64,000 nt of DNA from Anadara kagoshimensis (lineage: Eukaryota; Mollusca; Bivalvia; Arcoida; Arcidae): NCBI GenBank assembly GCA_021292105.1, contig CM037871.1:23060057-23124056 (forward strand), read 5' to 3'. Every line of letters starts with the position of its first letter. Position 1 is the first letter of the stretch. Shown in pieces: positions 1 through 64,000 of this stretch. The position numbers were made by a program, and so were the translations under genes. The notes under the pieces are model-generated. The model saw only the letters and a list, made by a program, of their open reading frames with translations. It ran no database searches and was not told the DNA's origin.

Positions 1-1239
1 TTCACACAATCTTTGTGATATATTGTAGATGTACACCTTCTATTTAAAAATTTGATCCGATGGATTTTTGGAGGCAGGGGGTATTTTTGTGAGCTTGTGT
101 CTCGCAGTTTTTCTAGTTTTAAAAAAATATCATAACACACATCCCATTCATACAGAACTAGAAAATATATGGTTCATGGATGGGGATCTCAACCGTTTAA
201 AATTAAGCACGCTGCCCCGCCTATCACTACCCTCCCTGATATCCCCCGGGAAACTATTGTGTATTGATTTGTGTATCTCGAGACGCTGATCATAAATATA
301 TATGGTTTTATAGTATGAAATAAATTATCAATGGCAAAATTAATGATTATTGTTTTTGAGACCCTGCCCTCCTGTCCCTCCCCTAATGACCCTCCTGAGA
401 TTTAAATGTCTGATAGCACTAGTTCTATAGTACAGGGACTAACCCTTAAAACTTGAATGAGATTAATTGATGCGTCTAAGAGAAAATTGACGAACAAAAA
501 GTCATCAGGAGAAAAAATAGTTGACTTCCAACTAGATACTAGGTGGAAGACTTAATAACACCATTATCAAAAACTAACTATTTATTTATTCAGAGCTGCT
601 GTATCACGTATACCTCAGCCAAATTAATAAATACTTTTTAGTTACATCGCCTTAAGCTTTTATAAATGCCTGTATTCTATTTGGCATGCTATGGATCGAC
701 CTTTAACGTAGTAATGTTGGACCTGGCCTATAGAGCCATTTGCATTTTGGTGTTGGTGGGGGGGGGAGATTTCTCACTTGCATTTAGTTATTGGGTCACT
801 GGACACTATAAATCACAGTGGTGCTTTTCCGCCACCACGCCAAAAATGCTGCTACGGCAAAATCAAATATGGTTGCCGTCGGCGATGATGAAAATCTAAC
901 TTTTTAATTTATTTTAATAGATGACAGTGTAATACCTCTAATCCTACTAATTTGGGTGCGTAGAATTCATTCCTGGTGTTGTTTTGACCGATAAGGGTCA
1001 TATTGACCTTCTTAAGACAATGTCAAGGCCATTTTGCTACATCGATAACCGTTTCCGTATGCTCATATGACAAATATTATTCTTGTATATTTTCAACACA
1101 AAAAGCTGACACTGATATACAAGGTTGAATGTCAGTGTTTAATAACATGACTAGAAATTGTTTTCTGCACTCTTTTACAGTGTTCGAAATAACAAATGAG
1201 ACAAATAAAGCAAAAACAAACAAACAAAAGTATAATCAA
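1..1239. other. No gene recognised
   Basis: I see no coding exon, RNA gene or clear repeat here. The short open frames have no recognisable motif, and the base composition is like the surrounding non-coding DNA. A G-run lies near 755. Confidence 0.5.
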
Positions 1240-2133
1240 CATAATGAAATCTGCACAACATCCATGACCTTTTCTATACATCAAAATGATATTTGTATCA
1301 ATACCTACAACATTCTAATATACATGCCTATACAAAAAGTTTATAGTTTTCGAGATAATTAACCATTTCTGTATTGTTTGGCATGTGACCTTGACCTTTG
1401 AACCCATGACCTTAATCTATATATCAAAATGATCGTTACATCAATACTAACAATATTCTAATATACATGTTATACAAAAAGTTTATAGTTTTTTAGAAAA
1501 TTAACCATCTTGACCTTTGAACCTATGACCATCATTCATATATGACCTTTTTCTATACATCAAAATGATTGTTGTATCAATATCTACAACATTCTAATAT
1601 ACATCCCTATACAAAAACTTTTCCAGATAATAATTAAAATCAGAGGTTAAAAAAATTAGGTCATGACCTTCACAATTGACCTTGACCCCATTTTGAAGAT
1701 AATAACAGAATATGTCAAAGCTGAAAACCCCATGTCATTATCTGGTCAAATAGTCAAGTTATAACAATTTGAAAAATGTGTACCTATTTTTTGTCCGAAT
1801 TTCACAAAATGAACAAACTGTAGGCTTAAGACCCTACAGAAGCCAAATATCACATCAGATTTTTTCTCTAATAATTGGTCTTGGACAAGAAGATTTTTTA
1901 AGACTTTTGCATCCCTAGGTAACCTTGACTTAGATATGGTAGCCATGGCAATGCCACAAACAAATCTGAATTGCACTGGCCTATATATACTTCTTACCAA
2001 GTTTCATTGAAATCTGACTGGTAGTTTCAGAGGAGAAGTCAAAAATGTGTATTACAATGCACGCACGTATGAACATACACATGCTGCGCTATGCCATAAG
2101 CTCACATGACCTTCGGTCAGGTGTGCTAAAAAC
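1240..2133 (+). repeat. 145-bp-array repeat element, copy A (type I tail)
   Basis: Three degenerate ~145-bp monomers, each with GTGACCTTGACCTTTGAACC or a close variant followed by ATACATGCCTATACAAAAAG, lead into a unique tail. The tail runs from the motif AGGTTAAAAAAATTAGGTCA through AACCCCATGTCATTATCTGG to a final GGTCAGGTGTGCTAAAAA. The usual 5' end (AACAAGAGGCCCATGGGCC) is not seen, so the copy is 5' truncated or decayed. The tail contains an ACGCACGTATG/ACACATGC simple-sequence stretch like the other type I tails. Confidence 0.8.
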
Positions 2134-2500
2134 GTAATAAATAAATCAAAAGTACAATGTACATTTACTTAGTGAGATCCATTCCCGTATGGGAAATCAC
2201 AGAACAATTTATAACAACAATGATTTTAGATAATTCTACTTAGGTTTGACCCAGTTGTTTTCCTTCTTCGCTTCAGAAAACAGATCTACCGGCGACTGTA
2301 AAGTTTGGTTGAACTTCCGTTCCCACACTGTAGACTTGAACTGTACTTTATATTCAAAAGTCCAGCTGAACTTTTTTCCATAACCATTTATGGATGTTCA
2401 GCCGGACTGTCACGAATCTAGCCAGAAATATTTAAATAAGCTGGACTTTTCAATCATACTTTTTCAAAGTACTGCTGGACTTTTCAACCATACATTTCAA
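2134..2500. repeat. Dispersed repeat with AAAGTCCAGCTG motifs
   Basis: From about 2255 the sequence carries several copies of a short motif such as AAAAGTCCAGCTGAACTTTT, in both orientations, spaced 30 to 60 bp apart. The same motif cluster recurs at 27840-28170, where it forms the left part of the 1157-bp triplicated unit, and weakly at 4500-4570. No coding potential was recognised. Confidence 0.45.
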
Positions 2501-4489
2501 AACAAGAGGCTCATGGGCCTGATACGCTCATCTGATAACTAATGGCTAGATGAAATATTTAAAGAAAACATAAATACTGAAACCCCAATGACTTTTTTCT
2601 TTACATCATAATGACCATTGTATCAATACCTACAACATTCTAATATATATGCCTATACAAAAAGTTAATAGTTTTCAAAATAATTAACCATTTCAGTATT
2701 GTTTCACAACTGTGACCTTGACCTTTGAACCCGTGACCTTTTTCTATACATCAAAATGCATTGTATCAATACCTACAACATTCTAATATACATGCCTATA
2801 CAAAAAGTTTATAGTTTTTTAGATAATTAACCATTTCGGTATTGTTTTGCATGTGTGACCTTGACCTTTGAACCCATGACCTTTTTCTATACAACAAAAT
2901 GTTCGTTGTATCAATACCTACAACAGTCTAATATGCATGCATTTCAGTATTGTTTCACATCTGTGACCTTGACCTTTGAACCCGTGACCTTTTTCTATAC
3001 ATCAAAATGCATTGTATCAATACCTACAACATTTTAATATTCATGATTATACAAAAAGTTTTATTTCCAAGATAATTAACTATTTCGGTATTGTTTCACA
3101 TCTGTGACCTTGACCTTTGAACCAATAACCTTTTTCTATACATCAAAATGATCATTGTATCAATACCTACAACATTCTAATGTACATACCTATACAAAAA
3201 GTTGATAGTTTTCAAGATAATTACCCATTTCGGTATTGTTTCGCATCTGTGACCTTGACCTTTAAATCAATGACCTTTTTCTATACATCAAAATGATCGT
3301 TGTATCTCAATACCTACAACATTAACATACATACCTATACAAAAAGTTTATAGTTTTCGAGATTATTAACCATTTCTGTATTGTTTTGCATCTGTGACCT
3401 TGACCTTTGAACCCGTGACCTTTTTCTATACATCAAAATGATCATTGTACCAATATCTACAACATTCTAATATTCATGCCTATACAAAAAGTTTATAGTT
3501 TTTAAGATAATAAACTAGTTTGGTATTGTTTAGCATCTGTGACCTTGACCTTTGAACCCATAACCTTTTTCTATACATCAAAATGCATTGTATCAATACC
3601 TAAAACATTCTAATATACATGCCTATACAAAAAGTTTATAGTTTTTGAGATAATTAACCATTTTGGTATTGTTTTGCATCTGTGACCTTGACCTTTGAAC
3701 CCATGACCTTTTTCTTTACAACAAAATGATCGTTGTATCAATACCTACAACATTCTAATATGCATGCCTATACAACAAATTTATAGTTTTCAAGATAATT
3801 AACAATTTCAGTATTGTTTTGCATCTGTGACCTTGACCTTTGAACCCATGACCTGTTTGTATACATATAATGATCGTTGTATCAATACCTACAACATTCT
3901 AATATCCATGCCTATACAAAAAGTTTATGGTTTTCAAGATAATTAACTATTTCCGTATTGTTTCACATCTGTGACCTTGACCTTTGAACCCATAACCTTT
4001 TTCTATACACCAAAATGATCATTGTATCAATACCTACAACATTCTAATGTACATAACTATACAAAAAGTTTATAGTTTTCAAGATAATTAACCATTTCGG
4101 TATTGTTTCGCATCTGTGCCCTTGACCTTTGTACCAATGACCTTTTTCTATACATCAAAATGATCGTTGTTTCAATACCTACAACATTCTTATATACATG
4201 CCTATACAAAAAGTTTACAGTTTTCGAGATAATTAACCATTTTGGTATTGTTTTGCATCTGTGACCTTGACATTTGAACCCATGACCTTTTTCTAGCATC
4301 AAAGTGATGGTTGTATCAATACCTACAACATATTAATATACATGCCTATACAAAAAGTTTATAGTTTTCCAAATAATAATGATTATCAGAGGTAAAAAAA
4401 TTAGGTCACGGCCTTCACAATTGACCTTGACCTTATTTTGAAGATACTAACACAAAGATGTCAAACCTATCGGTCAGGTGAGCTAAAAA
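2501..4489 (+). repeat. 145-bp-array repeat element, copy B
   Basis: The copy opens with AACAAGAGGCTCATGGGCC and a CTCATCTGATAACTAATGGC spacer. About twelve tandem monomers follow. The shared GTGACCTTGACCTTTGAACC core recurs at intervals of 141-146 bp, with one short 107-bp unit near 2860-2963. The copy ends with a short tail and CGGTCAGGTGAGCTAAAAA. The terminal GCTCACCTGA-like start and TCAGGTGAGC end are inverted repeats of each other. Most of the usual type I tail is deleted. Confidence 0.85.
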
Positions 4490-5917
4490 TGTGTGACTTG
4501 ATTTCTGAACCCGAATACTTTATGAAAAAGCTCAGCTCATTTTATCAACCATACTTTTTGCAAAGAATAAGTTGGTATATTTGCAACTTTAACCAGAAAA
4601 TGGCTTGATATAATTAAAGTAGCAGGATTGGAAAGGTATAATAGCTGATTGGCTAGATGGAAAGAATTTCAATAGTTTTAACAAAATCATACAAAAATAT
4701 GATTTTTTTGTAAATGGTCTGGCTGAGTTTGTCTGGAATTTTTTCCAAAATTTGGTTAATCATTCAACCTTTGCCTTTCAAGAACAGCTCACATGTACAT
4801 TAATGCTTATGTACATTGGGATGTGATGGCCTAACAGATTTAGAAATACAAAAATTGACAATAAGGTTTAAATGAATAAGTGAATTTTATATTTCAATAA
4901 AATTAAGAGACATGTGAAGGTTTAAATATGACCATGATACCAGTAGTCTTGTAGATATAAGATGATAAGGTTTCAACTTTGATTCACATATTTCATTATT
5001 TTCATCTGATTGTAAGTGAAGTTGTTGAGTTAGAATTACTACATCCTCCTGTGCAGTCTGAAAAAAAACAACAATTCGCGGTTTTATGCTGCATGCACCA
5101 AATAATTTTATCTATGACCCCATAGATAGAAAAAAATCACAATCATTCCTTAAGTGAAATAACTGAGTTAAATTAATGACTTAAACAATGGAGAGGAAAA
5201 CAACTTAATGATGATCTGATGATGATGGACAATGTTTTCGTGTTGATGATGATGTGACATTAGGAGTTATGATGATGATGATGATAATCTGATGAAATGA
5301 GGATAATGATGGTGTTGATGACATCTGCTGCCGATGATGATTCAGCTAAAACTATGCTACTGAAGTTTAGAACACTAGTAATTGTTTAACTTTTTTTTCT
5401 ATTACATTAAAAAATTTGGGCTCACACCAAAGGAAATTTCAAATTTGTAATTTTTTATAAATTTCTTTCTAGAAATAATTCTTAATTTACTACATTCAAC
5501 TTTTACATGAAATCTTTAATCCATCCACCAAAAATAAAAATAAAAGGAATAAAAATATTATGTCTAACAAACGGAAATGAAATTTAATGCATTTATGAAA
5601 TCAAAGCACTGATGGTGCTGACCGAACAGGGAAATTGGATCTTGATCCTACTATAAATAAACTGCATTGTTTGTAATTTCAAAGTATTCATTCAAAGAAA
5701 GGCAATTAAATTTTAACATCAGTCCCAGATATTGTTCTAATTTCTTCTCCAAATGCTTCCCAAGGACCAAAATAACGAACTTTTAAATATTTTAAACATG
5801 TGAATATAGATTATAAAGGCATTAAAGTTAATAAGATGATATGAACTGTCACTGTTGAGTCAGACCAGTGTTCCAGCCAGGATTTCAAAAAGGTAGGTTG
5901 CTGTTGCAACAATGGTC
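4490..5917. other. Gap with GAT-rich simple repeat; mostly unassigned
   Basis: Apart from the tentative exon at 4887-5057, this stretch holds a GATGATGATG-rich region at about 5205-5340. A minus-strand open stretch at 5706-5780 reads protein-like (GPWEAFGEEIRTISG) and ends in TAA, but its splice signals are weak. Nothing else is recognised. Confidence 0.4.
4887..5057 (-). CDS. Candidate terminal coding exon of an unknown gene
   Basis: On the minus strand a strong acceptor (a run of eight T followed by CAG) precedes an open frame of 56 codons ending in TAA at 4887-4889. The first part reads TAQEDVVILTQQLHLQSDEN, which looks like coiled-coil protein rather than random AT-rich sequence. The later part is less convincing. 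No partner exon with a matching donor was found, although the protein-like stretch at 5706-5780 lies on the same strand upstream. I do not recognise the family. It could be a real 3' terminal exon or a chance open frame. Confidence 0.3.
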   Translation of the reverse strand, partial: TAQEDVVILTQQLHLQSDENNEICESKLKPYHLISTRLLVSWSYLNLHMSLNFIEI

Positions 5918-7447
5918 ACCTGAGATTAAGGTCAACCAACTTAGTAGATCTTGAAGGTAGCGCAAGGTCAATTAACTTCGTAAACAAAGTAGAACTGGTA
6001 CTATATATCAAATTAAAAGCCTTAATGGTTTTTTATTAAATGAAAAAAGACGCGTTTTAAAGTTTTGCATACTTCTTAAGGTCACTACAACCTTGAATAT
6101 AGGTCAAGATCAACCAGTTTCCCATTATTGGTAGAACTTTTTGTTCTGATGAAGTTTCAAGCTCCAAGGCCTTTTGGTTGTTGACAAGAAGATGTTTTCA
6201 GGTTTCATTTCATTAGGTCCTTCAATGTAGGTATAGGTAATTCACTTCACAAACTTGGAAAAGCTTCATGTCCTGATGCTGCATGAGAAGTTTTAAGCTG
6301 TATGTGAAGTTTCAAGCGACAAAGCCTTTTAGTTCATAACAAAAAATGTTTCAAGTCTTTATTTTTGGCAACTGTGACCTTGAAAGAAGGTCAAGGTCTA
6401 CCAGATTTGCAAATTTTGTAAAGCTTTATGTCCTGATTCTTTATATGAAGTTTGACCATTCTAGTAATTTCTGCTCATGACAAAGTATTATAGTTTAACT
6501 TTTACTTAAGGTCACCATGACCTTGAATATAGGTCAAGATAAACTAGCTTCCAATACTAGGTAGACCTTTTTTGTTTCCCGCTCATAGGCCTTTGGGTTC
6601 ATGAAATGAAGACATTAAGTTCTTACATTAAGTTCTTACTACTTTAGGTCACTTTGACCTTGAAAGTAGGTCAACATCAATCAGCTTTGCAACCTACTAG
6701 AGGTTCTTGTTCTGGAATCATATATGAAGTCCAAAGTGCCTAGGCCTTTTAATGCATGGCTATAAGATCTTTCAATGTTATTTAACTAAGTTACTATGAC
6801 CTTGAATATAGGTCAAGGTCAACCAGCTTTGCAAACTTAGTAAAAACTTTATCCCCTGATGCTATATACATGTATATGAAGTTTCAAGCTCCTAGACCTT
6901 TCAATACATGACAAGAAGATTTTTACTTCTTTAGGTGAATGTGACCTTAAATGTAGGTCACGGTCAACCAATTTTGCAAACTTTGTGGTCTTTTTTGTCC
7001 CAATGCTATATATAAAGTTTCAAGGTCAGTCCTTTTGGTTCATGACAAGATGTTTAAAGGTCTTGTTATTTTAGGTCACCGTGACCTTAAATGTAGGTCA
7101 AGGTCAACCACTTTTACAAAGTTGAAAGACCTTTTTGTCCTGATGCAATATATGAAGTTTCAAGCTCATATCTCCTTTGGTTCATGCTTATATCCTTTTT
7201 GGTTCATGACAAGAAGACCTTTAAGGTTTTGTTACTTTAGGTTACTGTGGCCTTGAATATAGGTCAAGGTCAACCAATTTTCACAAACTTAAAAGGACTT
7301 TGCCCAAGGAACATCCATATCCACTTTCACAATCAATGGTTAACTGGTTCTGGAGAAGTTGAAAATGTTTATGATGCAGGCAGCACAACAGATAAAGAAC
7401 TTCCACTATAGGTCACCTTCAGGAGGTTGCTCGGGTGACCTAAAAAG
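5918..7447 (+). repeat. Tandem-repeat element with palindromic GACCTTGA/AGGTCAAGGTCA core
   Basis: Nine or ten degenerate repeats of about 140-170 bp. Each contains a GTGACCTTGAATATAGGTCAAGG core, then CAACC, CTTTGCAAACTT, GATGCTATATATGAAGTTTC and GGTTCATGACAAGAAG. The element begins at GGTCACCTGAG and ends at CTCGGGTGACCTAAAAA, so its ends resemble those of the 145-bp-array elements although the internal repeat is unrelated. Confidence 0.75.
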
Positions 7448-7757
7448 GCAATTTTACACATGGAAAGGGACTGTTTATTTTCTAATATCCCAATAGGGGG
7501 AAGGGGTTATGTTTAAAATGTAAAATGAACTTGCAAAATTGATTATTACATTTTACATGTTATTTTTACCATTTCAAATGATCGATGATAATATTTTATA
7601 TTTTTTATTGTTCCAAAAATTAAAAAAAAATACTTAAAGAAAAATTATTTATGAAAAGGGAATATAAATCAATTGGTGTACTTTATTCAAAGTGTATTTT
7701 ATCTTACATTCATCAAATAAAATGGGTCAAAGACTCGATGGTTTGGGTTGCCATTAA
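7448..7757. other. AT-rich spacer
   Basis: AT-rich sequence between two tandem-repeat elements. No gene, splice signal or repeat recognised. Confidence 0.4.
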
Positions 7758-8500
7758 GTTAGGTGCACATCTTTGATAAACTTTTGATATATACAGTACA
7801 TAGTAACTAAGTTTCAAAGTCTGGAAAAATGTGGAAAAATCTTGAAATATTTCCATAAATTCAGGTGCACATCTTTAATATATTATATAAACATTCTGTG
7901 AAGTTTCAATGTTTTTGGTTGAAAACTGTAAGAGGAGTGAGTTCACAAAGTAGATACTCCCATTCAAATACTTGCTAAAAATTAATTAAGTTTCAAAGAC
8001 TGGAAAAATGTGGAAAAATCTTGAAAATTTTCATAAAGTCAGGTGCACATCTTCAATATACATGTATATATAAACATTCTGTGAAGTTTCAAGGCTTTTG
8101 GTTGAAAACTGTAAGAGGAGTGAGTTCACAAAGTACGTAGATACCCCCATTCAAATACTTGCTAAAAAGTAATTAAGTTTCAAAGTCTGGAAAAATGTGG
8201 AAAAATCTTGAAATATTTCCATAAAGTCGGGTGCACATCTTCAATATATATAAACATTCTGTGAAGTTTCAAGGCTTTTGGTTGAAAACTGTAAGAGGAG
8301 TGGGTTCACTAAGTAGGTACCCCCATTCAAATACTTGCTAACAAGTAACTAAGTTTCAAAGTCTGGAAAAATGGGAAAAAAATCTTGAAATATTTCCATA
8401 AAGTCAGGTGCTCATCCTCAATATATATAGAAACATCCTGTGAAGTTTCAAGGTTTTTGGTTAAAAACTGTAAGAGGAGTTGAGTTCACAAAATCGGCCC
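7758..8500 (+). repeat. Tandem repeat, unit ~178-189 bp, about four copies
   Basis: The motif AGGTGCACATCTT or a close variant recurs at about 7760, 7862, 8040, 8229 and 8406. Each time it is followed by ACATTCTGTGAAGTTTCAAG, GGTTGAAAACTGTAAGAGG and AAGTCTGGAAAAATGTGG. The first unit is incomplete. The repeat differs from the 145-bp family and shows no coding potential. Confidence 0.75.
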
Positions 8501-9764
8501 TTAGTTACTGTTCTACTACACCAATGGTGCTCTAAAAATCGGAAGAACTTAAGAAAGCACAACGTTTTAGTTTTCCTGCATGTCCAGAGTTCACATCATA
8601 TTTGTTCATTTTATGTGAAATAAAGTAATATGGCTTTATGAAAAGAAATTAAGGGTTGTAAAAACCATGGATTAAACTACTGACAACTTTAATCGGATAT
8701 CCACTGTAAAAACGATCTGCTAATAAGGATTTACAAGGTAAATAAATTTTATCTGAATGTTTTAAAACATCGTTTTTTCAGTTCTTTTGTTTAGATTTTG
8801 ATTTCAAGTTGTTCTTCTCGTCGATTTATTTTTTTTTTTTGATTCAAACTATAGAACTGGAAATAGTATTTAAATGAACATTGATCATGAAATTATCTGT
8901 CTTCGGAGACATATGGCACGTGAGAAGTGGAGTGTGTTCGGAAGATCGGAAGTATGTAGCAGAGATTCGAGAATAAAGCATGTCGTTTTGATATTTAACT
9001 GATAACTGAAATGTACAGGGTGTCATGATCATTTTAAAAGGGACAATGGTGTACTTGACTAAACTGGTCAGTCGCTACACTATGTGAATACATAATAAGC
9101 TTGGGCATTGGGTGTCAAACGCAGGCATGCCCCAAACACATGGCTAATTTGCATACGAACTACGGTATCGATATAGCCTACACGAGTCACAAATAATTTA
9201 TCAACATAGCCAATGAACTTGTAAATAAACTTCTTTTTTCAGTTTCGTATCACTTTTTGGGAATAATCTTTGATTTCTACTTTTTTGTCATGCATTCGCT
9301 ACCGGCAAACTGACGGGAAGCAATTTTAATACCAAATGAAAGCGGGAAAATCCTCGTGACGTATCACGTAATGAATATTAATGAACCAGGTCGGGATATC
9401 CCAAACACAAAATATTATTGCGCCGCACTGATACACACTTGCAAATTATACAAAAATAAAAACTAACATCGGCCTTTACCAACGAGGACCTCTCTTACTA
9501 CTTGGATACTAAAATACTCCTTGCAGTCAACACAATTCACTTTAATTACATCTTGACATTAAAGCATCTAACGAACTATTTCATTTCTCGAACGGATAAG
9601 TCAGAGTAGTTGTTTGGTGAATCGCTTTTAAGCCCTACGCCAATACTTCCAGAAGTAGTTCTTCCCTGTTCGTAAAAATGTAATAGTATGCAGTCAAAAT
9701 CAAGAGAAAAAACAATATTGGTTTCTACACCAACCGCTGACTGTAAATTTTTACTAAACAATCT
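8501..9764. other. No gene recognised
   Basis: Comparatively low-repeat DNA. Two minus-strand open frames (8844-9032 and 9576-9761) have no recognisable domain and no clear splice context, so I do not call them genes. Confidence 0.4.
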
Positions 9765-11201
9765 AACAAGAGGCCCACGCTCACCTGATAACTAATGGCT
9801 AGCTGATAGATTTCAAGAAAACATAAATACTGAAACCCCAATGACTTTTTTCTTTACATCATAATGACCGTTGTATCAATACCTACAACATTCTAATATA
9901 CATGCCTATACAAAAAGTTAATAGTTTTTAAGATAACTAACCATTTCAGTATTGTTTCGCATCTGTGACCTTGACCTTTGAACCCATGACCTTTTTCTAT
10001 ACATCAAAATGATCGTTGTATCAATACCTACAACATTCTAATATATATACCTGTACAAAAGTTTATAGTTTTTAAGATAATTAACCATTTCGGTATTGTT
10101 TTGCATCTGTGACCTTGACCTTTGACCCCATGACCTTTTTCTATACATCAAAATGACCGTTGTATTGATACCTACAACATTCTAATATACATGCCTATAC
10201 AAAGAGTTTATAGTTTTTAAGATAATTAACCATTTCGGTATTGTTTTGCATCTGTGACCTTGACCTTTGACCCCATGACCTTTTTCTATACATCAAAATG
10301 ACCGTTGTATTGATACCTACAACATTCTAATATACATGCATATACAAAAAGTTTATAGTTTTCGATATAATTAACCATTTTGGTATTGTTTCACATCTGT
10401 GACCTTGACCTTTGAACTCATGACCTTTTTCTATACATCAAAATGATTATTGCATCAATACCTACAACATTCCAATATACATGCCTATACAAAACGTTTA
10501 TAGTTTTCGATATAATTAACCATTTTGGTATTGTTTCACATCTGTGACCTTGACCTTTGAACTCATGACCTTTTTCTATACATCAAAATGATTATTGCAT
10601 CAATACCTACAACATTCCAATATACATGCCTATACAAAAAGTTTATGGTTTTCCAAATAATAATTATAATCAGAGGTAATAAAAAATTAGGTCACGGCCT
10701 TCACAATTGACCTTGACCTCATTTTGAAGATACTAACAAGAAGATGTCAAAACTGAAAACCCCATGTCATTATCTAGTCAAATAGTCAAGTTATAACAAT
10801 TTGAAGCTATTTTACGATTTTTTCAAAATTAAACGCAAAAACGCCTAACCCATTTTTTGTCCGAATTTCACAAAATGAACAAACTATAGGCTTAAGACCC
10901 TAGAGAAGCCAAATAACACATCAGATTTTTTCTCCAATCAATACTTTCGGAGAAGAAGATTTTTTTAAGATTTTTGCACCCCTAGGTCACCTTGACCTAG
11001 TTATTGTAGCCATGGCAACGCCACGAACAAATCTGAATTGCACCGGCCCATATATACTTCTCACCAAGTTTCATTGAAATCTGTTATGTATTTTCAGAGG
11101 AGATGTCAAAAATAGGTGTTAACGACGCACACACGCACGCACATACACACGCTGCGCTATGCCATAAACTCACATGACCTTTCGGTCAGGTGAGCTAAAA
11201 A
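9765..11201 (+). repeat. 145-bp-array repeat element, copy C (type I tail, near full length)
   Basis: It opens with AACAAGAGGCCCACGCTCACC, has a CTAATGGCTAGCTGATAG spacer, and then about six 145-bp monomers. The full type I tail follows: AGGTCACGGCCTTCACAATT, AACCCCATGTCATTATC, AACGCAAAAACGCC, the palindromic CCTAGGTCACCTTGACCTAG, a CACACGCACGCACATACACA stretch and ACCTTTCGGTCAGGTGAGC plus TAAAAA. Two adjacent monomers (about 10330-10480 and 10480-10630) are nearly identical, which suggests recent unequal exchange. Confidence 0.88.
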
Positions 11202-11330
11202 TGACTGGATAAACTATTTTTTAACATTACTGTGAAAATAATTTTAGTTTATAGTTTTTTGGGTTTTTTTAAATATTTGCTATTTGAGTAATTCTTATAT
11301 AGATATTTTTCATAAGATCATGTAAATAGA

Positions 11331-12034
11331 AACAAGAGGCCCATGGGCCTTAACGCTCACCTGAGGCTACGTACATATCTCATGCAGAGGTTCAATGGTC
11401 AATAACATTTATTAAAGAGAACTCCTTATTTTTAGCAGTAAGGCAGAATTAAATGCAAGGATTTTTGCAAATTAATCATACCTTGTCCCGAGAATGCTAC
11501 ATGTAATATATATATAGTCTAGCTACAATACATTATTTATAAGAGCTAAAAAAGTATAAAACTATGACCTTCATCTAGGCAATTACCTACAATATCGAAT
11601 ATACATGCCTATACAAAAAGTTAATAGTTTTCGAGATAATTAACCATTTCAGTATCCTTTCCCATCTGTAACCTTGACCTTAATCTATATATCAAAATGA
11701 TTGTTAAATCAACTCCTACAATATTCTAATATGCATGTTTATACAAAAAATTTATAGTTTTTGAGATAATTAACCATTTTGGTATTCTTTCACATCTGTG
11801 ACCTTGACCTTTGAATCCATGACCTTAATCTATATATCAAAATGATCGTTAAATCAATTCCTACAATATTGTATTATACATGTCTATACAAAAAGTTTAT
11901 AGTTTTGAGATAATGAACCATTTCAGTATTCTTTCGCATCTGTGACCTTGACCTTTGAATTCATGACATTAATCTATACATCAAAATGATTGTGAAATCA
12001 AAACCTACAATATTCTAGTATACATGTTTATACA

Positions 12035-12038
<4 letters not shown>
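11331..12038 (+). repeat. 145-bp-array repeat element, copy D, 5' half (split by LINE)
   Basis: It opens with AACAAGAGGCCCATGGGCC and a CTGAGGCTACGTACATATCT spacer, then monomers that stop in the middle of the ATACAAAAG motif where the poly-T of the LINE insertion begins. The missing half resumes at 19997, after the LINE. The whole element therefore spans 11331-12038 plus 20009-21202 and was one unit before the LINE arrived. Confidence 0.88.
12027..12038. repeat. Target-site duplication (left) of the LINE insertion
   Basis: TTTATACAAAAG here and at 19997-20008 is the same 12 bp. It directly flanks the poly-T tract on this side, as expected for target-primed reverse transcription of a minus-strand LINE. 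Confidence 0.8.
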
Positions 12039-12039
<1 letters not shown>

Positions 12040-12075
<36 letters not shown>

Positions 12076-12321
12076 ATATATATATATTTGACACAGTACA
12101 TATAATATATATATTACACATATATATATCACAAAGAAGTATATAATACATTACATAATATATATATATATACATATACAGTCAGACCTGTTTATGAAGG
12201 GAACTAGCTAAAGTGACCTGACCGACCAGTGGCCCCCATGGTCCAAATAGGATAAATTATAATAAATTGTACTGGCTTTTAACAATATGTACAGGTGCCC
12301 TCTCTCTCTCTCTCTCTATAC

Positions 12322-12399
<78 letters not shown>

Positions 12400-12480
12400 A
12401 TATACATACATATACAAAGGTGTCCTCCAAGGCAGGTCTAACTGTATATATATATATATATGTTGAGGGACGAGTATGAA
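12040..12480. repeat. Poly-T (LINE poly-A tail) and TA/TC/AT microsatellites
   Basis: 35 T at 12040-12074, then short ATATAT tracts. A TCTCTC tract lies at about 12299-12318, followed by a TA microsatellite of about 75 bp (12324-12397) and a short TATATA tract near 12446. Open frames across this stretch encode only Tyr-Ile repeats and are not genes. Confidence 0.85.
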
Positions 12481-12778
12481 GAGCTATAAGTAAGTTAATT
12501 TCCAGATGGATATTTAAGATTCTCCATACTGTCCCCCAACACATAAACATGCATATAGAAACATGGCATTAAGTAGAGATGATCTAAACACCAGCCTTTG
12601 AATAAAGCATGGCCTATATAATAATTTTACTATTATTATTATTACTATCACCATCATCATCATTATCACCATTATTATTATTAATAATAATAATAACAAC
12701 AATAATAACAATTTACAATGAGTTATATGTAACTGTTAAATATCACTATTATATATGACTATTATTGATAAACACTTC

Positions 12779-13866
12779 TTAGTTTTCATTAAAAAGATCC
12801 ATCCAAGATTTCCAGTATTTCTCAAAGATTTTCCATTTACAATTTTTGAACATGAGATATTTCTCAATATAGAACTGTTCTTTTAAATAATTCTGCAAGT
12901 TTAAAATATTGACTTCTTTACACTGGGTTTTCATTTTGAAAATGAAGTATTTGGTGTGGAGTATTATAATATTTGTTACTCTGTTTGCATTAAAAAGTGT
13001 GGTTTTTCCAAACAAAATAGAGAAGAAATCAAGATCAAGGTTGATATTTATTTTGTTTTTTATCCAATTTTGTAAGTCTTGCCATAAGATTTGTATACCG
13101 GTAGATGGACAGTAAAAACATATGCTCAATAGATTCTTTAACATTTTCACAATTTCTACAATTAATATCAGACAGTAGATTTCTTTTTGTTAGGCAAGAA
13201 TTTGTTTCAATAATTCTATAGAGAATTTTAAATGGAAACCAACGTAGTCTAGTGTTTTGTGAAATGTTGAAGGGTAATTTATAAATAATTGACCATTGGT
13301 GTTTTGAAAAAGAAATACCTTGGTCTTTCCATCTTAATTGGCTAGTGTGTGATAGTCTTATTTGTTGTAAAAACTTGATAAACATCACTGCATCCTTTTG
13401 GAGATTTTAGTAAAATACTAAGATATTTAGGAATATGACAAAATGGATGTCTTGTTTGAGTATCATGATAGTTAAATTGATAATTTTTTAGATAACTTTT
13501 TATTGAAGCTATTAAACTGTTAAACTCTAGAAAATGTGTATTTATGTTGAAACTATTTGAAAATGCTTCATAATTATAAAGTACGTACTTCTTCAGTATT
13601 AAATAAGTCAGCTATAATTCTAATGCCATTTTTATAATAGTGTGATAACTGGATGATTTTTGTATGTTAAGTATGAATGATTTTAGAATGAATGATTTTT
13701 GGAATGAATGGATGAGTTTAGTATGAATGATTTTTGGAATGAATGGCCTTAACATGTCCTCCTTTAATGTTAGATTTTTAAGTAGTTTGTTGCTGAATTT
13801 TAAAGTTAAAATGTTTATCATCAGCCATGACATTAATGGGGTCATTATTTAAAGAGTTAAAGGAGT
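12779..13866 (-). pseudogene. LINE ORF2 C-terminal fragment (copy B)
   Basis: Read on the minus strand across several frames this is the C-terminal third of an L1-like ORF2 protein. Visible pieces are HYYKNGIRIIADLF (13590-13650), YNYEAF and FNINTHFLEFNSLIASIKSY, then QLRWKDQGIS, KLPFNISQNTRLRWFPFKIL and a zinc-knuckle-like CRNCENVKESIEHMF near 13130-13170. In that motif the expected final Cys is replaced by Ser. At least two frameshifts break it. The segment 13680-13745 is a local duplication built on GAATGATTTTTGGAATGAAT. It overlaps in content with the end of the ORF2 copy at 15075-15485 but differs in sequence, so it is a separate, 5'-truncated copy. Confidence 0.75.
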
Positions 13867-13869
13867 AAC

Positions 13870-15065
13870 AGTTATTATTATTCAGATTTTAAATGTTTTA
13901 TTGTACTGACGGCAATAGTGTCATATTATTTACTATGTCTATGTCACGTTGACTTCTAAACGTAAACAAAGATCGATTTTATTATGTTTACTTCATAATC
14001 ACAAAGTTTTGTATTTGCTGAAGTACTTACATTAATGTAGTTTCATTGTGTTGCAAATATTGCTAACTGGAAAGACTTTTGTTGGTGCTTAAGCAATTTT
14101 TTTATTACTGTTGTTAAACACATGTTTACAGTTGCCGCCATTGTTGATCGGTGACCTTACAAGCGAGTACTTCCGGTTTACTGTCAGATTTTTCGTCTGC
14201 ATAAGTCCAGAGTTTATAAATTTGTAAAATCGAGTAAAAATCAGAATTTATGTAATAAGATGATTAAGTCATAATTTTTGGATAGAAATTGTATTTATAT
14301 GTTTATCATTCCGTACAAGTCCGTTTTCATGTATTTATAGCAATATTAATAAGTTACAGAACATTTTCTGTGACCCCTGTTACAACCCCAGTACAATCCC
14401 TGTTTCAACCCCTGTTTCAGATCCCAGTTTCCAGTATCAAACCCCTGTTTCACTGAAGTTGTCATAGTAACTGACTGGAGTATAAAAAGGAACACGGATT
14501 TGAAACTGGGCTCTTTGTCTTCAGAACAACCAGACACTACACATTATTTTGATTTTACTAGTTTAGGTACTTATTTTATTTTTGAGCCTATTTAATTTTA
14601 GAGAATATTTTTGGTTTAAAAGAGTATTTAAATAATTATCTATTTGACTAAAATTCCAGACAATTTTCTGGAAACCTGTCAAATTAAATCATATTGAAAT
14701 TCATTTTTATAAGGGAAATATGGACAATGTCAGATTTGACACATTTGTTATTTTAGGGTTATTTTAGGAGTCAAAAAGGGAAATTCTAATATTTAAACTT
14801 AACCTACGTATTGAAGAATCTCTTGAAATATATCTACAGTATTTTGGCACATTTAGATAAATTTTCTAAATCTATACCAGAGTACTGAACTATTTATTTC
14901 TTTAAAATATTATTAAGTTGGTTTAGTCAGTGTGAACTTTGGGTCTTTAATAACCAGTAATATTTATCTGATACAAATTGTTCTAATTTATTTGTGAATT
15001 AATGTGAAGCTGTATCTTATGCTGATTATTTATTTGTGATATTGGTTATTTAATAAATCGTTTAA
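13870..15065. other. LTR-like insertion (possible solo LTR)
   Basis: This ~1.2-kb block separates two LINE fragments and has no coding potential. On the plus strand it contains four CCCTGTTTCA-like motifs (14380-14455), a TATA box GTATAAAAAGG at about 14478 with a plausible start some 30 bp later, and an AATAAA near the right edge (about 15052). That is the layout of a retroelement LTR. TG...CA ends with a target duplication could not be fixed, so the class is uncertain. Confidence 0.35.
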
Positions 15066-15069
15066 ACAG

Positions 15070-18000
15070 TCAAATTATATGAATCCATTATTTGTTTTAT
15101 TTAAGTATGTAACATAAACCACTTGGTCGTTACAATAGTTATTGTAGTAAATAGTGTGGTTTTTCACTTTTATGTCTTTGTTATACCAAATCTCTGTAGA
15201 TAAAATATCATTTGCACTTTTTGGAGAAAAATTATTGCAGTAGTCATAGAATGACTTAAAAACATCTCTCCAGAAATTATTTTTTATAATTTCTGTTAAA
15301 TTCATAATGTATTCAGATCCCAATTTAAAAAGGTTTTCCAGTTTACATTTACATGTATACAACAAAAGCTTATACCATTTTGAATTTGTAACAAAAAGTC
15401 TTCTGATCCAGGATACCTTCAAAGATTTCATAAATAAAAAGACATTTGTCATTTTCACCCCACCATTTTCATAACTCTGGATCATGATATCTCTTTTAAC
15501 CCTGTCTATATTTGACTGCCATACAAATTAAAAAAATATGGTGTTAAGAGTGTTTACAAATGTTTCTGGAGGATTAGGCAAACACGGGAGTAAATAAGTT
15601 AATTTTGATATAATTAAGGATTTAAGAATTGTAATTCTTCCCAAGACTGTAAGATTTCTTCTACTCCAAGATTTTAACATTTTTTTTTTATTTCTATAAG
15701 TTGCTTATTAAAATTTAATGATTCCATTTCATTGATGCTGACTGAAAAAGTAATACCTAAGAGTGTAAACTTATGTGCACCCCAATATAATTTCCATCTT
15801 GAATGATGATAGACATCTTTTGAAAACTTCTTACTACCAATCCAAATAACATGTGTTTTTGAGAAATTAATTTTTAGTCCTGATATCTTTGCATAATATT
15901 CCAGAACATCAAGTGCTGCATGTAAAGATTTGGCAGATCCATCTAGAATAAGTGACGTATCATCAGTATATTGTGATATATTGTACATTTCATTATCAAT
16001 ACAGATACCTTTTATATTCTTATTGTTTCTAATATAAATACCTAGAATTTCTGCACATAGAAGAAAGATGTAAGGACTCAGGGGATCTCCTTGTCTACAA
16101 CCTCTATTTAGAGTAAAGAATTTTGATAGAAAACCACTTTGTGTGACTGAAGATGTAATGTTATTATAGAAAGTACTTATCCAGTGTTTTATGGAGTTGC
16201 CAAAGTTAAAAAAATCTAATACTTGTGAGATAAATTTCCAAGAGATTGAGTCAAAAGCTTTTTCAAAGTCAATAAGAAGTAGCATACCTGGTATGTTATT
16301 ATTATCTGTATAATTCATTATATCATAAATCAAACGAATATTTTCCCCAATATATCTACCTTTTATAAACCCTGTTTGATCAGGATGGATAAGAGTATCT
16401 AAAACTGTTTTAATTCTCTCTGCTATACAGCCTGATGCAATTTTATATGAAGTACTTATTGGTCGCCAGTTTTTTAAATATTGTTTAGGTTTATCTCCCT
16501 TTGGAATACAATTTATAATACCCCTTTTTTGTGTAACTGATAATTCACCATGTGTGTAACCATAGTTTATTGATCTAACTAAAAAAATACCTAAATCTTT
16601 CCAGAAAAATTTGTAATATTCGGTAGTATAGCCATCAGATCCAGGACTTTTATTATTTTTCATTTTTTTTAGGTATGACAAAGCTTCCTCACATGTTAAT
16701 TCTCCATTTAAACTTTCTGACTGTTCATTATTCAGTTTTGTGACATTATATTTATCAATACTACTTAACCAGTCATTACATGAATCTTCTGAATTGCATG
16801 AGTAAAAATTAGGGTAAAAAAGTTCAATCTCAGATAGGATTTCAAATTGTTCAACGATAATGTTGCAATCCCCTTTATCAATTTTCGGAATTGTCTTGTT
16901 TGTGAAATTTCTATTTTCTAAATTGCAGAAATATCTTGATGGTTTTTCTCCTTCATCAATCCAGTTTGCCTTAGATCGCAGTATATGACCTCTCATTTTT
17001 TCTTCTCTTAGTTTTTTTAGTTCATTTTTTTGCTTTCCAATAACTCAGGATTTGGTAAGAAGTCTTGTTTTTCTAAGAAATCTATTTCATTTATCAAAAG
17101 TTCAATTGATGAGTTAGTATTTTTTTTTAATAAACGAAGAGTAGGAAATAGTTTTTCCTCTTATCTCCATTAGTAGTGTTTCAAAAAAAATGTTGATCAT
17201 TTATTAAAAATTTTAAGTCCGAATTGGAGATTTGATCAATATTGTCTAAATTATACACAGGCAGAGCATATTGTTGTTTTACTTTTTTAATGACAGTTTT
17301 TATAGTTTCAACATAGACTTTATCTTTGAGTAGGGAGTTATTCATTTTCCAAAGACCTTTTCCACGAACAAAGTCATTTAATTTTACTGATAAAACTACT
17401 GTAGAATGATCTGTCCTATACCCTAATTCAATATTACATTGTTTGATACTGGGCATAAAATTTGTAGAAACCAAGAAGAAATCAAGACGGGATTGTTTTT
17501 GGGGGTCTTTTTCCTCCAAGTATAACACTTTAGATTTGGATAAAACTCTCTAAATGGATCGGTAAGTGAAAATTCCTCTATTATATCTCTAACTTTAATG
17601 GTAGCCTTAGGATTATTTTGATGCTTATAATTAAAAGTGTCAAGTTCTTGATTGAGTACTAGATTAAAGTCACCACAAATAATGTATGTTTGGTCTTCAA
17701 ATATGTTAAGGATATTATGTATTTCATCATAAAATCTTGGGTTATCCTCATTTGGACCATAAATATTAATTAGGGACAAAGGCTTATCATTAATTGTTAA
17801 TTTCAAAGCTAGCATATTTCCAGATTGATCTTTTTTTGTTTCTAAAACTTTATATGCAAAGTCATTTCTGAATAGGATGGCTACACCACGGGAATTTGAT
17901 TTAAATGAATTAAAGTAACAGTCAAAGCCCCACTGAGTCCTTACATAGTTCTCTATTTCAGTTACAAAGTGTGTATCTTGCAGACAACATATGTTGTATT

Positions 18001-18115
18001 TTTTATAATGTAAATGATTAAAAACATCCCTGCGTTTATGACCATCACCCAAGCCTTGACAATTAATAGTGGCAATTGTTAATTCACCCATGTTTTTTAA
18101 TTTTAGCACAATCTA
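15070..18115 (-). pseudogene. L1-like LINE ORF2 (endonuclease + reverse transcriptase), broken
   Basis: The N-terminal apurinic-endonuclease-like domain lies at 17423-18109: TINCQGLGDG, LQDTHF, INIYGPN and GDFNLVLN are visible, and RLDFFLVS and TDHSTV continue in a shifted frame at 17181-17528. The reverse transcriptase lies at 15674-16996 (440 codons), with SPGSDG, DFEKAFDS (about residues 243-250), GCRQGDPLSP (299-308) and YTDD (343-346) in place of the usual F/Y-A-D-D. The C-terminal part at 15075-15485 contains WIRRLF and FWRDVFKSFYDY. Frameshifts near 17500, 17050-17180 and 15500-15670 make it non-functional. It would nick target DNA and copy the element RNA. It is 3' incomplete, ending next to the LTR-like block. 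Confidence 0.9.
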
Positions 18116-19023
18116 ATATATACATTAATATGACCGTGTCAACTCTATTTACAAAAAACACACAACACAAAAACACATGGGGACAAGACATATAGAACAT
18201 ATAAACAATGGACCAACGTGGCCGACTTGACTGGTTTGTGAGGTAATAGTTACCTGACCACATTTCAGACTAAGGACTCTAGATGTTTTACTATTTCGGA
18301 CAAAATCTATAAGAATACTAACATAACTGTCGTACAAACCTCAACATTTTAAGTTTTCAAATATAAAAAACAAAACAGCAAATGAAACGAATCGGAAAAA
18401 ATCCGGTATCGTCACGATAAATCCTGACCTGGCGAAAGCTTAACACCAAGCTAACATATAAGAGTCGAGAGCTCTGCCACGGAGCCAAGACATAAATAGC
18501 TAGTGAACGAGAGTTAGAAATTAACCAAATCTGCACTAATTAGTTTGTTAGCATAGTGTCAAACCTTCGACCGGTCTGTACTGTCTCAAATGAATGGAGC
18601 ATTTAATTTGGTAAATAAGTTTCCAGGCATTTCTTTTAACCACATGCTTAAATGATTTGCTTAAGAGAACAGTGCCTACAAAAATGCTTTCTTTTGGCCA
18701 ACTAAAAAGTTTATATGGTGTGGATACGAGGTAGGGATAAAAATATAAACATATAACGTAATTACAACACGAGACATAGAATTTTTTTCATCATATTCTG
18801 TAAACGTATTTATTTTCACGTGTATTAATTTTCGAGCTATAAGATCCCAAGTTTTTCCAACATGCACTATAACACAGTAAGCACCATAATTCTTTCGCTC
18901 TGCATTAATTTTCGCACAAAACCACATGGCCGAGGAACAAGCGAAAATTAGTACGTCGCGAAAAACAAATACGTTCACAGTATATAGTCTCATAATTACA
19001 ATATAACAGAATATCATATATAG
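18116..19023. other. LINE ORF1-ORF2 spacer with an embedded palindromic MITE-like repeat
   Basis: No convincing gene. Between about 18795 and 18985 there is a short palindromic repeat: CTGTAAACGTATTTATTTTC on the left is matched in reverse complement by AAACAAATACGTTCACAG on the right, with GCGAAAATTAAT-type motifs inside. A minus-strand open frame over it (18676-19017) is a product of the repeat. The rest is probably LINE spacer. Confidence 0.5.
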
Positions 19024-19996
19024 TCACGTTTTCAATAAACATATAAATGTCATCAACTGTAAGGAGTCAGTATTATTTTTATTAAGGACCAGTTTTTCGA
19101 CGATTTTTTCCATCAAACTGAATCTTTTCGGACCAATATGGTTACCACTAAACCAACGGGTAATTACAAATGCGGCGTTTGCAATGTCATTTGTCTCAAG
19201 GAATTTTAACAATTTCCGACCAGTTCCGAACTCTCCGTCATCTTGGTATCCTTTCTGAATGTTTCCCGCGCTATCCACGTACCTATAAACTAATATATTA
19301 TGGTGAGCATCAGTATGACCAGGAGTAGTGACGACTTTTTTGTACACTTTTCTAACGTCATTCAATGATCCCACTTTTGCGGCGTTTCCGATAAATTTGT
19401 TTCCGGCTTCGACAACAGTGTCGCTGGTGGTTAGGGAGATTTTATTTAGTTTTTCAGTTTCTTTTTGATCTTGTGTCAGGATATCCTCCGCTTTCGGAGT
19501 AGAGACTTTGTCTCTGTATTGTGAATTGTCTGGAAACAAAAGTTTCTCGCCCACTACACGTGTCTTAATATTTTGTTCATGATATGATTTATTTATTTCA
19601 AATAATTGTTTTCTGCGTTCAACTATTTCTGTAGGCGACTGTGGGGTGATATTAAAAGGCAGTTCAGTACGTGCATCTCTTTTCTCCTTTTGCGCTTTCA
19701 AAATTTCGGCTTTTTTCTCTAAATTTACTAATTTGCCTGTTATTGTTCTGGGTTTACCATCTTTTCTTAGTGTCGGACTATTGCGGTGAATACGTACAAA
19801 TTCAACATCAACATTAAGATGGTGTTTTATTGCTGCGGGGACACTTAACATCAAATTCTCACCCTTATTCTCAACAAAATTATGGATTAAAATATTGTCA
19901 CGCATTGACCTCCCTTTTAAGTTCAATATTTCTTTATTTTGTTCCGTTACTTTTCTGTCAAGCTTAATTACCACACCTTTAAGGAGTTCTACGTCT
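19024..19996 (-). CDS. LINE ORF1 protein with C-terminal IMPACT/UPF0029 domain (5' truncated)
   Basis: An open frame of at least 316 codons that runs unbroken to the insertion edge, so its start is lost; the first shown codon is GTG at 19974. Order: coiled coil (about residues 1-20), L1 ORF1 RRM-like domain (about 24-100, SMRDNILIHNF, FVRIHRNSP), ORF1 C-terminal domain (about 103-155), then an extra domain at about 183-298. The extra part shows NKFIGNAAKV, AHHNILVYRY, DDGEFGTGRKLL and FVITRWFSGNHIGPKRF. These match the core of the IMPACT/YigZ (UPF0029) family, namely AtHNIyAYR, DDGE-GtGrlLL and VVVsRWyGG-LGP-RF. L1 ORF1 proteins bind element RNA; IMPACT proteins regulate GCN2 in translation control. 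The fused domain may link the element RNP to ribosomes or stress signalling, which is inference. Unlike ORF2 it has no frameshift. Confidence 0.85.
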
Positions 19997-20008
19997 TTTA
20001 TACAAAAG
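19997..20008. repeat. Target-site duplication (right) of the LINE insertion
   Basis: The same 12 bp as at 12027-12038, lying between the ORF1 5' edge and the resumed 145-bp monomer. Confidence 0.8.
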
Positions 20009-21202
20009 TTAATAGTTTTCGAGATAATTAACCATTTTGGTATTGATTTGCATCTGTGACCTTGACCTTTGAACCCATGACCTTAATCTATATATCAAAG
20101 TGATCGTTAAATTAATTCCTACCATATTCTAATACACATGTCTATACAAAAAGTAAATAGTTTTCTAGATAAATAACCATTTCGGTATTCTTTCGCATCT
20201 GTGACCTTGACCTTTGAACCCATGACCTTTATCGATATATCAAAATTATCATTGTGCCATTACCTACAATATTCTAATATGTATGCCTATACAAAAAGTT
20301 AATAGTTTTGCAGATAATCAACTATAACGGTAATAGTTGTGCATCCTTGACCTTGACCTTTGAACTCATGACCTTGATCTATGTATCAAAATGATCGTCA
20401 TGTCAATACCTACAATTAACTGAAAATCCCATGCCATTATCATCTAAAATGTTTAAAAAATAGCATTTTTTATCAAAGGTCAAAAACAGGGACATGACCT
20501 TGACTTTTGACCTTGACATCTTTTGGAAGAAAATAGCAAGACAAGATCAACAGTGAAAACTCCATACAATTATCTTCAGCCGTTATTGAGTTATAACAAT
20601 AAATGTCTCATTTTCAGAATTACATAATTTTACGCAAAAAAAAGCATTTTTTAACAAAGGTCAAAAACAGGGACATGACCTTGACTTTTGACCTTGACAT
20701 CTTTTGGAAGATAATAGCAAGACAAGATCAACAGTGAAAACTCCATACAATTATCTTCAGCCGTTATTGAGTTATAACAATAAATGTCTCATTTTCAAAA
20801 TTACATAATTTTACGCAAAAAACGCGTAACCTATTTTTCGTTCAAATTTCATGAAAAACACAATTTTAATGTTCACAGGTATGCTGAATCTAAATATCCA
20901 ATCAAAATTTGCCTGCACCTTTTGGTTTCAGAGAAGAAGATTTTTTTGTCTTTTTGCTATTTTTAGTAACAGTGGCCATCTTATTGGGCGTGGCCAAACT
21001 CCGAACACAACTTTAAAAGGCTGTTACCCAGACATGATAATCGCCAAGTTTCATCAAATTTGGCCCAGTAGTTTTGGAGGAGAAGAATAAAATGTAAAGT
21101 TTACACACGACGGACGACGAACGACGAACGACGCACGACGCACGACGGACGGTGATAGATTGCAATAGCTCGTCTGAGCCTTTGGCTCAGGTGAGCTAAA
21201 AA
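20009..21202 (+). repeat. 145-bp-array repeat element, copy D, 3' half (type II tail)
   Basis: Monomers resume in phase with the left half, then a different (type II) tail follows. It has an internal direct duplication of about 195 bp: AAAAACAGGGACATGACCTT occurs near 20483 and again near 20662. The tail continues with GTGGCCATCTTATTGGGCGT, a GACGGACGACGAACGACG simple stretch (21109-21150), and the end GAGCCTTTGGCTCAGGTGAG plus CTAAAAA. Confidence 0.88.
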
Positions 21203-21546
21203 TATTAGGATGATTTGAATATGACACCCCCACCTCATCTTAGATCTTTGCTCAAAATGGTGACAAATCCACAAAAAATTCAAATTATAAATTTAAACTT
21301 ATCATGTATCTTTATAATTATATCATGATATAACCTTCTTTCTTGTAATTCAACTGCCCCGTCTTTTATTTTAGATTCTTGTTACTTTTTGAAGAGACAC
21401 AACTAAAGTATTGCTCTCATAATATACAAAGCTATACCTTTTCATATTTGAAAATTTTCTTGAAGCCAAGATATGCATCCTCTTAAAAGTGGCCATATTG
21501 ATCTCTTTACATAATTGTCAACTAATGATAAGATTCACCAGACCTT
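21203..21546. other. Spacer, nothing recognised
   Basis: AT-rich DNA between repeat element D and the left TIR of the transposon. No gene or repeat seen. Confidence 0.4.
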
Positions 21547-21879
21547 TAATAGTAGGCCATCCAAACGGGAAAAAGTGGCTTAAAATGAGTTTGATGGTAT
21601 TTTTAGTAGAATAGACTGACTATGCTTAAAGTCATCCTTCGTGTATGTGGAACATGACACGGTCGGATGCCAAGCTTGAAATTGGGTCAGCGTCTCATAA
21701 CTAGGTCAAAGGTCAAATGAGTGCAAAATCGATTGGATTTGTTAACTGAGCGTATGTATTATTGGCATATCCATTATATACAGGCATAAAATCAGATCTA
21801 AAATGTCATAAAACATGACAGATGGTAAACAAAATAGAAAGTGCCAAAATAAAAGCCATGGAATTAGGCTAAAGTCACT

Positions 21880-22052
21880 TAAGTGCAAATTTGAGCTATT
21901 TTTTTGCTATTTTGGCATTGATGATGAACATACGAGGTGATACCTTGAATGCATCTTTTGGTGCTAATGCTCTTCAGTTCCGTCATCAGGTGGATCCTCC
22001 TTCCTCAGATCCTTTGATCAGACTCAACCCGAAACTGAAGTGGCTTTCTCAC
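21880..22052 (+). pseudogene. Possible central fragment of the nuclease/CXC transposon protein
   Basis: The frame reads SYFFAILALMMNIRGDTLNA and then FRHQVDPPSSDPLIRLNPKL. It can be laid over the central segment of the family (pattern LFSRLYxxCQxRxGDLDxFFxHExQxxPPSLSxxGxLRxGTKSDLL), which precedes the EEADTR nuclease region. It stops at the MITE at 22056 and seems to resume in frame after it (LDGTDVIF). Similarity is weak, so this is tentative. Confidence 0.35.
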
Positions 22053-22055
22053 TTA

Positions 22056-22547
22056 GGTCTCATTAAACACTTCGCCCTTTCCCATAGGGTCCCGTGTTAA
22101 ATTACCCAACTTTGTGACGCCATTGTGAGTTTCTGTACGTAATATGTACATTAAATTATGCACCATTTGAAAGGGAATTAAAAACACTTCAATAATCAAT
22201 TGTAAAAACGGTACCATTACCGTTGATTTTTTTCGCTAGATGGGATTATATGCATACCACATAAAAAACACGTATTCATGGCTTGTGTTTATTGGAACCT
22301 TAGCCGGATGCTGTCCACCTATTTACTTCCGCTTATACAAGTGTATCTTACGCAATTTCTCAATTTTTTAATTACACAGTTATTCTGTGTATCTTCTACT
22401 TTCCAATGATATATTGTTTATCCCAATAACATTTGTGTACCCGATTTTTTCAGCCATACCCCTTTTATTAGTATTTTAATGTCTAAGAGGTACTATTTGG
22501 AACAGGGCCAATTGACCTTTTGTAACCTGGAAGTGTTTAATGAGACC
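22056..22547. mobile_element. MITE with 18-bp TIRs and TTA duplication (PIF/Harbinger-like)
   Basis: GGTCTCATTAAACACTTC at 22056-22073 is exactly inverted at 22530-22547. TTA flanks both sides (22053-22055 and 22548-22550). The 492-bp interior has no coding potential. The 3-bp TWA target duplication is typical of PIF/Harbinger MITEs. It interrupts the gene remnant of transposon 1. Confidence 0.85.
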
Positions 22548-22559
22548 TTAGATGGTACT

Positions 22560-25140
22560 GATGTTATCTTCTCCATATATAAATAGACATCTGATTCTGA
22601 CACAACTTCTGACTACTGCTTCTTCCACTCCTCATTTCTCTTCCTCCATATCCACTGAGATGCCATCTCTGTCTGTGTACTGACAGCTTCCACCAGTTTC
22701 TTCCGTTCTCTTCCTGTCACACCTATAATCCTCAATGCCTTCCACAGTGACTGCCCTACAAACCCTCTACATCCAACTTCTACTGGTAAGCATCATACTC
22801 TCCACCCCTGGTGTGACAGTCTTTTACAAGCTGTTGGTACTTGCTTTTCTTTCTCTCATATGTTTCTTCTATCCTGTCTTCGCAAGGTACAGTTAATTCT
22901 ACCAAGACAACATGCTTTGTAGATCTAGACCAAATACAACATCTGGACGCATAGAAGTCTGCACTATATCTGATGGAATTTCCATTCTTCCATTGATGCC
23001 AACTTTCATCTTCCAATCTCCTGCTGTTGCCAAGATACCATTTCTTTCGGCCTTTCTCTTAGGTATGCTTCCACCTTTGACAAAGTTCACAAAAATTGGT
23101 CCTTTCACCATCCTGTGTTCTTTCTTCCTTTCTTTCTCCAGACTATCTGCAATAACCTCACTTTGGTAACTTTAAACTCTTCGACTACAGACTTCAATGG
23201 CAACTTTAGCTTTGCACCTGTGCTGTATAAACCCAAACTGCTAAAACTTCTAGGCACTCCTAACAATCTCCGTAAAAAGTTGTTAATCATCCTTTGTATT
23301 GCTTCTACTGCTGACATTGAAATTTCATACACCAGTAATGGCCACAGAACTCTGGGAAGTACTCCATATTGGTATATATAGACCTTGAACTTTCCCGGTA
23401 GGCCACACTTATCCACAGTTGTCATCCACTCCTCTATTTGTGTTCTTACATTTTTCACGTTGACTACATCTTTTAGGGTGCTGTCAAACCATTTCCCTAA
23501 ACTCTTTACTGATTTATCTGATACTGTTTGCTATGGTATCTTCACCTATTACAAACTTTATATCTTTGACCTTTCCCTTCTTCAATACTAAATTCCTTAA
23601 CTTAGATGGCTTGAATCGCATTTTTTGCCCATGATATAACCTTCTCCAAATCTTCTAATGCCCATCTTCCTTCCACTACCGTCTTGGTGGTAACCGTCAT
23701 ATCACCCATGAAAGCTCCAGATACCATCATTTGTCTTTGGCTAGTTCTTTCCACTGATTTCACTAAAAGATTCATTGCTGCTGAGAAAAGTATCACAGAG
23801 ATTGTGCAGCCTGTTAAAATTCCAACTGCTAACCTCTGCCAGTCAGTTATATAGTCTTTTACTGAGAATCTCATCTACACATTGTCAAAATACTCTTGAT
23901 TCATTCCACAAATCTTCACTGGTACATGGTATCTCTGTAATGTTAACTGCATCAGTTTTATGTCGTATTGAACTGTATGCATTTGCCAAGTCCAGCCACA
24001 GCACTGCCAGGTCACCCTAGCTTTCTTTAGCTTCTTTAATTATCTGTGTTAGAACGCTTGTATGTTCTATGCGTCCCGATATTCCTGGAACACCTCCTTT
24101 CTGTACTGATATATCCACATACTTATTGTCCAACATACGTTCGTTCGTTTCACCACAATTGCTAGAAAGATCTTGCCCTCCGCATTCAACAAGGATATTG
24201 TTCTGAACTGCCCCAGGTCCTCTGCATGTTCCTACTTTGGTATGAAACACCCCTCTGTTCTATACCAACTATCTACCATTCTTTGTCTTATCCACACTAC
24301 TTTTAATAATTTCCATAACACTCTTGTGACTTAAGGGCAATATTTATATATTTTATATGATATTCCATTTGGTCCAGTAGCTGATGATGCCCTTGTCGTT
24401 TGAATTATGTTGGATACTTCCTTCAGATTTGGTTCCTCCATTTCAAACCGTATTGTTGGTTCTTCTGGACTGAGCAATTTCTCAAATTCCTTAAGTTCTT
24501 CATCCCTTCTGGCATCATTATAGGTTTCTTTCAGATAGCTTTCTACTTCCTCCTTGTCACTGTCTAATCTTTCAGAACCTTTATTTCCCAATAACTTTGT
24601 TGTAAACTGATAGGGGTTTGATGTGAACTGAGCTCTTTTTTTTTCTCTATCTTTGTGTCTTCTGAGACTTCTCTCTGCTCTTCTTAATGTTTTCAATCTC
24701 TTTCTTAGATCAGTTCTTAGTTTAGACAGCCCTTCCCCGTCGTTTGATTCTTTGTACCTTTTCTTAAGCCTTCGGAGATCCTTCCTTAAATTTCTTATCT
24801 CTACTGTTTGTCTATTCTCCTTTGGTTGACCCTTTGGCCTTTTTCTTCCTTCTTCTGTCCAAAATCTATCTGCTCCTATAGTGTGAATGATTGTAGACAT
24901 TGACTCTAACTTTTGGTCTACACTTCCTCCTAAGGTGCTGATCAGTATTCTGTTACAATCCTCATCAAACTCCTCCCATGCCTTCCTGTTATTACTTGGT
25001 GGCCGTTTCACCTTCTTTCTTCTCTCACCAATAGTGTTGTGTCTACTCTTTGCTGTCCTATTTGTTGTCACAATTCCTGATTGCAGCTTCCCTCCTCCTC
25101 CTCTGACACATAAAGGCTGTGGTTGCTGTGGTGTTCTTCC
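22560..25140 (-). pseudogene. LINE with restriction-like endonuclease (R2/Hero-type), 5' truncated and broken
   Basis: Minus-strand fragments in order: a basic N-terminal linker (24331-25130, ending SSATGPNGISYKIYKYCP, RT block 1); the RT core with NKYVDISVQKGGVPGISGRIEH (24017-24250), ILTGCTISVILFSAAMN and AFMGDM (23602-23874); a thumb region with GLPGKFKVYIYQYGVLPRVLW and FLRRLLGVPRS (23105-23458); and a C-terminal endonuclease with RPDVV and, after a frameshift, HVVLVELTVPCEDRIEE (22780-23100). The family site is FMDD, so AFMGDM has lost a catalytic Asp. Several frameshifts and a 5' truncation add to the decay. The PD...ELT motif places it among LINEs with a restriction-like endonuclease. 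It is inserted in the gene of transposon 1. Confidence 0.85.
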
Positions 25141-25149
25141 TGAATACAA

Positions 25150-25939
25150 ACTAATAAACGTAATGGAGCTATCCTCAAACAAGAAGAGGCAGATACGAGA
25201 CTTATATTGCATGCAATGAATGCTTACAGAGAAGGATATGCAAGATTGGTTGTTAAATGTCGTGATACTGATGTATTTCTATTGCTAATACACCATCTTG
25301 TTAAAATGTGGATGGTTTCTGGTACTTCAAACAAAATTAAGGACTACGCATCCCATTTAGTAGCACATCAATTACCTGTATCTATTCGATTAAACATTCT
25401 TGGATTTCATGCTTTGACGGGGTGCGACACAACATCTTCCTTTTCGGGAATCAGTAAGAAAAATTGCTGGAAACAATTTTTGGCGCATCCAGAACTTCTG
25501 TCTGGTGTTGGGCGAGATGGAAATCCAGAATTAGCCAAAAAATTTGTCTGCCTCTTAAATTGACTGAATGAGGTTACTGGCATTGATGATGCAAGACGTA
25601 TACTCTTTGTCAAGGCCAAGCGAGCTTTAGAAATGCTTCCACCGACAAAGGATGCTTTAGAACTCCATGTAGCAAGATCCAATTATCAGGCGACTGTGGA
25701 TTCGTGCCAATATTGCAATTATTGGCACCACTGACAACAAACCAACTGATACAATTGGCTGGGTAGATTCTCCTGATGGACTGGTAGTTGTATGGAAAAG
25801 ATTACCTGCAGTTCCTGTAGCTTGTGTTCAACTGATGAGTTGTGGTTGTCAACAGAAATGCAGCACGGCTAGGTGCAAATGTTTTAAAAACAATTTAAAT
25901 TGCACACCTTCATGTGCATGTGATATGGTTGACTGTTGA
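25150..25939 (+). pseudogene. FEN1/PIN-like nuclease plus CXC-domain transposon protein (C-terminal part)
   Basis: The plus-strand frame begins KQEEADTRLILHA (about 25177), continues with VVKCRDTDVFLLLIHHL and FHALTGCDTTSSFSGISKK (about 25400-25470), then ARSNYQATV and, after a frameshift near 25688, GWVDSPDGLVVVWKRLPAVP and a cysteine-rich end (SCGCQQKCSTARCKCF, NLNCTPSCACDMVDC). The first part has the spacing of FEN1/XPG-type PIN nucleases: E-x-D, then D-x-D, then GCDxxxxFxGIxKK at the start of a helix-hairpin-helix. The end resembles a tesmin/TSO1-like CXC DNA-binding domain. A TGA at 25561 and the frameshift disable it. It lies inside the TIRs of transposon 1, so it is probably a transposon gene. 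The catalytic role is inferred from motifs only. Confidence 0.75.
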
Positions 25940-26146
25940 AATCCATTTTCATAGACTAATTAGATGTATACGGTGTAAATATCAGAAAATAAACATGCTT
26001 GTGTTTGACTTAATACTAGAAAAGTAGTGAATCAATGTAGTTCTTAATTGTTTTCGGTGCTACTTTTATTTATCTAACATTAGACTAGTTTTTCTGTTTG
26101 TATTTGATGAAATACAAGTTTTATCGAACACGCGTGATACAGAATC

Positions 26147-26173
26147 TTGTATCACCACACTGTGGTGATACAA
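26147..26173. other. Perfect 12-bp-arm hairpin
   Basis: TTGTATCACCAC is followed after three bases by GTGGTGATACAA. It lies between the broken CXC gene and the large palindrome of transposon 1. Confidence 0.7.
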
Positions 26174-26380
26174 CATTGGCGGTAAAGTACACGTGCACTT
26201 CTCATTGTGACGTCATTGTGGAATCTCCGATTTGTCAAATGTAAACAATGACGTCATTACTACAAAACATGTCATAACATAGTTCAGTGGTTTTCTGTGG
26301 TAAAATATATTTTTTTTCACATAAAGTATTGGGTTTTTATTATTTTAATTATCTAATAGGAAATGTTAGATAAAAATATC

Positions 26381-26537
26381 ATATACACAGTGTGTATGTA
26401 CAACACTTCGTATCAGGTCTCGTCCTTTTTTCGTAGCTGTATCACTACTCGTCGCGCAAGCGCGACTCGTAGTGATACGACTACGAAAAAAGGACTCGAC
26501 CTGATACTGAGGGTTGTATATACACACTGTGTATATA
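26381..26537. repeat. Large palindrome, arms ~76 bp
   Basis: The left arm starts ATATACACAGTGTGTATGTA and contains GTATCAGGTC and CCTTTTTTCGTAG. The right arm is its imperfect inverted copy ending CACACTGTGTATAT, with the centre at GCGCAAGCGC near 26458. It is inside transposon 1, next to its right TIR. Confidence 0.85.
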
Positions 26538-26991
26538 ATATGTATGTATTTTCCTTTTGCACATGTTGCATAGAGTGACCAATACTATTTTAGGGTATTC
26601 TTACAGAAAAGACATTGAAAAGAAAGCAAATGTCATGAGCTTGGAGATATGCCTTATGCATTATTAAAATAACCCAAATGTTTGCACTTAGTTGACCTTT
26701 GACCTAATTTTGAGACACATATGCGATTGCCAGCTTGGCATCCGGTCGCATGGTACTCGACACATATCAGGAATTACATTTAGCATGGATGCCATATTCT
26801 ACTAAAAATGCCATCAAAAATTATTTTTTTGGTCCTTGGATGGCCTACTATAAAGATTTATTGCCTCTGCAACCTGGTTTAAAGATAATAAGTGGTAAAT
26901 TGCAATTTCTATATAATTGGTTTTATAAGCTCAGGTGGACATTGAATACAACTTTACTTTAAAATTGAAATACAGATACAATTTGTTACTT

Positions 26992-26997
<6 letters not shown>

Positions 26998-27030
<33 letters not shown>
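26998..27030. repeat. GA microsatellite
   Basis: About sixteen GA dinucleotides. Confidence 0.9.
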
Positions 27031-27035
<5 letters not shown>

Positions 27036-28037
27036 TGACAGGATATTAACAGAAAGACGTTCAATCTAAAGGTATAACGAAGAGTGTGCTCTGTCAATTG
27101 CGAATCATATTAAACGGAAAGCGTAACATGTCTTCACGTAAAGCATAACACAGCTGGTCGGAAAGCGTAACATTTATGCCACTCCGCTTAAACGAAACAT
27201 GAAATTTCGCTTAAAAGCAGAGTAAAGTTTCTGTGTTCGCAAGTTTATGAAAGTATAGATATTTCTTGAGAATTTTGAGTAGAAACATCATTTGAATCCA
27301 AAACTGCTTTATTAAAATCAGCTGCTAAACAAAAGGACCTGCCAAAAATGGAAATGTTACAGGTACGTGAAAAATATCAATAATTCTTGCAAGATATTAT
27401 ATGAGGCAGTTAAATACCATCAAATATAATGCGAATAACCTTTTGCTTTCTGTTAAAGTTTCGTTTTTGTGAAGTTATATGAAAAACCGTCTTCTTTGCT
27501 CTTTAACGTAAAGCGTAACGACCAAAAATGTATGATTTTACTCAGACGTAAATAAAAACCGACGGAATACTCCGACGTAAATGAAATACGGTGTATCAGG
27601 ATTACCCCCGTGAAATAAGCAGTGGTCAAATATTGTAAAATCATTAATTAATATTTCATTGACATAATTAGTCATTTCATAGAGAAGTCACTCATGATCA
27701 TGTATGAATTTCCCATATACAGTAAAACCTGTTTAAAAAGTCCATCGTCCATCAATGGTAACCAATTAACTGACTTAATAGATAGCTAAGCACATTTCAG
27801 TTCCTACTATAGTATACTTTTCAGATATATAATATTTAATCAGTATTTCTGCTTATTTATAATGCTGAAATGTCTGGTTGCTTCCAAGTCAAAAGTAAAG
27901 TTTGGTGACATTTTTCTGAGTCAAAAGTACAGCTCAATTATAGAATAAAAAGTTTAAGTATGAAAGTCCTGCTGAAATCTTATTCCAAGTTAAAAAGTAC
28001 AGCTGCACTTTAATCCAAAAGTTCCTAGTCAAAAAGT
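27031..28037. other. Unassigned stretch with a tentative exon and CCAGCTG-motif repeat
   Basis: It contains AAAGCGTAAC-type short repeats at about 27118, 27163 and 27510, the tentative exon at 27268-27362, and from about 27840 the same GTCCAGCTG/AAAAGT motif cluster as at 2255-2500. No other gene is recognised. Confidence 0.4.
27268..27362 (+). CDS. Candidate coding exon fragment, unknown gene
   Basis: An open frame reads VETSFESKTALLKSAAKQKD and then LPKMEMLQ, ending exactly at CAG followed by GTACGTG, a good donor. The composition is protein-like, but the upstream boundary is unclear (an in-frame TGA lies just before it) and no partner exon was found. It could be a decayed transposon exon, given the repeated AAAGCGTAAC motifs around it. 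Confidence 0.25.
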
Positions 28038-31000
28038 CTAGCTGGAAAAATATTGAAAAAGTATGTGTCTGTCTCAAGGCCGACCACACTTTTAAAAGTC
28101 CAGCCAGAGTACAGCTAGAGTACGTTTCAAGTCCAGCTGGAGAACAGTTCAAGTTTTCATACGGGTAGGGTTCTTTAAACATCAAACCTGATCATAAAGC
28201 ATAGGTAGATCACTTATGATTTATTTGTATTCTATTCACTAAAACTATGTAATGTTGTCCTCAGTGGAGATTCTCTAATGTAATGTGGATTGACTGAATT
28301 TTTAAGTTTAGATGGGTGCCATATTTGTTTTTGTGTGAATAGATAAGCAGTTATGCACGTCTGCAAATATTGTCACACTTGTGATGTCATGACTCATCCA
28401 TGTCATCAGAGAGAAATTCTTGATTCCATTCAGGTGTGCAAAAGGGATTATTTCAAAATTTCTCTGTGATTAGTGGTTCAATTTTTAATATTTACAATAC
28501 CTTTTGAATTCCTATGATGAACTCATTGTAGAAAATTTGGGACATTCGGCAATGACCCACGCTTTTTCACATACATTGTGCGTATGAATACACCTGTGCA
28601 CAACCCAGTCCAACAAAACATTGCACATTGATGTTTCGAATACCCTGTCATCTATACAATGGGGATTTTTAACAAATTCAACATTAACGTTGTAATTTGA
28701 CAATTACTATGAATTTGTAGCTTTGTTTGTCAATTCGAATAAAATTTTATGAAACATTCTTTTGTTTTCAGCGTACTATTTTTTAGGCGCCTATTATGTC
28801 ACATCATTAATGGGTAGGCTGGAATTATCTTGATTGACATATTGGCTGTTCCCAGAATGTTTACATTGCCGACAGATTTGATATTTACTGGTTTTTCTTT
28901 CTTAATTGTATGATGCAATCATGAAGTTTGTAAAAAGAATGTTAGGATAAATATTGTAAATATAAGAATTGACTTTCTTTTTATTCTGGGTCATCACTAG
29001 ATGTCCCTGAATAAAAAGAAAGTCAATTCTTAAAAAAATATGACAATCATTTCAGGGAAAGGAGTTTAAGAAAATATGGTAAAATGGTCTTTCACTGTAC
29101 TTGAGAACACATTCCTTCCAGGTGCCATCCTGTAACACCATGGTACGAAAGGAATCTTTCTACCCAAGGACCATACGAGAATGGAATGCTCTGTCTAGCT
29201 GGAAAAATATTGAAAAAGTATGTGTCTGTCTCAAGGCCGACCACACTTTTAAAAGTCCAACCAGAGTACAGCTAGAGTACGTTTCAAGTCCAGCTGGAGA
29301 ACAGTTCAAGTTTTCATACGGGTAGGGTTCTTTAAACATCAAACCTGATCATAAAGCATAGGTAGATCACTTATGATTTATTTGTATTCTATTCACTAAA
29401 ACTATGTAATGTTGTCCTCAGTGGAGATTCTCTAATGTAATGTGGATTGACTGAATTTTTAAGTTTAGATGGGTGCCATATTTGTTTTTGTGTGAATAGA
29501 TAAGCAGTTATGCACGTCTGCAAATATTGTCACACTTGTGATGTCATGACTCATCCATGTCATCAGAGAGAAATTCTTGATTCCATTCAGGTGTGCAAAA
29601 GGGATTATTTCAAAATTTCTCTGTGATTAGTGGTTCAATTTTTAATATTTACAATACCTTTTGAATTCCTATGATGAACTCATTGTAGAAAATTTGGGAC
29701 ATTCGGCAATGACCCACGCTTTTTCACATACATTGTGCGTATGAATACACCTGTGCACAACCCAGTCCAACAAAACATTGCACATTGATGTTTCGAATAC
29801 CCTGTCATCTATACAATGGGGATTTTTAACAAATTCAACATTAACGTTGTAATTTGACAATTACTATGAATTTGTAGCTTTGTTTGTCAATTCGAATAAA
29901 ATTTTATGAAACATTCTTTTGTTTTCAGCGTACTATTTTTTAGGCGCCTATTATGTCACATCATTAATGGGTAGGCTGGAATTATCTTGATTGACATATT
30001 GGCTGTTCCCAGAATGTTTACATTGCCGACAGATTTGATATTTACTGGTTTTTCTTTCTTAATTGTATGATGCAATCATGAAGTTTGTAAAAAGAATGTT
30101 AGGATAAATATTGTAAATATAAGAATTGACTTTCTTTTTATTCTGGGTCATCACTAGATGTCCCTGAATAAAAAGAAAGTCAATTCTTAAAAAAATATGA
30201 CAATCATTTCAGGGAAAGGAGTTTAAGAAAATATGGTAAAATGGTCTTTCACTGTACTTGAGAACACATTCCTTCCAGGTGCCATCCTGTAACACCATGG
30301 TACGAAAGGAATCTTTCTACCCAAGGACCATACGAGAATGGAATGCTCTGTCTAGCTGGAAAAATATTGAAAAAGTATGTGTCTGTCTCAAGGCCGACCA
30401 CACTTTTAAAAGTCCAGCCAGAGTACAGCTAGAGTACGTTTCAAGTCCAGCTGGAGAACAGTTCAAGTTTTCATACGGGTAGGGTTCTTTAAACATCAAA
30501 CCTGATCATAAAGCATAGGTAGATCACTTATGATTTATTTGTATTCTATTCACTAAAACTATGTAATGTTGTCCTCAGTGGAGATTCTCTAATGTAATGT
30601 GGATTGACTGAATTTTTAAGTTTAGATGGGTGCCATATTTGTTTTTGTGTGAATAGATAAGCAGTTATGCACGTCTGCAAATATTGTCACACTTGTGATG
30701 TCATGACTCATCCATGTCATCAGAGAGAAATTCTTGATTCCATTCAGGTGTGCAAAAGGGATTATTTCAAAATTTCTCTGTGATTAGTGGTTCAATTTTT
30801 AATATTTACAATACCTTTTGAATTCCTATGATGAACTCATTGTAGAAAATTTGGGACATTCGGCAATGACCCACGCTTTTTCACATACATTGTGCGTATG
30901 AATACACCTGTGCACAACCCAGTCCAACAAAACATTGCACATTGATGTTTCGAATACCCTGTCATCTATACAATGGGGATTTTTAACAAATTCAACATTA

Positions 31001-31508
31001 ACGTTGTAATTTGACAATTACTATGAATTTGTAGCTTTGTTTGTCAATTCGAATAAAATTTTATGAAACATTCTTTTGTTTTCAGCGTACTATTTTTTAG
31101 GCGCCTATTATGTCACATCATTAATGGGTAGGCTGGAATTATCTTGATTGACATATTGGCTGTTCCCAAAATGTTTACATTGCCGACAGATTTGATATTT
31201 ACTGGTTTTTCTTTCTTAATTGTATGATGCAATCATGAAGTTTGTAAAAAGAATGTTAGGATAAATATTGTAAATATAAGAATTGACTTTCTTTTTATTC
31301 TGGGTCATCACTAGATGTCCCTGAATAAAAAGAAAGTCAATTCTTAAAAAAATATGACAATCATTTCAGGGAAAGGAGTTTAAGAAAATATGGTAAAATG
31401 GTCTTTCACTGTACTTGAGAACACATTCCTTCCAGGTGCCATCCTGTAACACCATGGTACGAAAGGAATCTTTCTACCCAAGGACCATACGAGAATGGAA
31501 TGCTCTGC
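28038..31508 (+). repeat. Tandem triplication, 1157-bp unit
   Basis: Three head-to-tail units, about 28038-29194, 29195-30351 and 30352-31508, each starting TAGCTGGAAAAATATTGAAA and ending GAGAATGGAATGCTCTG. Differences I can see are single bases: an A for G in CCAACCAGAGTAC of unit 2 and an A for G in TTCCCAAAATG of unit 3. Each unit ends in the 3' coding end of a LINE (SFYPRTIREWNAL), which continues intact only after unit 3. Each unit contains a 23-bp-arm hairpin. Two 60-74-codon open frames recur in each unit but have no family match and are repeat passengers. Confidence 0.92.
28968..29036. other. Stem-loop with 23-bp arms (first of three copies)
   Basis: AAGAATTGACTTTCTTTTTA-TTC and its exact reverse complement are separated by about 22 bp containing GGGTCATCACTAGATGTC. 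Copies sit 1157 and 2314 bp downstream in the other units. Confidence 0.85.
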
Positions 31509-31700
31509 CCACTGACGTAGCAACCGCTAAGAGCCTCGAAATCTTCAAGGCTCACCTGCTTGATTAAATTAATCAAGATGCTTTTACTTGCACATTTGAT
31601 TGTACAGCACTTTTTTTTACCTTTATTCAAATTTGTAATGCGCACACACAAAGTGGCAGTATCATCAACGATTGATGGCGGCCGCAGACTGGTAGAAGTA
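31404..31700 (+). pseudogene. LINE 3' end (CR1/Jockey-group RT C-terminus and 3' UTR)
   Basis: The plus-strand frame reads VRKESFYPRTIREWNALP and then TDVATAKSLEIFKAHLLD, ending in a stop at about 31566. This is the standard C-terminal signature of reverse transcriptases of the CR1/L2/Jockey group. The following GC-richer 3' UTR has CGGCCGCAGACTGG and ends near AAGTACTTATACTTTAATAA. Partial copies of the same end close units 1 and 2 of the triplication (about 29090-29192 and 30247-30349). Confidence 0.75.
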
Positions 31701-32319
31701 GAAGTACTTATACTTTAATAATGCACAATTAATTATTTATTTTATCAACCTTTGATTACCATCATTCTATAAACATGTAACAAAGATAATTTTTAAAAGA
31801 ATAAAATATCAATAAAATGTCATAATTAACAGCAGCCTAATTAAAATACATGTCAGTATAAATATACATTATATATACTCTTAAAGTGACTAATTTTTAG
31901 AGAATTCCTTTCTACAGCTTAAAATGTAAAAGTACAGATACTGTCAGCTAAACTCTTCCTACCTAGTGAATAATCACTTATGAGAACTGACATTTATTTC
32001 AATGTTTACTAGTTGAATGGCATTTGAAGCTGAATAATATAAATTATACAATTACTATTCTGTAATCTTTTTCAAAGGAATAGACAGGGGTGTGCTGAAT
32101 CTTTATCATTTCATTCAGCTTATTACAATTCATATTCTTGCACCTCTTTTGTAAATGATTCATATGTTGTTGCTGAATCAATTTTAACAAATTAAAACAA
32201 ATGAAATGACATTCCTTGATGTTTTTCTCATCATGTCTATATTGATGTGTTTAACATTTGATGTTCCTGGCTTTACTTTCCACTTTGATATACTCCTAAA
32301 GAAACTAGGTACAACAATC
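31701..32319. other. Probable 3' UTR / flank of the RIIAD1-like gene
   Basis: This lies just downstream of the minus-strand stop codon of the RIIAD1-like gene. Minus-strand AATAAA sequences occur near 31992 and 31738, but I cannot tell which is used. No repeat recognised. Confidence 0.4.
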
Positions 32320-32417
32320 TTATATTCTTTGTAACACTTTGTTTTGTTTTATCCTAGCTTGTCTAGTCTCTAATTGCTTTGTGACATTTTCTGGCAGTTC
32401 ATGATCTGTGAAGTGAT
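32320..32417 (-). CDS. RIIAD1: RIIAD1-like terminal exon
   Basis: 98 nt with acceptor TTTATATTTCAG, beginning with the last two bases of the Asp codon (G|AT). It encodes HFTDHELPENVTKQLETRQA and RIKQNKVLQRI, then stop. A 53-nt upstream duplication (about 32460-32490) repeats the acceptor and the first codons. Confidence 0.9.
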
Positions 32418-35138
32418 CTGAAATATAAAACCAAAGACAGGTATTAAAATTTCAGGATTTGTGAAGTGATCTGAAATGTAAAACCAATAGACACATGAGA
32501 CAGGAGACAATTAGACAAAATGTTACTTGAAGCGGCATTTTTAGTAAAAGCTTTTCTAACATAATTCTAGGGTGCTGAATTCAACAGGAGGCCCAATTGG
32601 CCTGATAGGCTCACCTGATAAACAAGAATAGAATTCCAGGGTCCCCCGCCTGTCAAGCAGTATACTAGTATACTGTATAACTCCATAACTCATAAGTCCC
32701 ATAACTCCAACAAAAAGTATCGACCAAGGCTACTTTTTGACCAAGGCTGATTTAGTCAAGTTTTGGATAAAACAGAGTCATTTATGTGGTCAAAAGTCCC
32801 ATAACTCCAACAGAAAGTATCGACCAATGCTGATTTTCGAACTTGACCAAGGTATTAGTGGTATAAACATTTGGTATAAATTTAATGAAAATCTGTCAAA
32901 ATTTGTAGGCATGAGAGCGCTTACAAGGTAAAGTTTTGGATAAAACAGAGTCATTATTGTGGTCAAAGTCCCATAACTCCAACAAAAAGTATCGACCATT
33001 GCTGATTTTCGAACTTGACCAAGGTATTAGTGGTATAAACATTTGGTATAAATTTAATGAAAATCCGTCAAAATTTGTAGGCATGAGAGCGCTTACAAGG
33101 TCAAGTTTTGGATAAAACAGAGTCATTATTGTGGTCAAAGTCCCATAACTCCAACAAAAAGTATTGACAAATGCTAATTTTCAAACTTGACCAAGGTAAT
33201 AGTGGTATACACATTTGGTATAAATTTAATGAAAATCCGTCAAAATTTGTAGGCATGAGAGCGCTTACAAAAAGTGTGACGGACGGACACACGGACACAC
33301 AGACCCACGGACACACGGACGGACGCCCGGCATTTCTATGTCCCTTCTCCGCGTTGCGGCGGGGGACAATAATGGTTAGCCGATACATTTCAAGAAAATA
33401 TAAATACTGAAACCCCAATGCCAAAATCTTTCATTATAGTAACAATTTGAGGGTAAAATAGTAAAAACAAAAGTACAAAACCAAACAAGAGGCCCATGGG
33501 CCTTATACGCTCACCTGATAACTAATGGCTAGCTGATAGATTTAAAGAAAACATAAATACTAAACCCCAATGAATTTTTTCTTTACATCAAAATGATCAT
33601 TGCATCAATACCTACAACATTCCAATATACATGCCTATACAAAACTTTTATAGTTTTCAAGATAATTAACCATTTCAGTATTGTTTTCGCATCTGTGACC
33701 TTGACCTTTGAACCCATGACCTTTTTTTATACCTCAAAATGATCATTGTATCAATACCTACAACATTCTAATATACATGCCTATACAAAAAGTTTATAGT
33801 TTTCGAGATAATTAACCATTTCGGTATTGATTCGCATCTGTGACCTTGACCTTTGAACCCATGACCTTTTTCTATACATCAAAATGATCATTGTATCAAT
33901 ACCTACAACATTCTAATATACATGCCTATACAAAAAGTTTATAGTTTTCGAGATAATTAACCATTTCGGTATTGATTCGCATCTGTGACCTTGACCTTTT
34001 AACCCATGACCTTTTTCTATACATCAAAATGATTGTTGTATCAATACCTACAACATTCTAATATACATGCCTATACAAAAAGTTTATAGTTTTCGAGATA
34101 ATTAACCATTTCGGTATTGTCTCGCATCTGTGACCTTGACCTTTGAACCCATGACCTTTTTCTATACATCAAAATGATCGTTGTATCAATACCTACAACA
34201 TTCTAATATACATGCCTATACAAAAAGTTTATAGTTTTCGAGATAATTAAACATTTCCGTATTGTTTCGCATCTGTGACCTTGACCTTTGAACCCATGAC
34301 CTCTTTCTGTACATCAAAATGATCGTTGTATCAATACCTACAGCATTCTAATATACATGCCTATACAAAAAGTTTATAGTTTTCGAGATAATTAAACATT
34401 TCCGTATTGTTTCGCATCTGTGACCTTGACCTTTGAACCCATGACCTTTTTCTATATATCAAAATGATCGTTGTATCAATACCTACAACATTCTAATATA
34501 AATGCCTATACAAAAAGTTTATAGTTTTCGAGATAAGTAACCATTTTGGTATTGTTTTACATCTGTGACCTTGACCTTTGAACCCATGACCTTTTTCTAT
34601 ACACCAAAATGATTGTTGTATCAATACCTACAACATTCTAATATACATGCCTATACAAAAAGTTTATAGTTTTCGAGATAATAATTATAATCAGAGGTAA
34701 AAAAAATTAGGTCACGACCTTCATAATTGACCTCAATTTGAAGATACTAACAAGAAGATGTCAAAACTGAAAACCCCATGTCATTATCTGGCCAAATAGT
34801 CAAGTTATAACAATTTGAAGCTATTTTACGATTTTTTCAAAATTAAACGCAAAAACGCGTAACCTATTTTTTGTCAGAATTTCACAAAATGAACAAACTA
34901 TAGGCTAAAGACCCTAGAGAAGCCAAATATCACATCAGATTTTTTCTCTAATCAATACTTTCGGAGAAGAAGATTTTTTAAGATTTTTGCACCCCTAGGT
35001 CACCTTGACCTAGTTATGGTAGCCATGGCAACACCACGAACAAATTTGAATTGCACCGACCAAGACATGCATCTGACCAAGTCTCGTTGAAATCTGCCCA
35101 GTGGTTCGTGAGAAGAAGATGAAAATGTAAAAGTTTAC

Positions 35139-35170
<32 letters not shown>

Positions 35171-35185
35171 CGACAGACAACGGAC

Positions 35186-35217
<32 letters not shown>

Positions 35218-35538
35218 TGGCTCAGGTGAGCTAAAAAGTCAAAGCACTGAGAGTGCTGAACGTAGGAGAGTGATGATGATGATGGTGGTGGTTCTGCTGC
35301 TGATAATGATGATGTGACATGAGTAGTTCTGATGAAGATAATGGTGATGATGGTGATGATGATAAAGATGTTTTCACCATGTTGGTGATGATGTACATGA
35401 GAAATTCTGATGAGGATGATGAATCATGATGATGTTGAAGATGATGATGATGATGTTTCATGATGATAGTGGTAGTGGTGGAGACATGAGTTCTGCTACT
35501 GATGATAATGAAGATGGTATGAAATGAATAGTTCTGAA

Positions 35539-35584
<46 letters not shown>

Positions 35585-35796
35585 TAGCAATACCCATGTT
35601 ATCTGAAAATATGCAATGACTTTGTAGCAGCAATAGCATGGTTATGTAATTGTTTTTGGTCTAATGAAATCATGAATAACCAACATCTTTAATAGAACTC
35701 CCAATGACAATTCATCATCATCATCATCATCATCATCGTCATCATCATCACAACCACCACCACCATCACCACCATCAGCAGCAACAGAAATTATGT

Positions 35797-35831
<35 letters not shown>

Positions 35832-38800
35832 GCAGCAGCAGCAGCAGCAACAGAAGTCATGTCACTACCACCACCACCATCATCATCATCAGCAGCAGCA
35901 ACGATGTCATGTCACTTCCACCACCACCATCATCATCAGCAGGAGCACCAGCAGCAGATGTCATGTCACTTCCACCACCATCATCATCATCAGCAGGAGC
36001 ACCAGCAGCAGATGTCATGTCACTTCCACCACCACCATCATCATCAGCAGGAGCACCAGCAGCAGAAGTCATGTCACTACCACCACCATCATCATCATCA
36101 GCAGGAGCACCAGCAGCAGATGTCATGTCACTTCCACCACCATCATCATCATCAGCAGGAGCACCAGCAGCAGAAGTCATGTCACTACCACCACCATCAT
36201 CATCATCAGCACCAGCAGCAGAAGTCATGTCACTACAGGGCTCAAAGTGACTTTTTGATTCTAGGAGCCAGCCTGGCTCCTTATATATGAAAATATTAGG
36301 CACCAATTAAAACTTTTAGGCACCAACTGAGACTTTTAGCAGTTTAGGCACCGGCAATAAAATAAATGTGTTTTTATCCTAAAAATAATCTAAAAACACA
36401 TCCTATACTGTATAATATCAAACATTTATTATCAATCATCGGGCAATGGATATATCGCCTGCTTTTTGGGAGCATCACACGTATTTGCCTTAAAAAGCTA
36501 TCAATACACATTGACAGCCACTTCCTAGCCATGATTACTGTTCTATTCGGCACACTTTTGACGTTTCGTATATATACATATAGAAAGATTTCATCTATAA
36601 GTCATGAGGCAGGCGGAGGAGTGCCGGAAACACTTTGTCAATATGTAAAATACAAATAGAAAAGGGTAAAGGTTCTTTTCCCTCAGATGATGTTGAAAAT
36701 ATAATAAATCTACTGACATCAGGATTTATTTTTGGTTAAGAAAACCGCCATTTATTGGAACAAAATCTTATGTGAGTAGTAACTCTTGTTTTTGTTCTTT
36801 TTAAGTCAGTGAATTTCAAAAAGTCATTAGTTTCAGTAGGATTTCAAGTAGCATGATCGTTATCCGAATCAGGTTCATTCCATTTCCCGACTTTGATATC
36901 TTAATCAACATATTGTTTTAAAGTCATGTGATCACTGTCTATTCGCTACCTTAATATGAATTAATTGATAATTAATTGATAATTATTTGGACAACTCAAC
37001 ATAATCCTCTGCAATACTAAAACAAGAGGCCCATGGGCCTTAACGCTCACCTGAGGCTGAGTACATATCTCATGCAGAGGTGGTCAATGACATTAATAAG
37101 AGAGAATGTCAAAATGTTCAGCAGTAAGGGCCAATACTATACAAGTATTTTTGCAAATTAATTATAATAAATATTGTATAAGAATGCTATATATAACATA
37201 TCTAAAGTCTAGCTACAATATATTATTTATAAACAGCTAAAACATCTATATATCAAAATGTTCATTAGGCCAATACCTACAATATTCTAATATACATGCC
37301 TATACAAAAAGTTTATAGTTTTTGAGATAATTAACCATTTAAGTATTCCTTCGTTTCTATGACCTTGACCTTTGAACCTACAACCTTCATTCATATATCA
37401 AAATGATCCTTAGGCCAATAGCTACAATATTCTATTGTTTATCTTTTATGTTCAGAGACAGTCGTTTTCATAAAATACTTTTACACCTTTTAAGTTTTTG
37501 AAGCCTAACAATCACATTTTTGTTTTTAAAACAAAAAGCCATCTAAACATATTTTTTGTTTTATTTTTACTTTTTCCGATATTCTCCTACATAGAGAGAA
37601 TTTTAAATTTTTTTCTAAAAATCAGCTATAGTATGTTCCCTTGGTGACCTCATATGCATATATTAAAAGGTTCAAATAAGGTCAACAATTACAATTTTAA
37701 CCAATTATATCACATTTGTTATTGGCATCGGTTTAGAAAAAATCACGGAGAAGAAATATCTATTTCAGATAACGTGAAGTATGTAGTTTTGAAGTTTTAA
37801 TTTGTAAAAAAGCATTAGGATAACATTTTTTGAAATTGAACAAAGTGATTAAGTCTATGACACAGGCGTGATTCAGGCGTTAAATATCAATGATTTAGAA
37901 CATGGTCCGAAATGAGTGTTTTAGTTCTTAGTTCAATTACGATTATTATAAATTTGCTGATTTTTTCTCTATATACAGGAATAAATGTAATGATTTCGAT
38001 TTTTCATGTATTTTTCCTTGTTAGTATTTTTGTTTTTAAACACAAATATTGTGGTCATTTCATAAGAAACCAAATGATAATATAGCCATTTTAGTTTAGG
38101 ACTGTCTCTAAGTATAAAAGACGAACAATAATATACATGCCTATATAAAAAGTTTATAGTTTTTGAGAAAATTAACCATTAAGTATTTGTTTGCATTTAT
38201 GACCTTGACCTTTGAACCTATGACCTTCATTCATATATCAAAATGATCATTGTGCATATGTCTACAATATTCTAATATACATGCCTATATAAAAAGTTTA
38301 AAGTTTTTGAGATAATTAACCATTAAGTATTTGTTCGCATCTATGACCTTGACCTTTGAACCTATGACCTTCATTCATATCATCAAAATGATCGTTAGGC
38401 CAATACCTACAATATTCCAATATACATGCCTATACAAAAAGTTTATAGTTTTTCAGATAATTAACCGTTTAAGTATTTGTTTGCATTTATGACCTTGACC
38501 TGTGAACCTATGACCTTCATTGATGTATCAAAATGACCGTTAGGCCAATACATACAATATTCTAATATACATGCCTATACAAAAAGTTTATAGTTTTTGA
38601 GATAATAAACCATTTAAGTATTGATTCGCATCTATGACCTTGACCTTTGATCCTATGACCTTCATTCATATATCAAAATGACCGTTAGGCCAATACCTAC
38701 AATATTCCAATATGCATGCCTATACAAAAAGTTTATAGTTTTTGAGATAATTAACAATTTCAGTATTTGTTTGCATTTATGACCTTGACCTTTGAACCTT

Positions 38801-41800
38801 CGACCTTTATTCATATATCAAAATGATCATTAGGCCAATACCTACAATATTTCAATATACATGCATATACAAAAAGTTTATAATTTTTGAGATTATTAAC
38901 CATCTAAGTTTTCATTTGCATCTATGACCTTGACCTTTGAACCTATGACCTTTATTCATATATCAAAATGACCGTTGTGCAAATCCCTACAATATTCTAA
39001 TATACATGCATATACAAAAAGTTTATAGTTTTTGAGATAATTAACTTTTTAAGTATTCGTTCGTGTTCATGACCTTGACCTTTGAACCTATGACCTTCAT
39101 TCATATATCAAAATGATCATTAGGCTAATACCTACAATATTCCAATATACATGCCTATACAAAAAGTTTATAGTTTTTGAGATAATTAACCATCAAGTAT
39201 TCGTTTGCGTCTATGACCTTGACCTTTTTACCTATGACCTTCATTCATATATCAAAATGATCGTTAGGCCAATATTCTAATATACATGCCTATACAAAAA
39301 GTTTATAGTTTTTGAGATAATATACCTTTTCAGTATTCATTTTTATTTATGACCTTGACCTTTGAACCTATGACCTTTATTCATATATCAAAATGATCGT
39401 TGTACAATATTCTAATATACATGCCTGCAAAAAAGTTTATAGTTTTCAAGATATATTGACAAAAACATTAATTTTAGCGATTTCCCTCTTAAGTACCTTG
39501 CCATTTCCCCATTTTGGCCCCATCAGTTACGGTTTGTGCAAATCTGAAACTAGGTGCCCTAAGTATGTTTCACATGAAATATCTAAGCTATATCTCTTGT
39601 AAGTTCAGAGGAGATGATTTTTTAAAATTTTCACAATTTTCCCCTTTATGGGGACCCAAGGGGACATAATCCTTTCATTTGTGCAAATCTGAAAGCCCCT
39701 CACCCAGACTTCATTACTGCCAAATATCATCCAATTTGGCTTTGTAGTTTTGGAGGAGTTGATTAAAATGTGAAAAGTTTGCACACGACACACGACGCAC
39801 GACACTTGAAAATTTTGAAAATTTCAAAATTAAAAGAATGGACATGCGTGGAATGCAAGTTAATTATGTACTAAAGATGTATTCCTTAATTTCATTTTTG
39901 CCATGTACCAACTAATCACTACACAACCATGTTGACAGTTCAAATACTGAGTGTTGGAGCAACTGCAAAGTTGAATAAGGCGCACGATAGAATTTCGTAT
40001 AGATTCATGATAAAAATGCATTTTTCTAGCAAAGCATATCCCCAAATCCAAAGGACCCAATATGGTACTAGCCAATAGATTCATATTATTTCATAAAAAT
40101 TTCAAAATTAGCACGGGAGTGATGTACATGTGTATGTGTCATAAGAAATTTTAGCTAGCTCCAATTTTTCTGTATTTACCAAAAAACATTAATATTTATC
40201 ACAGTACTTAGCAATTGTAGGAAATAAATGTGGCGATTCAAATCGTATAAAAATTTATATCATCAAGCATTACAAAAAATATTTTAAAAAAATGAAAATT
40301 ACCAAAATGATTACTTCACATTTCAAATTCTTGAAAATTTGAGCGAATAATAATACGAGTAATAAAAATAAGTCTAGAATTAAAATAAGAAAATCGCAAA
40401 GGCCGTCAAATTTAAATTATCCGGCAAAAAAATAGAAGACAAAAGAAATTGGATAAATAAATAAATTTATCAAAATGTAAAAAAAAATGAACCCGTGGTG
40501 ATTTGAACTGGCAACAGACATTTTTTTCAAAAACGTAAATCTAGAACGTTATCCACTGCGCCACCAACGCCAACGTCAATTGTGTTTGTTATTCTCAAAT
40601 ACATGAAATGCTACATTGTACGGTAGCTTGTGTGACGTCATGTTGTTTACATTTGCCCCTCAAAACACAATATTCAGACAACGAATCTTTTTTAAAAAGC
40701 CGAGGAACCCATTCCATTCTTAAATCAAAGGAAATCTGTACAGAGACATATCAACCCCAAATAACAACACTCGAAAGAACGTGTATAGTTTAATAATTCT
40801 TAACCTGCGACAATTGTGCTTTGATTTACTGTAGAATTTGACACGTTTTAAATAATTTTTTTCATTTTATATTACCCCATTGAAATATTATTATCATTGT
40901 GTGATTTACAATTAGGTGTTCTCTGCTAATTTGGATCAAAATAAACCTAACTACTGAAGTTTTTTTCATTAGTTGAGTCATTTTGCGCAGCGAAACACAC
41001 TTTTGTCTCCCGAACTTTCGACGTCATTTTCTCCGCTTATGTCACAATGCACATAAGGGACGTTTCTACTTGGACGGGCTCATATAGTAATGACGTTCAT
41101 GTGTTCAAAGGTCAAGGTCACAGATGCAACAGAATACTGAAATGGTTAATTATCTCAAAAACTTTCAAGTTTTTGTAAACGCATGTATATTAAAATATTG
41201 TAGGTATTGATACAATGGTCATTTAGATATATAAATGAAGGTCATGATTTTAAAAGGTCAAGATCATAAATGCAACAGAATATGGAAATGGTTATTTATC
41301 TGGAAAACTATAAACTTTTTATATAGGCATGTATGTTGGAATATTGTAGGTATTGATGCAACCGTCATTTTAATGTAAAGATGAAGGTCATTGATTCAAA
41401 GGTCAAGGTCACAAATGCAAAATATACTGAAATGGTTAATTATCTGGAACAAAAAGTTTATAGTTTCTTCAGATAATAAATAAAATCAGAAAGGTCATGA
41501 CCTTCACAATTGATTTTTAACCCATTTTGAAGGTAATTACAAAAATACATTAAAACTGAAAACCCCATGTTATTAACTGATCAAATAGTCAAGTTATAAC
41601 AATTTGAAGCTATTTTAGAATTTTTTTCTTCAAAATTAAGTGCAAAAAAAACCTATTTTATGTCCAAATTTCATGAAATGAAAAAACTTTAGGCTTAAGA
41701 CCCTAAAGAAGCCAAATATCACATCAGCTTTTTCCTCCAATAGTCAGTACTGTAGAAGATCTTTTAAGATTTTTGCACCGCTAGGTCACCTTGACCTAGT

Positions 41801-44800
41801 TATGGTAGCCGTGGCAATGCTATGAACAAATCTGAATTCCACCAGCCCATATATACATCTGATTAAGTTTCAGAGGAGACGTCAAAAACAGGTGTTAACG
41901 ACACACACACACATGCACTAACACACACACACATATATGACCTATGGTCAGATAAGCTAAAATTGTAGAATATTTATTGTACGGCGCTCACTTCAGTGAA
42001 AGCGTACATTGCTATCACTTTACGCCAAGATCAGGCTTCTTTACTATGAAACAGTATGTTGGAGAAATAGTGCGCCTTGTAATTGAACCTGAAAGGAATA
42101 TATCTATTCTATCGTGAGATATTAATTCTGGGACATGTAATGCATTTGCTGACATATGGACATCGGGAATGAATTTTCGAAATCTATTAACATGTCACCA
42201 CGGGATGCATCAAAATAATTTGTGCAGTCTGGTGGACTTATCTCATAGGCAACAATAAAAAGTACCGTAATCCTTCTATGTATTCAGACGAATTTTAATC
42301 ATTTCATTTCAAGTGTCCGGGAAATATGAAAATTATGCACTTGAAAAAATGGGGGTGTCCAAATATTTAGAGTTGTCCGATATTTAGGAGCCGATGTCTG
42401 ATCGTAAGCAAGACCTGCTGCCCTCCCGGTAATGCAAGACACTATCAACAACAATACACACACAGATATCATCTCTAATGTAAATTTTCAAATAAATATG
42501 TTAAAATTACCTGTTGTGTTGTTTATTTTAAAAAAAAATTATTTTTGAAGTGTTTGTTGACCAATAATCATGATCCAATGTGCAATAGACATCAAGAGAC
42601 GCCATTTTGTTTGTAAGCAAATTGCGTGATCTTTGTCAGTAATTCCCAACGTTTAAGGTTCACAATGATCACACTTTGTCTTCTGTCACTGTCTACGGTC
42701 AAAATTTCAAAAATTAATAATAGTCAAGAATATTTCTCAGTCAAGAAAATTTCATTTTTTTTTGTGCGCTTAAGAACCAGGACATGTATGAATGGGGTGA
42801 TCAATATAGCTTTTCTTAAAAAAGTTACCACTCACGGAACAAAATAGTTTACAAATACATTGTTATATCACATAACTCTCCTGTTTATTGATGGAATAAA
42901 ACGGTGTAATATTTTTCATATTACACAGATACCCATGTAATATCACTTGATTGTTACGTAATCAGTTCTCACGCTTCTGATTGGTTTAAAGCGTGAGAAA
43001 ATATTCCGACGTCATTGATGTACTTCTTTTTTACAACTTTTACCATGTCAGGCCAAAATGACTGCATTTGATGTTGGGGATACCGTAAAATTAGACGAAG
43101 TAATTGGTATAGTCAAAGAAAAAGTTGCCAAAGGGTTTGCTACATTCTATGATGTAAATAATATGTGGAACACAGCAGTGACATCATTTACGTAGTGTTG
43201 GCTCTTAATGACGTCATATGAAAACTGTGTCAGTCTGTTGTTTACTTTAGACGTTTGAAGACTTTCAGATTCTTTGAAAAGTAATTTTGATAGATTCGAA
43301 AAAAATATAACATAATTTGAACTTACATACTGAATTTGTCTTTATTATTTTAGGTGGCTTTACTTTTACTATAACTAATAGAACTATATTCTTAGTTGCA
43401 CAGTAATTTGGAGGTGATTTGTCTGTCCTAGAGAGAAATCAGATGTTTCTATTTGGCATCAAATAGCATGTACATGTCATTGTGTCTCGGTATTTTGAGT
43501 TATGTGATATATAGAATCTTAGACTCGTGAGGGTTTAATATGAAATTTATTAAACTCGTTCAACAAATTTCATATTAAACCCTCACTCATCTAAGATCCT
43601 CTATTTAAATCACATTTCAAACAATTTTCATCTTGAAAAAAAAAATAAATACATCGTTATGTCTATGTTCCCGTTCTTAGCCAGATGAAAGTATCGGAGG
43701 ATCGGGAATTCCCATAGTTGACATGCACTGAATCAGAGGGAATTCCGCAAGATTTCTTGTCCAATGAAATTCATTGATAACGTCACTTCCTGAAACAAGA
43801 GGCCCATGGGCCTTAACGCTCACCTTAGGCCAAGTACATATCTCATGCATTGGTTCAATGGTCAATAACATTTATTAAAGAGAACTCCTAATTTTCAGCA
43901 GTAAGGCAGAATTAAATGCAAGGATTTTTGCAAATTAATCATACCTTGTCCCGAGATTGCTACATATATGTATATATATATATATATTCTAGCTACAATA
44001 CATTATTTATAAACAGCTATAAAAGTAAAAAACAAAAGTATGAAACTATGACCTTCATCTATATATCAAAATGATTGTTAGGCCAAATGCACATTTTTCC
44101 AAACATCTCACAGAGTATATTTCTATGACATCTTACAACTTACCTGCAGCAAATTCTCTTATGTTTTCTGGTCGCTGCCTTAAAACTTCCCTGATGAAAA
44201 TAAAAATAAAACATATTACTAAACCATGTTGTTTTTAAAACACTATTAGTCATTTAAGAAAGATTCACTTGCTTCTTGTGTAACTTAATCAGTTCCTAAA
44301 ACTATATTCAAGGGCAGGCATTTTCCTATTTAATGTGAGAATTATAAAATGTTTTGAGACATAGTTGATAATTAAATTAAATGAAGCTGTTGCCATGGTA
44401 ACTAACCATGTGCTGATGCAGATTACTAATATGTGCTAGACAGAATGTTAGTTTCAGAATGAGTAAAGCATGCAATTCTGAGTCTGATCATGAGTAGCCA
44501 ACAGTAGCAGAGAGAGAGTATATATTTCAGATAGATGTTTTGAGTTTAAGGTACTGTAAACTGCTTTATATTGGTGCATACTTATTCTAGCAATGGATGA
44601 ATGGTAAGCATATAAGCGCAGTTTAATTTTAGCATAATCAATTCCAGACTGATCCATATAATACGTCTTTATATTACTGCAACTTTTAGTTAAAAAAAAA
44701 AAAAATTTGAGAAGGGGATGTCAGTATTCGGCAGGTTACAAGAAAATAATAAAAGTAATTATATAATGGTGTTTTAATTTCTTTTACTTTTACTGAGAGA

Positions 44801-47800
44801 AAATCTCGGTAAGTCAAGACAGACAGTTGTCTGCAGGAAGCTTTCATTATGATTTACCCTCTCATTGATTACACATTTTACTGAAAAAATATTTAAATCA
44901 ACAATTACCTATTTATTATTTTTTTAAATTTATTCTCTTAAATACCAACTGTTTGTATTACAAATACTAATAGACTAGGCACACTTTCAGAAAAGACGTC
45001 GTTTTAAAGAGGAAGAAAAGCAAACCATACATCATTCTTACCTAATTTGGGTGTGCTGAGTCCGCAAATGGCGGATACCAAGCTGAAAAATTGCTCTAAG
45101 TAGGTCAAAATTTAAATACAAAATGGCCGCCAAAATCAAAATGCATTTTTGCATGAAAGTTGATATAGAAGTTGTTTTGGTAGCAACAAACAGCTATTAA
45201 TTAAAGATTGTAATATTTCAAGACTTACTTGGGTGTTAATGAACAGAAAATTCAAACAAAATACCTATAGGCCTTATTGCTCACCTGAAAACATTTAAAA
45301 GATACTGAAATTTTAGGGACAACAACACTTTCGTTGATTATCATACACAAAATTTGCTACGAAGTTAGATCTTGGCATGTTGATTATTTTTGCAACTTGG
45401 TGTTGTTATCTATTTATAATACTCTTTAAAAATATGGTCATAAACACAAATTCGCAAAAAATTATACTCCAGGGGTAACAACTCCTCTATGGATCATCGT
45501 ATTCTAAGAAACATTGCTACTTAGTTTGTCATGTTCATTATTTTTCAATGTATTTTTTATATAACACAAATATTTTTCTAGTAAATAGCCACAAAACCAG
45601 CACAATTTGCAAAATAAATTAAATACTTTTCAGGGGCAATAACTCTGTAAAAAGGGTTTTGATATTTATGAAATCAAAAGATCTGGCATGCCGTCTCAGG
45701 TGGCTTAGCGACAAAGGTCATTATGAAAAATGTATATATTTGACTCATGAACAAAGTTCACATGTTTAATTTAAGCCAGTTTTAAAGGTTTTCGCTTTTA
45801 TTTTTGGATTGTAATTTGAACATAGGACTGTATGTTTCTGTTTAATTCAATATGACACATAACATGCTGAAACACTGATATATGTAGTCAAGAGTGTGAA
45901 TGAAATAGCTTACAAAATTGAAACCTGTGTTTGCACCAAATGCTTAAGAATTTTTCTTTTTTGCAGTGGAAGAGCAAAGTAAATGTAACTACACTAGCTT
46001 CCAAACCTATTTAGGGGTGCTAAGTCATCACAGAGCAACTCTTAGCTGACTATGCATTTTAGTGGTATATCCTGCTAGTTCCCATAAGAGCTTCAATGTT
46101 TCTATGGAGGCAAAGCGGGACATTATTTCATTCCTGAGCCCAAATAACAGTCTAAACAATGGAATCACCTGGTTCATCTCCGCCAAAGAAGGCAGAGAAA
46201 GACTGTTTCATCACCACAGTTAACTTAGATACTAATGGTATTCTGATGGTACATGTAGATTATTTCCAAAAGGGACAAAAAATAAATGGCACAAAATTTG
46301 TATTACTTTTCAGGCTGTTACGGAAAAATATTCAACTCAAGTGTTGTGGAAAACTCAGTAAAGGTGTCTTGGTCCACCGACACAATTCTACCATTGCCTT
46401 GACTGCAATTAACGATTGTGGCTTTAAATTTTAAATTGAGTGGCCAACTTTTTGCTTAAGCTTGCACATCAGTCTTGCTATTTACATTACCCAGTTTTAT
46501 AGTTAGATGATGATGTTGTACATTCATTGGAGGACTTTCTGAATTTTCAAGAAAATGAATTATTTAAAAGTTGCATTGAGCTCCTTAAACATCGCTGGCA
46601 AAACTGTATAGAGACCGATACCATAATGTTGTAAAATAATGCAATATTACCGGCAAAATTCAAATCACTACATATGAGGTTCACAACCATATCAATCGAT
46701 ATATGTGTTTAAATAATGGTTGTGATTCTACCTATTAAAGCTATATCATTCTTAAAAGTTTGACGCATGATGACACGCATAGTAATTTGGTATTTTGACA
46801 TTGACAACCACAGGTTCTACATACTATTTTGCAAGAACATGTGGCAAACCTTGTTTAAAAGTGTTCTGGAATATGCTCTTTTTGCATTTCAAACGCAAGT
46901 TTTGATTTTGACTTGTAATTACACACCATGAGCAGTATTTCAGTATGGTTTCAGTTATGAACTCAATCTATTTGTCATGTAGATTTTCAGTGTACTATGC
47001 AAAAGGCACACAAATGAACAAACATAAATTGTTTCAAATTTGGTTTAAACATTAATACTTCAGTTTAGCCTTTTTCATTTCAAGTCTGCAAGTTATGCTG
47101 CAATGTTACAAAGTACCATCTTTTGCTAAAACATGCAACTTAAATAACACTGAGAAATTATATGCCAATAAATTTAAACAGTCGCCATTTTGTTTTCGGA
47201 ATTATGGCTTCAAAAGCTCAAAATTTTACTTGGTATCCGTCATTTTTTAAATAAAGCAAACTCGAAGTATGTTAATTAAGCATGTTGCCAACATTGACTA
47301 AAATTTGAAACCCCAACTAACATTTTTGCATTGGTACACTTTAAGTTGCCATTTTGTTTTTGGAATTATGGGTTCAAAAACTCAATACTGAGCTTGTTAT
47401 CCATCATATGTGAATTCGGGATCCTCAAATTATGTTAAAAAAATTATGTTACCAACTTTTACTAAAATTTGAAACCCCAACTAACATTTTTGCATTGGTA
47501 CACCATTAATTTAGCTGCCATTTTGTTTTTGGAATTATGGGTTAAGAAATTCAAAACTGACCTTGGTATTCATCATTTTGGAATCGGCATCCTCGAATTG
47601 TGTTAAATATAAATCATGTTACCAACTTTCACCAAAATTTCTCAACCCAAGTAACATTTTTTGCATTGGTACATCATTAATTTTAGCCACCATTTTTTTT
47701 TTTTGGAATTATGGGTTCAAAACTCCAAATTGAGCTTGGTATCGGCCGTTTATGAATTCAGCGCACTCGAATTATGTTAAATAACTCATGTTACCAACTT

Positions 47801-50800
47801 TAAATAAAATTTGTCAACCCTAGTAACATTTTTTCGCATTGGAACACCATTAATTTAAGCCGCGATTTTGTTTTTGGAATTATGAGTTAATAAACTAAAA
47901 ATTGAGCTTGGTATCCGCCATTTTTGAAGCACCCTCGAATTATGTTAGAAAAGCATGTTACCAACTTTAATACTAAAAAATTCCTTGACCTTTGGACCCA
48001 TGACCTTTTTCTATACATCAAAATGATCGTTGTATCAATACCTACAACATTCTAATATACATGCCTATACAAAAAGTTAATAGTTTTCACGATAATGAAC
48101 CATTTCAGTATTCTTCCGCATCTGTGACCTTGACCTTTGAACCCAAGACCTTACTCTATATATCAAAATTATCGTTACATCAAAACCAACAACATTCCAA
48201 TATACATGCCTATACAAAAAATTTACAGTTTTCAAGATAATTAACCATTTTGGCATTGTTTTTCTACTGTGACCTTGACCTTTGGACCCATGACCTTTTT
48301 CTATACATCGAAATGATCATTGTATCAATACCTACAACATTCTAATATACATGTCTATATAAAAAGTTTATAGTTTTCAAGATAAAGAAACATTTTGGTA
48401 TTGTTTTTGCTACTGTGACCATGACCTTTGAACCAATGACCTTTATCTATATAACAAAATGATCGTTACCTCAATACCAACAATATTTTAATTTACATGC
48501 CTATATAAAAAGTTTATAGTTTTCCAGATAATAAATAATATTAGAAAGGTAAAAAATTAGGTTATGACCTTCATAATTGACCTTGACACCATTTTGAAGG
48601 TAATTACAAGAATATGTCAAAACTGAAAACCCCATGTCATTATCTGGTCAAATAGTCAAGTTTTAACAATTTGAAGCTATTTTACGATTTTTTCAAAATT
48701 AAACGCAAAAACGCGTAACCTATTTTTCAACCGAATTTCACAAAATGAACAAACTAAAGGCTTAAGACCCTAGAGAAGCCAAATATCACATCAGATTTTT
48801 TCTCCCATCATCAGTTTCAGAGAAGAAGATTTTTCAAGATTTTTGCACCCCTAGGTCACTGTGACCTAGTTTTGGTAGCCATGGCAACGCCATGAACAAA
48901 TCTAAATTGCCCGCCAAGACATGCTTCTGAATAAGTCTCGTTGAAATCTGCCAAGTACTTTCAGAGGAGAAGTCGAAAATGTGTGTTAACGACGCACGCA
49001 CGCACGCACGCACGCACATACACACGCCGCACCATACCATAAGCTCACATGACCTTTGGTCAGGTGAGCTAAAAACACTGGTTTCAGAAGGTACCATCTA
49101 AGGACTACTATGACCAAGTTTGGTTCCAATTGGCTCAGTAGTTTCAGAGAAAAATATCTTTGAACATATTTCCCATAAGGTCCAATGTTAAAATATGTTC
49201 TCCGCTGGTGGCCATCTTGGATTTGGTGGGCCCTCAAAACCACAATGTTGTAGGGGGCCATCCAAAAACTATTGTGGCAGAGTTTGGTTCCCATTGGCTA
49301 AAGGGTTTTAGAGAAAAAGATCTTTGATATTGTTCCCATAGGGTCCAATGTTAACCTATGTTCCCCGCTGGCCGCCATCTTGGATTAGTGGAGACTTAAA
49401 AAACACCGGTTTCAGAAGGCACCATCTAAGGACTACTGTGACCAAGTTTGGTTCCAATTGGCTCAGTAGTTTCAGAGAAAAATATCTTTAAACATATTTT
49501 CCCATAAGGTCCAATGTTAAAATATGTTCTCCGCTGGCGGCCATCTTGGATTTGGTGTGGCCCTAAAAAACCCCAATGTTGTAGGGGACCATCCAAAAAC
49601 TATTGTGGCAGAGTTTGGTTCCCATTGGCTAAAGGGTTTAAGAGAAAAAGATCTTTGATATTGTTCCCATAGGGTCCAATGTTAACCTATGTTCCCCGCT
49701 GGCCGCCATCTTGGATTAGTGGAGACTTAAAAAAACATAAAAAATATTATTCATAAATATTCATTGACCATGAATTTCAGGAAACCATGGGATGGTCAAC
49801 AAACCTCAAACTACATACAATGGCAGACAATAATTAAATTTCCCTCTTTTTCTTAGTCAAAGATATCCAGGATCTTGTGAGATTAATTTTTTCAGAAATT
49901 TGGGAAATCATTCTAAAAGCCCATAGTAATGTTTACATCCAAAATGTGGTCTTGCTATAAAGGAAGTGCATTGTGCCACTCAAGTCCTTATGCAGGAAAT
50001 AAAGTGCAATAGTCAACCGATTCAGGTTAAATTTTGCAAACCTAACAACCTTTCACCTTGGAAATATTGCAAAGCACTACCTATTAATTTAAATGGGCAG
50101 GGTCTAAGCAAAGGCCTCTAGGTTTTTATATGCACTACTTTTGATCACACCACATTAGGAGTTATCAGGACTGAGGTCTGCTAACCTTAACCCATTTAAC
50201 CCCTTAACCCCCGCTATTTTTTGTGGCTTTTTACAAAACCAGTACCTGATTTTCAACACAATTTTTCGGGCATTTAGACTAAAAGTTGTAAATACCAACC
50301 CATATATATTTAGTATCCCTATATACTATACTTCACTTATAGGTGCATAAAATCTAAATATCAGTTACCATGGCAATGTAACCATCGATTTTACCAAGAA
50401 AATGAGTAATAGTTTGCACATTTTTGCATTTGTTTCAATAAATCGCTCATATCCTAATTTTGACACATTAGAAAAATATTTATTCGAGTCCATATTAAAT
50501 TTAAATATTACGCAAGGATGCTATTTAAAAATTATATCCAAATTTTCATGTTTTCCCCAAAAATAAAGCAGCAAATTTTGCGTATTTTCAACCAAATACT
50601 GAAAACAAACACTATATATATATGTGCTAAATTTATATTTGAACAACCAAATAGATCGCAGTTTCGACTCCATTTTTTAAAATTATCGATGGAGATACAT
50701 GTAATAGAAGGTAAAACCATAAATATATTTTAACCTTATTATACTAAATAAGAATAAAAAATATTTTTGACAAATATATATCGGTTACCATGGCAACAGA

Positions 50801-51349
50801 AACCGGATACCCTTAAAAACCGCAAAAAGCGGGAATTTCTGTTAAAAACTTAAAACATTTCGCCTATTTATATATACCAGCAAATGAAAAATATGAATTT
50901 TGATAAATAAAATCAGTTTCAATCATCTAATAACAATTTATACGACGTGTAGTCTTCAAATTGTTAAAATATGACAAATTTCACTTAAAATAGCATGCTT
51001 ATTTCTTAACGAAAACATCCATATTCTGTTAGTTTCAATGTTGATCTAGAATGTACATGTAGGGTTCTGACTTTCCACAATTTAAAACGGAATGGTCAGC
51101 AATATATATTGTAAACACTTATATGATGATTTTCACTTTATTTAAATTTTGTCATAAATTTAATCAAATATCCGTTACGATGGCAACGGAAACTTCGAAA
51201 ATCCGAGAAGTAGTATAAATTTGCTATCCTCACATTTTTTAGATGGTAGAATATAGGTTCTGTCGAATTTGATTAGTATTAATGATATTTATAATAAGAT
51301 GGAACTGGTTTTTAAAATTGTCTCATTTTCGCTAGAATTGGAACTTAAA

Positions 51350-51404
<55 letters not shown>

Positions 51405-54400
51405 AGGATTTTACCTCCAAGTCAAGTATATTTCATTTATATCGGGATAAAGATGAAGCGGCAGAATTGTTTATCATCGCAGTGCAATCTGCTAGGTTCC
51501 TTACCATGACATGGTCATCGTTTCACCCCCCCCCCCCCCTCCAAAAACATTTAGTTTGAATGTCAAGTTCTTGAGTAAAATAAAGTCACTATTTTATTCC
51601 CATGTCGTGGTCAGACCCAGTCGGTGTTCGGACTCAAACTCCCCATATACAACACTAGTACTCTACCGACTAAGCTACAGTATAGGTGAAAAATTGAGTG
51701 TAAAACGTGTACTTTTGTAATATTCAAACATAAAATGCGCACATAAAAATAACAGAAATATGAAAGTTTTGATGAACACAGAATACATGAAACACTTTGC
51801 TACAGCTGGTTTTGTCCGATTTCTTAATTAGGAAAGAGTTTAGATCGCTATTTGAAAATTCTATTGGAATGTCATTCTACTAGTTATTAAAATTACCGAA
51901 TGCTTGACGAAATAACGGTTATGTAGCAGCCTATTTTCAGACTAATGAGTTGAGTTGAGTAATGGTGTTTAACATCCGAGTCAAGAATTTTTCACTTATA
52001 TCGAGACCTCGCCAGCTATAGACAAAGGTACAGAAATTTTGCCTGTGCGTTGAGCTGAAGGCATTGTACAGCAGGGTTCTTTAGCGTGTCAAGCCCACCG
52101 TGACACGGAACCTCGTTTATTTTAAGTTCCAATCCAAAAAACCGTAATGGCGAGTGCTTGGCCAAAAAAAAAACAGTCACTACCATCTTTCAAGTCTTGG
52201 GTCAGACCCCACGAACCCACGACCTCTCACTTACGGAGCAAGCACTCTACCAACTGAGCTACCACAGTGGTTAAATTTTAGACTAGGTCGGGTAATAGAG
52301 CATAAGTGAACACTATATACCATTTGTATTTGACGACAAATTGAAGGTGCATTAGGAGCACAAGTGACATAATGATCTTTCAAAAGAGAATCATCTATCG
52401 CGCCTGACTTATACAGCACATTGCAGTCATCACCCAAGGTTTGAATTGCAACTGAGACAGATCCTAGTTTGCCAGGTCGCTGGCCATAAATCGGCTGTTT
52501 GTGACAACAATTTTTTCTCCAGTAGCCCTGATAATGTAAGAATCAAGACTGAAATATATGTCGAAAAATACCCGTTACAGTTTCAAAGGGAACTTTGGAA
52601 ATATTTGAAAAGTAGTTGATTTCATCGGGACTGGAGATCACTGGAAAAAACACAGGACAGATCCAATACTGACAATGATTGTCAATAATTAATTGATAGT
52701 TAATAAGAGCGGACAGCCGATACCATCAAGCCATAGTACAAGACACTACCATCTAGCCTTACATATTCTATCAAGCTATAAAACTTAATGACTCCGGGGA
52801 ATGTTCATTCTTCTAACGTACCATCACCCATCAGGGAATAGAACTATAGAACTCTTTATCAACAAACAACCGTGGTCTTTAAAATTCAGGCATTTCAGGT
52901 GTTAATCCTTGTGTTCCTCAGTACACGACAGTAGACAGTATTCAGTCAGCTGAACAATATTTCATGTATATTGTCATCAATATAAGACAGAAACAACACT
53001 GAGAAACTTATTTGCATTGCATACATTCAAAATATATGTGATCTTTGTAACAGATTGTCAATACACACTTCTATACTACTGGTTGGAAATCATTGTTTTA
53101 CTCATTTGTGTCATATTGTCTCACTTATATCGATGCATCACCTGCTATATATCTCTACTTCCAAAGCATTTATGGATTTTTTTTCCTTAGTCTGGAATAA
53201 GACTTTATTTTTTGTGTCCCAATCTTAAGGATAGAGCTATTTCGAAAATTCTAGCTCTGCACTTTTACTTACCGTAGCAGCATGAGAGAGAAAGAGAGGG
53301 AGAGAGAGAGATATTATATCAAGGTGGTTATTTCTTTCTGGTATGGTGGAGAAAACCGAAGCCCTGGAAACCACTTTGTGAACTGACGAACTTTCTCATG
53401 CAGTTGTGTGTGAGTGCAGTTCTATTCAAGGTACCGGGACTTTCACATGAAGTGGAAGGAACAATTTAATAAACTTCAATCTTCCAAGAAGGATTTTAAA
53501 AAATATATATTACAATACTGGATATGTTGTGGAATTTTAAAAGCATATTTTTTTTACTATATTGACAGCAAAAAGCGTACCATCACCATCATGAATAAGT
53601 GTAATACAATGCAATCTTTGCAAAAAAATCAAAACAAATCTGATGCATACGGTCTTTGTAACTGAATTTCTTTAGAAATCATTTTTTTGTAATTTTTTAT
53701 ATTTTGAATAATTCAATATTATCTTTATTATTTTTATTTCTCCGTCAGCATTAGCAGGAGTAATTGATCAGTAACTTATTTTGTTTTGAACTGAATCGTT
53801 CGTAGAATTGTACCTCACAGATATTGTTTTTTGAACTGTAAATATTGCACTTTACGTATATTTCTCGACTTCTGTTTATAAAAAAGTGTGCCGAGACCAG
53901 CAATCATTTCGCAGTCTATATTTATCTAGAATTACATTATACTTACACTCATGATGAATACAAAAATATATAAATATAAATTTTAAATATAGCTGATACA
54001 AATATAAAATAAAACCCGATGCAAGTCCGCGCCGTGCCCCTATATTTTTAGATACACTGTACGGACGTAGTAGAAGACGTAGAAGTTCTTAGACGCGACA
54101 AAGTTTGTGCGCAGGACGTGTAGAGTACATAAATCTATGCCCAGAGTTCAATGATAAAAGTTTTTAAGAAATAGATATGTAGCATATTTTAACACAAATC
54201 TTCCAAACTCACTCAATATTTCTGTATATGCTTACAGATGCACAATGAACCACAAAAACTAGCAATGACCCATGACGTTTACTTCTTTAGACCTGCCTGT
54301 CGATGCAAAACGTGATGAATAATGAACTGACAAGATCTTTTTTAGTCAACCATGTATAATGAACATAAATTCTTAGATGCATCAACTTCAATATCCAATA

Positions 54401-57400
54401 TTTGATTGTGAAAATAAAAAAGTTTTCGAAATTGAAAAATTGATTTTGAAAAGCCGGACCCCGTAAACATCGATACAAAAAAATCGATCGAGTTGCACCT
54501 TGTAGATGTTGACATGTAAAAATTGGTTGAAAATTTTACATCGAATGCACCTGTTGAAGATTTCGAATCGTTAAATTGATATCATGTTTAGAATATAAGT
54601 ATTTTATATGTGTAAAAACCGGAGGAAAAAGCTTTCTAACGGCATGGATTTTGTGAATTATATAGTGACTGTTGTAGAATTTTAAATGCTTCAAACTCGA
54701 CAGTGTGTAAAAATAAAAAAGAATACACATTTTCCCGGATGAAAGTAAAAACGTCAACGTGAAACGTTATGAACACAAAAAGTTGTAATTGTTCAGTGTG
54801 ATAAATTTTATACTATTTATGTCTTTATAACTGATTTCTTTACATAAAACAAACAACCTTTTCCTGCTTTTTATAAAACTCTGATTTTTAACGAAATTAA
54901 TAAACTATTTCAAAAGTTTGAACGAGTTACTTTTTCTCTAGAAAAAAACGGAGGAAAAACAACTCAAAATTTTAATCACGTAAAAAATGAAACCGTTCCA
55001 CAAATTTCAAATAAAAAATTCGAACTGAAATATTCTTTCTATCAAAAAATCTGAAGAATATTATTTGTAGATAATGTTCTGTAGTTTCCTATGATACCAA
55101 GTTTATTTTGATCCGTCAGTATTTACGTTTTTTACATCAAAATATGTACAACACACTGCCTGAAAATCCTGTTGGCGCTCTATGGCGCTTACGGGGGTTA
55201 AGGGGTTAAGGTAATCACAAGAATATGTAAAAACTGAAAACCCCATATGTTCAAATAATCAAGTTATAACAATTTCAAACAATTTTTGAATTTTTCCAAA
55301 AGTAAGGTCGATCCATACCTTACAAATCGCTTGAAAACATATATTGAATTTTTGATATGTTGTACATGGGCATAAGCCACTCAACATGCCAAAATTTCAG
55401 GGTAGGTTTTCGGGTTACTTAAGAAGTTCTGAAGCGCCACCTGGTGGCCATTTTCACGACATAAATGATCAAAGTTAATAATAACCACTGTTATCAACAA
55501 ATAAGCTTTAATAATTTTTTGTCATGTTTAGAAACCAAAAGTCTGTCTTGGGTTTAAATTTACCATTATGTCATGAAGATTATTTGGACCAATGGGATTT
55601 TACTCCGGTCATGCAGTAATTTTCTGCAGCACCACCTATCAAGAGAGAACATTAAAAATTCCGGAAAACTAAAAGTAACACCCTTTCCTTAATTTGTAGA
55701 TTATAAAAAAACTAAGTGGAATACAACCCCTGATTTTCACATGAATATATGTTTGATTTTTGGAAACAAAAAATAGGGGTCGTCAAGCTACTTTTTTCAT
55801 AAAACTGCATCAAAATACTTAAGCAAGGAAAAAAAGCCTTATTCCTTTCATAACAAGTTACCATTAATGTCCTAGTATACTATTATAAAATCAATGTTTT
55901 TCGTTTGGTGTTAATAAACAAAGACAACGATTGTTAGCTATTTGGCTTTGCAAAACACAACCAAGTTTAAATAACATATGGTCTGTACCCATAGCAACCA
56001 TTACCCAATACAGATGAATTGAAGTGGAAAGGAGATTCGTATACATTGATGAAGTGTTCCGAGTTCTAGACCGCCGAAATGAAACGCAAATACAAGAGCA
56101 TAGCCAAACTGTTTAAATTTGACACAGAGAAAAATTAATTATACAGTATGTTTATTGAAGAATGATTAGTTTGCGTCATACAATCTGTCTTTAAATTCAC
56201 CAGAAAAAGCCACATGAAGCAGCATTTAAAACAAACTACTTCAAATTTTAAACTATGAAGTTAAGCCTTACAATTATTTAGAGTTTTACCCTCAACAGTA
56301 TAGATCTACCTAATTTTTGTTTTCAGGGGGAAACTGATCAAATCAATCCTATTAACCAATTGAAAATTCAAGATGGCGACCATTTTTCAAGATGGTCGCC
56401 ATAAAATTTGTCCGAACTGATGTTTTGCTTGGAAATATTTGTAGATGTCCAATTTGCATGATCTAAGAGTGGATGATCTAACTGGGCTACTGATGCAATC
56501 TACCAGATTGGCCAATGAAAAGTCCAAGATGGCGACCATTTTTCAAGATGGACGCCAAAATAATCACCTTAAGTTGATGCTTGCTTAAAAATATTTGAAG
56601 TTGTCCTATTTGCATGTAGATTTTTATGTTTTCAAACCAGTGTAACTATATTAATCTGTTTAAAAACATGATTAAAGAACTAGGAAACATAATTTTTCAA
56701 TCCATTTATATGTATATTTAGTAAATTTAGTACGTTTGCATGACTTTGTTGGGTGAAGTGTTGGCGACTTTACCTAGTTTCAGCAGTCACCAATATGAAC
56801 ATCCATTGGATTGACTTCTGACACTGGTCCTCATCACAGACCCAACTCTCATCTATTGCTAAAAAAAGTTGCTAGTGTGCAGAATCGGCCACAACTATTG
56901 GGTTGTGGGCTTAACTAGAAGAGGGTAGAATAGGGCATCTATGTGAGATTGAATACATATACCAACAAAAGTTTCAAGTGCAATTTGATGACCGTCTTGC
57001 AGGACTGGTTGTCAGGCAATATCGAGCCTTGTGATATTGCTGCTGTAAAACTCAGCATAAGGCTCAGTGCCAGCCACTTTTGCACAATATGTAGAACGTT
57101 AATTGGTCTATCTCCAGTCTTTACAACATAAAGCATATATCGACTGCGACTTCAGCTCAAACGTATTTAGATATAAGTGTGTCCTTTCCCAACATCCAAA
57201 CAAGATAAAACTTGCAATGAACTCAGGTCACTCAAACTACAGTCAAGAAATGAACGTTAAAATGTTCCATAGCTTCCAGTAGCATATACGATTACCTATA
57301 TTCTACATGCCTACATCACAAAAAACCCAATCTTCTTCCAGTAGAAAACCGAAATTACATTTGACATTATTATTGTCTAGGTTGCAAGTTTTCAGAATTG

Positions 57401-60400
57401 AGTATTGGGCTGATGCAGTCAGCATCACATGGTCAGTCAATCATTCAACACACAAATGACCTGACCATTTGAAGTAATGACATCGACAATAATACTTATG
57501 AGGCAAGACCAGGCACACCCTGTTGCACAGATCAAGCATGTCAAGGCTAAGTTCTGTAAAACAGTGTTCTCTTACCCACAGCAGGCACTTATCATTGCTG
57601 CTGATCAACTGTTGCATATTAAGATGTTTGTTTTCATGTTCGGCGGAATTCATTTGTGCATGAATGTGAGAAGGAGGATTCTACTTGTAATGGGAGCATT
57701 TTCAGAGCTAGTGTCTTGCTTCTGTCCAAATAAGAATATCCACTATGCCCGATGGATACTTGTTCATCTCCGTGATATGTCACTCCAGAAAAAACATTTA
57801 TATGTGATTTGAAATTAGTCGCCAACTGGCTGGATACTAGGCTATGTCTGGTGCTGGAACAGCGGCACAGAAACTTTTGTTTGATAAATAGAAACAAGAG
57901 GCCCATGGGCCTTAACGCTCACCTGTGACCTTTGAACCCATGAGTTTCATTCAAATATCAAAATGATAATTAGGCCAATATTCTAATATACATGCCTATA
58001 CAAAAAGTTTATAGTTTTTGAGATAAATAATCATCTCAGTACTTGTTTGTATCTGTGATCTTGACATTTGAACCCATGCCCTTCATTCAGATATCAAAAT
58101 GACCACTGTGCCAGTACTAACAATATTCTAATATACATGCCTATACAAAAAGTTAATAGTTTTCAAGGTAATTAACCATTTAGGTATTCATTCGCATCTG
58201 TGACCTTGACCTTTGAACCCATGACCTTCATTCATATATCAAAATGGTTGTTAGGCTAATACCTACAATATTCTAATATACATGCATATATAAAAAGTTA
58301 ACAGTTTTCAAGATAATTAACCATTCAGGTATTCATTCACATCTGTGACCTTGACCTTTGAACCCATGACCTTCATTCATATATCAAAATGATCGTTAGG
58401 ATAATACCTAAAATATTCTAATATACATGCCTATACAAAAAGTCTATAGTTTTTGAGATAAACAATCATTTCAGTACTTGTTTACATCTGTGACCTTGAC
58501 CTTTGAACTCATGACCTTTATTTATATATCAAAATGACCATTGGGCCATTACCTACAATATTTTCATATAAATGCCTATACAAAAAGTTCATAGTTTTGC
58601 AGATAATTAACTATTTTGGTAAACTTGTACATCTGTGACCTTGACCTTTGAACCCATGACCTTAATAGATATACCAAATTGATCGTCATGTCAATACCTA
58701 CAATTAACCAAAAATCCTACTTCATTATCACCAGAAATGTTAAAAAATGGCATTTTTTATCAAAGGTCAAAAACTGGGACATGACCTTGACCTTTGACCT
58801 TGACATCAATCGGAAGAAAATTGCAAGACAAGATCAACAGTGAAAACTCCATACAATTATCTTCAGCCATTATGAAGTTATAACAATAAATGTCTCATTT
58901 TAAAAATTACATAATTTTACGCAAAAACGTGTAACCTATTTTTCGTGAAAAACAATTTTAATGTATCTAGGTATCCTGAATCCAAAAATCTAATCAAAAT
59001 TTGCCTGCACCTTTTGGTTACAGAGAAGAAGATTTTTTTTGTCTTTTGGCTATTTATAGTAACGGCAGCCATATTGTTGGGCGTGGTCAAACCCCGAACA
59101 CAATTTTGAAAGCCTGTTACCCAGGCATAATAATCACTAAGTTCCATCAAATTTGGCTCAGTAGTTTTGGAGGAGAAGATTAAAATGTAAAGTTTACGCA
59201 TGACGCACGACACACGACGGACAACAGACGACGGACGGTGATAGATAGCAATAGCTCAGGTGAGCTAAAAAACCAGTGCAGTAATGCAGGAAATAGGTAA
59301 TCAGTTCAAAGATAAATCAGCAGACATGATCATATTTAACACAAAGAGCATTGCAAAACCAACGTATACTGAAATGGTAGCTGCATATCACAGGTGAGAC
59401 AAAGAACAATTTCTATCATATAAGGGCTAGAAGATTGAGCTCAAAGTATTTTGGATCATCAAATCAAGAAAACCAATGATTCATTCTTCAAACAAGAGCA
59501 GGCCAAGAGAATTTCTGAGAAGAAACATCTTAAGGTCGACTATCAGTTATCCTTGTAATTGTTCATCTTATGGCATAGCAAAAAGGATTAGTTGCTTCAC
59601 AATAACCATTATTTATGTGACAATATTCATCTTGCACTTCACAATATCCATCATGTAGTTGACAATATTATTAAAACTTTCACCTCATCTCAAGCAGCAA
59701 ACAACATTGATTTGTGGTTTTGACATGCAGAGAATTGAAAAGTTTTTTGTTCTCATATCAGAACAGATCAGCAAAGCAAGTGAGGAAGCACCACTACACC
59801 GTTTTTACAGTTTCTGGTTTTACCCGTTGTACAACTGAATTTCATAAGCAGGCAGCCGTAACAGAACATTCAAAAGATGCAACATACCAGTCTGAGATAA
59901 TCTGAGTTCAGGCAATCGACTGTAATGCAATCAGTATTAGTACAGCTGAATGGGAGTGGACACAGAAAAAAGAGTTATGGCACTGGACAGCACTACCACC
60001 GGTTGTAGTACTCTGCAGCTGCATATGCGAACAGTGGCCGATCAGGAACAAGCAGCATTATATGCGTTACCTTGAAAATGTACAAGCAGGGGTGAGGAGA
60101 GGAAAAACAGACAACTCAGTGACAAATATGTCTCAAAGTGCTTTATAAACATGAACATATAGTTCAGCAGGTGTGAAAACATTGGAAACCACACTTACAT
60201 CATGAAAATTGGAGAACTTAAATTATTTCTAAGCAAAAAATTTTGGGCGACTTTGTTGGCGGCCATGTTGAAAAATTTGCTGCTATCTTGGATTTTTAAA
60301 TGGCCAATTGGGTAAACTCGATTAGTAACCCTCTAAAAACATAGAAATCCACATTAGGTCATAAAAACTTAGACAACTACAAAAACTTCTAAGCAAATCA

Positions 60401-61555
60401 CTTCAGGCGAATATTTTGGCGGCCATTTTGAAAAATTACCGCCATCTTGGATTTTTAATGGACCAATCGGGTAGATTTGATCAGTAGGTTTTTAAAAACA
60501 AAGGAATCCACACTTAGATCATAAAAATATTTCTGAGCAAAACACTTCAGGCGACTATTTTGGCGGCCATCTTGAAAAATGATACGTGTAGCTATCTTTG
60601 GTTTTTAATTGACCAATCGGGTAGATTTGACCAGAAGCCCTCTGAAAACATTGGAATCCACACTATGATCATATAAATTGGACTACTACAAATACTTCTA
60701 AGCAAAACATCATCTTCAGGCGACTTTTTAGGCAGCCATCTTGAAAAATGGCTGCCATCTTAGATTTTCAAATGGCCAATCGGGTAGATTTGACCAGTAG
60801 CCCTTAAAGATCAATTGTGCCAAATTTGATGCTTGTATCATCATTTGCACGATTTTTCTGTTATCTGCTCCGCTACATGGATCTACCTTAAACAAAAAAA
60901 CACACCAATTTCAAGTAATGAACAAGTTATAGGTTTAAGACCCTAGAGAAGTCAAATATCAAATGAGATTTTTTCTCCAATCATCAATTTCAGAGAAGAT
61001 TTTTTAAGATTTTGCAACCTCATGTCTCCTCGACTTAGTTTTGGTAGCCTGGATGATGGCAACACTATGAACAAATCTCAATTGTACAGGCCCATTTATA
61101 CTTCTGACCAAGTTTCATTGAAATTTGTCCAGTAGTTTCAGAGGAGAAGTCAAAAATGAGAAGTTTACGCTACTGCTGAAAATAACAACAACTACTACAG
61201 GCAAAGCTCACTTCAGTCTTCAGGTCTGGTGAGCTTAAAAGTCTTTTTATGATCCAGTGACCTTGATCTATGGTGTTAATAACACTTTGATAGCCCTTGT
61301 TTAGTTCTTATTCAACAGTTATAAAACTGACAGGTTGTTCAGACAGATTTGGGTAAAGCTATACTCATATTCATTAAGCAGGCTGTATAAATACTGTTTA
61401 GATCAAATAATACATAGGTTGAGAATCATTTGAGTTTAATTGTAATATCATATGAAGTAAAATCAAAATATGTCATACCCAAGAAAGCCTGCAATCAAAC
61501 ATTCAACTTCTGGATGTTCACGTAGATATCTTTCATTTTCTAACCTTGTTTTTAT
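32320..61555 (-). CDS. RIIAD1: RIIAD1-like protein (RIIa domain), three 3' exons; N-terminus outside window
   Basis: The coding sequence joins 61555-61479, 44190-44144 and 32417-32320 on the minus strand. It encodes 73 residues with no stop before the TAA at 32320-32322. Key parts are RLENERYLREHPEVECLIAG, EVLRQRPENIREFAAD and HFTDHELPENVTKQL. These match RIIa domain-containing protein 1, a short (about 90 aa) protein whose domain resembles the dimerisation-docking domain of PKA regulatory subunit II and is found in sperm and ciliary proteins. Acceptors are TTTATTTCAG, TTTTCATCAG and ATATTTCAG. The 44144 exon has donor CAG|GTAAGT and the 61479 exon GG|GTATGA. Phases agree across both junctions. 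About 28 N-terminal residues must be encoded beyond 64000. The introns are 17,288 and 11,726 bp and are filled with mobile elements. Host function in cilia or sperm is inference from the family. Confidence 0.9.
32423..32582. other. Intron start with duplicated 3' splice site
   Basis: TGTGAAGTGATCTGAAATRT plus AAAACCA occurs at about 32407 and again at about 32460. On the minus strand the second copy is a complete polypyrimidine-CAG acceptor followed by the same first codons. Confidence 0.75.
32583..33483 (+). repeat. 145-bp-family element 5' end, split by a nested repeat element
   Basis: AACAGGAGGCCCAATTGGCC and CTCACCTGATAA (32583-32620) continue after an insertion as AATGGTTAGCCGATACATTT and AATACTGAAACCCCAATG (33371-33420), in the same order as other copies. 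The element stops before any monomer array. Confidence 0.75.
32621..33370 (+). mobile_element. Nested element with GTCCCCCGCC ends and 175-bp repeats
   Basis: CAGGGTCCCCCGCC near the left edge and GGCGGGGGACAATAA at the right edge form a 10-bp inverted repeat. Between them are about three units of ~175 bp (32757-33270), each with CATAACTCCAACAAAAAGTA, TGAAAATCCGTCAAAATTTG and GGCATGAGAGCGCTTACAA. Then comes an ACGGACACACGGAC simple stretch. It is non-coding; the open frames on both strands are repeat products. It interrupts the 5' end of a 145-bp-family element. Confidence 0.8.
33484..35237 (+). repeat. 145-bp-array repeat element, copy E (most regular array)
   Basis: It opens AACAAGAGGCCCATGGGCC and has about eight highly similar 145-bp monomers from 33590 to 34680. 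The 3' region starts like type I (AGGTCACGACCTTCATAATT, CCTAGGTCACCTTGACCTAG) but ends with a GACGACGACGACGACGACG simple stretch and the type II-like end GAGCCTTTGGCTCAGGTGAG plus CTAAAAA. It is thus a hybrid tail. It lies in the second RIIAD1 intron of the window. Confidence 0.9.
35240..35600. repeat. GAT-rich trinucleotide region
   Basis: Interrupted GATGATGAT repeats with a pure run near 35538-35583. The sequence AAGCACTGAGAGTGCTGA at its left edge resembles AAGCACTGATGGTGCTGA at 5604, so this may be a dispersed unit. Poly-His or poly-Asp frames here are not genes. Confidence 0.8.
35704..36240. repeat. 54-bp minisatellite made of CAT/CAG/ACC triplets
   Basis: GTCATGTCAC recurs at 35856, 35906, 35960, 36014, 36068, 36122, 36176 and 36224, mostly exactly 54 bp apart. 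Each unit has CACCACCATCATCATCAGC and GGAGCACCAGCAGCAG. Because 54 is divisible by three and the unit has no stop codon in several frames, long frames stay open on both strands and encode His-, Ser/Pro/Ala- and Asp/Gly-rich repeats. There is no exon context, so I treat it as non-coding. Confidence 0.85.
36241..37020. other. Unassigned intronic DNA with a short palindrome
   Basis: AGGAGCCAGCCTGGCTCCT at about 36263 is a palindrome followed by three TTAGGCACC motifs. A 97-codon plus-strand frame (36366-36659) shows no recognisable motif. Confidence 0.4.
37021..39805 (+). repeat. 145-bp-array repeat element, copy F (third tail type, split by a MITE)
   Basis: It opens AACAAGAGGCCCATGGGCC and CTGAGGCTGAGTACATATCT. 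The array has about a dozen monomers of a distinct subtype (TATGACCTTGACCTTTGAACC, ATCAAAATGATCRTTAGGCC). From 39440 a third kind of tail appears, with CATTTTGGCCCCATCAGTTA and TTTATGGGGACCCAAGGGG, and an ACGACACACGACGCACGAC stretch. The usual GGTGAGCTAAAAA end is missing. A 694-bp MITE interrupts the first part of the array. Confidence 0.85.
37435..38128. mobile_element. MITE with TA duplication and ~29-bp TIRs (Tc1/mariner-type)
   Basis: The left end reads TTGTTTATCTTTTATGTTCA, then GAGACAGTC; the right end is its inverted copy with 24 of 29 positions equal. TA flanks both sides (37433-37434 and 38129-38130). Removing the 694 bp plus one TA restores the monomer consensus ATATTCTAATATACATGCC. 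The interior is AT-rich and non-coding. Confidence 0.85.
39806..41087. other. Unassigned intronic DNA containing a tRNA-like sequence
   Basis: AT-rich, with no exon recognised. A 61-codon plus-strand frame (40608-40793) has no motif. The only recognisable item is the tRNA-like stretch at 40489-40576. Confidence 0.4.
40489..40576 (-). pseudogene. tRNA-like sequence (SINE head or tRNA pseudogene)
   Basis: On the minus strand GGTGGCGCAGTGGATAACG resembles a D-arm/A box. After about 45 bp CCAGTTCAAATCACCACGGG resembles a T-arm/B box, and a T-run (terminator-like) follows at 40478-40486. The acceptor stem does not pair, so it is not a functional tRNA. Confidence 0.5.
41088..41958. repeat. 145-bp-array element, copy G, with inverted monomers
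   Basis: From 41105 to 41455 about three monomers are in reverse orientation (CAAAGGTCAAGGTCACAGATGC, CATGTATATTAAAATATTGTA). At about 41452 the orientation switches and a forward type I tail follows (AAAGGTCATGACCTTCACAA to ACCTATGGTCAGATAAGCTA). It is the only copy in the window with monomers and tail in opposite directions. Confidence 0.8.
43058..43195 (+). CDS. Small open frame, 45 codons, unknown
   Basis: ATG at 43058, stop TAG at 43193-43195. It reads MTAFDVGDTVKLDEVIGIVK then EKVAKGFATFYDVNN and beyond. The composition is protein-like for such an AT-rich region, but there is no known domain and it sits among hairpin repeats. It may be a transposon remnant. Confidence 0.2.
   Translation: MTAFDVGDTVKLDEVIGIVKEKVAKGFATFYDVNNMWNTAVTSFT
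43510..43598. repeat. Palindrome, ~35-bp arms
   Basis: ATCTTAGACTCGTGAGGGTT and TAATATGAAATTT are mirrored by AAATTTCATATTAAACCCTC and ACTCATCTAAGAT, with a loop around ATTAAACTCGTTCAAC. Confidence 0.8.
43794..44090 (+). repeat. 145-bp-family element, 5' fragment (copy H)
   Basis: It starts AACAAGAGGCCCATGGGCC, continues with the CCAAGTACATATCTCATGC spacer that closely matches copy D, has a TATATATA tract at 43970, and stops after half a monomer at ATTGTTAGGCCA. It ends about 55 bp before RIIAD1 exon 44144-44190. Confidence 0.8.
44144..44190 (-). CDS. RIIAD1: RIIAD1-like middle exon (47 nt)
   Basis: A microexon with acceptor TTTTATTTTCATCAG and donor GCTGCAG|GTAAGT. It encodes EVLRQRPENIREFAA plus split codons at each end. 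This is the second helix of the RIIa domain. Confidence 0.92.
44191..45040. other. Intronic DNA, nothing recognised
   Basis: AT-rich intron next to the microexon. No repeat or exon recognised; a minus-strand 67-codon frame (44454-44657) has no motif. Confidence 0.4.
45262..45715 (+). repeat. Degenerate 145-bp-family element without array
   Basis: The left end CTATAGGCCTTATTGCTCACCT and the right end CGTCTCAGGTGGCTTAGCGA are decayed versions of the family ends. No monomers lie between them. The interior has GGGGTAACAACTC and GGGGCAATAACTC motifs. Confidence 0.45.
46159..46434 (+). CDS. Open frame of 91 codons inside transposon 3, unknown
   Basis: ATG at 46159 begins MESPGSSPPKKAEKDCFITT and ends TALTAINDCGFKF. 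About 190 bp upstream a strong acceptor-like sequence (TTTTTCTTTTTTGCAG, ending at 45966) could start its exon. It has no domain that I recognise. Its place inside a TIR relative of transposon 1 suggests an N-terminal transposon exon, but this is inference. Confidence 0.3.
   Translation: MESPGSSPPKKAEKDCFITTVNLDTNGILMVHVDYFQKGQKINGTKFVLLFRLLRKNIQLKCCGKLSKGVLVHRHNSTIALTAINDCGFKF
47184..47980. repeat. Tandem repeat, ~161-174-bp unit, five copies
   Basis: GCCATTTTGTTTTTGGAATT or variants recur at about 47184, 47345, 47513, 47687 and 47859, each followed by TTGGTATCCGCCATTT, CCTCGAATTATGTTA and CATGTTACCAACTTT. They form the right subterminal array of transposon 3. Confidence 0.8.
47983..49075 (+). 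repeat. 145-bp-array repeat element, copy J (5' truncated, type I tail)
   Basis: It starts abruptly with CTTGACCTTTGGACCCATGA. About four monomers follow, then a full type I tail with an ACGCACGCACGCACGCACGC stretch and the end TTTGGTCAGGTGAGCTAAAAA. It abuts the subterminal array of transposon 3. Confidence 0.85.
49077..49735 (+). repeat. Two-level tandem repeat (four ~165-bp monomers as two ~328-bp dimers)
   Basis: Monomer types alternate. Type a has TTTGGTTCCAATTGGCTCAG and GGCCATCTTGGATTTGGT; type b has GTTTGGTTCCCATTGGCTAA and GGCCGCCATCTTGGATTAGT. The a-b pair starting CTGGTTTCAGAAGGTACCAT (49079) is repeated at 49405, so the array is a higher-order repeat. Confidence 0.85.
49736..50199. 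other. Spacer and remnant of 145-bp-family tail (copy M, part 1)
   Basis: Mostly unassigned. The last part, CTAACCTTAACCCATTTTAA once the insertion is removed, fits the tail consensus TTGACCTTGACCCCATTTTG-AAGGTAATTAC that resumes at 55206. Confidence 0.45.
51354..51686 (-). mobile_element. tRNA-derived SINE, copy 1
   Basis: The tRNA-like head is at the right end on the minus strand: TAGCTTAGTCGGTAGAGTA (A box) and GTTTGAGTCCGAACAC (B box). The body shares the CATTTATATCG motif with the next copy. The left end is a (GATT)n tail of about 13 units. A 13-C run at 51525 lies in the body. The open frame at 51511-51720 is a repeat product. Confidence 0.7.
51950..52272 (-). mobile_element. tRNA-derived SINE, copy 2
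   Basis: Head on the minus strand: GTGGTAGCTCAGTTGGTAGA (A box) and GGTCGTGGGTTCGTGGGGTC (B box). The body contains CCAAGCACTCGCCATTACGG and, towards the left, CACTTATATCGAGACC shared with copy 1. Same orientation as copy 1, about 260 bp away. Confidence 0.75.
52273..55190. other. Interior of the piggyBac-like element, non-coding
   Basis: No transposase motif or exon was recognised. A CACTTATATCGATGCATC motif near 53122 and GGAGAAAACCGAAGCCCTGG near 53350 look like a decayed SINE body. A GA-rich microsatellite lies at about 53283-53312. Confidence 0.4.
55206..55303 (+). repeat. 145-bp-family tail fragment (copy M, part 2)
   Basis: GGTAATCACAAGAATATGTA, CTGAAAACCCCATATG, CAAGTTATAACAATTTC and TTTTTCCAAAAG match the type I tail. 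It is caught between the piggyBac-like element and transposon 2. Confidence 0.75.
56340..56640 (-). repeat. Left subterminal repeats of transposon 2
   Basis: Two units with CAAGATGGCGACCATTTTTC, AAGATGGTCGCC, and TGTTTTGCTTGGAAATATTT; they match the right array in reverse complement. Confidence 0.8.
57400..57892 (+). pseudogene. Nuclease/CXC transposon protein, N-terminal half remnant
   Basis: The plus frame from 57477 reads LMRQDQAHPVAQIKHVKAKF, YPQQALIIAADQLLHIK, KMFVFMFGGIH and, after an internal deletion, NKNIHYARWILVHLRDM. This is the N-terminal half of a large invertebrate multi-copy protein family (pattern: MVKH...; PGQTPVI-ADQPLY; FGGLHIEM; HYARWLPVHLRDM) that I recognise by pattern. 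It is followed in the same family by the region found at 59271. Upstream coding is frameshifted. The nested repeat element enters at 57893. Confidence 0.65.
57893..59272 (+). repeat. 145-bp-array repeat element, copy N (type II tail), nested in a transposon gene
   Basis: It opens AACAAGAGGCCCATGGGCC and passes after CGCTCACCTGTGACC directly into about five monomers, without the usual spacer. The type II tail has AAAAACTGGGACATGACCTT, AGCCATATTGTTGGGCGTGG and an ACGACACACGACGGAC stretch, and ends GCTCAGGTGAGCTAAAAAA. It interrupts the coding remnant of transposon 2. Confidence 0.88.
59271..60190 (+). pseudogene. Nuclease/CXC transposon protein, C-terminal half remnant
   Basis: Directly after the nested repeat the frame reads TSAVMQEIGNQFKDKSADMI and IFNTKSIAKPTYTEMV, matching the family segment QEIGNPFxxxSxDLLxLDTKxI. 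Then come LFKQEQAKR-like fragments. Near 59830-60000 EHSKDATYQSE, EWEWTQKKELWHWTALPPVV correspond to the segment just before the CXC domain (pattern RAxYQAxxW...WGW...W-x-TLPxA). The EEADTR nuclease core itself appears deleted here. Many stops and frameshifts are present. Confidence 0.55.
60240..60810 (+). repeat. Right subterminal repeats of transposon 2
   Basis: Four units of ~142-169 bp with TTTGGCGGCCATYTTGAAAA, CATCTTGGATTTTTAAATGG, CAATCGGGTAGATTTGA and TAAGCAAAACACTTCAGGCG. Confidence 0.85.
60890..61240 (+). repeat. 145-bp-family tail (copy M, part 3)
   Basis: The type I tail resumes: AGGTTTAAGACCCTAGAGAA, TTTTTTCTCCAATCATCA, TTTTGGTAGCCTGGATGATGGCAAC (interrupted by a short insertion), TTCAGAGGAGAAGTC, and CAGGTCTGGTGAGCTTAAAA at the end. 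Confidence 0.8.
61241..61478. other. Intronic DNA next to RIIAD1 exon
   Basis: No repeat recognised between the end of copy M and the exon donor at 61479. Confidence 0.5.
61479..61555 (-). CDS. RIIAD1: RIIAD1-like exon encoding the first RIIa helix
   Basis: 77 nt with acceptor TTTATTTCAG and donor GG|GTATGA. It encodes IKTRLENERYLREHPEVECL and IAGFL plus a split Gly codon. Human RIIAD1 has the corresponding RIANEKYLRTHKEVEWLISGF region at this position. Confidence 0.92.
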
Positions 61556-62090
61556 CTGAAATAAAGAATTTTGGAATTTAGAATCTGTCATCAATTATAT
61601 TTACAACATCAGGGACACTGTGGGATGTCTAGCTATATACATGAAATAAAATGTCCACAATATATTTTATACTCTGGTTTATTGAATTTACTGATACTGA
61701 ACAGTGTCAGTACTGTTTACATCAATCATGTTTTCAGCAACTGTCTTGATTTCAAATTTTGAATAATTAAGAGCATAATAATATTTGACTTCACAAAACC
61801 CCCTTAGCATAAATAAGAGGCCTATTGGGCCTGATGTCACTTGCTTGATAAATAATGTCTAGCTGAAATGTTTAAAGAAAACATAATAAGAAGCCCAGGG
61901 GCCTTAACACGCACCTCAGTATATGCAATGTCTCATGTAGAAGCTCAATGGTCAACTACTAGTACATTAATTCATTTTGAGCAATTGCTTAGATTAAGTT
62001 TGTACTCATGCTGGCTTTTGGTCATTTGGTAATATATGAGGGAAATCTGGCAGACAGCTTTCGTACTTTCAAAATACACATCATCTATAA

Positions 62091-62663
62091 TAGGGGTGTG
62101 CGATATTACCGGTATACCGGTATATTGCGGTATGGCAGGGTCGATACAATATACCGGTACACAAAATAAAAAACCGGTATACCGCGGAAATTTTAAAAAA
62201 ATCAGTAGATTATGCTTTACGGTCATTATTTTGTTATCAACACTCAAAGACTGTAATATAATCTTTATCTCGTAAGTGTTTGTCAACTACATACAAAATA
62301 AAGCGCGTCTGAGATACAGACATGTATACATGTTATAACCGATAATGGCAGACGACGAAGTAAAACTTGTCAAAAACAAACGAACAAAGACAAAAGTGTG
62401 GGAACATTTGAAATTTTGGCAAATAGCGGGGACTATTAATGAAAATATAGCAGTATGCACTGTCTGTAATGCAGACGTTAAATATGCTGGGGGTACAAGT
62501 AATCTTACTTCGCACATTCGCCGCCATCACCCAAACTTGGATGCCGGTTCGTTTATCTTTTAAGCATTCATTAACTTTGCAATATATTGCAATATGTATT
62601 GCAATATTTTCTCAAATATTGCAATATATTGCAATATGCTTTTTTCCCCAATACCCACCCCTA
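62091..62663 (+). mobile_element. hAT element with perfect 8-bp target duplication
   Basis: The ends TAGGGGTGTG and CACCCCTA are inverted, and ATCTATAA flanks both sides (62083-62090 and 62664-62671). Subterminal palindromic motifs are CCGGTATACCGGTATATTGC on the left and GCAATATATTGCAATATG on the right. The element is 573 bp and lacks a transposase. It carries a short intact frame for a BED zinc finger. Confidence 0.9.
62345..62563 (+). CDS. Stand-alone BED zinc-finger protein within hAT element
   Basis: 72 codons from ATG at 62345 to TAA. The frame has VWEHLKFWQIAG, then AVCTVCNADVKYAGGTSNLT and SHIRRHHPN: Cys at residues 38 and 41, His at about 57 and 61/62, with the aromatic/W of a BED finger at residue 19. 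BED fingers form the N-terminal DNA-binding part of many hAT transposases. Here the transposase catalytic region is absent, so the frame is a leftover first exon or a small DNA-binding protein that could compete with the transposase. The latter is inference. No frameshift or stop interrupts it. Confidence 0.7.
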   Translation: MADDEVKLVKNKRTKTKVWEHLKFWQIAGTINENIAVCTVCNADVKYAGGTSNLTSHIRRHHPNLDAGSFIF

Positions 62664-62722
62664 ATCTATAAATCAAAATTAGTGTAGTATCAATACCTAC
62701 AATATTCTCCAATAAATGCCTA

Positions 62723-63000
62723 TACAAACAAGAGGCCCAAGGGTCTTAATGCTTACCTGAGGGTATGTACATAACTCATGCAGTGGTTCAATGGTCAATT
62801 ACATAAATTAAGAAGAATGTCCAAATATTTAGCAGATTTTTACAAATTAATTATAACTTGTCATAAGAATGCTCCATATAATACATCTAGGGCCTAGCTG
62901 CAGTATATTTATAAAGAGATAAAATAAGCAAAACTTAAAAAATTAGGCCGATTCAGTATTTGTTTGCATCTGTGACCTTGTCCTTTAAACCAAACACCAT
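62723..63000 (+). repeat. 145-bp-family element, 5' part (copy P)
   Basis: AAACAAGAGGCCCAAGGGTC and GTACATAACTCATGCAGTGG match the D/F/H 5' spacer. A monomer start (TTGCATCTGTGACCTTGTCC) is cut off at about 63000; monomer sequence resumes at 63718. Confidence 0.7.
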
Positions 63001-63286
63001 ATTAAGGGTCATCTAAGTAGGAAAAATCAAATGAACCCCATTTGGTTGAAAAACGTTAAAGAGGGGTACAACTATGAATTACCTACACAAGTGTGAAGAT
63101 TTATAAATAAAAATAAAGCAGGAATTGATAATTTAGGAATTTTTAAAATATTTGTTGCATTTTTTTATGGAAATTGTGCAAAAATACACGTTGGGGAAAG
63201 ATGTCGTTCACCTTGTGTAACAAATTATTTTAAAAAAAATGAAAAGATATTAATATATCCAATGTCATAGAGCAGTGCAAAGGGGC
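63001..63286. other. Insertion or spacer inside copy P
   Basis: AT-rich, non-coding, without a recognised repeat; it interrupts the monomer together with the foldback element that follows. Confidence 0.35.
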
Positions 63287-63717
63287 CAGAGTTTGTTAAA
63301 GAAATACGAGGTTTTTGAAAACTCGACAATTTACAGTTGAGGTTATCTACGACTCATTTTCCTTTTAAAAATGTGTGTACCAGGTGTGATATTTATATTC
63401 TAAGGCCACTAATTATCCAAAATACAACAAGTCATAAAAAGTGCACGGTCACACAATACTGTACTACATGTATTTGAATTGAGGTGAATATTGTTTGGTT
63501 TGAACAATGCTGAACTATATACAGCCGAATATGCCACAACAATAATCAAGTAATATAGAAACTTGGCTTTTATAATCTTAACTTGGATCATTGGTAGCCT
63601 TAGAATATGAACTATCACGCCTGGTACATGCATTTTTAAAGGTAAAATGAATCGTAGATAACCTCAACCGTAAATTGTCAAGTTTTCAAAAACCTCGTAT
63701 TTCTTTAACAAACTCTG
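63287..63717. mobile_element. Foldback/MITE-like element with ~134-bp inverted arms
   Basis: The left arm 63287-63420 starts CAGAGTTTGTTAAAGAAATA. The right arm 63583-63717 is its inverted copy ending TATTTCTTTAACAAACTCTG, with roughly 90% identity by eye. The loop is about 160 bp and non-coding. No target duplication was seen. Confidence 0.85.
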
Positions 63718-64000
63718 ATTAAACTGATCTTTATGTCAATACCTACATTATTCTTATATACATGTTTATACAAAAGGTAATGGGTTTGGAGATAATTAAC
63801 AATTTTCAGGGTTTTATGGGATGCGCAATTCTGTGTTTTTTACGCAAAATAAATTATGTTGGACGCAAAAAAATTATATGCATCCAAAAGGGCACAAAAA
63901 ATCTGTAAACCAATTTAAATTCAATGGGAAAACGTGATAAAAATTCTGTTAATATAGACAAGGATTTTTCGAAAACCTTCTACATGTTGGAATTCCCCGG
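63718..64000 (+). repeat. 145-bp-family monomer remnant and unassigned end
   Basis: CTTTATGTCAATACCTACAT and TACATGTTTATACAAAAGGT (63730-63800) are monomer sequence. After about 63805 I recognise nothing. Confidence 0.55.

Follow-up and report, generated by a model that had tools for sequence, protein, structure and literature searches.

An L1-like LINE family in bivalves with an IMPACT/Yih1-type (UPF0029) domain at the C terminus of its ORF1 protein

In a 64,000-nucleotide stretch of Anadara kagoshimensis DNA (hereafter the window), we found an L1-like LINE copy, dead and 5'-truncated, whose type II ORF1 protein ends in an IMPACT/Yih1-type 'ancient' (UPF0029) domain, a reading to which we assign a probability of about 0.93. 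The domain, recognised by both sequence and fold, occurs across a large and diverse LINE family in which it is linked to ORF2, is held under purifying selection and has been copied recently within this genome.

ORF1 of the window copy ends in a UPF0029 domain

The open reading frame listing of the 64-kb window contains a stop-to-stop frame of 352 codons on the minus strand (20082..19024), within which an L1-type ORF1, comprising the end of a coiled coil, an RRM and a CTD, is joined to a UPF0029/IMPACT domain without an internal stop (19024-19998). A sequence-only reading made earlier had described this unbroken frame, its motifs and its coordinates correctly, leaving the strand unstated, and had likewise noted that ORF1 lacks frameshifts while ORF2 is broken, as we also found. 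Its assignment of the C-terminal part to the IMPACT/YigZ family, for which it had proposed a profile search and a structure prediction, was borne out by both. A Pfam search placed PF01205 at residues 229-330 of the window protein (E 3e-19; score 69.5 bits, cut-off 27), and an AlphaFold model of the protein (pLDDT 89) gave PDB fold matches of the UPF0029 part to 2cve, 1vi7 and 6bqi, so that membership of UPF0029 is carried by a PF01205 score above cut-off together with an IMPACT/YigZ fold. When the PDB was searched by sequence with the window protein, only the IMPACT homolog 6bqi matched convincingly, at E 4e-10; the next-ranked match, at E 0.81, did not.

Residues 1-167 of the model match the human L1 ORF1p fold, with a helix at residues 2-28, and the fold matches of the two AlphaFold models that we made support both domain identities. 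The layout is that of a type II (L1) ORF1, in which a coiled coil is followed by one RRM and a CTD; of the coiled coil only the last part is present in this 5'-truncated copy. Pfam's L1 ORF1 model, PF02994 (Transposase_22), did not match the window protein, in which UPF0029 was the sole Pfam match at E up to 1, and a profile of the family matched L1 ORF1p chains in the PDB (2ldy, E 0.0045; 2yko, E 0.012). With E allowed up to 1, Pfam gave no RWD match for the window protein or for four full-length ORF1s of the same genome.

The tblastn alignments of relatives begin at ~19998, and the DNA from 19999 on is a 145-bp tandem array; the codons of the frame upstream of ~19998 are array DNA that is open by chance. 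Judged from this start of homology against the array, some 110 N-terminal residues are missing from the window copy, and with them the start codon and most of the coiled coil. The open frame of such a dead copy is not by itself evidence of selection, which comes instead from comparison across the family.

Flanks and ORF2 of the window copy

The marks of target-primed insertion are all present at the window copy (Table 1), namely a target-site duplication, a 3' poly(A) tail and 5' truncation, and 47 array alignments cross the join of the rejoined empty site, including units of both flanking arrays. The exact junctions fit a single insertion, though the tandem-array flanks resemble each other anyway. 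ORF2 contains an endonuclease and a reverse transcriptase (RT) that is nearest to human L1 ORF2p among solved chains, as in an L1-like LINE: the five best PDB chains for the window RT score 2e-48 to 2e-47, of which four bear the name LINE-1 ORF2 protein and the fifth RNA-directed DNA polymerase, and R2 comes next at 1e-20.

The long spacer between ORF1 and ORF2, together with a TTA-rich stretch after ORF2 that could be an inner tail, might suggest nested elements, with ORF2 coming from another LINE inserted downstream of ORF1. We rejected this arrangement as very improbable, because no inner-end repeat exceeds what random pairs give (the longest between possible inner ends is 10 nt) and the spacer is common to other copies. 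It is 83% identical to that of locus L021 over 946 columns and matches that of L012 in two pieces of 278 and 50 nt at 93-94% identity; moreover, ORF1 precedes ORF2 at 30 of the 30 best loci.

The 145-bp tandem repeat lies at about ten sites in the window, one of them inverted, often beside shared flanking sequence, and is probably part of a mobile element. Broken frames at 22600-25300 on the minus strand resemble another reverse-transcriptase element, with an RVT_1 match at 23602-23874 (E 0.0014) that falls below the cut-off.

Table 1. Coordinates of the LINE copy, its flanks and the 145-bp repeat in the window
Feature	Position	Strand	Basis
5'-truncated LINE ORF1, stop codon at 19024	19024..19998	-	frame and alignments of relatives
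Last part of ORF1 coiled coil, rest missing by 5' truncation	19900..19998	-	tblastn start ~19998; helix 2-28 in model
ORF1 RRM, approximate boundary	19672..19899	-	
ORF1 CTD, approximate boundary	19447..19671	-	AlphaFold model, L1 ORF1p match over residues 1-167
UPF0029/IMPACT 'ancient' domain, ORF1 C terminus	19093..19398	-	PF01205 E 3e-19; folds 2cve, 1vi7, 6bqi
ORF1-ORF2 spacer, ~930 nt, native to the family	18092..19023	-	match to L021 and L012 spacers
ORF2 start and endonuclease, interrupted	17423..18091	-	Exo_endo_phos E 3.6e-8; ATG read from sequence
ORF2 reverse transcriptase fragment	15674..17044	-	RVT_1 E 4.9e-33; best PDB chains are L1 ORF2 proteins
Remaining ORF2, frame-shifted, apparent insertion ~13.4-15.1 kb	12770..15673	-	boundaries from reading frames only
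Poly(A) tail, 35 nt (poly(T) on + strand)	12040..12074	-	
Target-site duplication, 3' side, 12 nt	12027..12038	.	
Target-site duplication, 5' side, 12 nt, ~2 nt overlap with element end	19997..20008	.	
145-bp tandem array, target DNA, 3' side	11584..12050	.	
145-bp tandem array, target DNA, 5' side	19999..20416	.	
145-bp repeat, other sites	1262-1743, 2585-4452, 9838-10775, 33567-34789, 37244-39456, 41097-41449, 47983-48645, 57921-58704		

The domain recurs across a LINE family of the same genome

Searching the species' own assembly (1.115 Gb) with ORF1 gave at least 116 match rows, 116 of 42,636 candidates having been scored; this count includes the window and takes a few loci twice. A frame of at least 380 residues without an internal stop underlies 36 of the 116 rows, and in all 36 the match enters UPF0029, reaching query residue 316 or beyond in 33 and residues 288-296 in three (the domain spans 229-330). 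As a check for ORF1s lacking the domain, we looked at the 10 rows that stop short of residue 229. PF01205 lies directly downstream on the same strand in seven of these and was found in fetched DNA for L081 and L082; L083 (8-1901), an ORF1 front part 62% identical to P0002, has no UPF0029 in the next 1.2 kb and is either a deletion or a variant without the domain. Searching the assembly for PF01205 returned at least 150 matches (150 of 275 candidates scored). One PF01205 match, L042 on contig C22, is a bacterial YigZ amid bacterial-looking genes at 29% GC, a scaffold stretch that is probably contaminant or symbiont DNA.

ORF2 lies downstream on the same strand at every one of the 30 best ORF1 loci (L002-L031, window included), with the endonuclease within a 1.5-kb flank in 19 and further downstream in 10 more, and with an RT match ~3.2 kb downstream of ORF1 at the last, L007. 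The same holds for nine of ten distant ORF1 loci (30-36% identical), the tenth, L073, having no ORF2 within ~3 kb. At L007 a second CTD-UPF0029 copy (2456-2896), 49% identical to the window, directly follows the first. For the reverse comparison, an RT search of the genome returned at least 93 matches (93 of 5,691 candidates scored), and we inspected the upstream DNA of seven ORF2 loci with no UPF0029 listed upstream. Four of them (L074, L075, L076 and L078) match UPF0029-bearing subfamilies up to a junction, like 5'-truncated copies; L079 and L080 have no recognisable ORF1, their longest frames being 150 and 124 codons, and the L077 stretch has no endonuclease. No ORF2 of the family was seen with a different intact ORF1 in this small sample of seven loci. 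Protein identities of 99-100% between copies on different contigs (L026/L029, L015/L025, L006/L009, L065/L067 and L069/L070) indicate recent copying, and thus activity, of the family.

Relatives in other bivalves

A protein search found 46 relatives of the window ORF1, and a profile search that scored the 7994 candidates sharing most words found at least 105, of which 66 have PF01205 in a precomputed column. Compared with full-length members, 14 of the 39 relatives without PF01205 run 1-54 residues into UPF0029 and then stop or change, and the other 25 end or diverge earlier; many of the 39 are short or odd-tailed, as would be expected of broken copies. Relatives with the domain come from six named bivalves, Saccostrea cucullata, S. 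echinata, Ostrea edulis, Crassostrea virginica, Pinctada imbricata and Tegillarca granosa, with T. granosa and P. imbricata belonging to different orders of Pteriomorphia. One T. granosa protein is 90% identical over 73% of the window protein, and UPF0029 is still present in distant relatives (P0089, P0091, P0094, P0097 and P0098) that are 27-32% identical to the window. Two alignment counts are biased by construction: alignment A1 (the window and 33 of the 46 protein-search relatives, the 13 without PF01205 being left out) shows UPF0029 in 34 of 34 because its rows were chosen for PF01205, and alignment A3, with 46 of 46, was built from proteins with PF01205 only, plus 13 genome loci and the window. 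The Pfam scan of these 46 members covers 25 of 97 families in its listing.

Seen alone, the window copy, which is broken and adjoins a tandem array, could be taken for a chance junction, an assembly error or a LINE that has landed in a host IMPACT gene. We rejected this as vanishingly unlikely because the layout recurs across loci and species, at many places in this genome and in oysters and a pearl oyster; the concern of the sequence-only reading that the fusion might be confined to one copy thereby falls away.

Among the relatives, no gene model fuses an ORF1 of the family to an RT, and the sole one of 553-1759 residues is P0047, a T. granosa gene model that mixes ORF1 with a GPCR. A scan of viral contigs gave 15 pattern matches with no relative among them, and a scan of genome contigs gave one distant relative, L001. 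This lies in a bacterial single-cell record (Epulopiscium; 9581-11996) and is a LINE with an endonuclease ORF2 and a coiled coil-RRM-CTD ORF1 without UPF0029, probably fish-host DNA.

Selection on the domain and its origin

We compared 26 ORF1s by Nei-Gojobori counts; the pairs are interdependent, and where pS is saturated pN/pS makes constraint look weaker than it is. For UPF0029, pS exceeded 0.3 in 317 of 325 pairs, with pN below pS in all 317 of these and below half of pS in 130, and median pN/pS was 0.53, next to 0.54 for the RRM and 0.51 for the CTD. In eight sister-like pairs, UPF0029 had pS of 0.77-1.00 and pN of 0.11-0.30; constraint was weakest, at 0.39, in the window-L003 pair, in keeping with decay of the window copy. 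Between subfamilies synonymous sites are saturated, yet UPF0029 has changed as little in protein sequence as the RRM, which places the domain under purifying selection. UPF0029 distances track those of the RRM and CTD (Mantel r 0.78 each, p 0.001), and the domain appears to have been inherited together with both.

The UPF0029 domain is found from bacteria to animals. The family profile matched Yih1 at 8e-20 versus 0.081 and 0.12 for YigZ proteins, and the bacterial YigZ of L042 gave the reverse order (2cve 9e-19, 1vi7 4e-15, Yih1 5e-4). Judged by these sequence matches, the LINE domain was likely captured from a eukaryotic IMPACT gene.

Spacers and exchange of ORF1 between subfamilies

The ORF1-ORF2 spacers measure 217-2328 nt (37 rows, some loci listed twice), long for a two-ORF LINE. 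From position 3445 of L011, within the spacer, onward, L011 is 97-98% identical in DNA to L006/L013, yet the ORF1s of L011 and L006 are only 51% identical. The sharp change in identity was seen at ~3445 of L011 against L006+L032 and L013+L035, and at ~3783 of L064 against L066, a pair with 91% identity on the ORF2 side and 71% over ORF1. Both partners carry UPF0029 in the L011-L006/L013 and L064/L066 comparisons, and the breaks fit an exchange of ORF1 between LINE subfamilies near the ORF1/ORF2 border. An apparent ORF1/ORF2 discordance of L004 and L028 was dropped, their ORF1s being 96% shared with L003 and L010 and their spacers nearly the same; their low endonuclease identity looks like decay.

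A stretch of ~270 nt upstream of ORF2 is 68-84% identical between subfamilies with saturated synonymous sites in an upstream alignment made without L039. It occurs at L011, L014/L015/L020, L022/L027, L030, L032 and L035 and is a candidate small ORF or control element; in L015, L022 and L030, though not in L011 or L032, it includes an open frame about 85-105 codons long whose residues are similar. RNAalifold gave a spacer fold of -12.4 kcal/mol from five rows, with a column-shuffle z of -11, but this shuffle destroys neighbour order, so that we draw no conclusion from the fold.

Discussion

The bivalve family shares with human L1 ORF1p (2yko, 2ykp, 2ykq, 2ldy) a long coiled coil, one RRM and a CTD, followed by an L1-like ORF2, and differs from it in the extra C-terminal UPF0029, the long ORF1-ORF2 spacer and a divergence too great for Pfam's L1 ORF1 model. 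With IMPACT/Yih1 (6bqi), to which it is closer in sequence than to bacterial YigZ, it has in common the fold and loop motifs of the ancient domain; unlike IMPACT/Yih1, the LINE protein has no RWD that we could find, and its domain is fused to an RNA-binding retrotransposon protein. Proteins of the YigZ family (1vi7, 2cve) have the same UPF0029 fold, placed N-terminally, but are bacterial and match more weakly in sequence (E 0.081, 0.12), and their own C-terminal domain is not seen in the LINE. The available portions of work on ORF1 diversity (PMC4120745, PMC3905857) recognise five ORF1 types, describe PHD and esterase domains as additions and point to signs that ORF1s have been exchanged. The CR1/L2 ORF1s described there resemble the bivalve family in the addition of a domain and in ORF1 exchange between lineages, whereas the bivalve family has another domain, a C-terminal place for it and an L1-like ORF2. 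In agreement with the sequence-only reading, which knew of no such ORF1 type, we found no description of an ORF1 with a UPF0029/IMPACT/YigZ domain in the literature searched, which lay outside subscription papers and repeat databases; 'UPF0029' is absent from the main text of a bivalve transposon survey (PMC10294476), and no word starting 'UPF' occurs in a gastropod study (PMC11203168). Uptake of cell-type domains by ORF1, such as PHD and esterase, is known, and a translation-regulator domain in ORF1 is apparently new to the literature searched.

L1 ORF1p trimerises via its coiled coil. A trimer of the bivalve protein would show three ancient domains beside its RNA-binding part, and the conserved loops of these domains may bind an old, widely shared partner, most likely translation machinery or nearby RNA. 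Such binding could keep newly made ORF1p on the translating RNA of the element itself and so aid RNP assembly in cis. The LINE kept the ancient domain with its loops; the old binding face is presumably still in use, and for an RNA-packaging protein the best-suited partner would be one linked to translation or RNA. A ribosome- or RNA-linked tether is our first-choice mechanism, albeit a tentative one, and it is no more than possible that the LINE lineage captured a host translation-regulator domain to act on the ribosome or translation machinery, whether by holding the RNP on its own translating RNA or by tuning translation. In favour of the tether, the D-D-G-E-x-G-x-G-R and R..G..R-F loops are among the best-kept residues of the LINE domain, and the available text of PMC4503747 places such invariant loops and residues in a cluster on one face of Yih1/YigZ. 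Two points tell against it: the mean net charge of the domain is near neutral (+1.3), with no sign of a strong RNA-binding surface, and the Yih1 ribosome-binding region, as described in the accessible part of its source, overlaps a linker missing in the LINEs, which makes the tether less likely.

Charge also bears on a second reading, in which the domain gives ORF1p an additional nucleic-acid-binding or chaperone module unconnected with ribosomes. Its place beside the RRM and CTD in an RNA-packaging protein, and its evolution at their pace, would suit such a module, but with a mean of +1.3 against +6.0 for the RRM we consider this rather doubtful. The function and partner of the Yih1 ancient domain are called unknown in the available portions of PMC4503747 and PMC7140605, and these also report that Yih1 binds actin. 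Accessible text further describes a Yih1 fragment, 133-258, that is mostly ancient domain and still pulled down Cdc28, although residues 68-132, which are not part of the ancient domain, hold the major Cdc28 determinant. Binding of the LINE domain to another host protein, such as a CDK, actin or one yet to be found, serving traffic, stability or cell-cycle timing, is on this balance rather unlikely.

The sequence-only reading had invoked IMPACT's competition for GCN1, by which the domain would bind GCN1, keep GCN2 off and damp the stress response, so that the element's RNA would still be translated during stress. Three points speak for it: the LINE domain belongs to the eukaryotic IMPACT type; Yih1 and IMPACT, when overexpressed, vie with GCN2 for GCN1 (available text of PMC4503747); and the Yih1 regions sufficient for GCN1 binding span the linker in the part of the source at hand, so that the RWD may not be the whole contact. 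As written, however, the proposal is not supported. According to the available portions of PMC4503747 and PMC7140605, Yih1 with substitutions in RWD helix H3 binds GCN1 less well and no longer inhibits GCN2, and overexpression of the RWD domain by itself is enough for inhibition; with no RWD matched in the window protein or the four full-length ORF1s, we regard this activity as improbable for the LINE.

If the tether is correct, a retrotransposon would be engaging translation in a new way, and the UPF0029 partner would belong to the translation machinery. Abundance and recent activity in this genome make the family amenable to testing, and its diverged, selected versions are natural variants for finding the UPF0029 partner. 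Public annotation is affected as well, with transposon proteins carrying the name of a host gene product: the LINE ORF1 proteins P0024, P0032, P0034, P0070 and P0093 appear in public gene models as 'protein IMPACT homolog' or 'IMPACT-like'.
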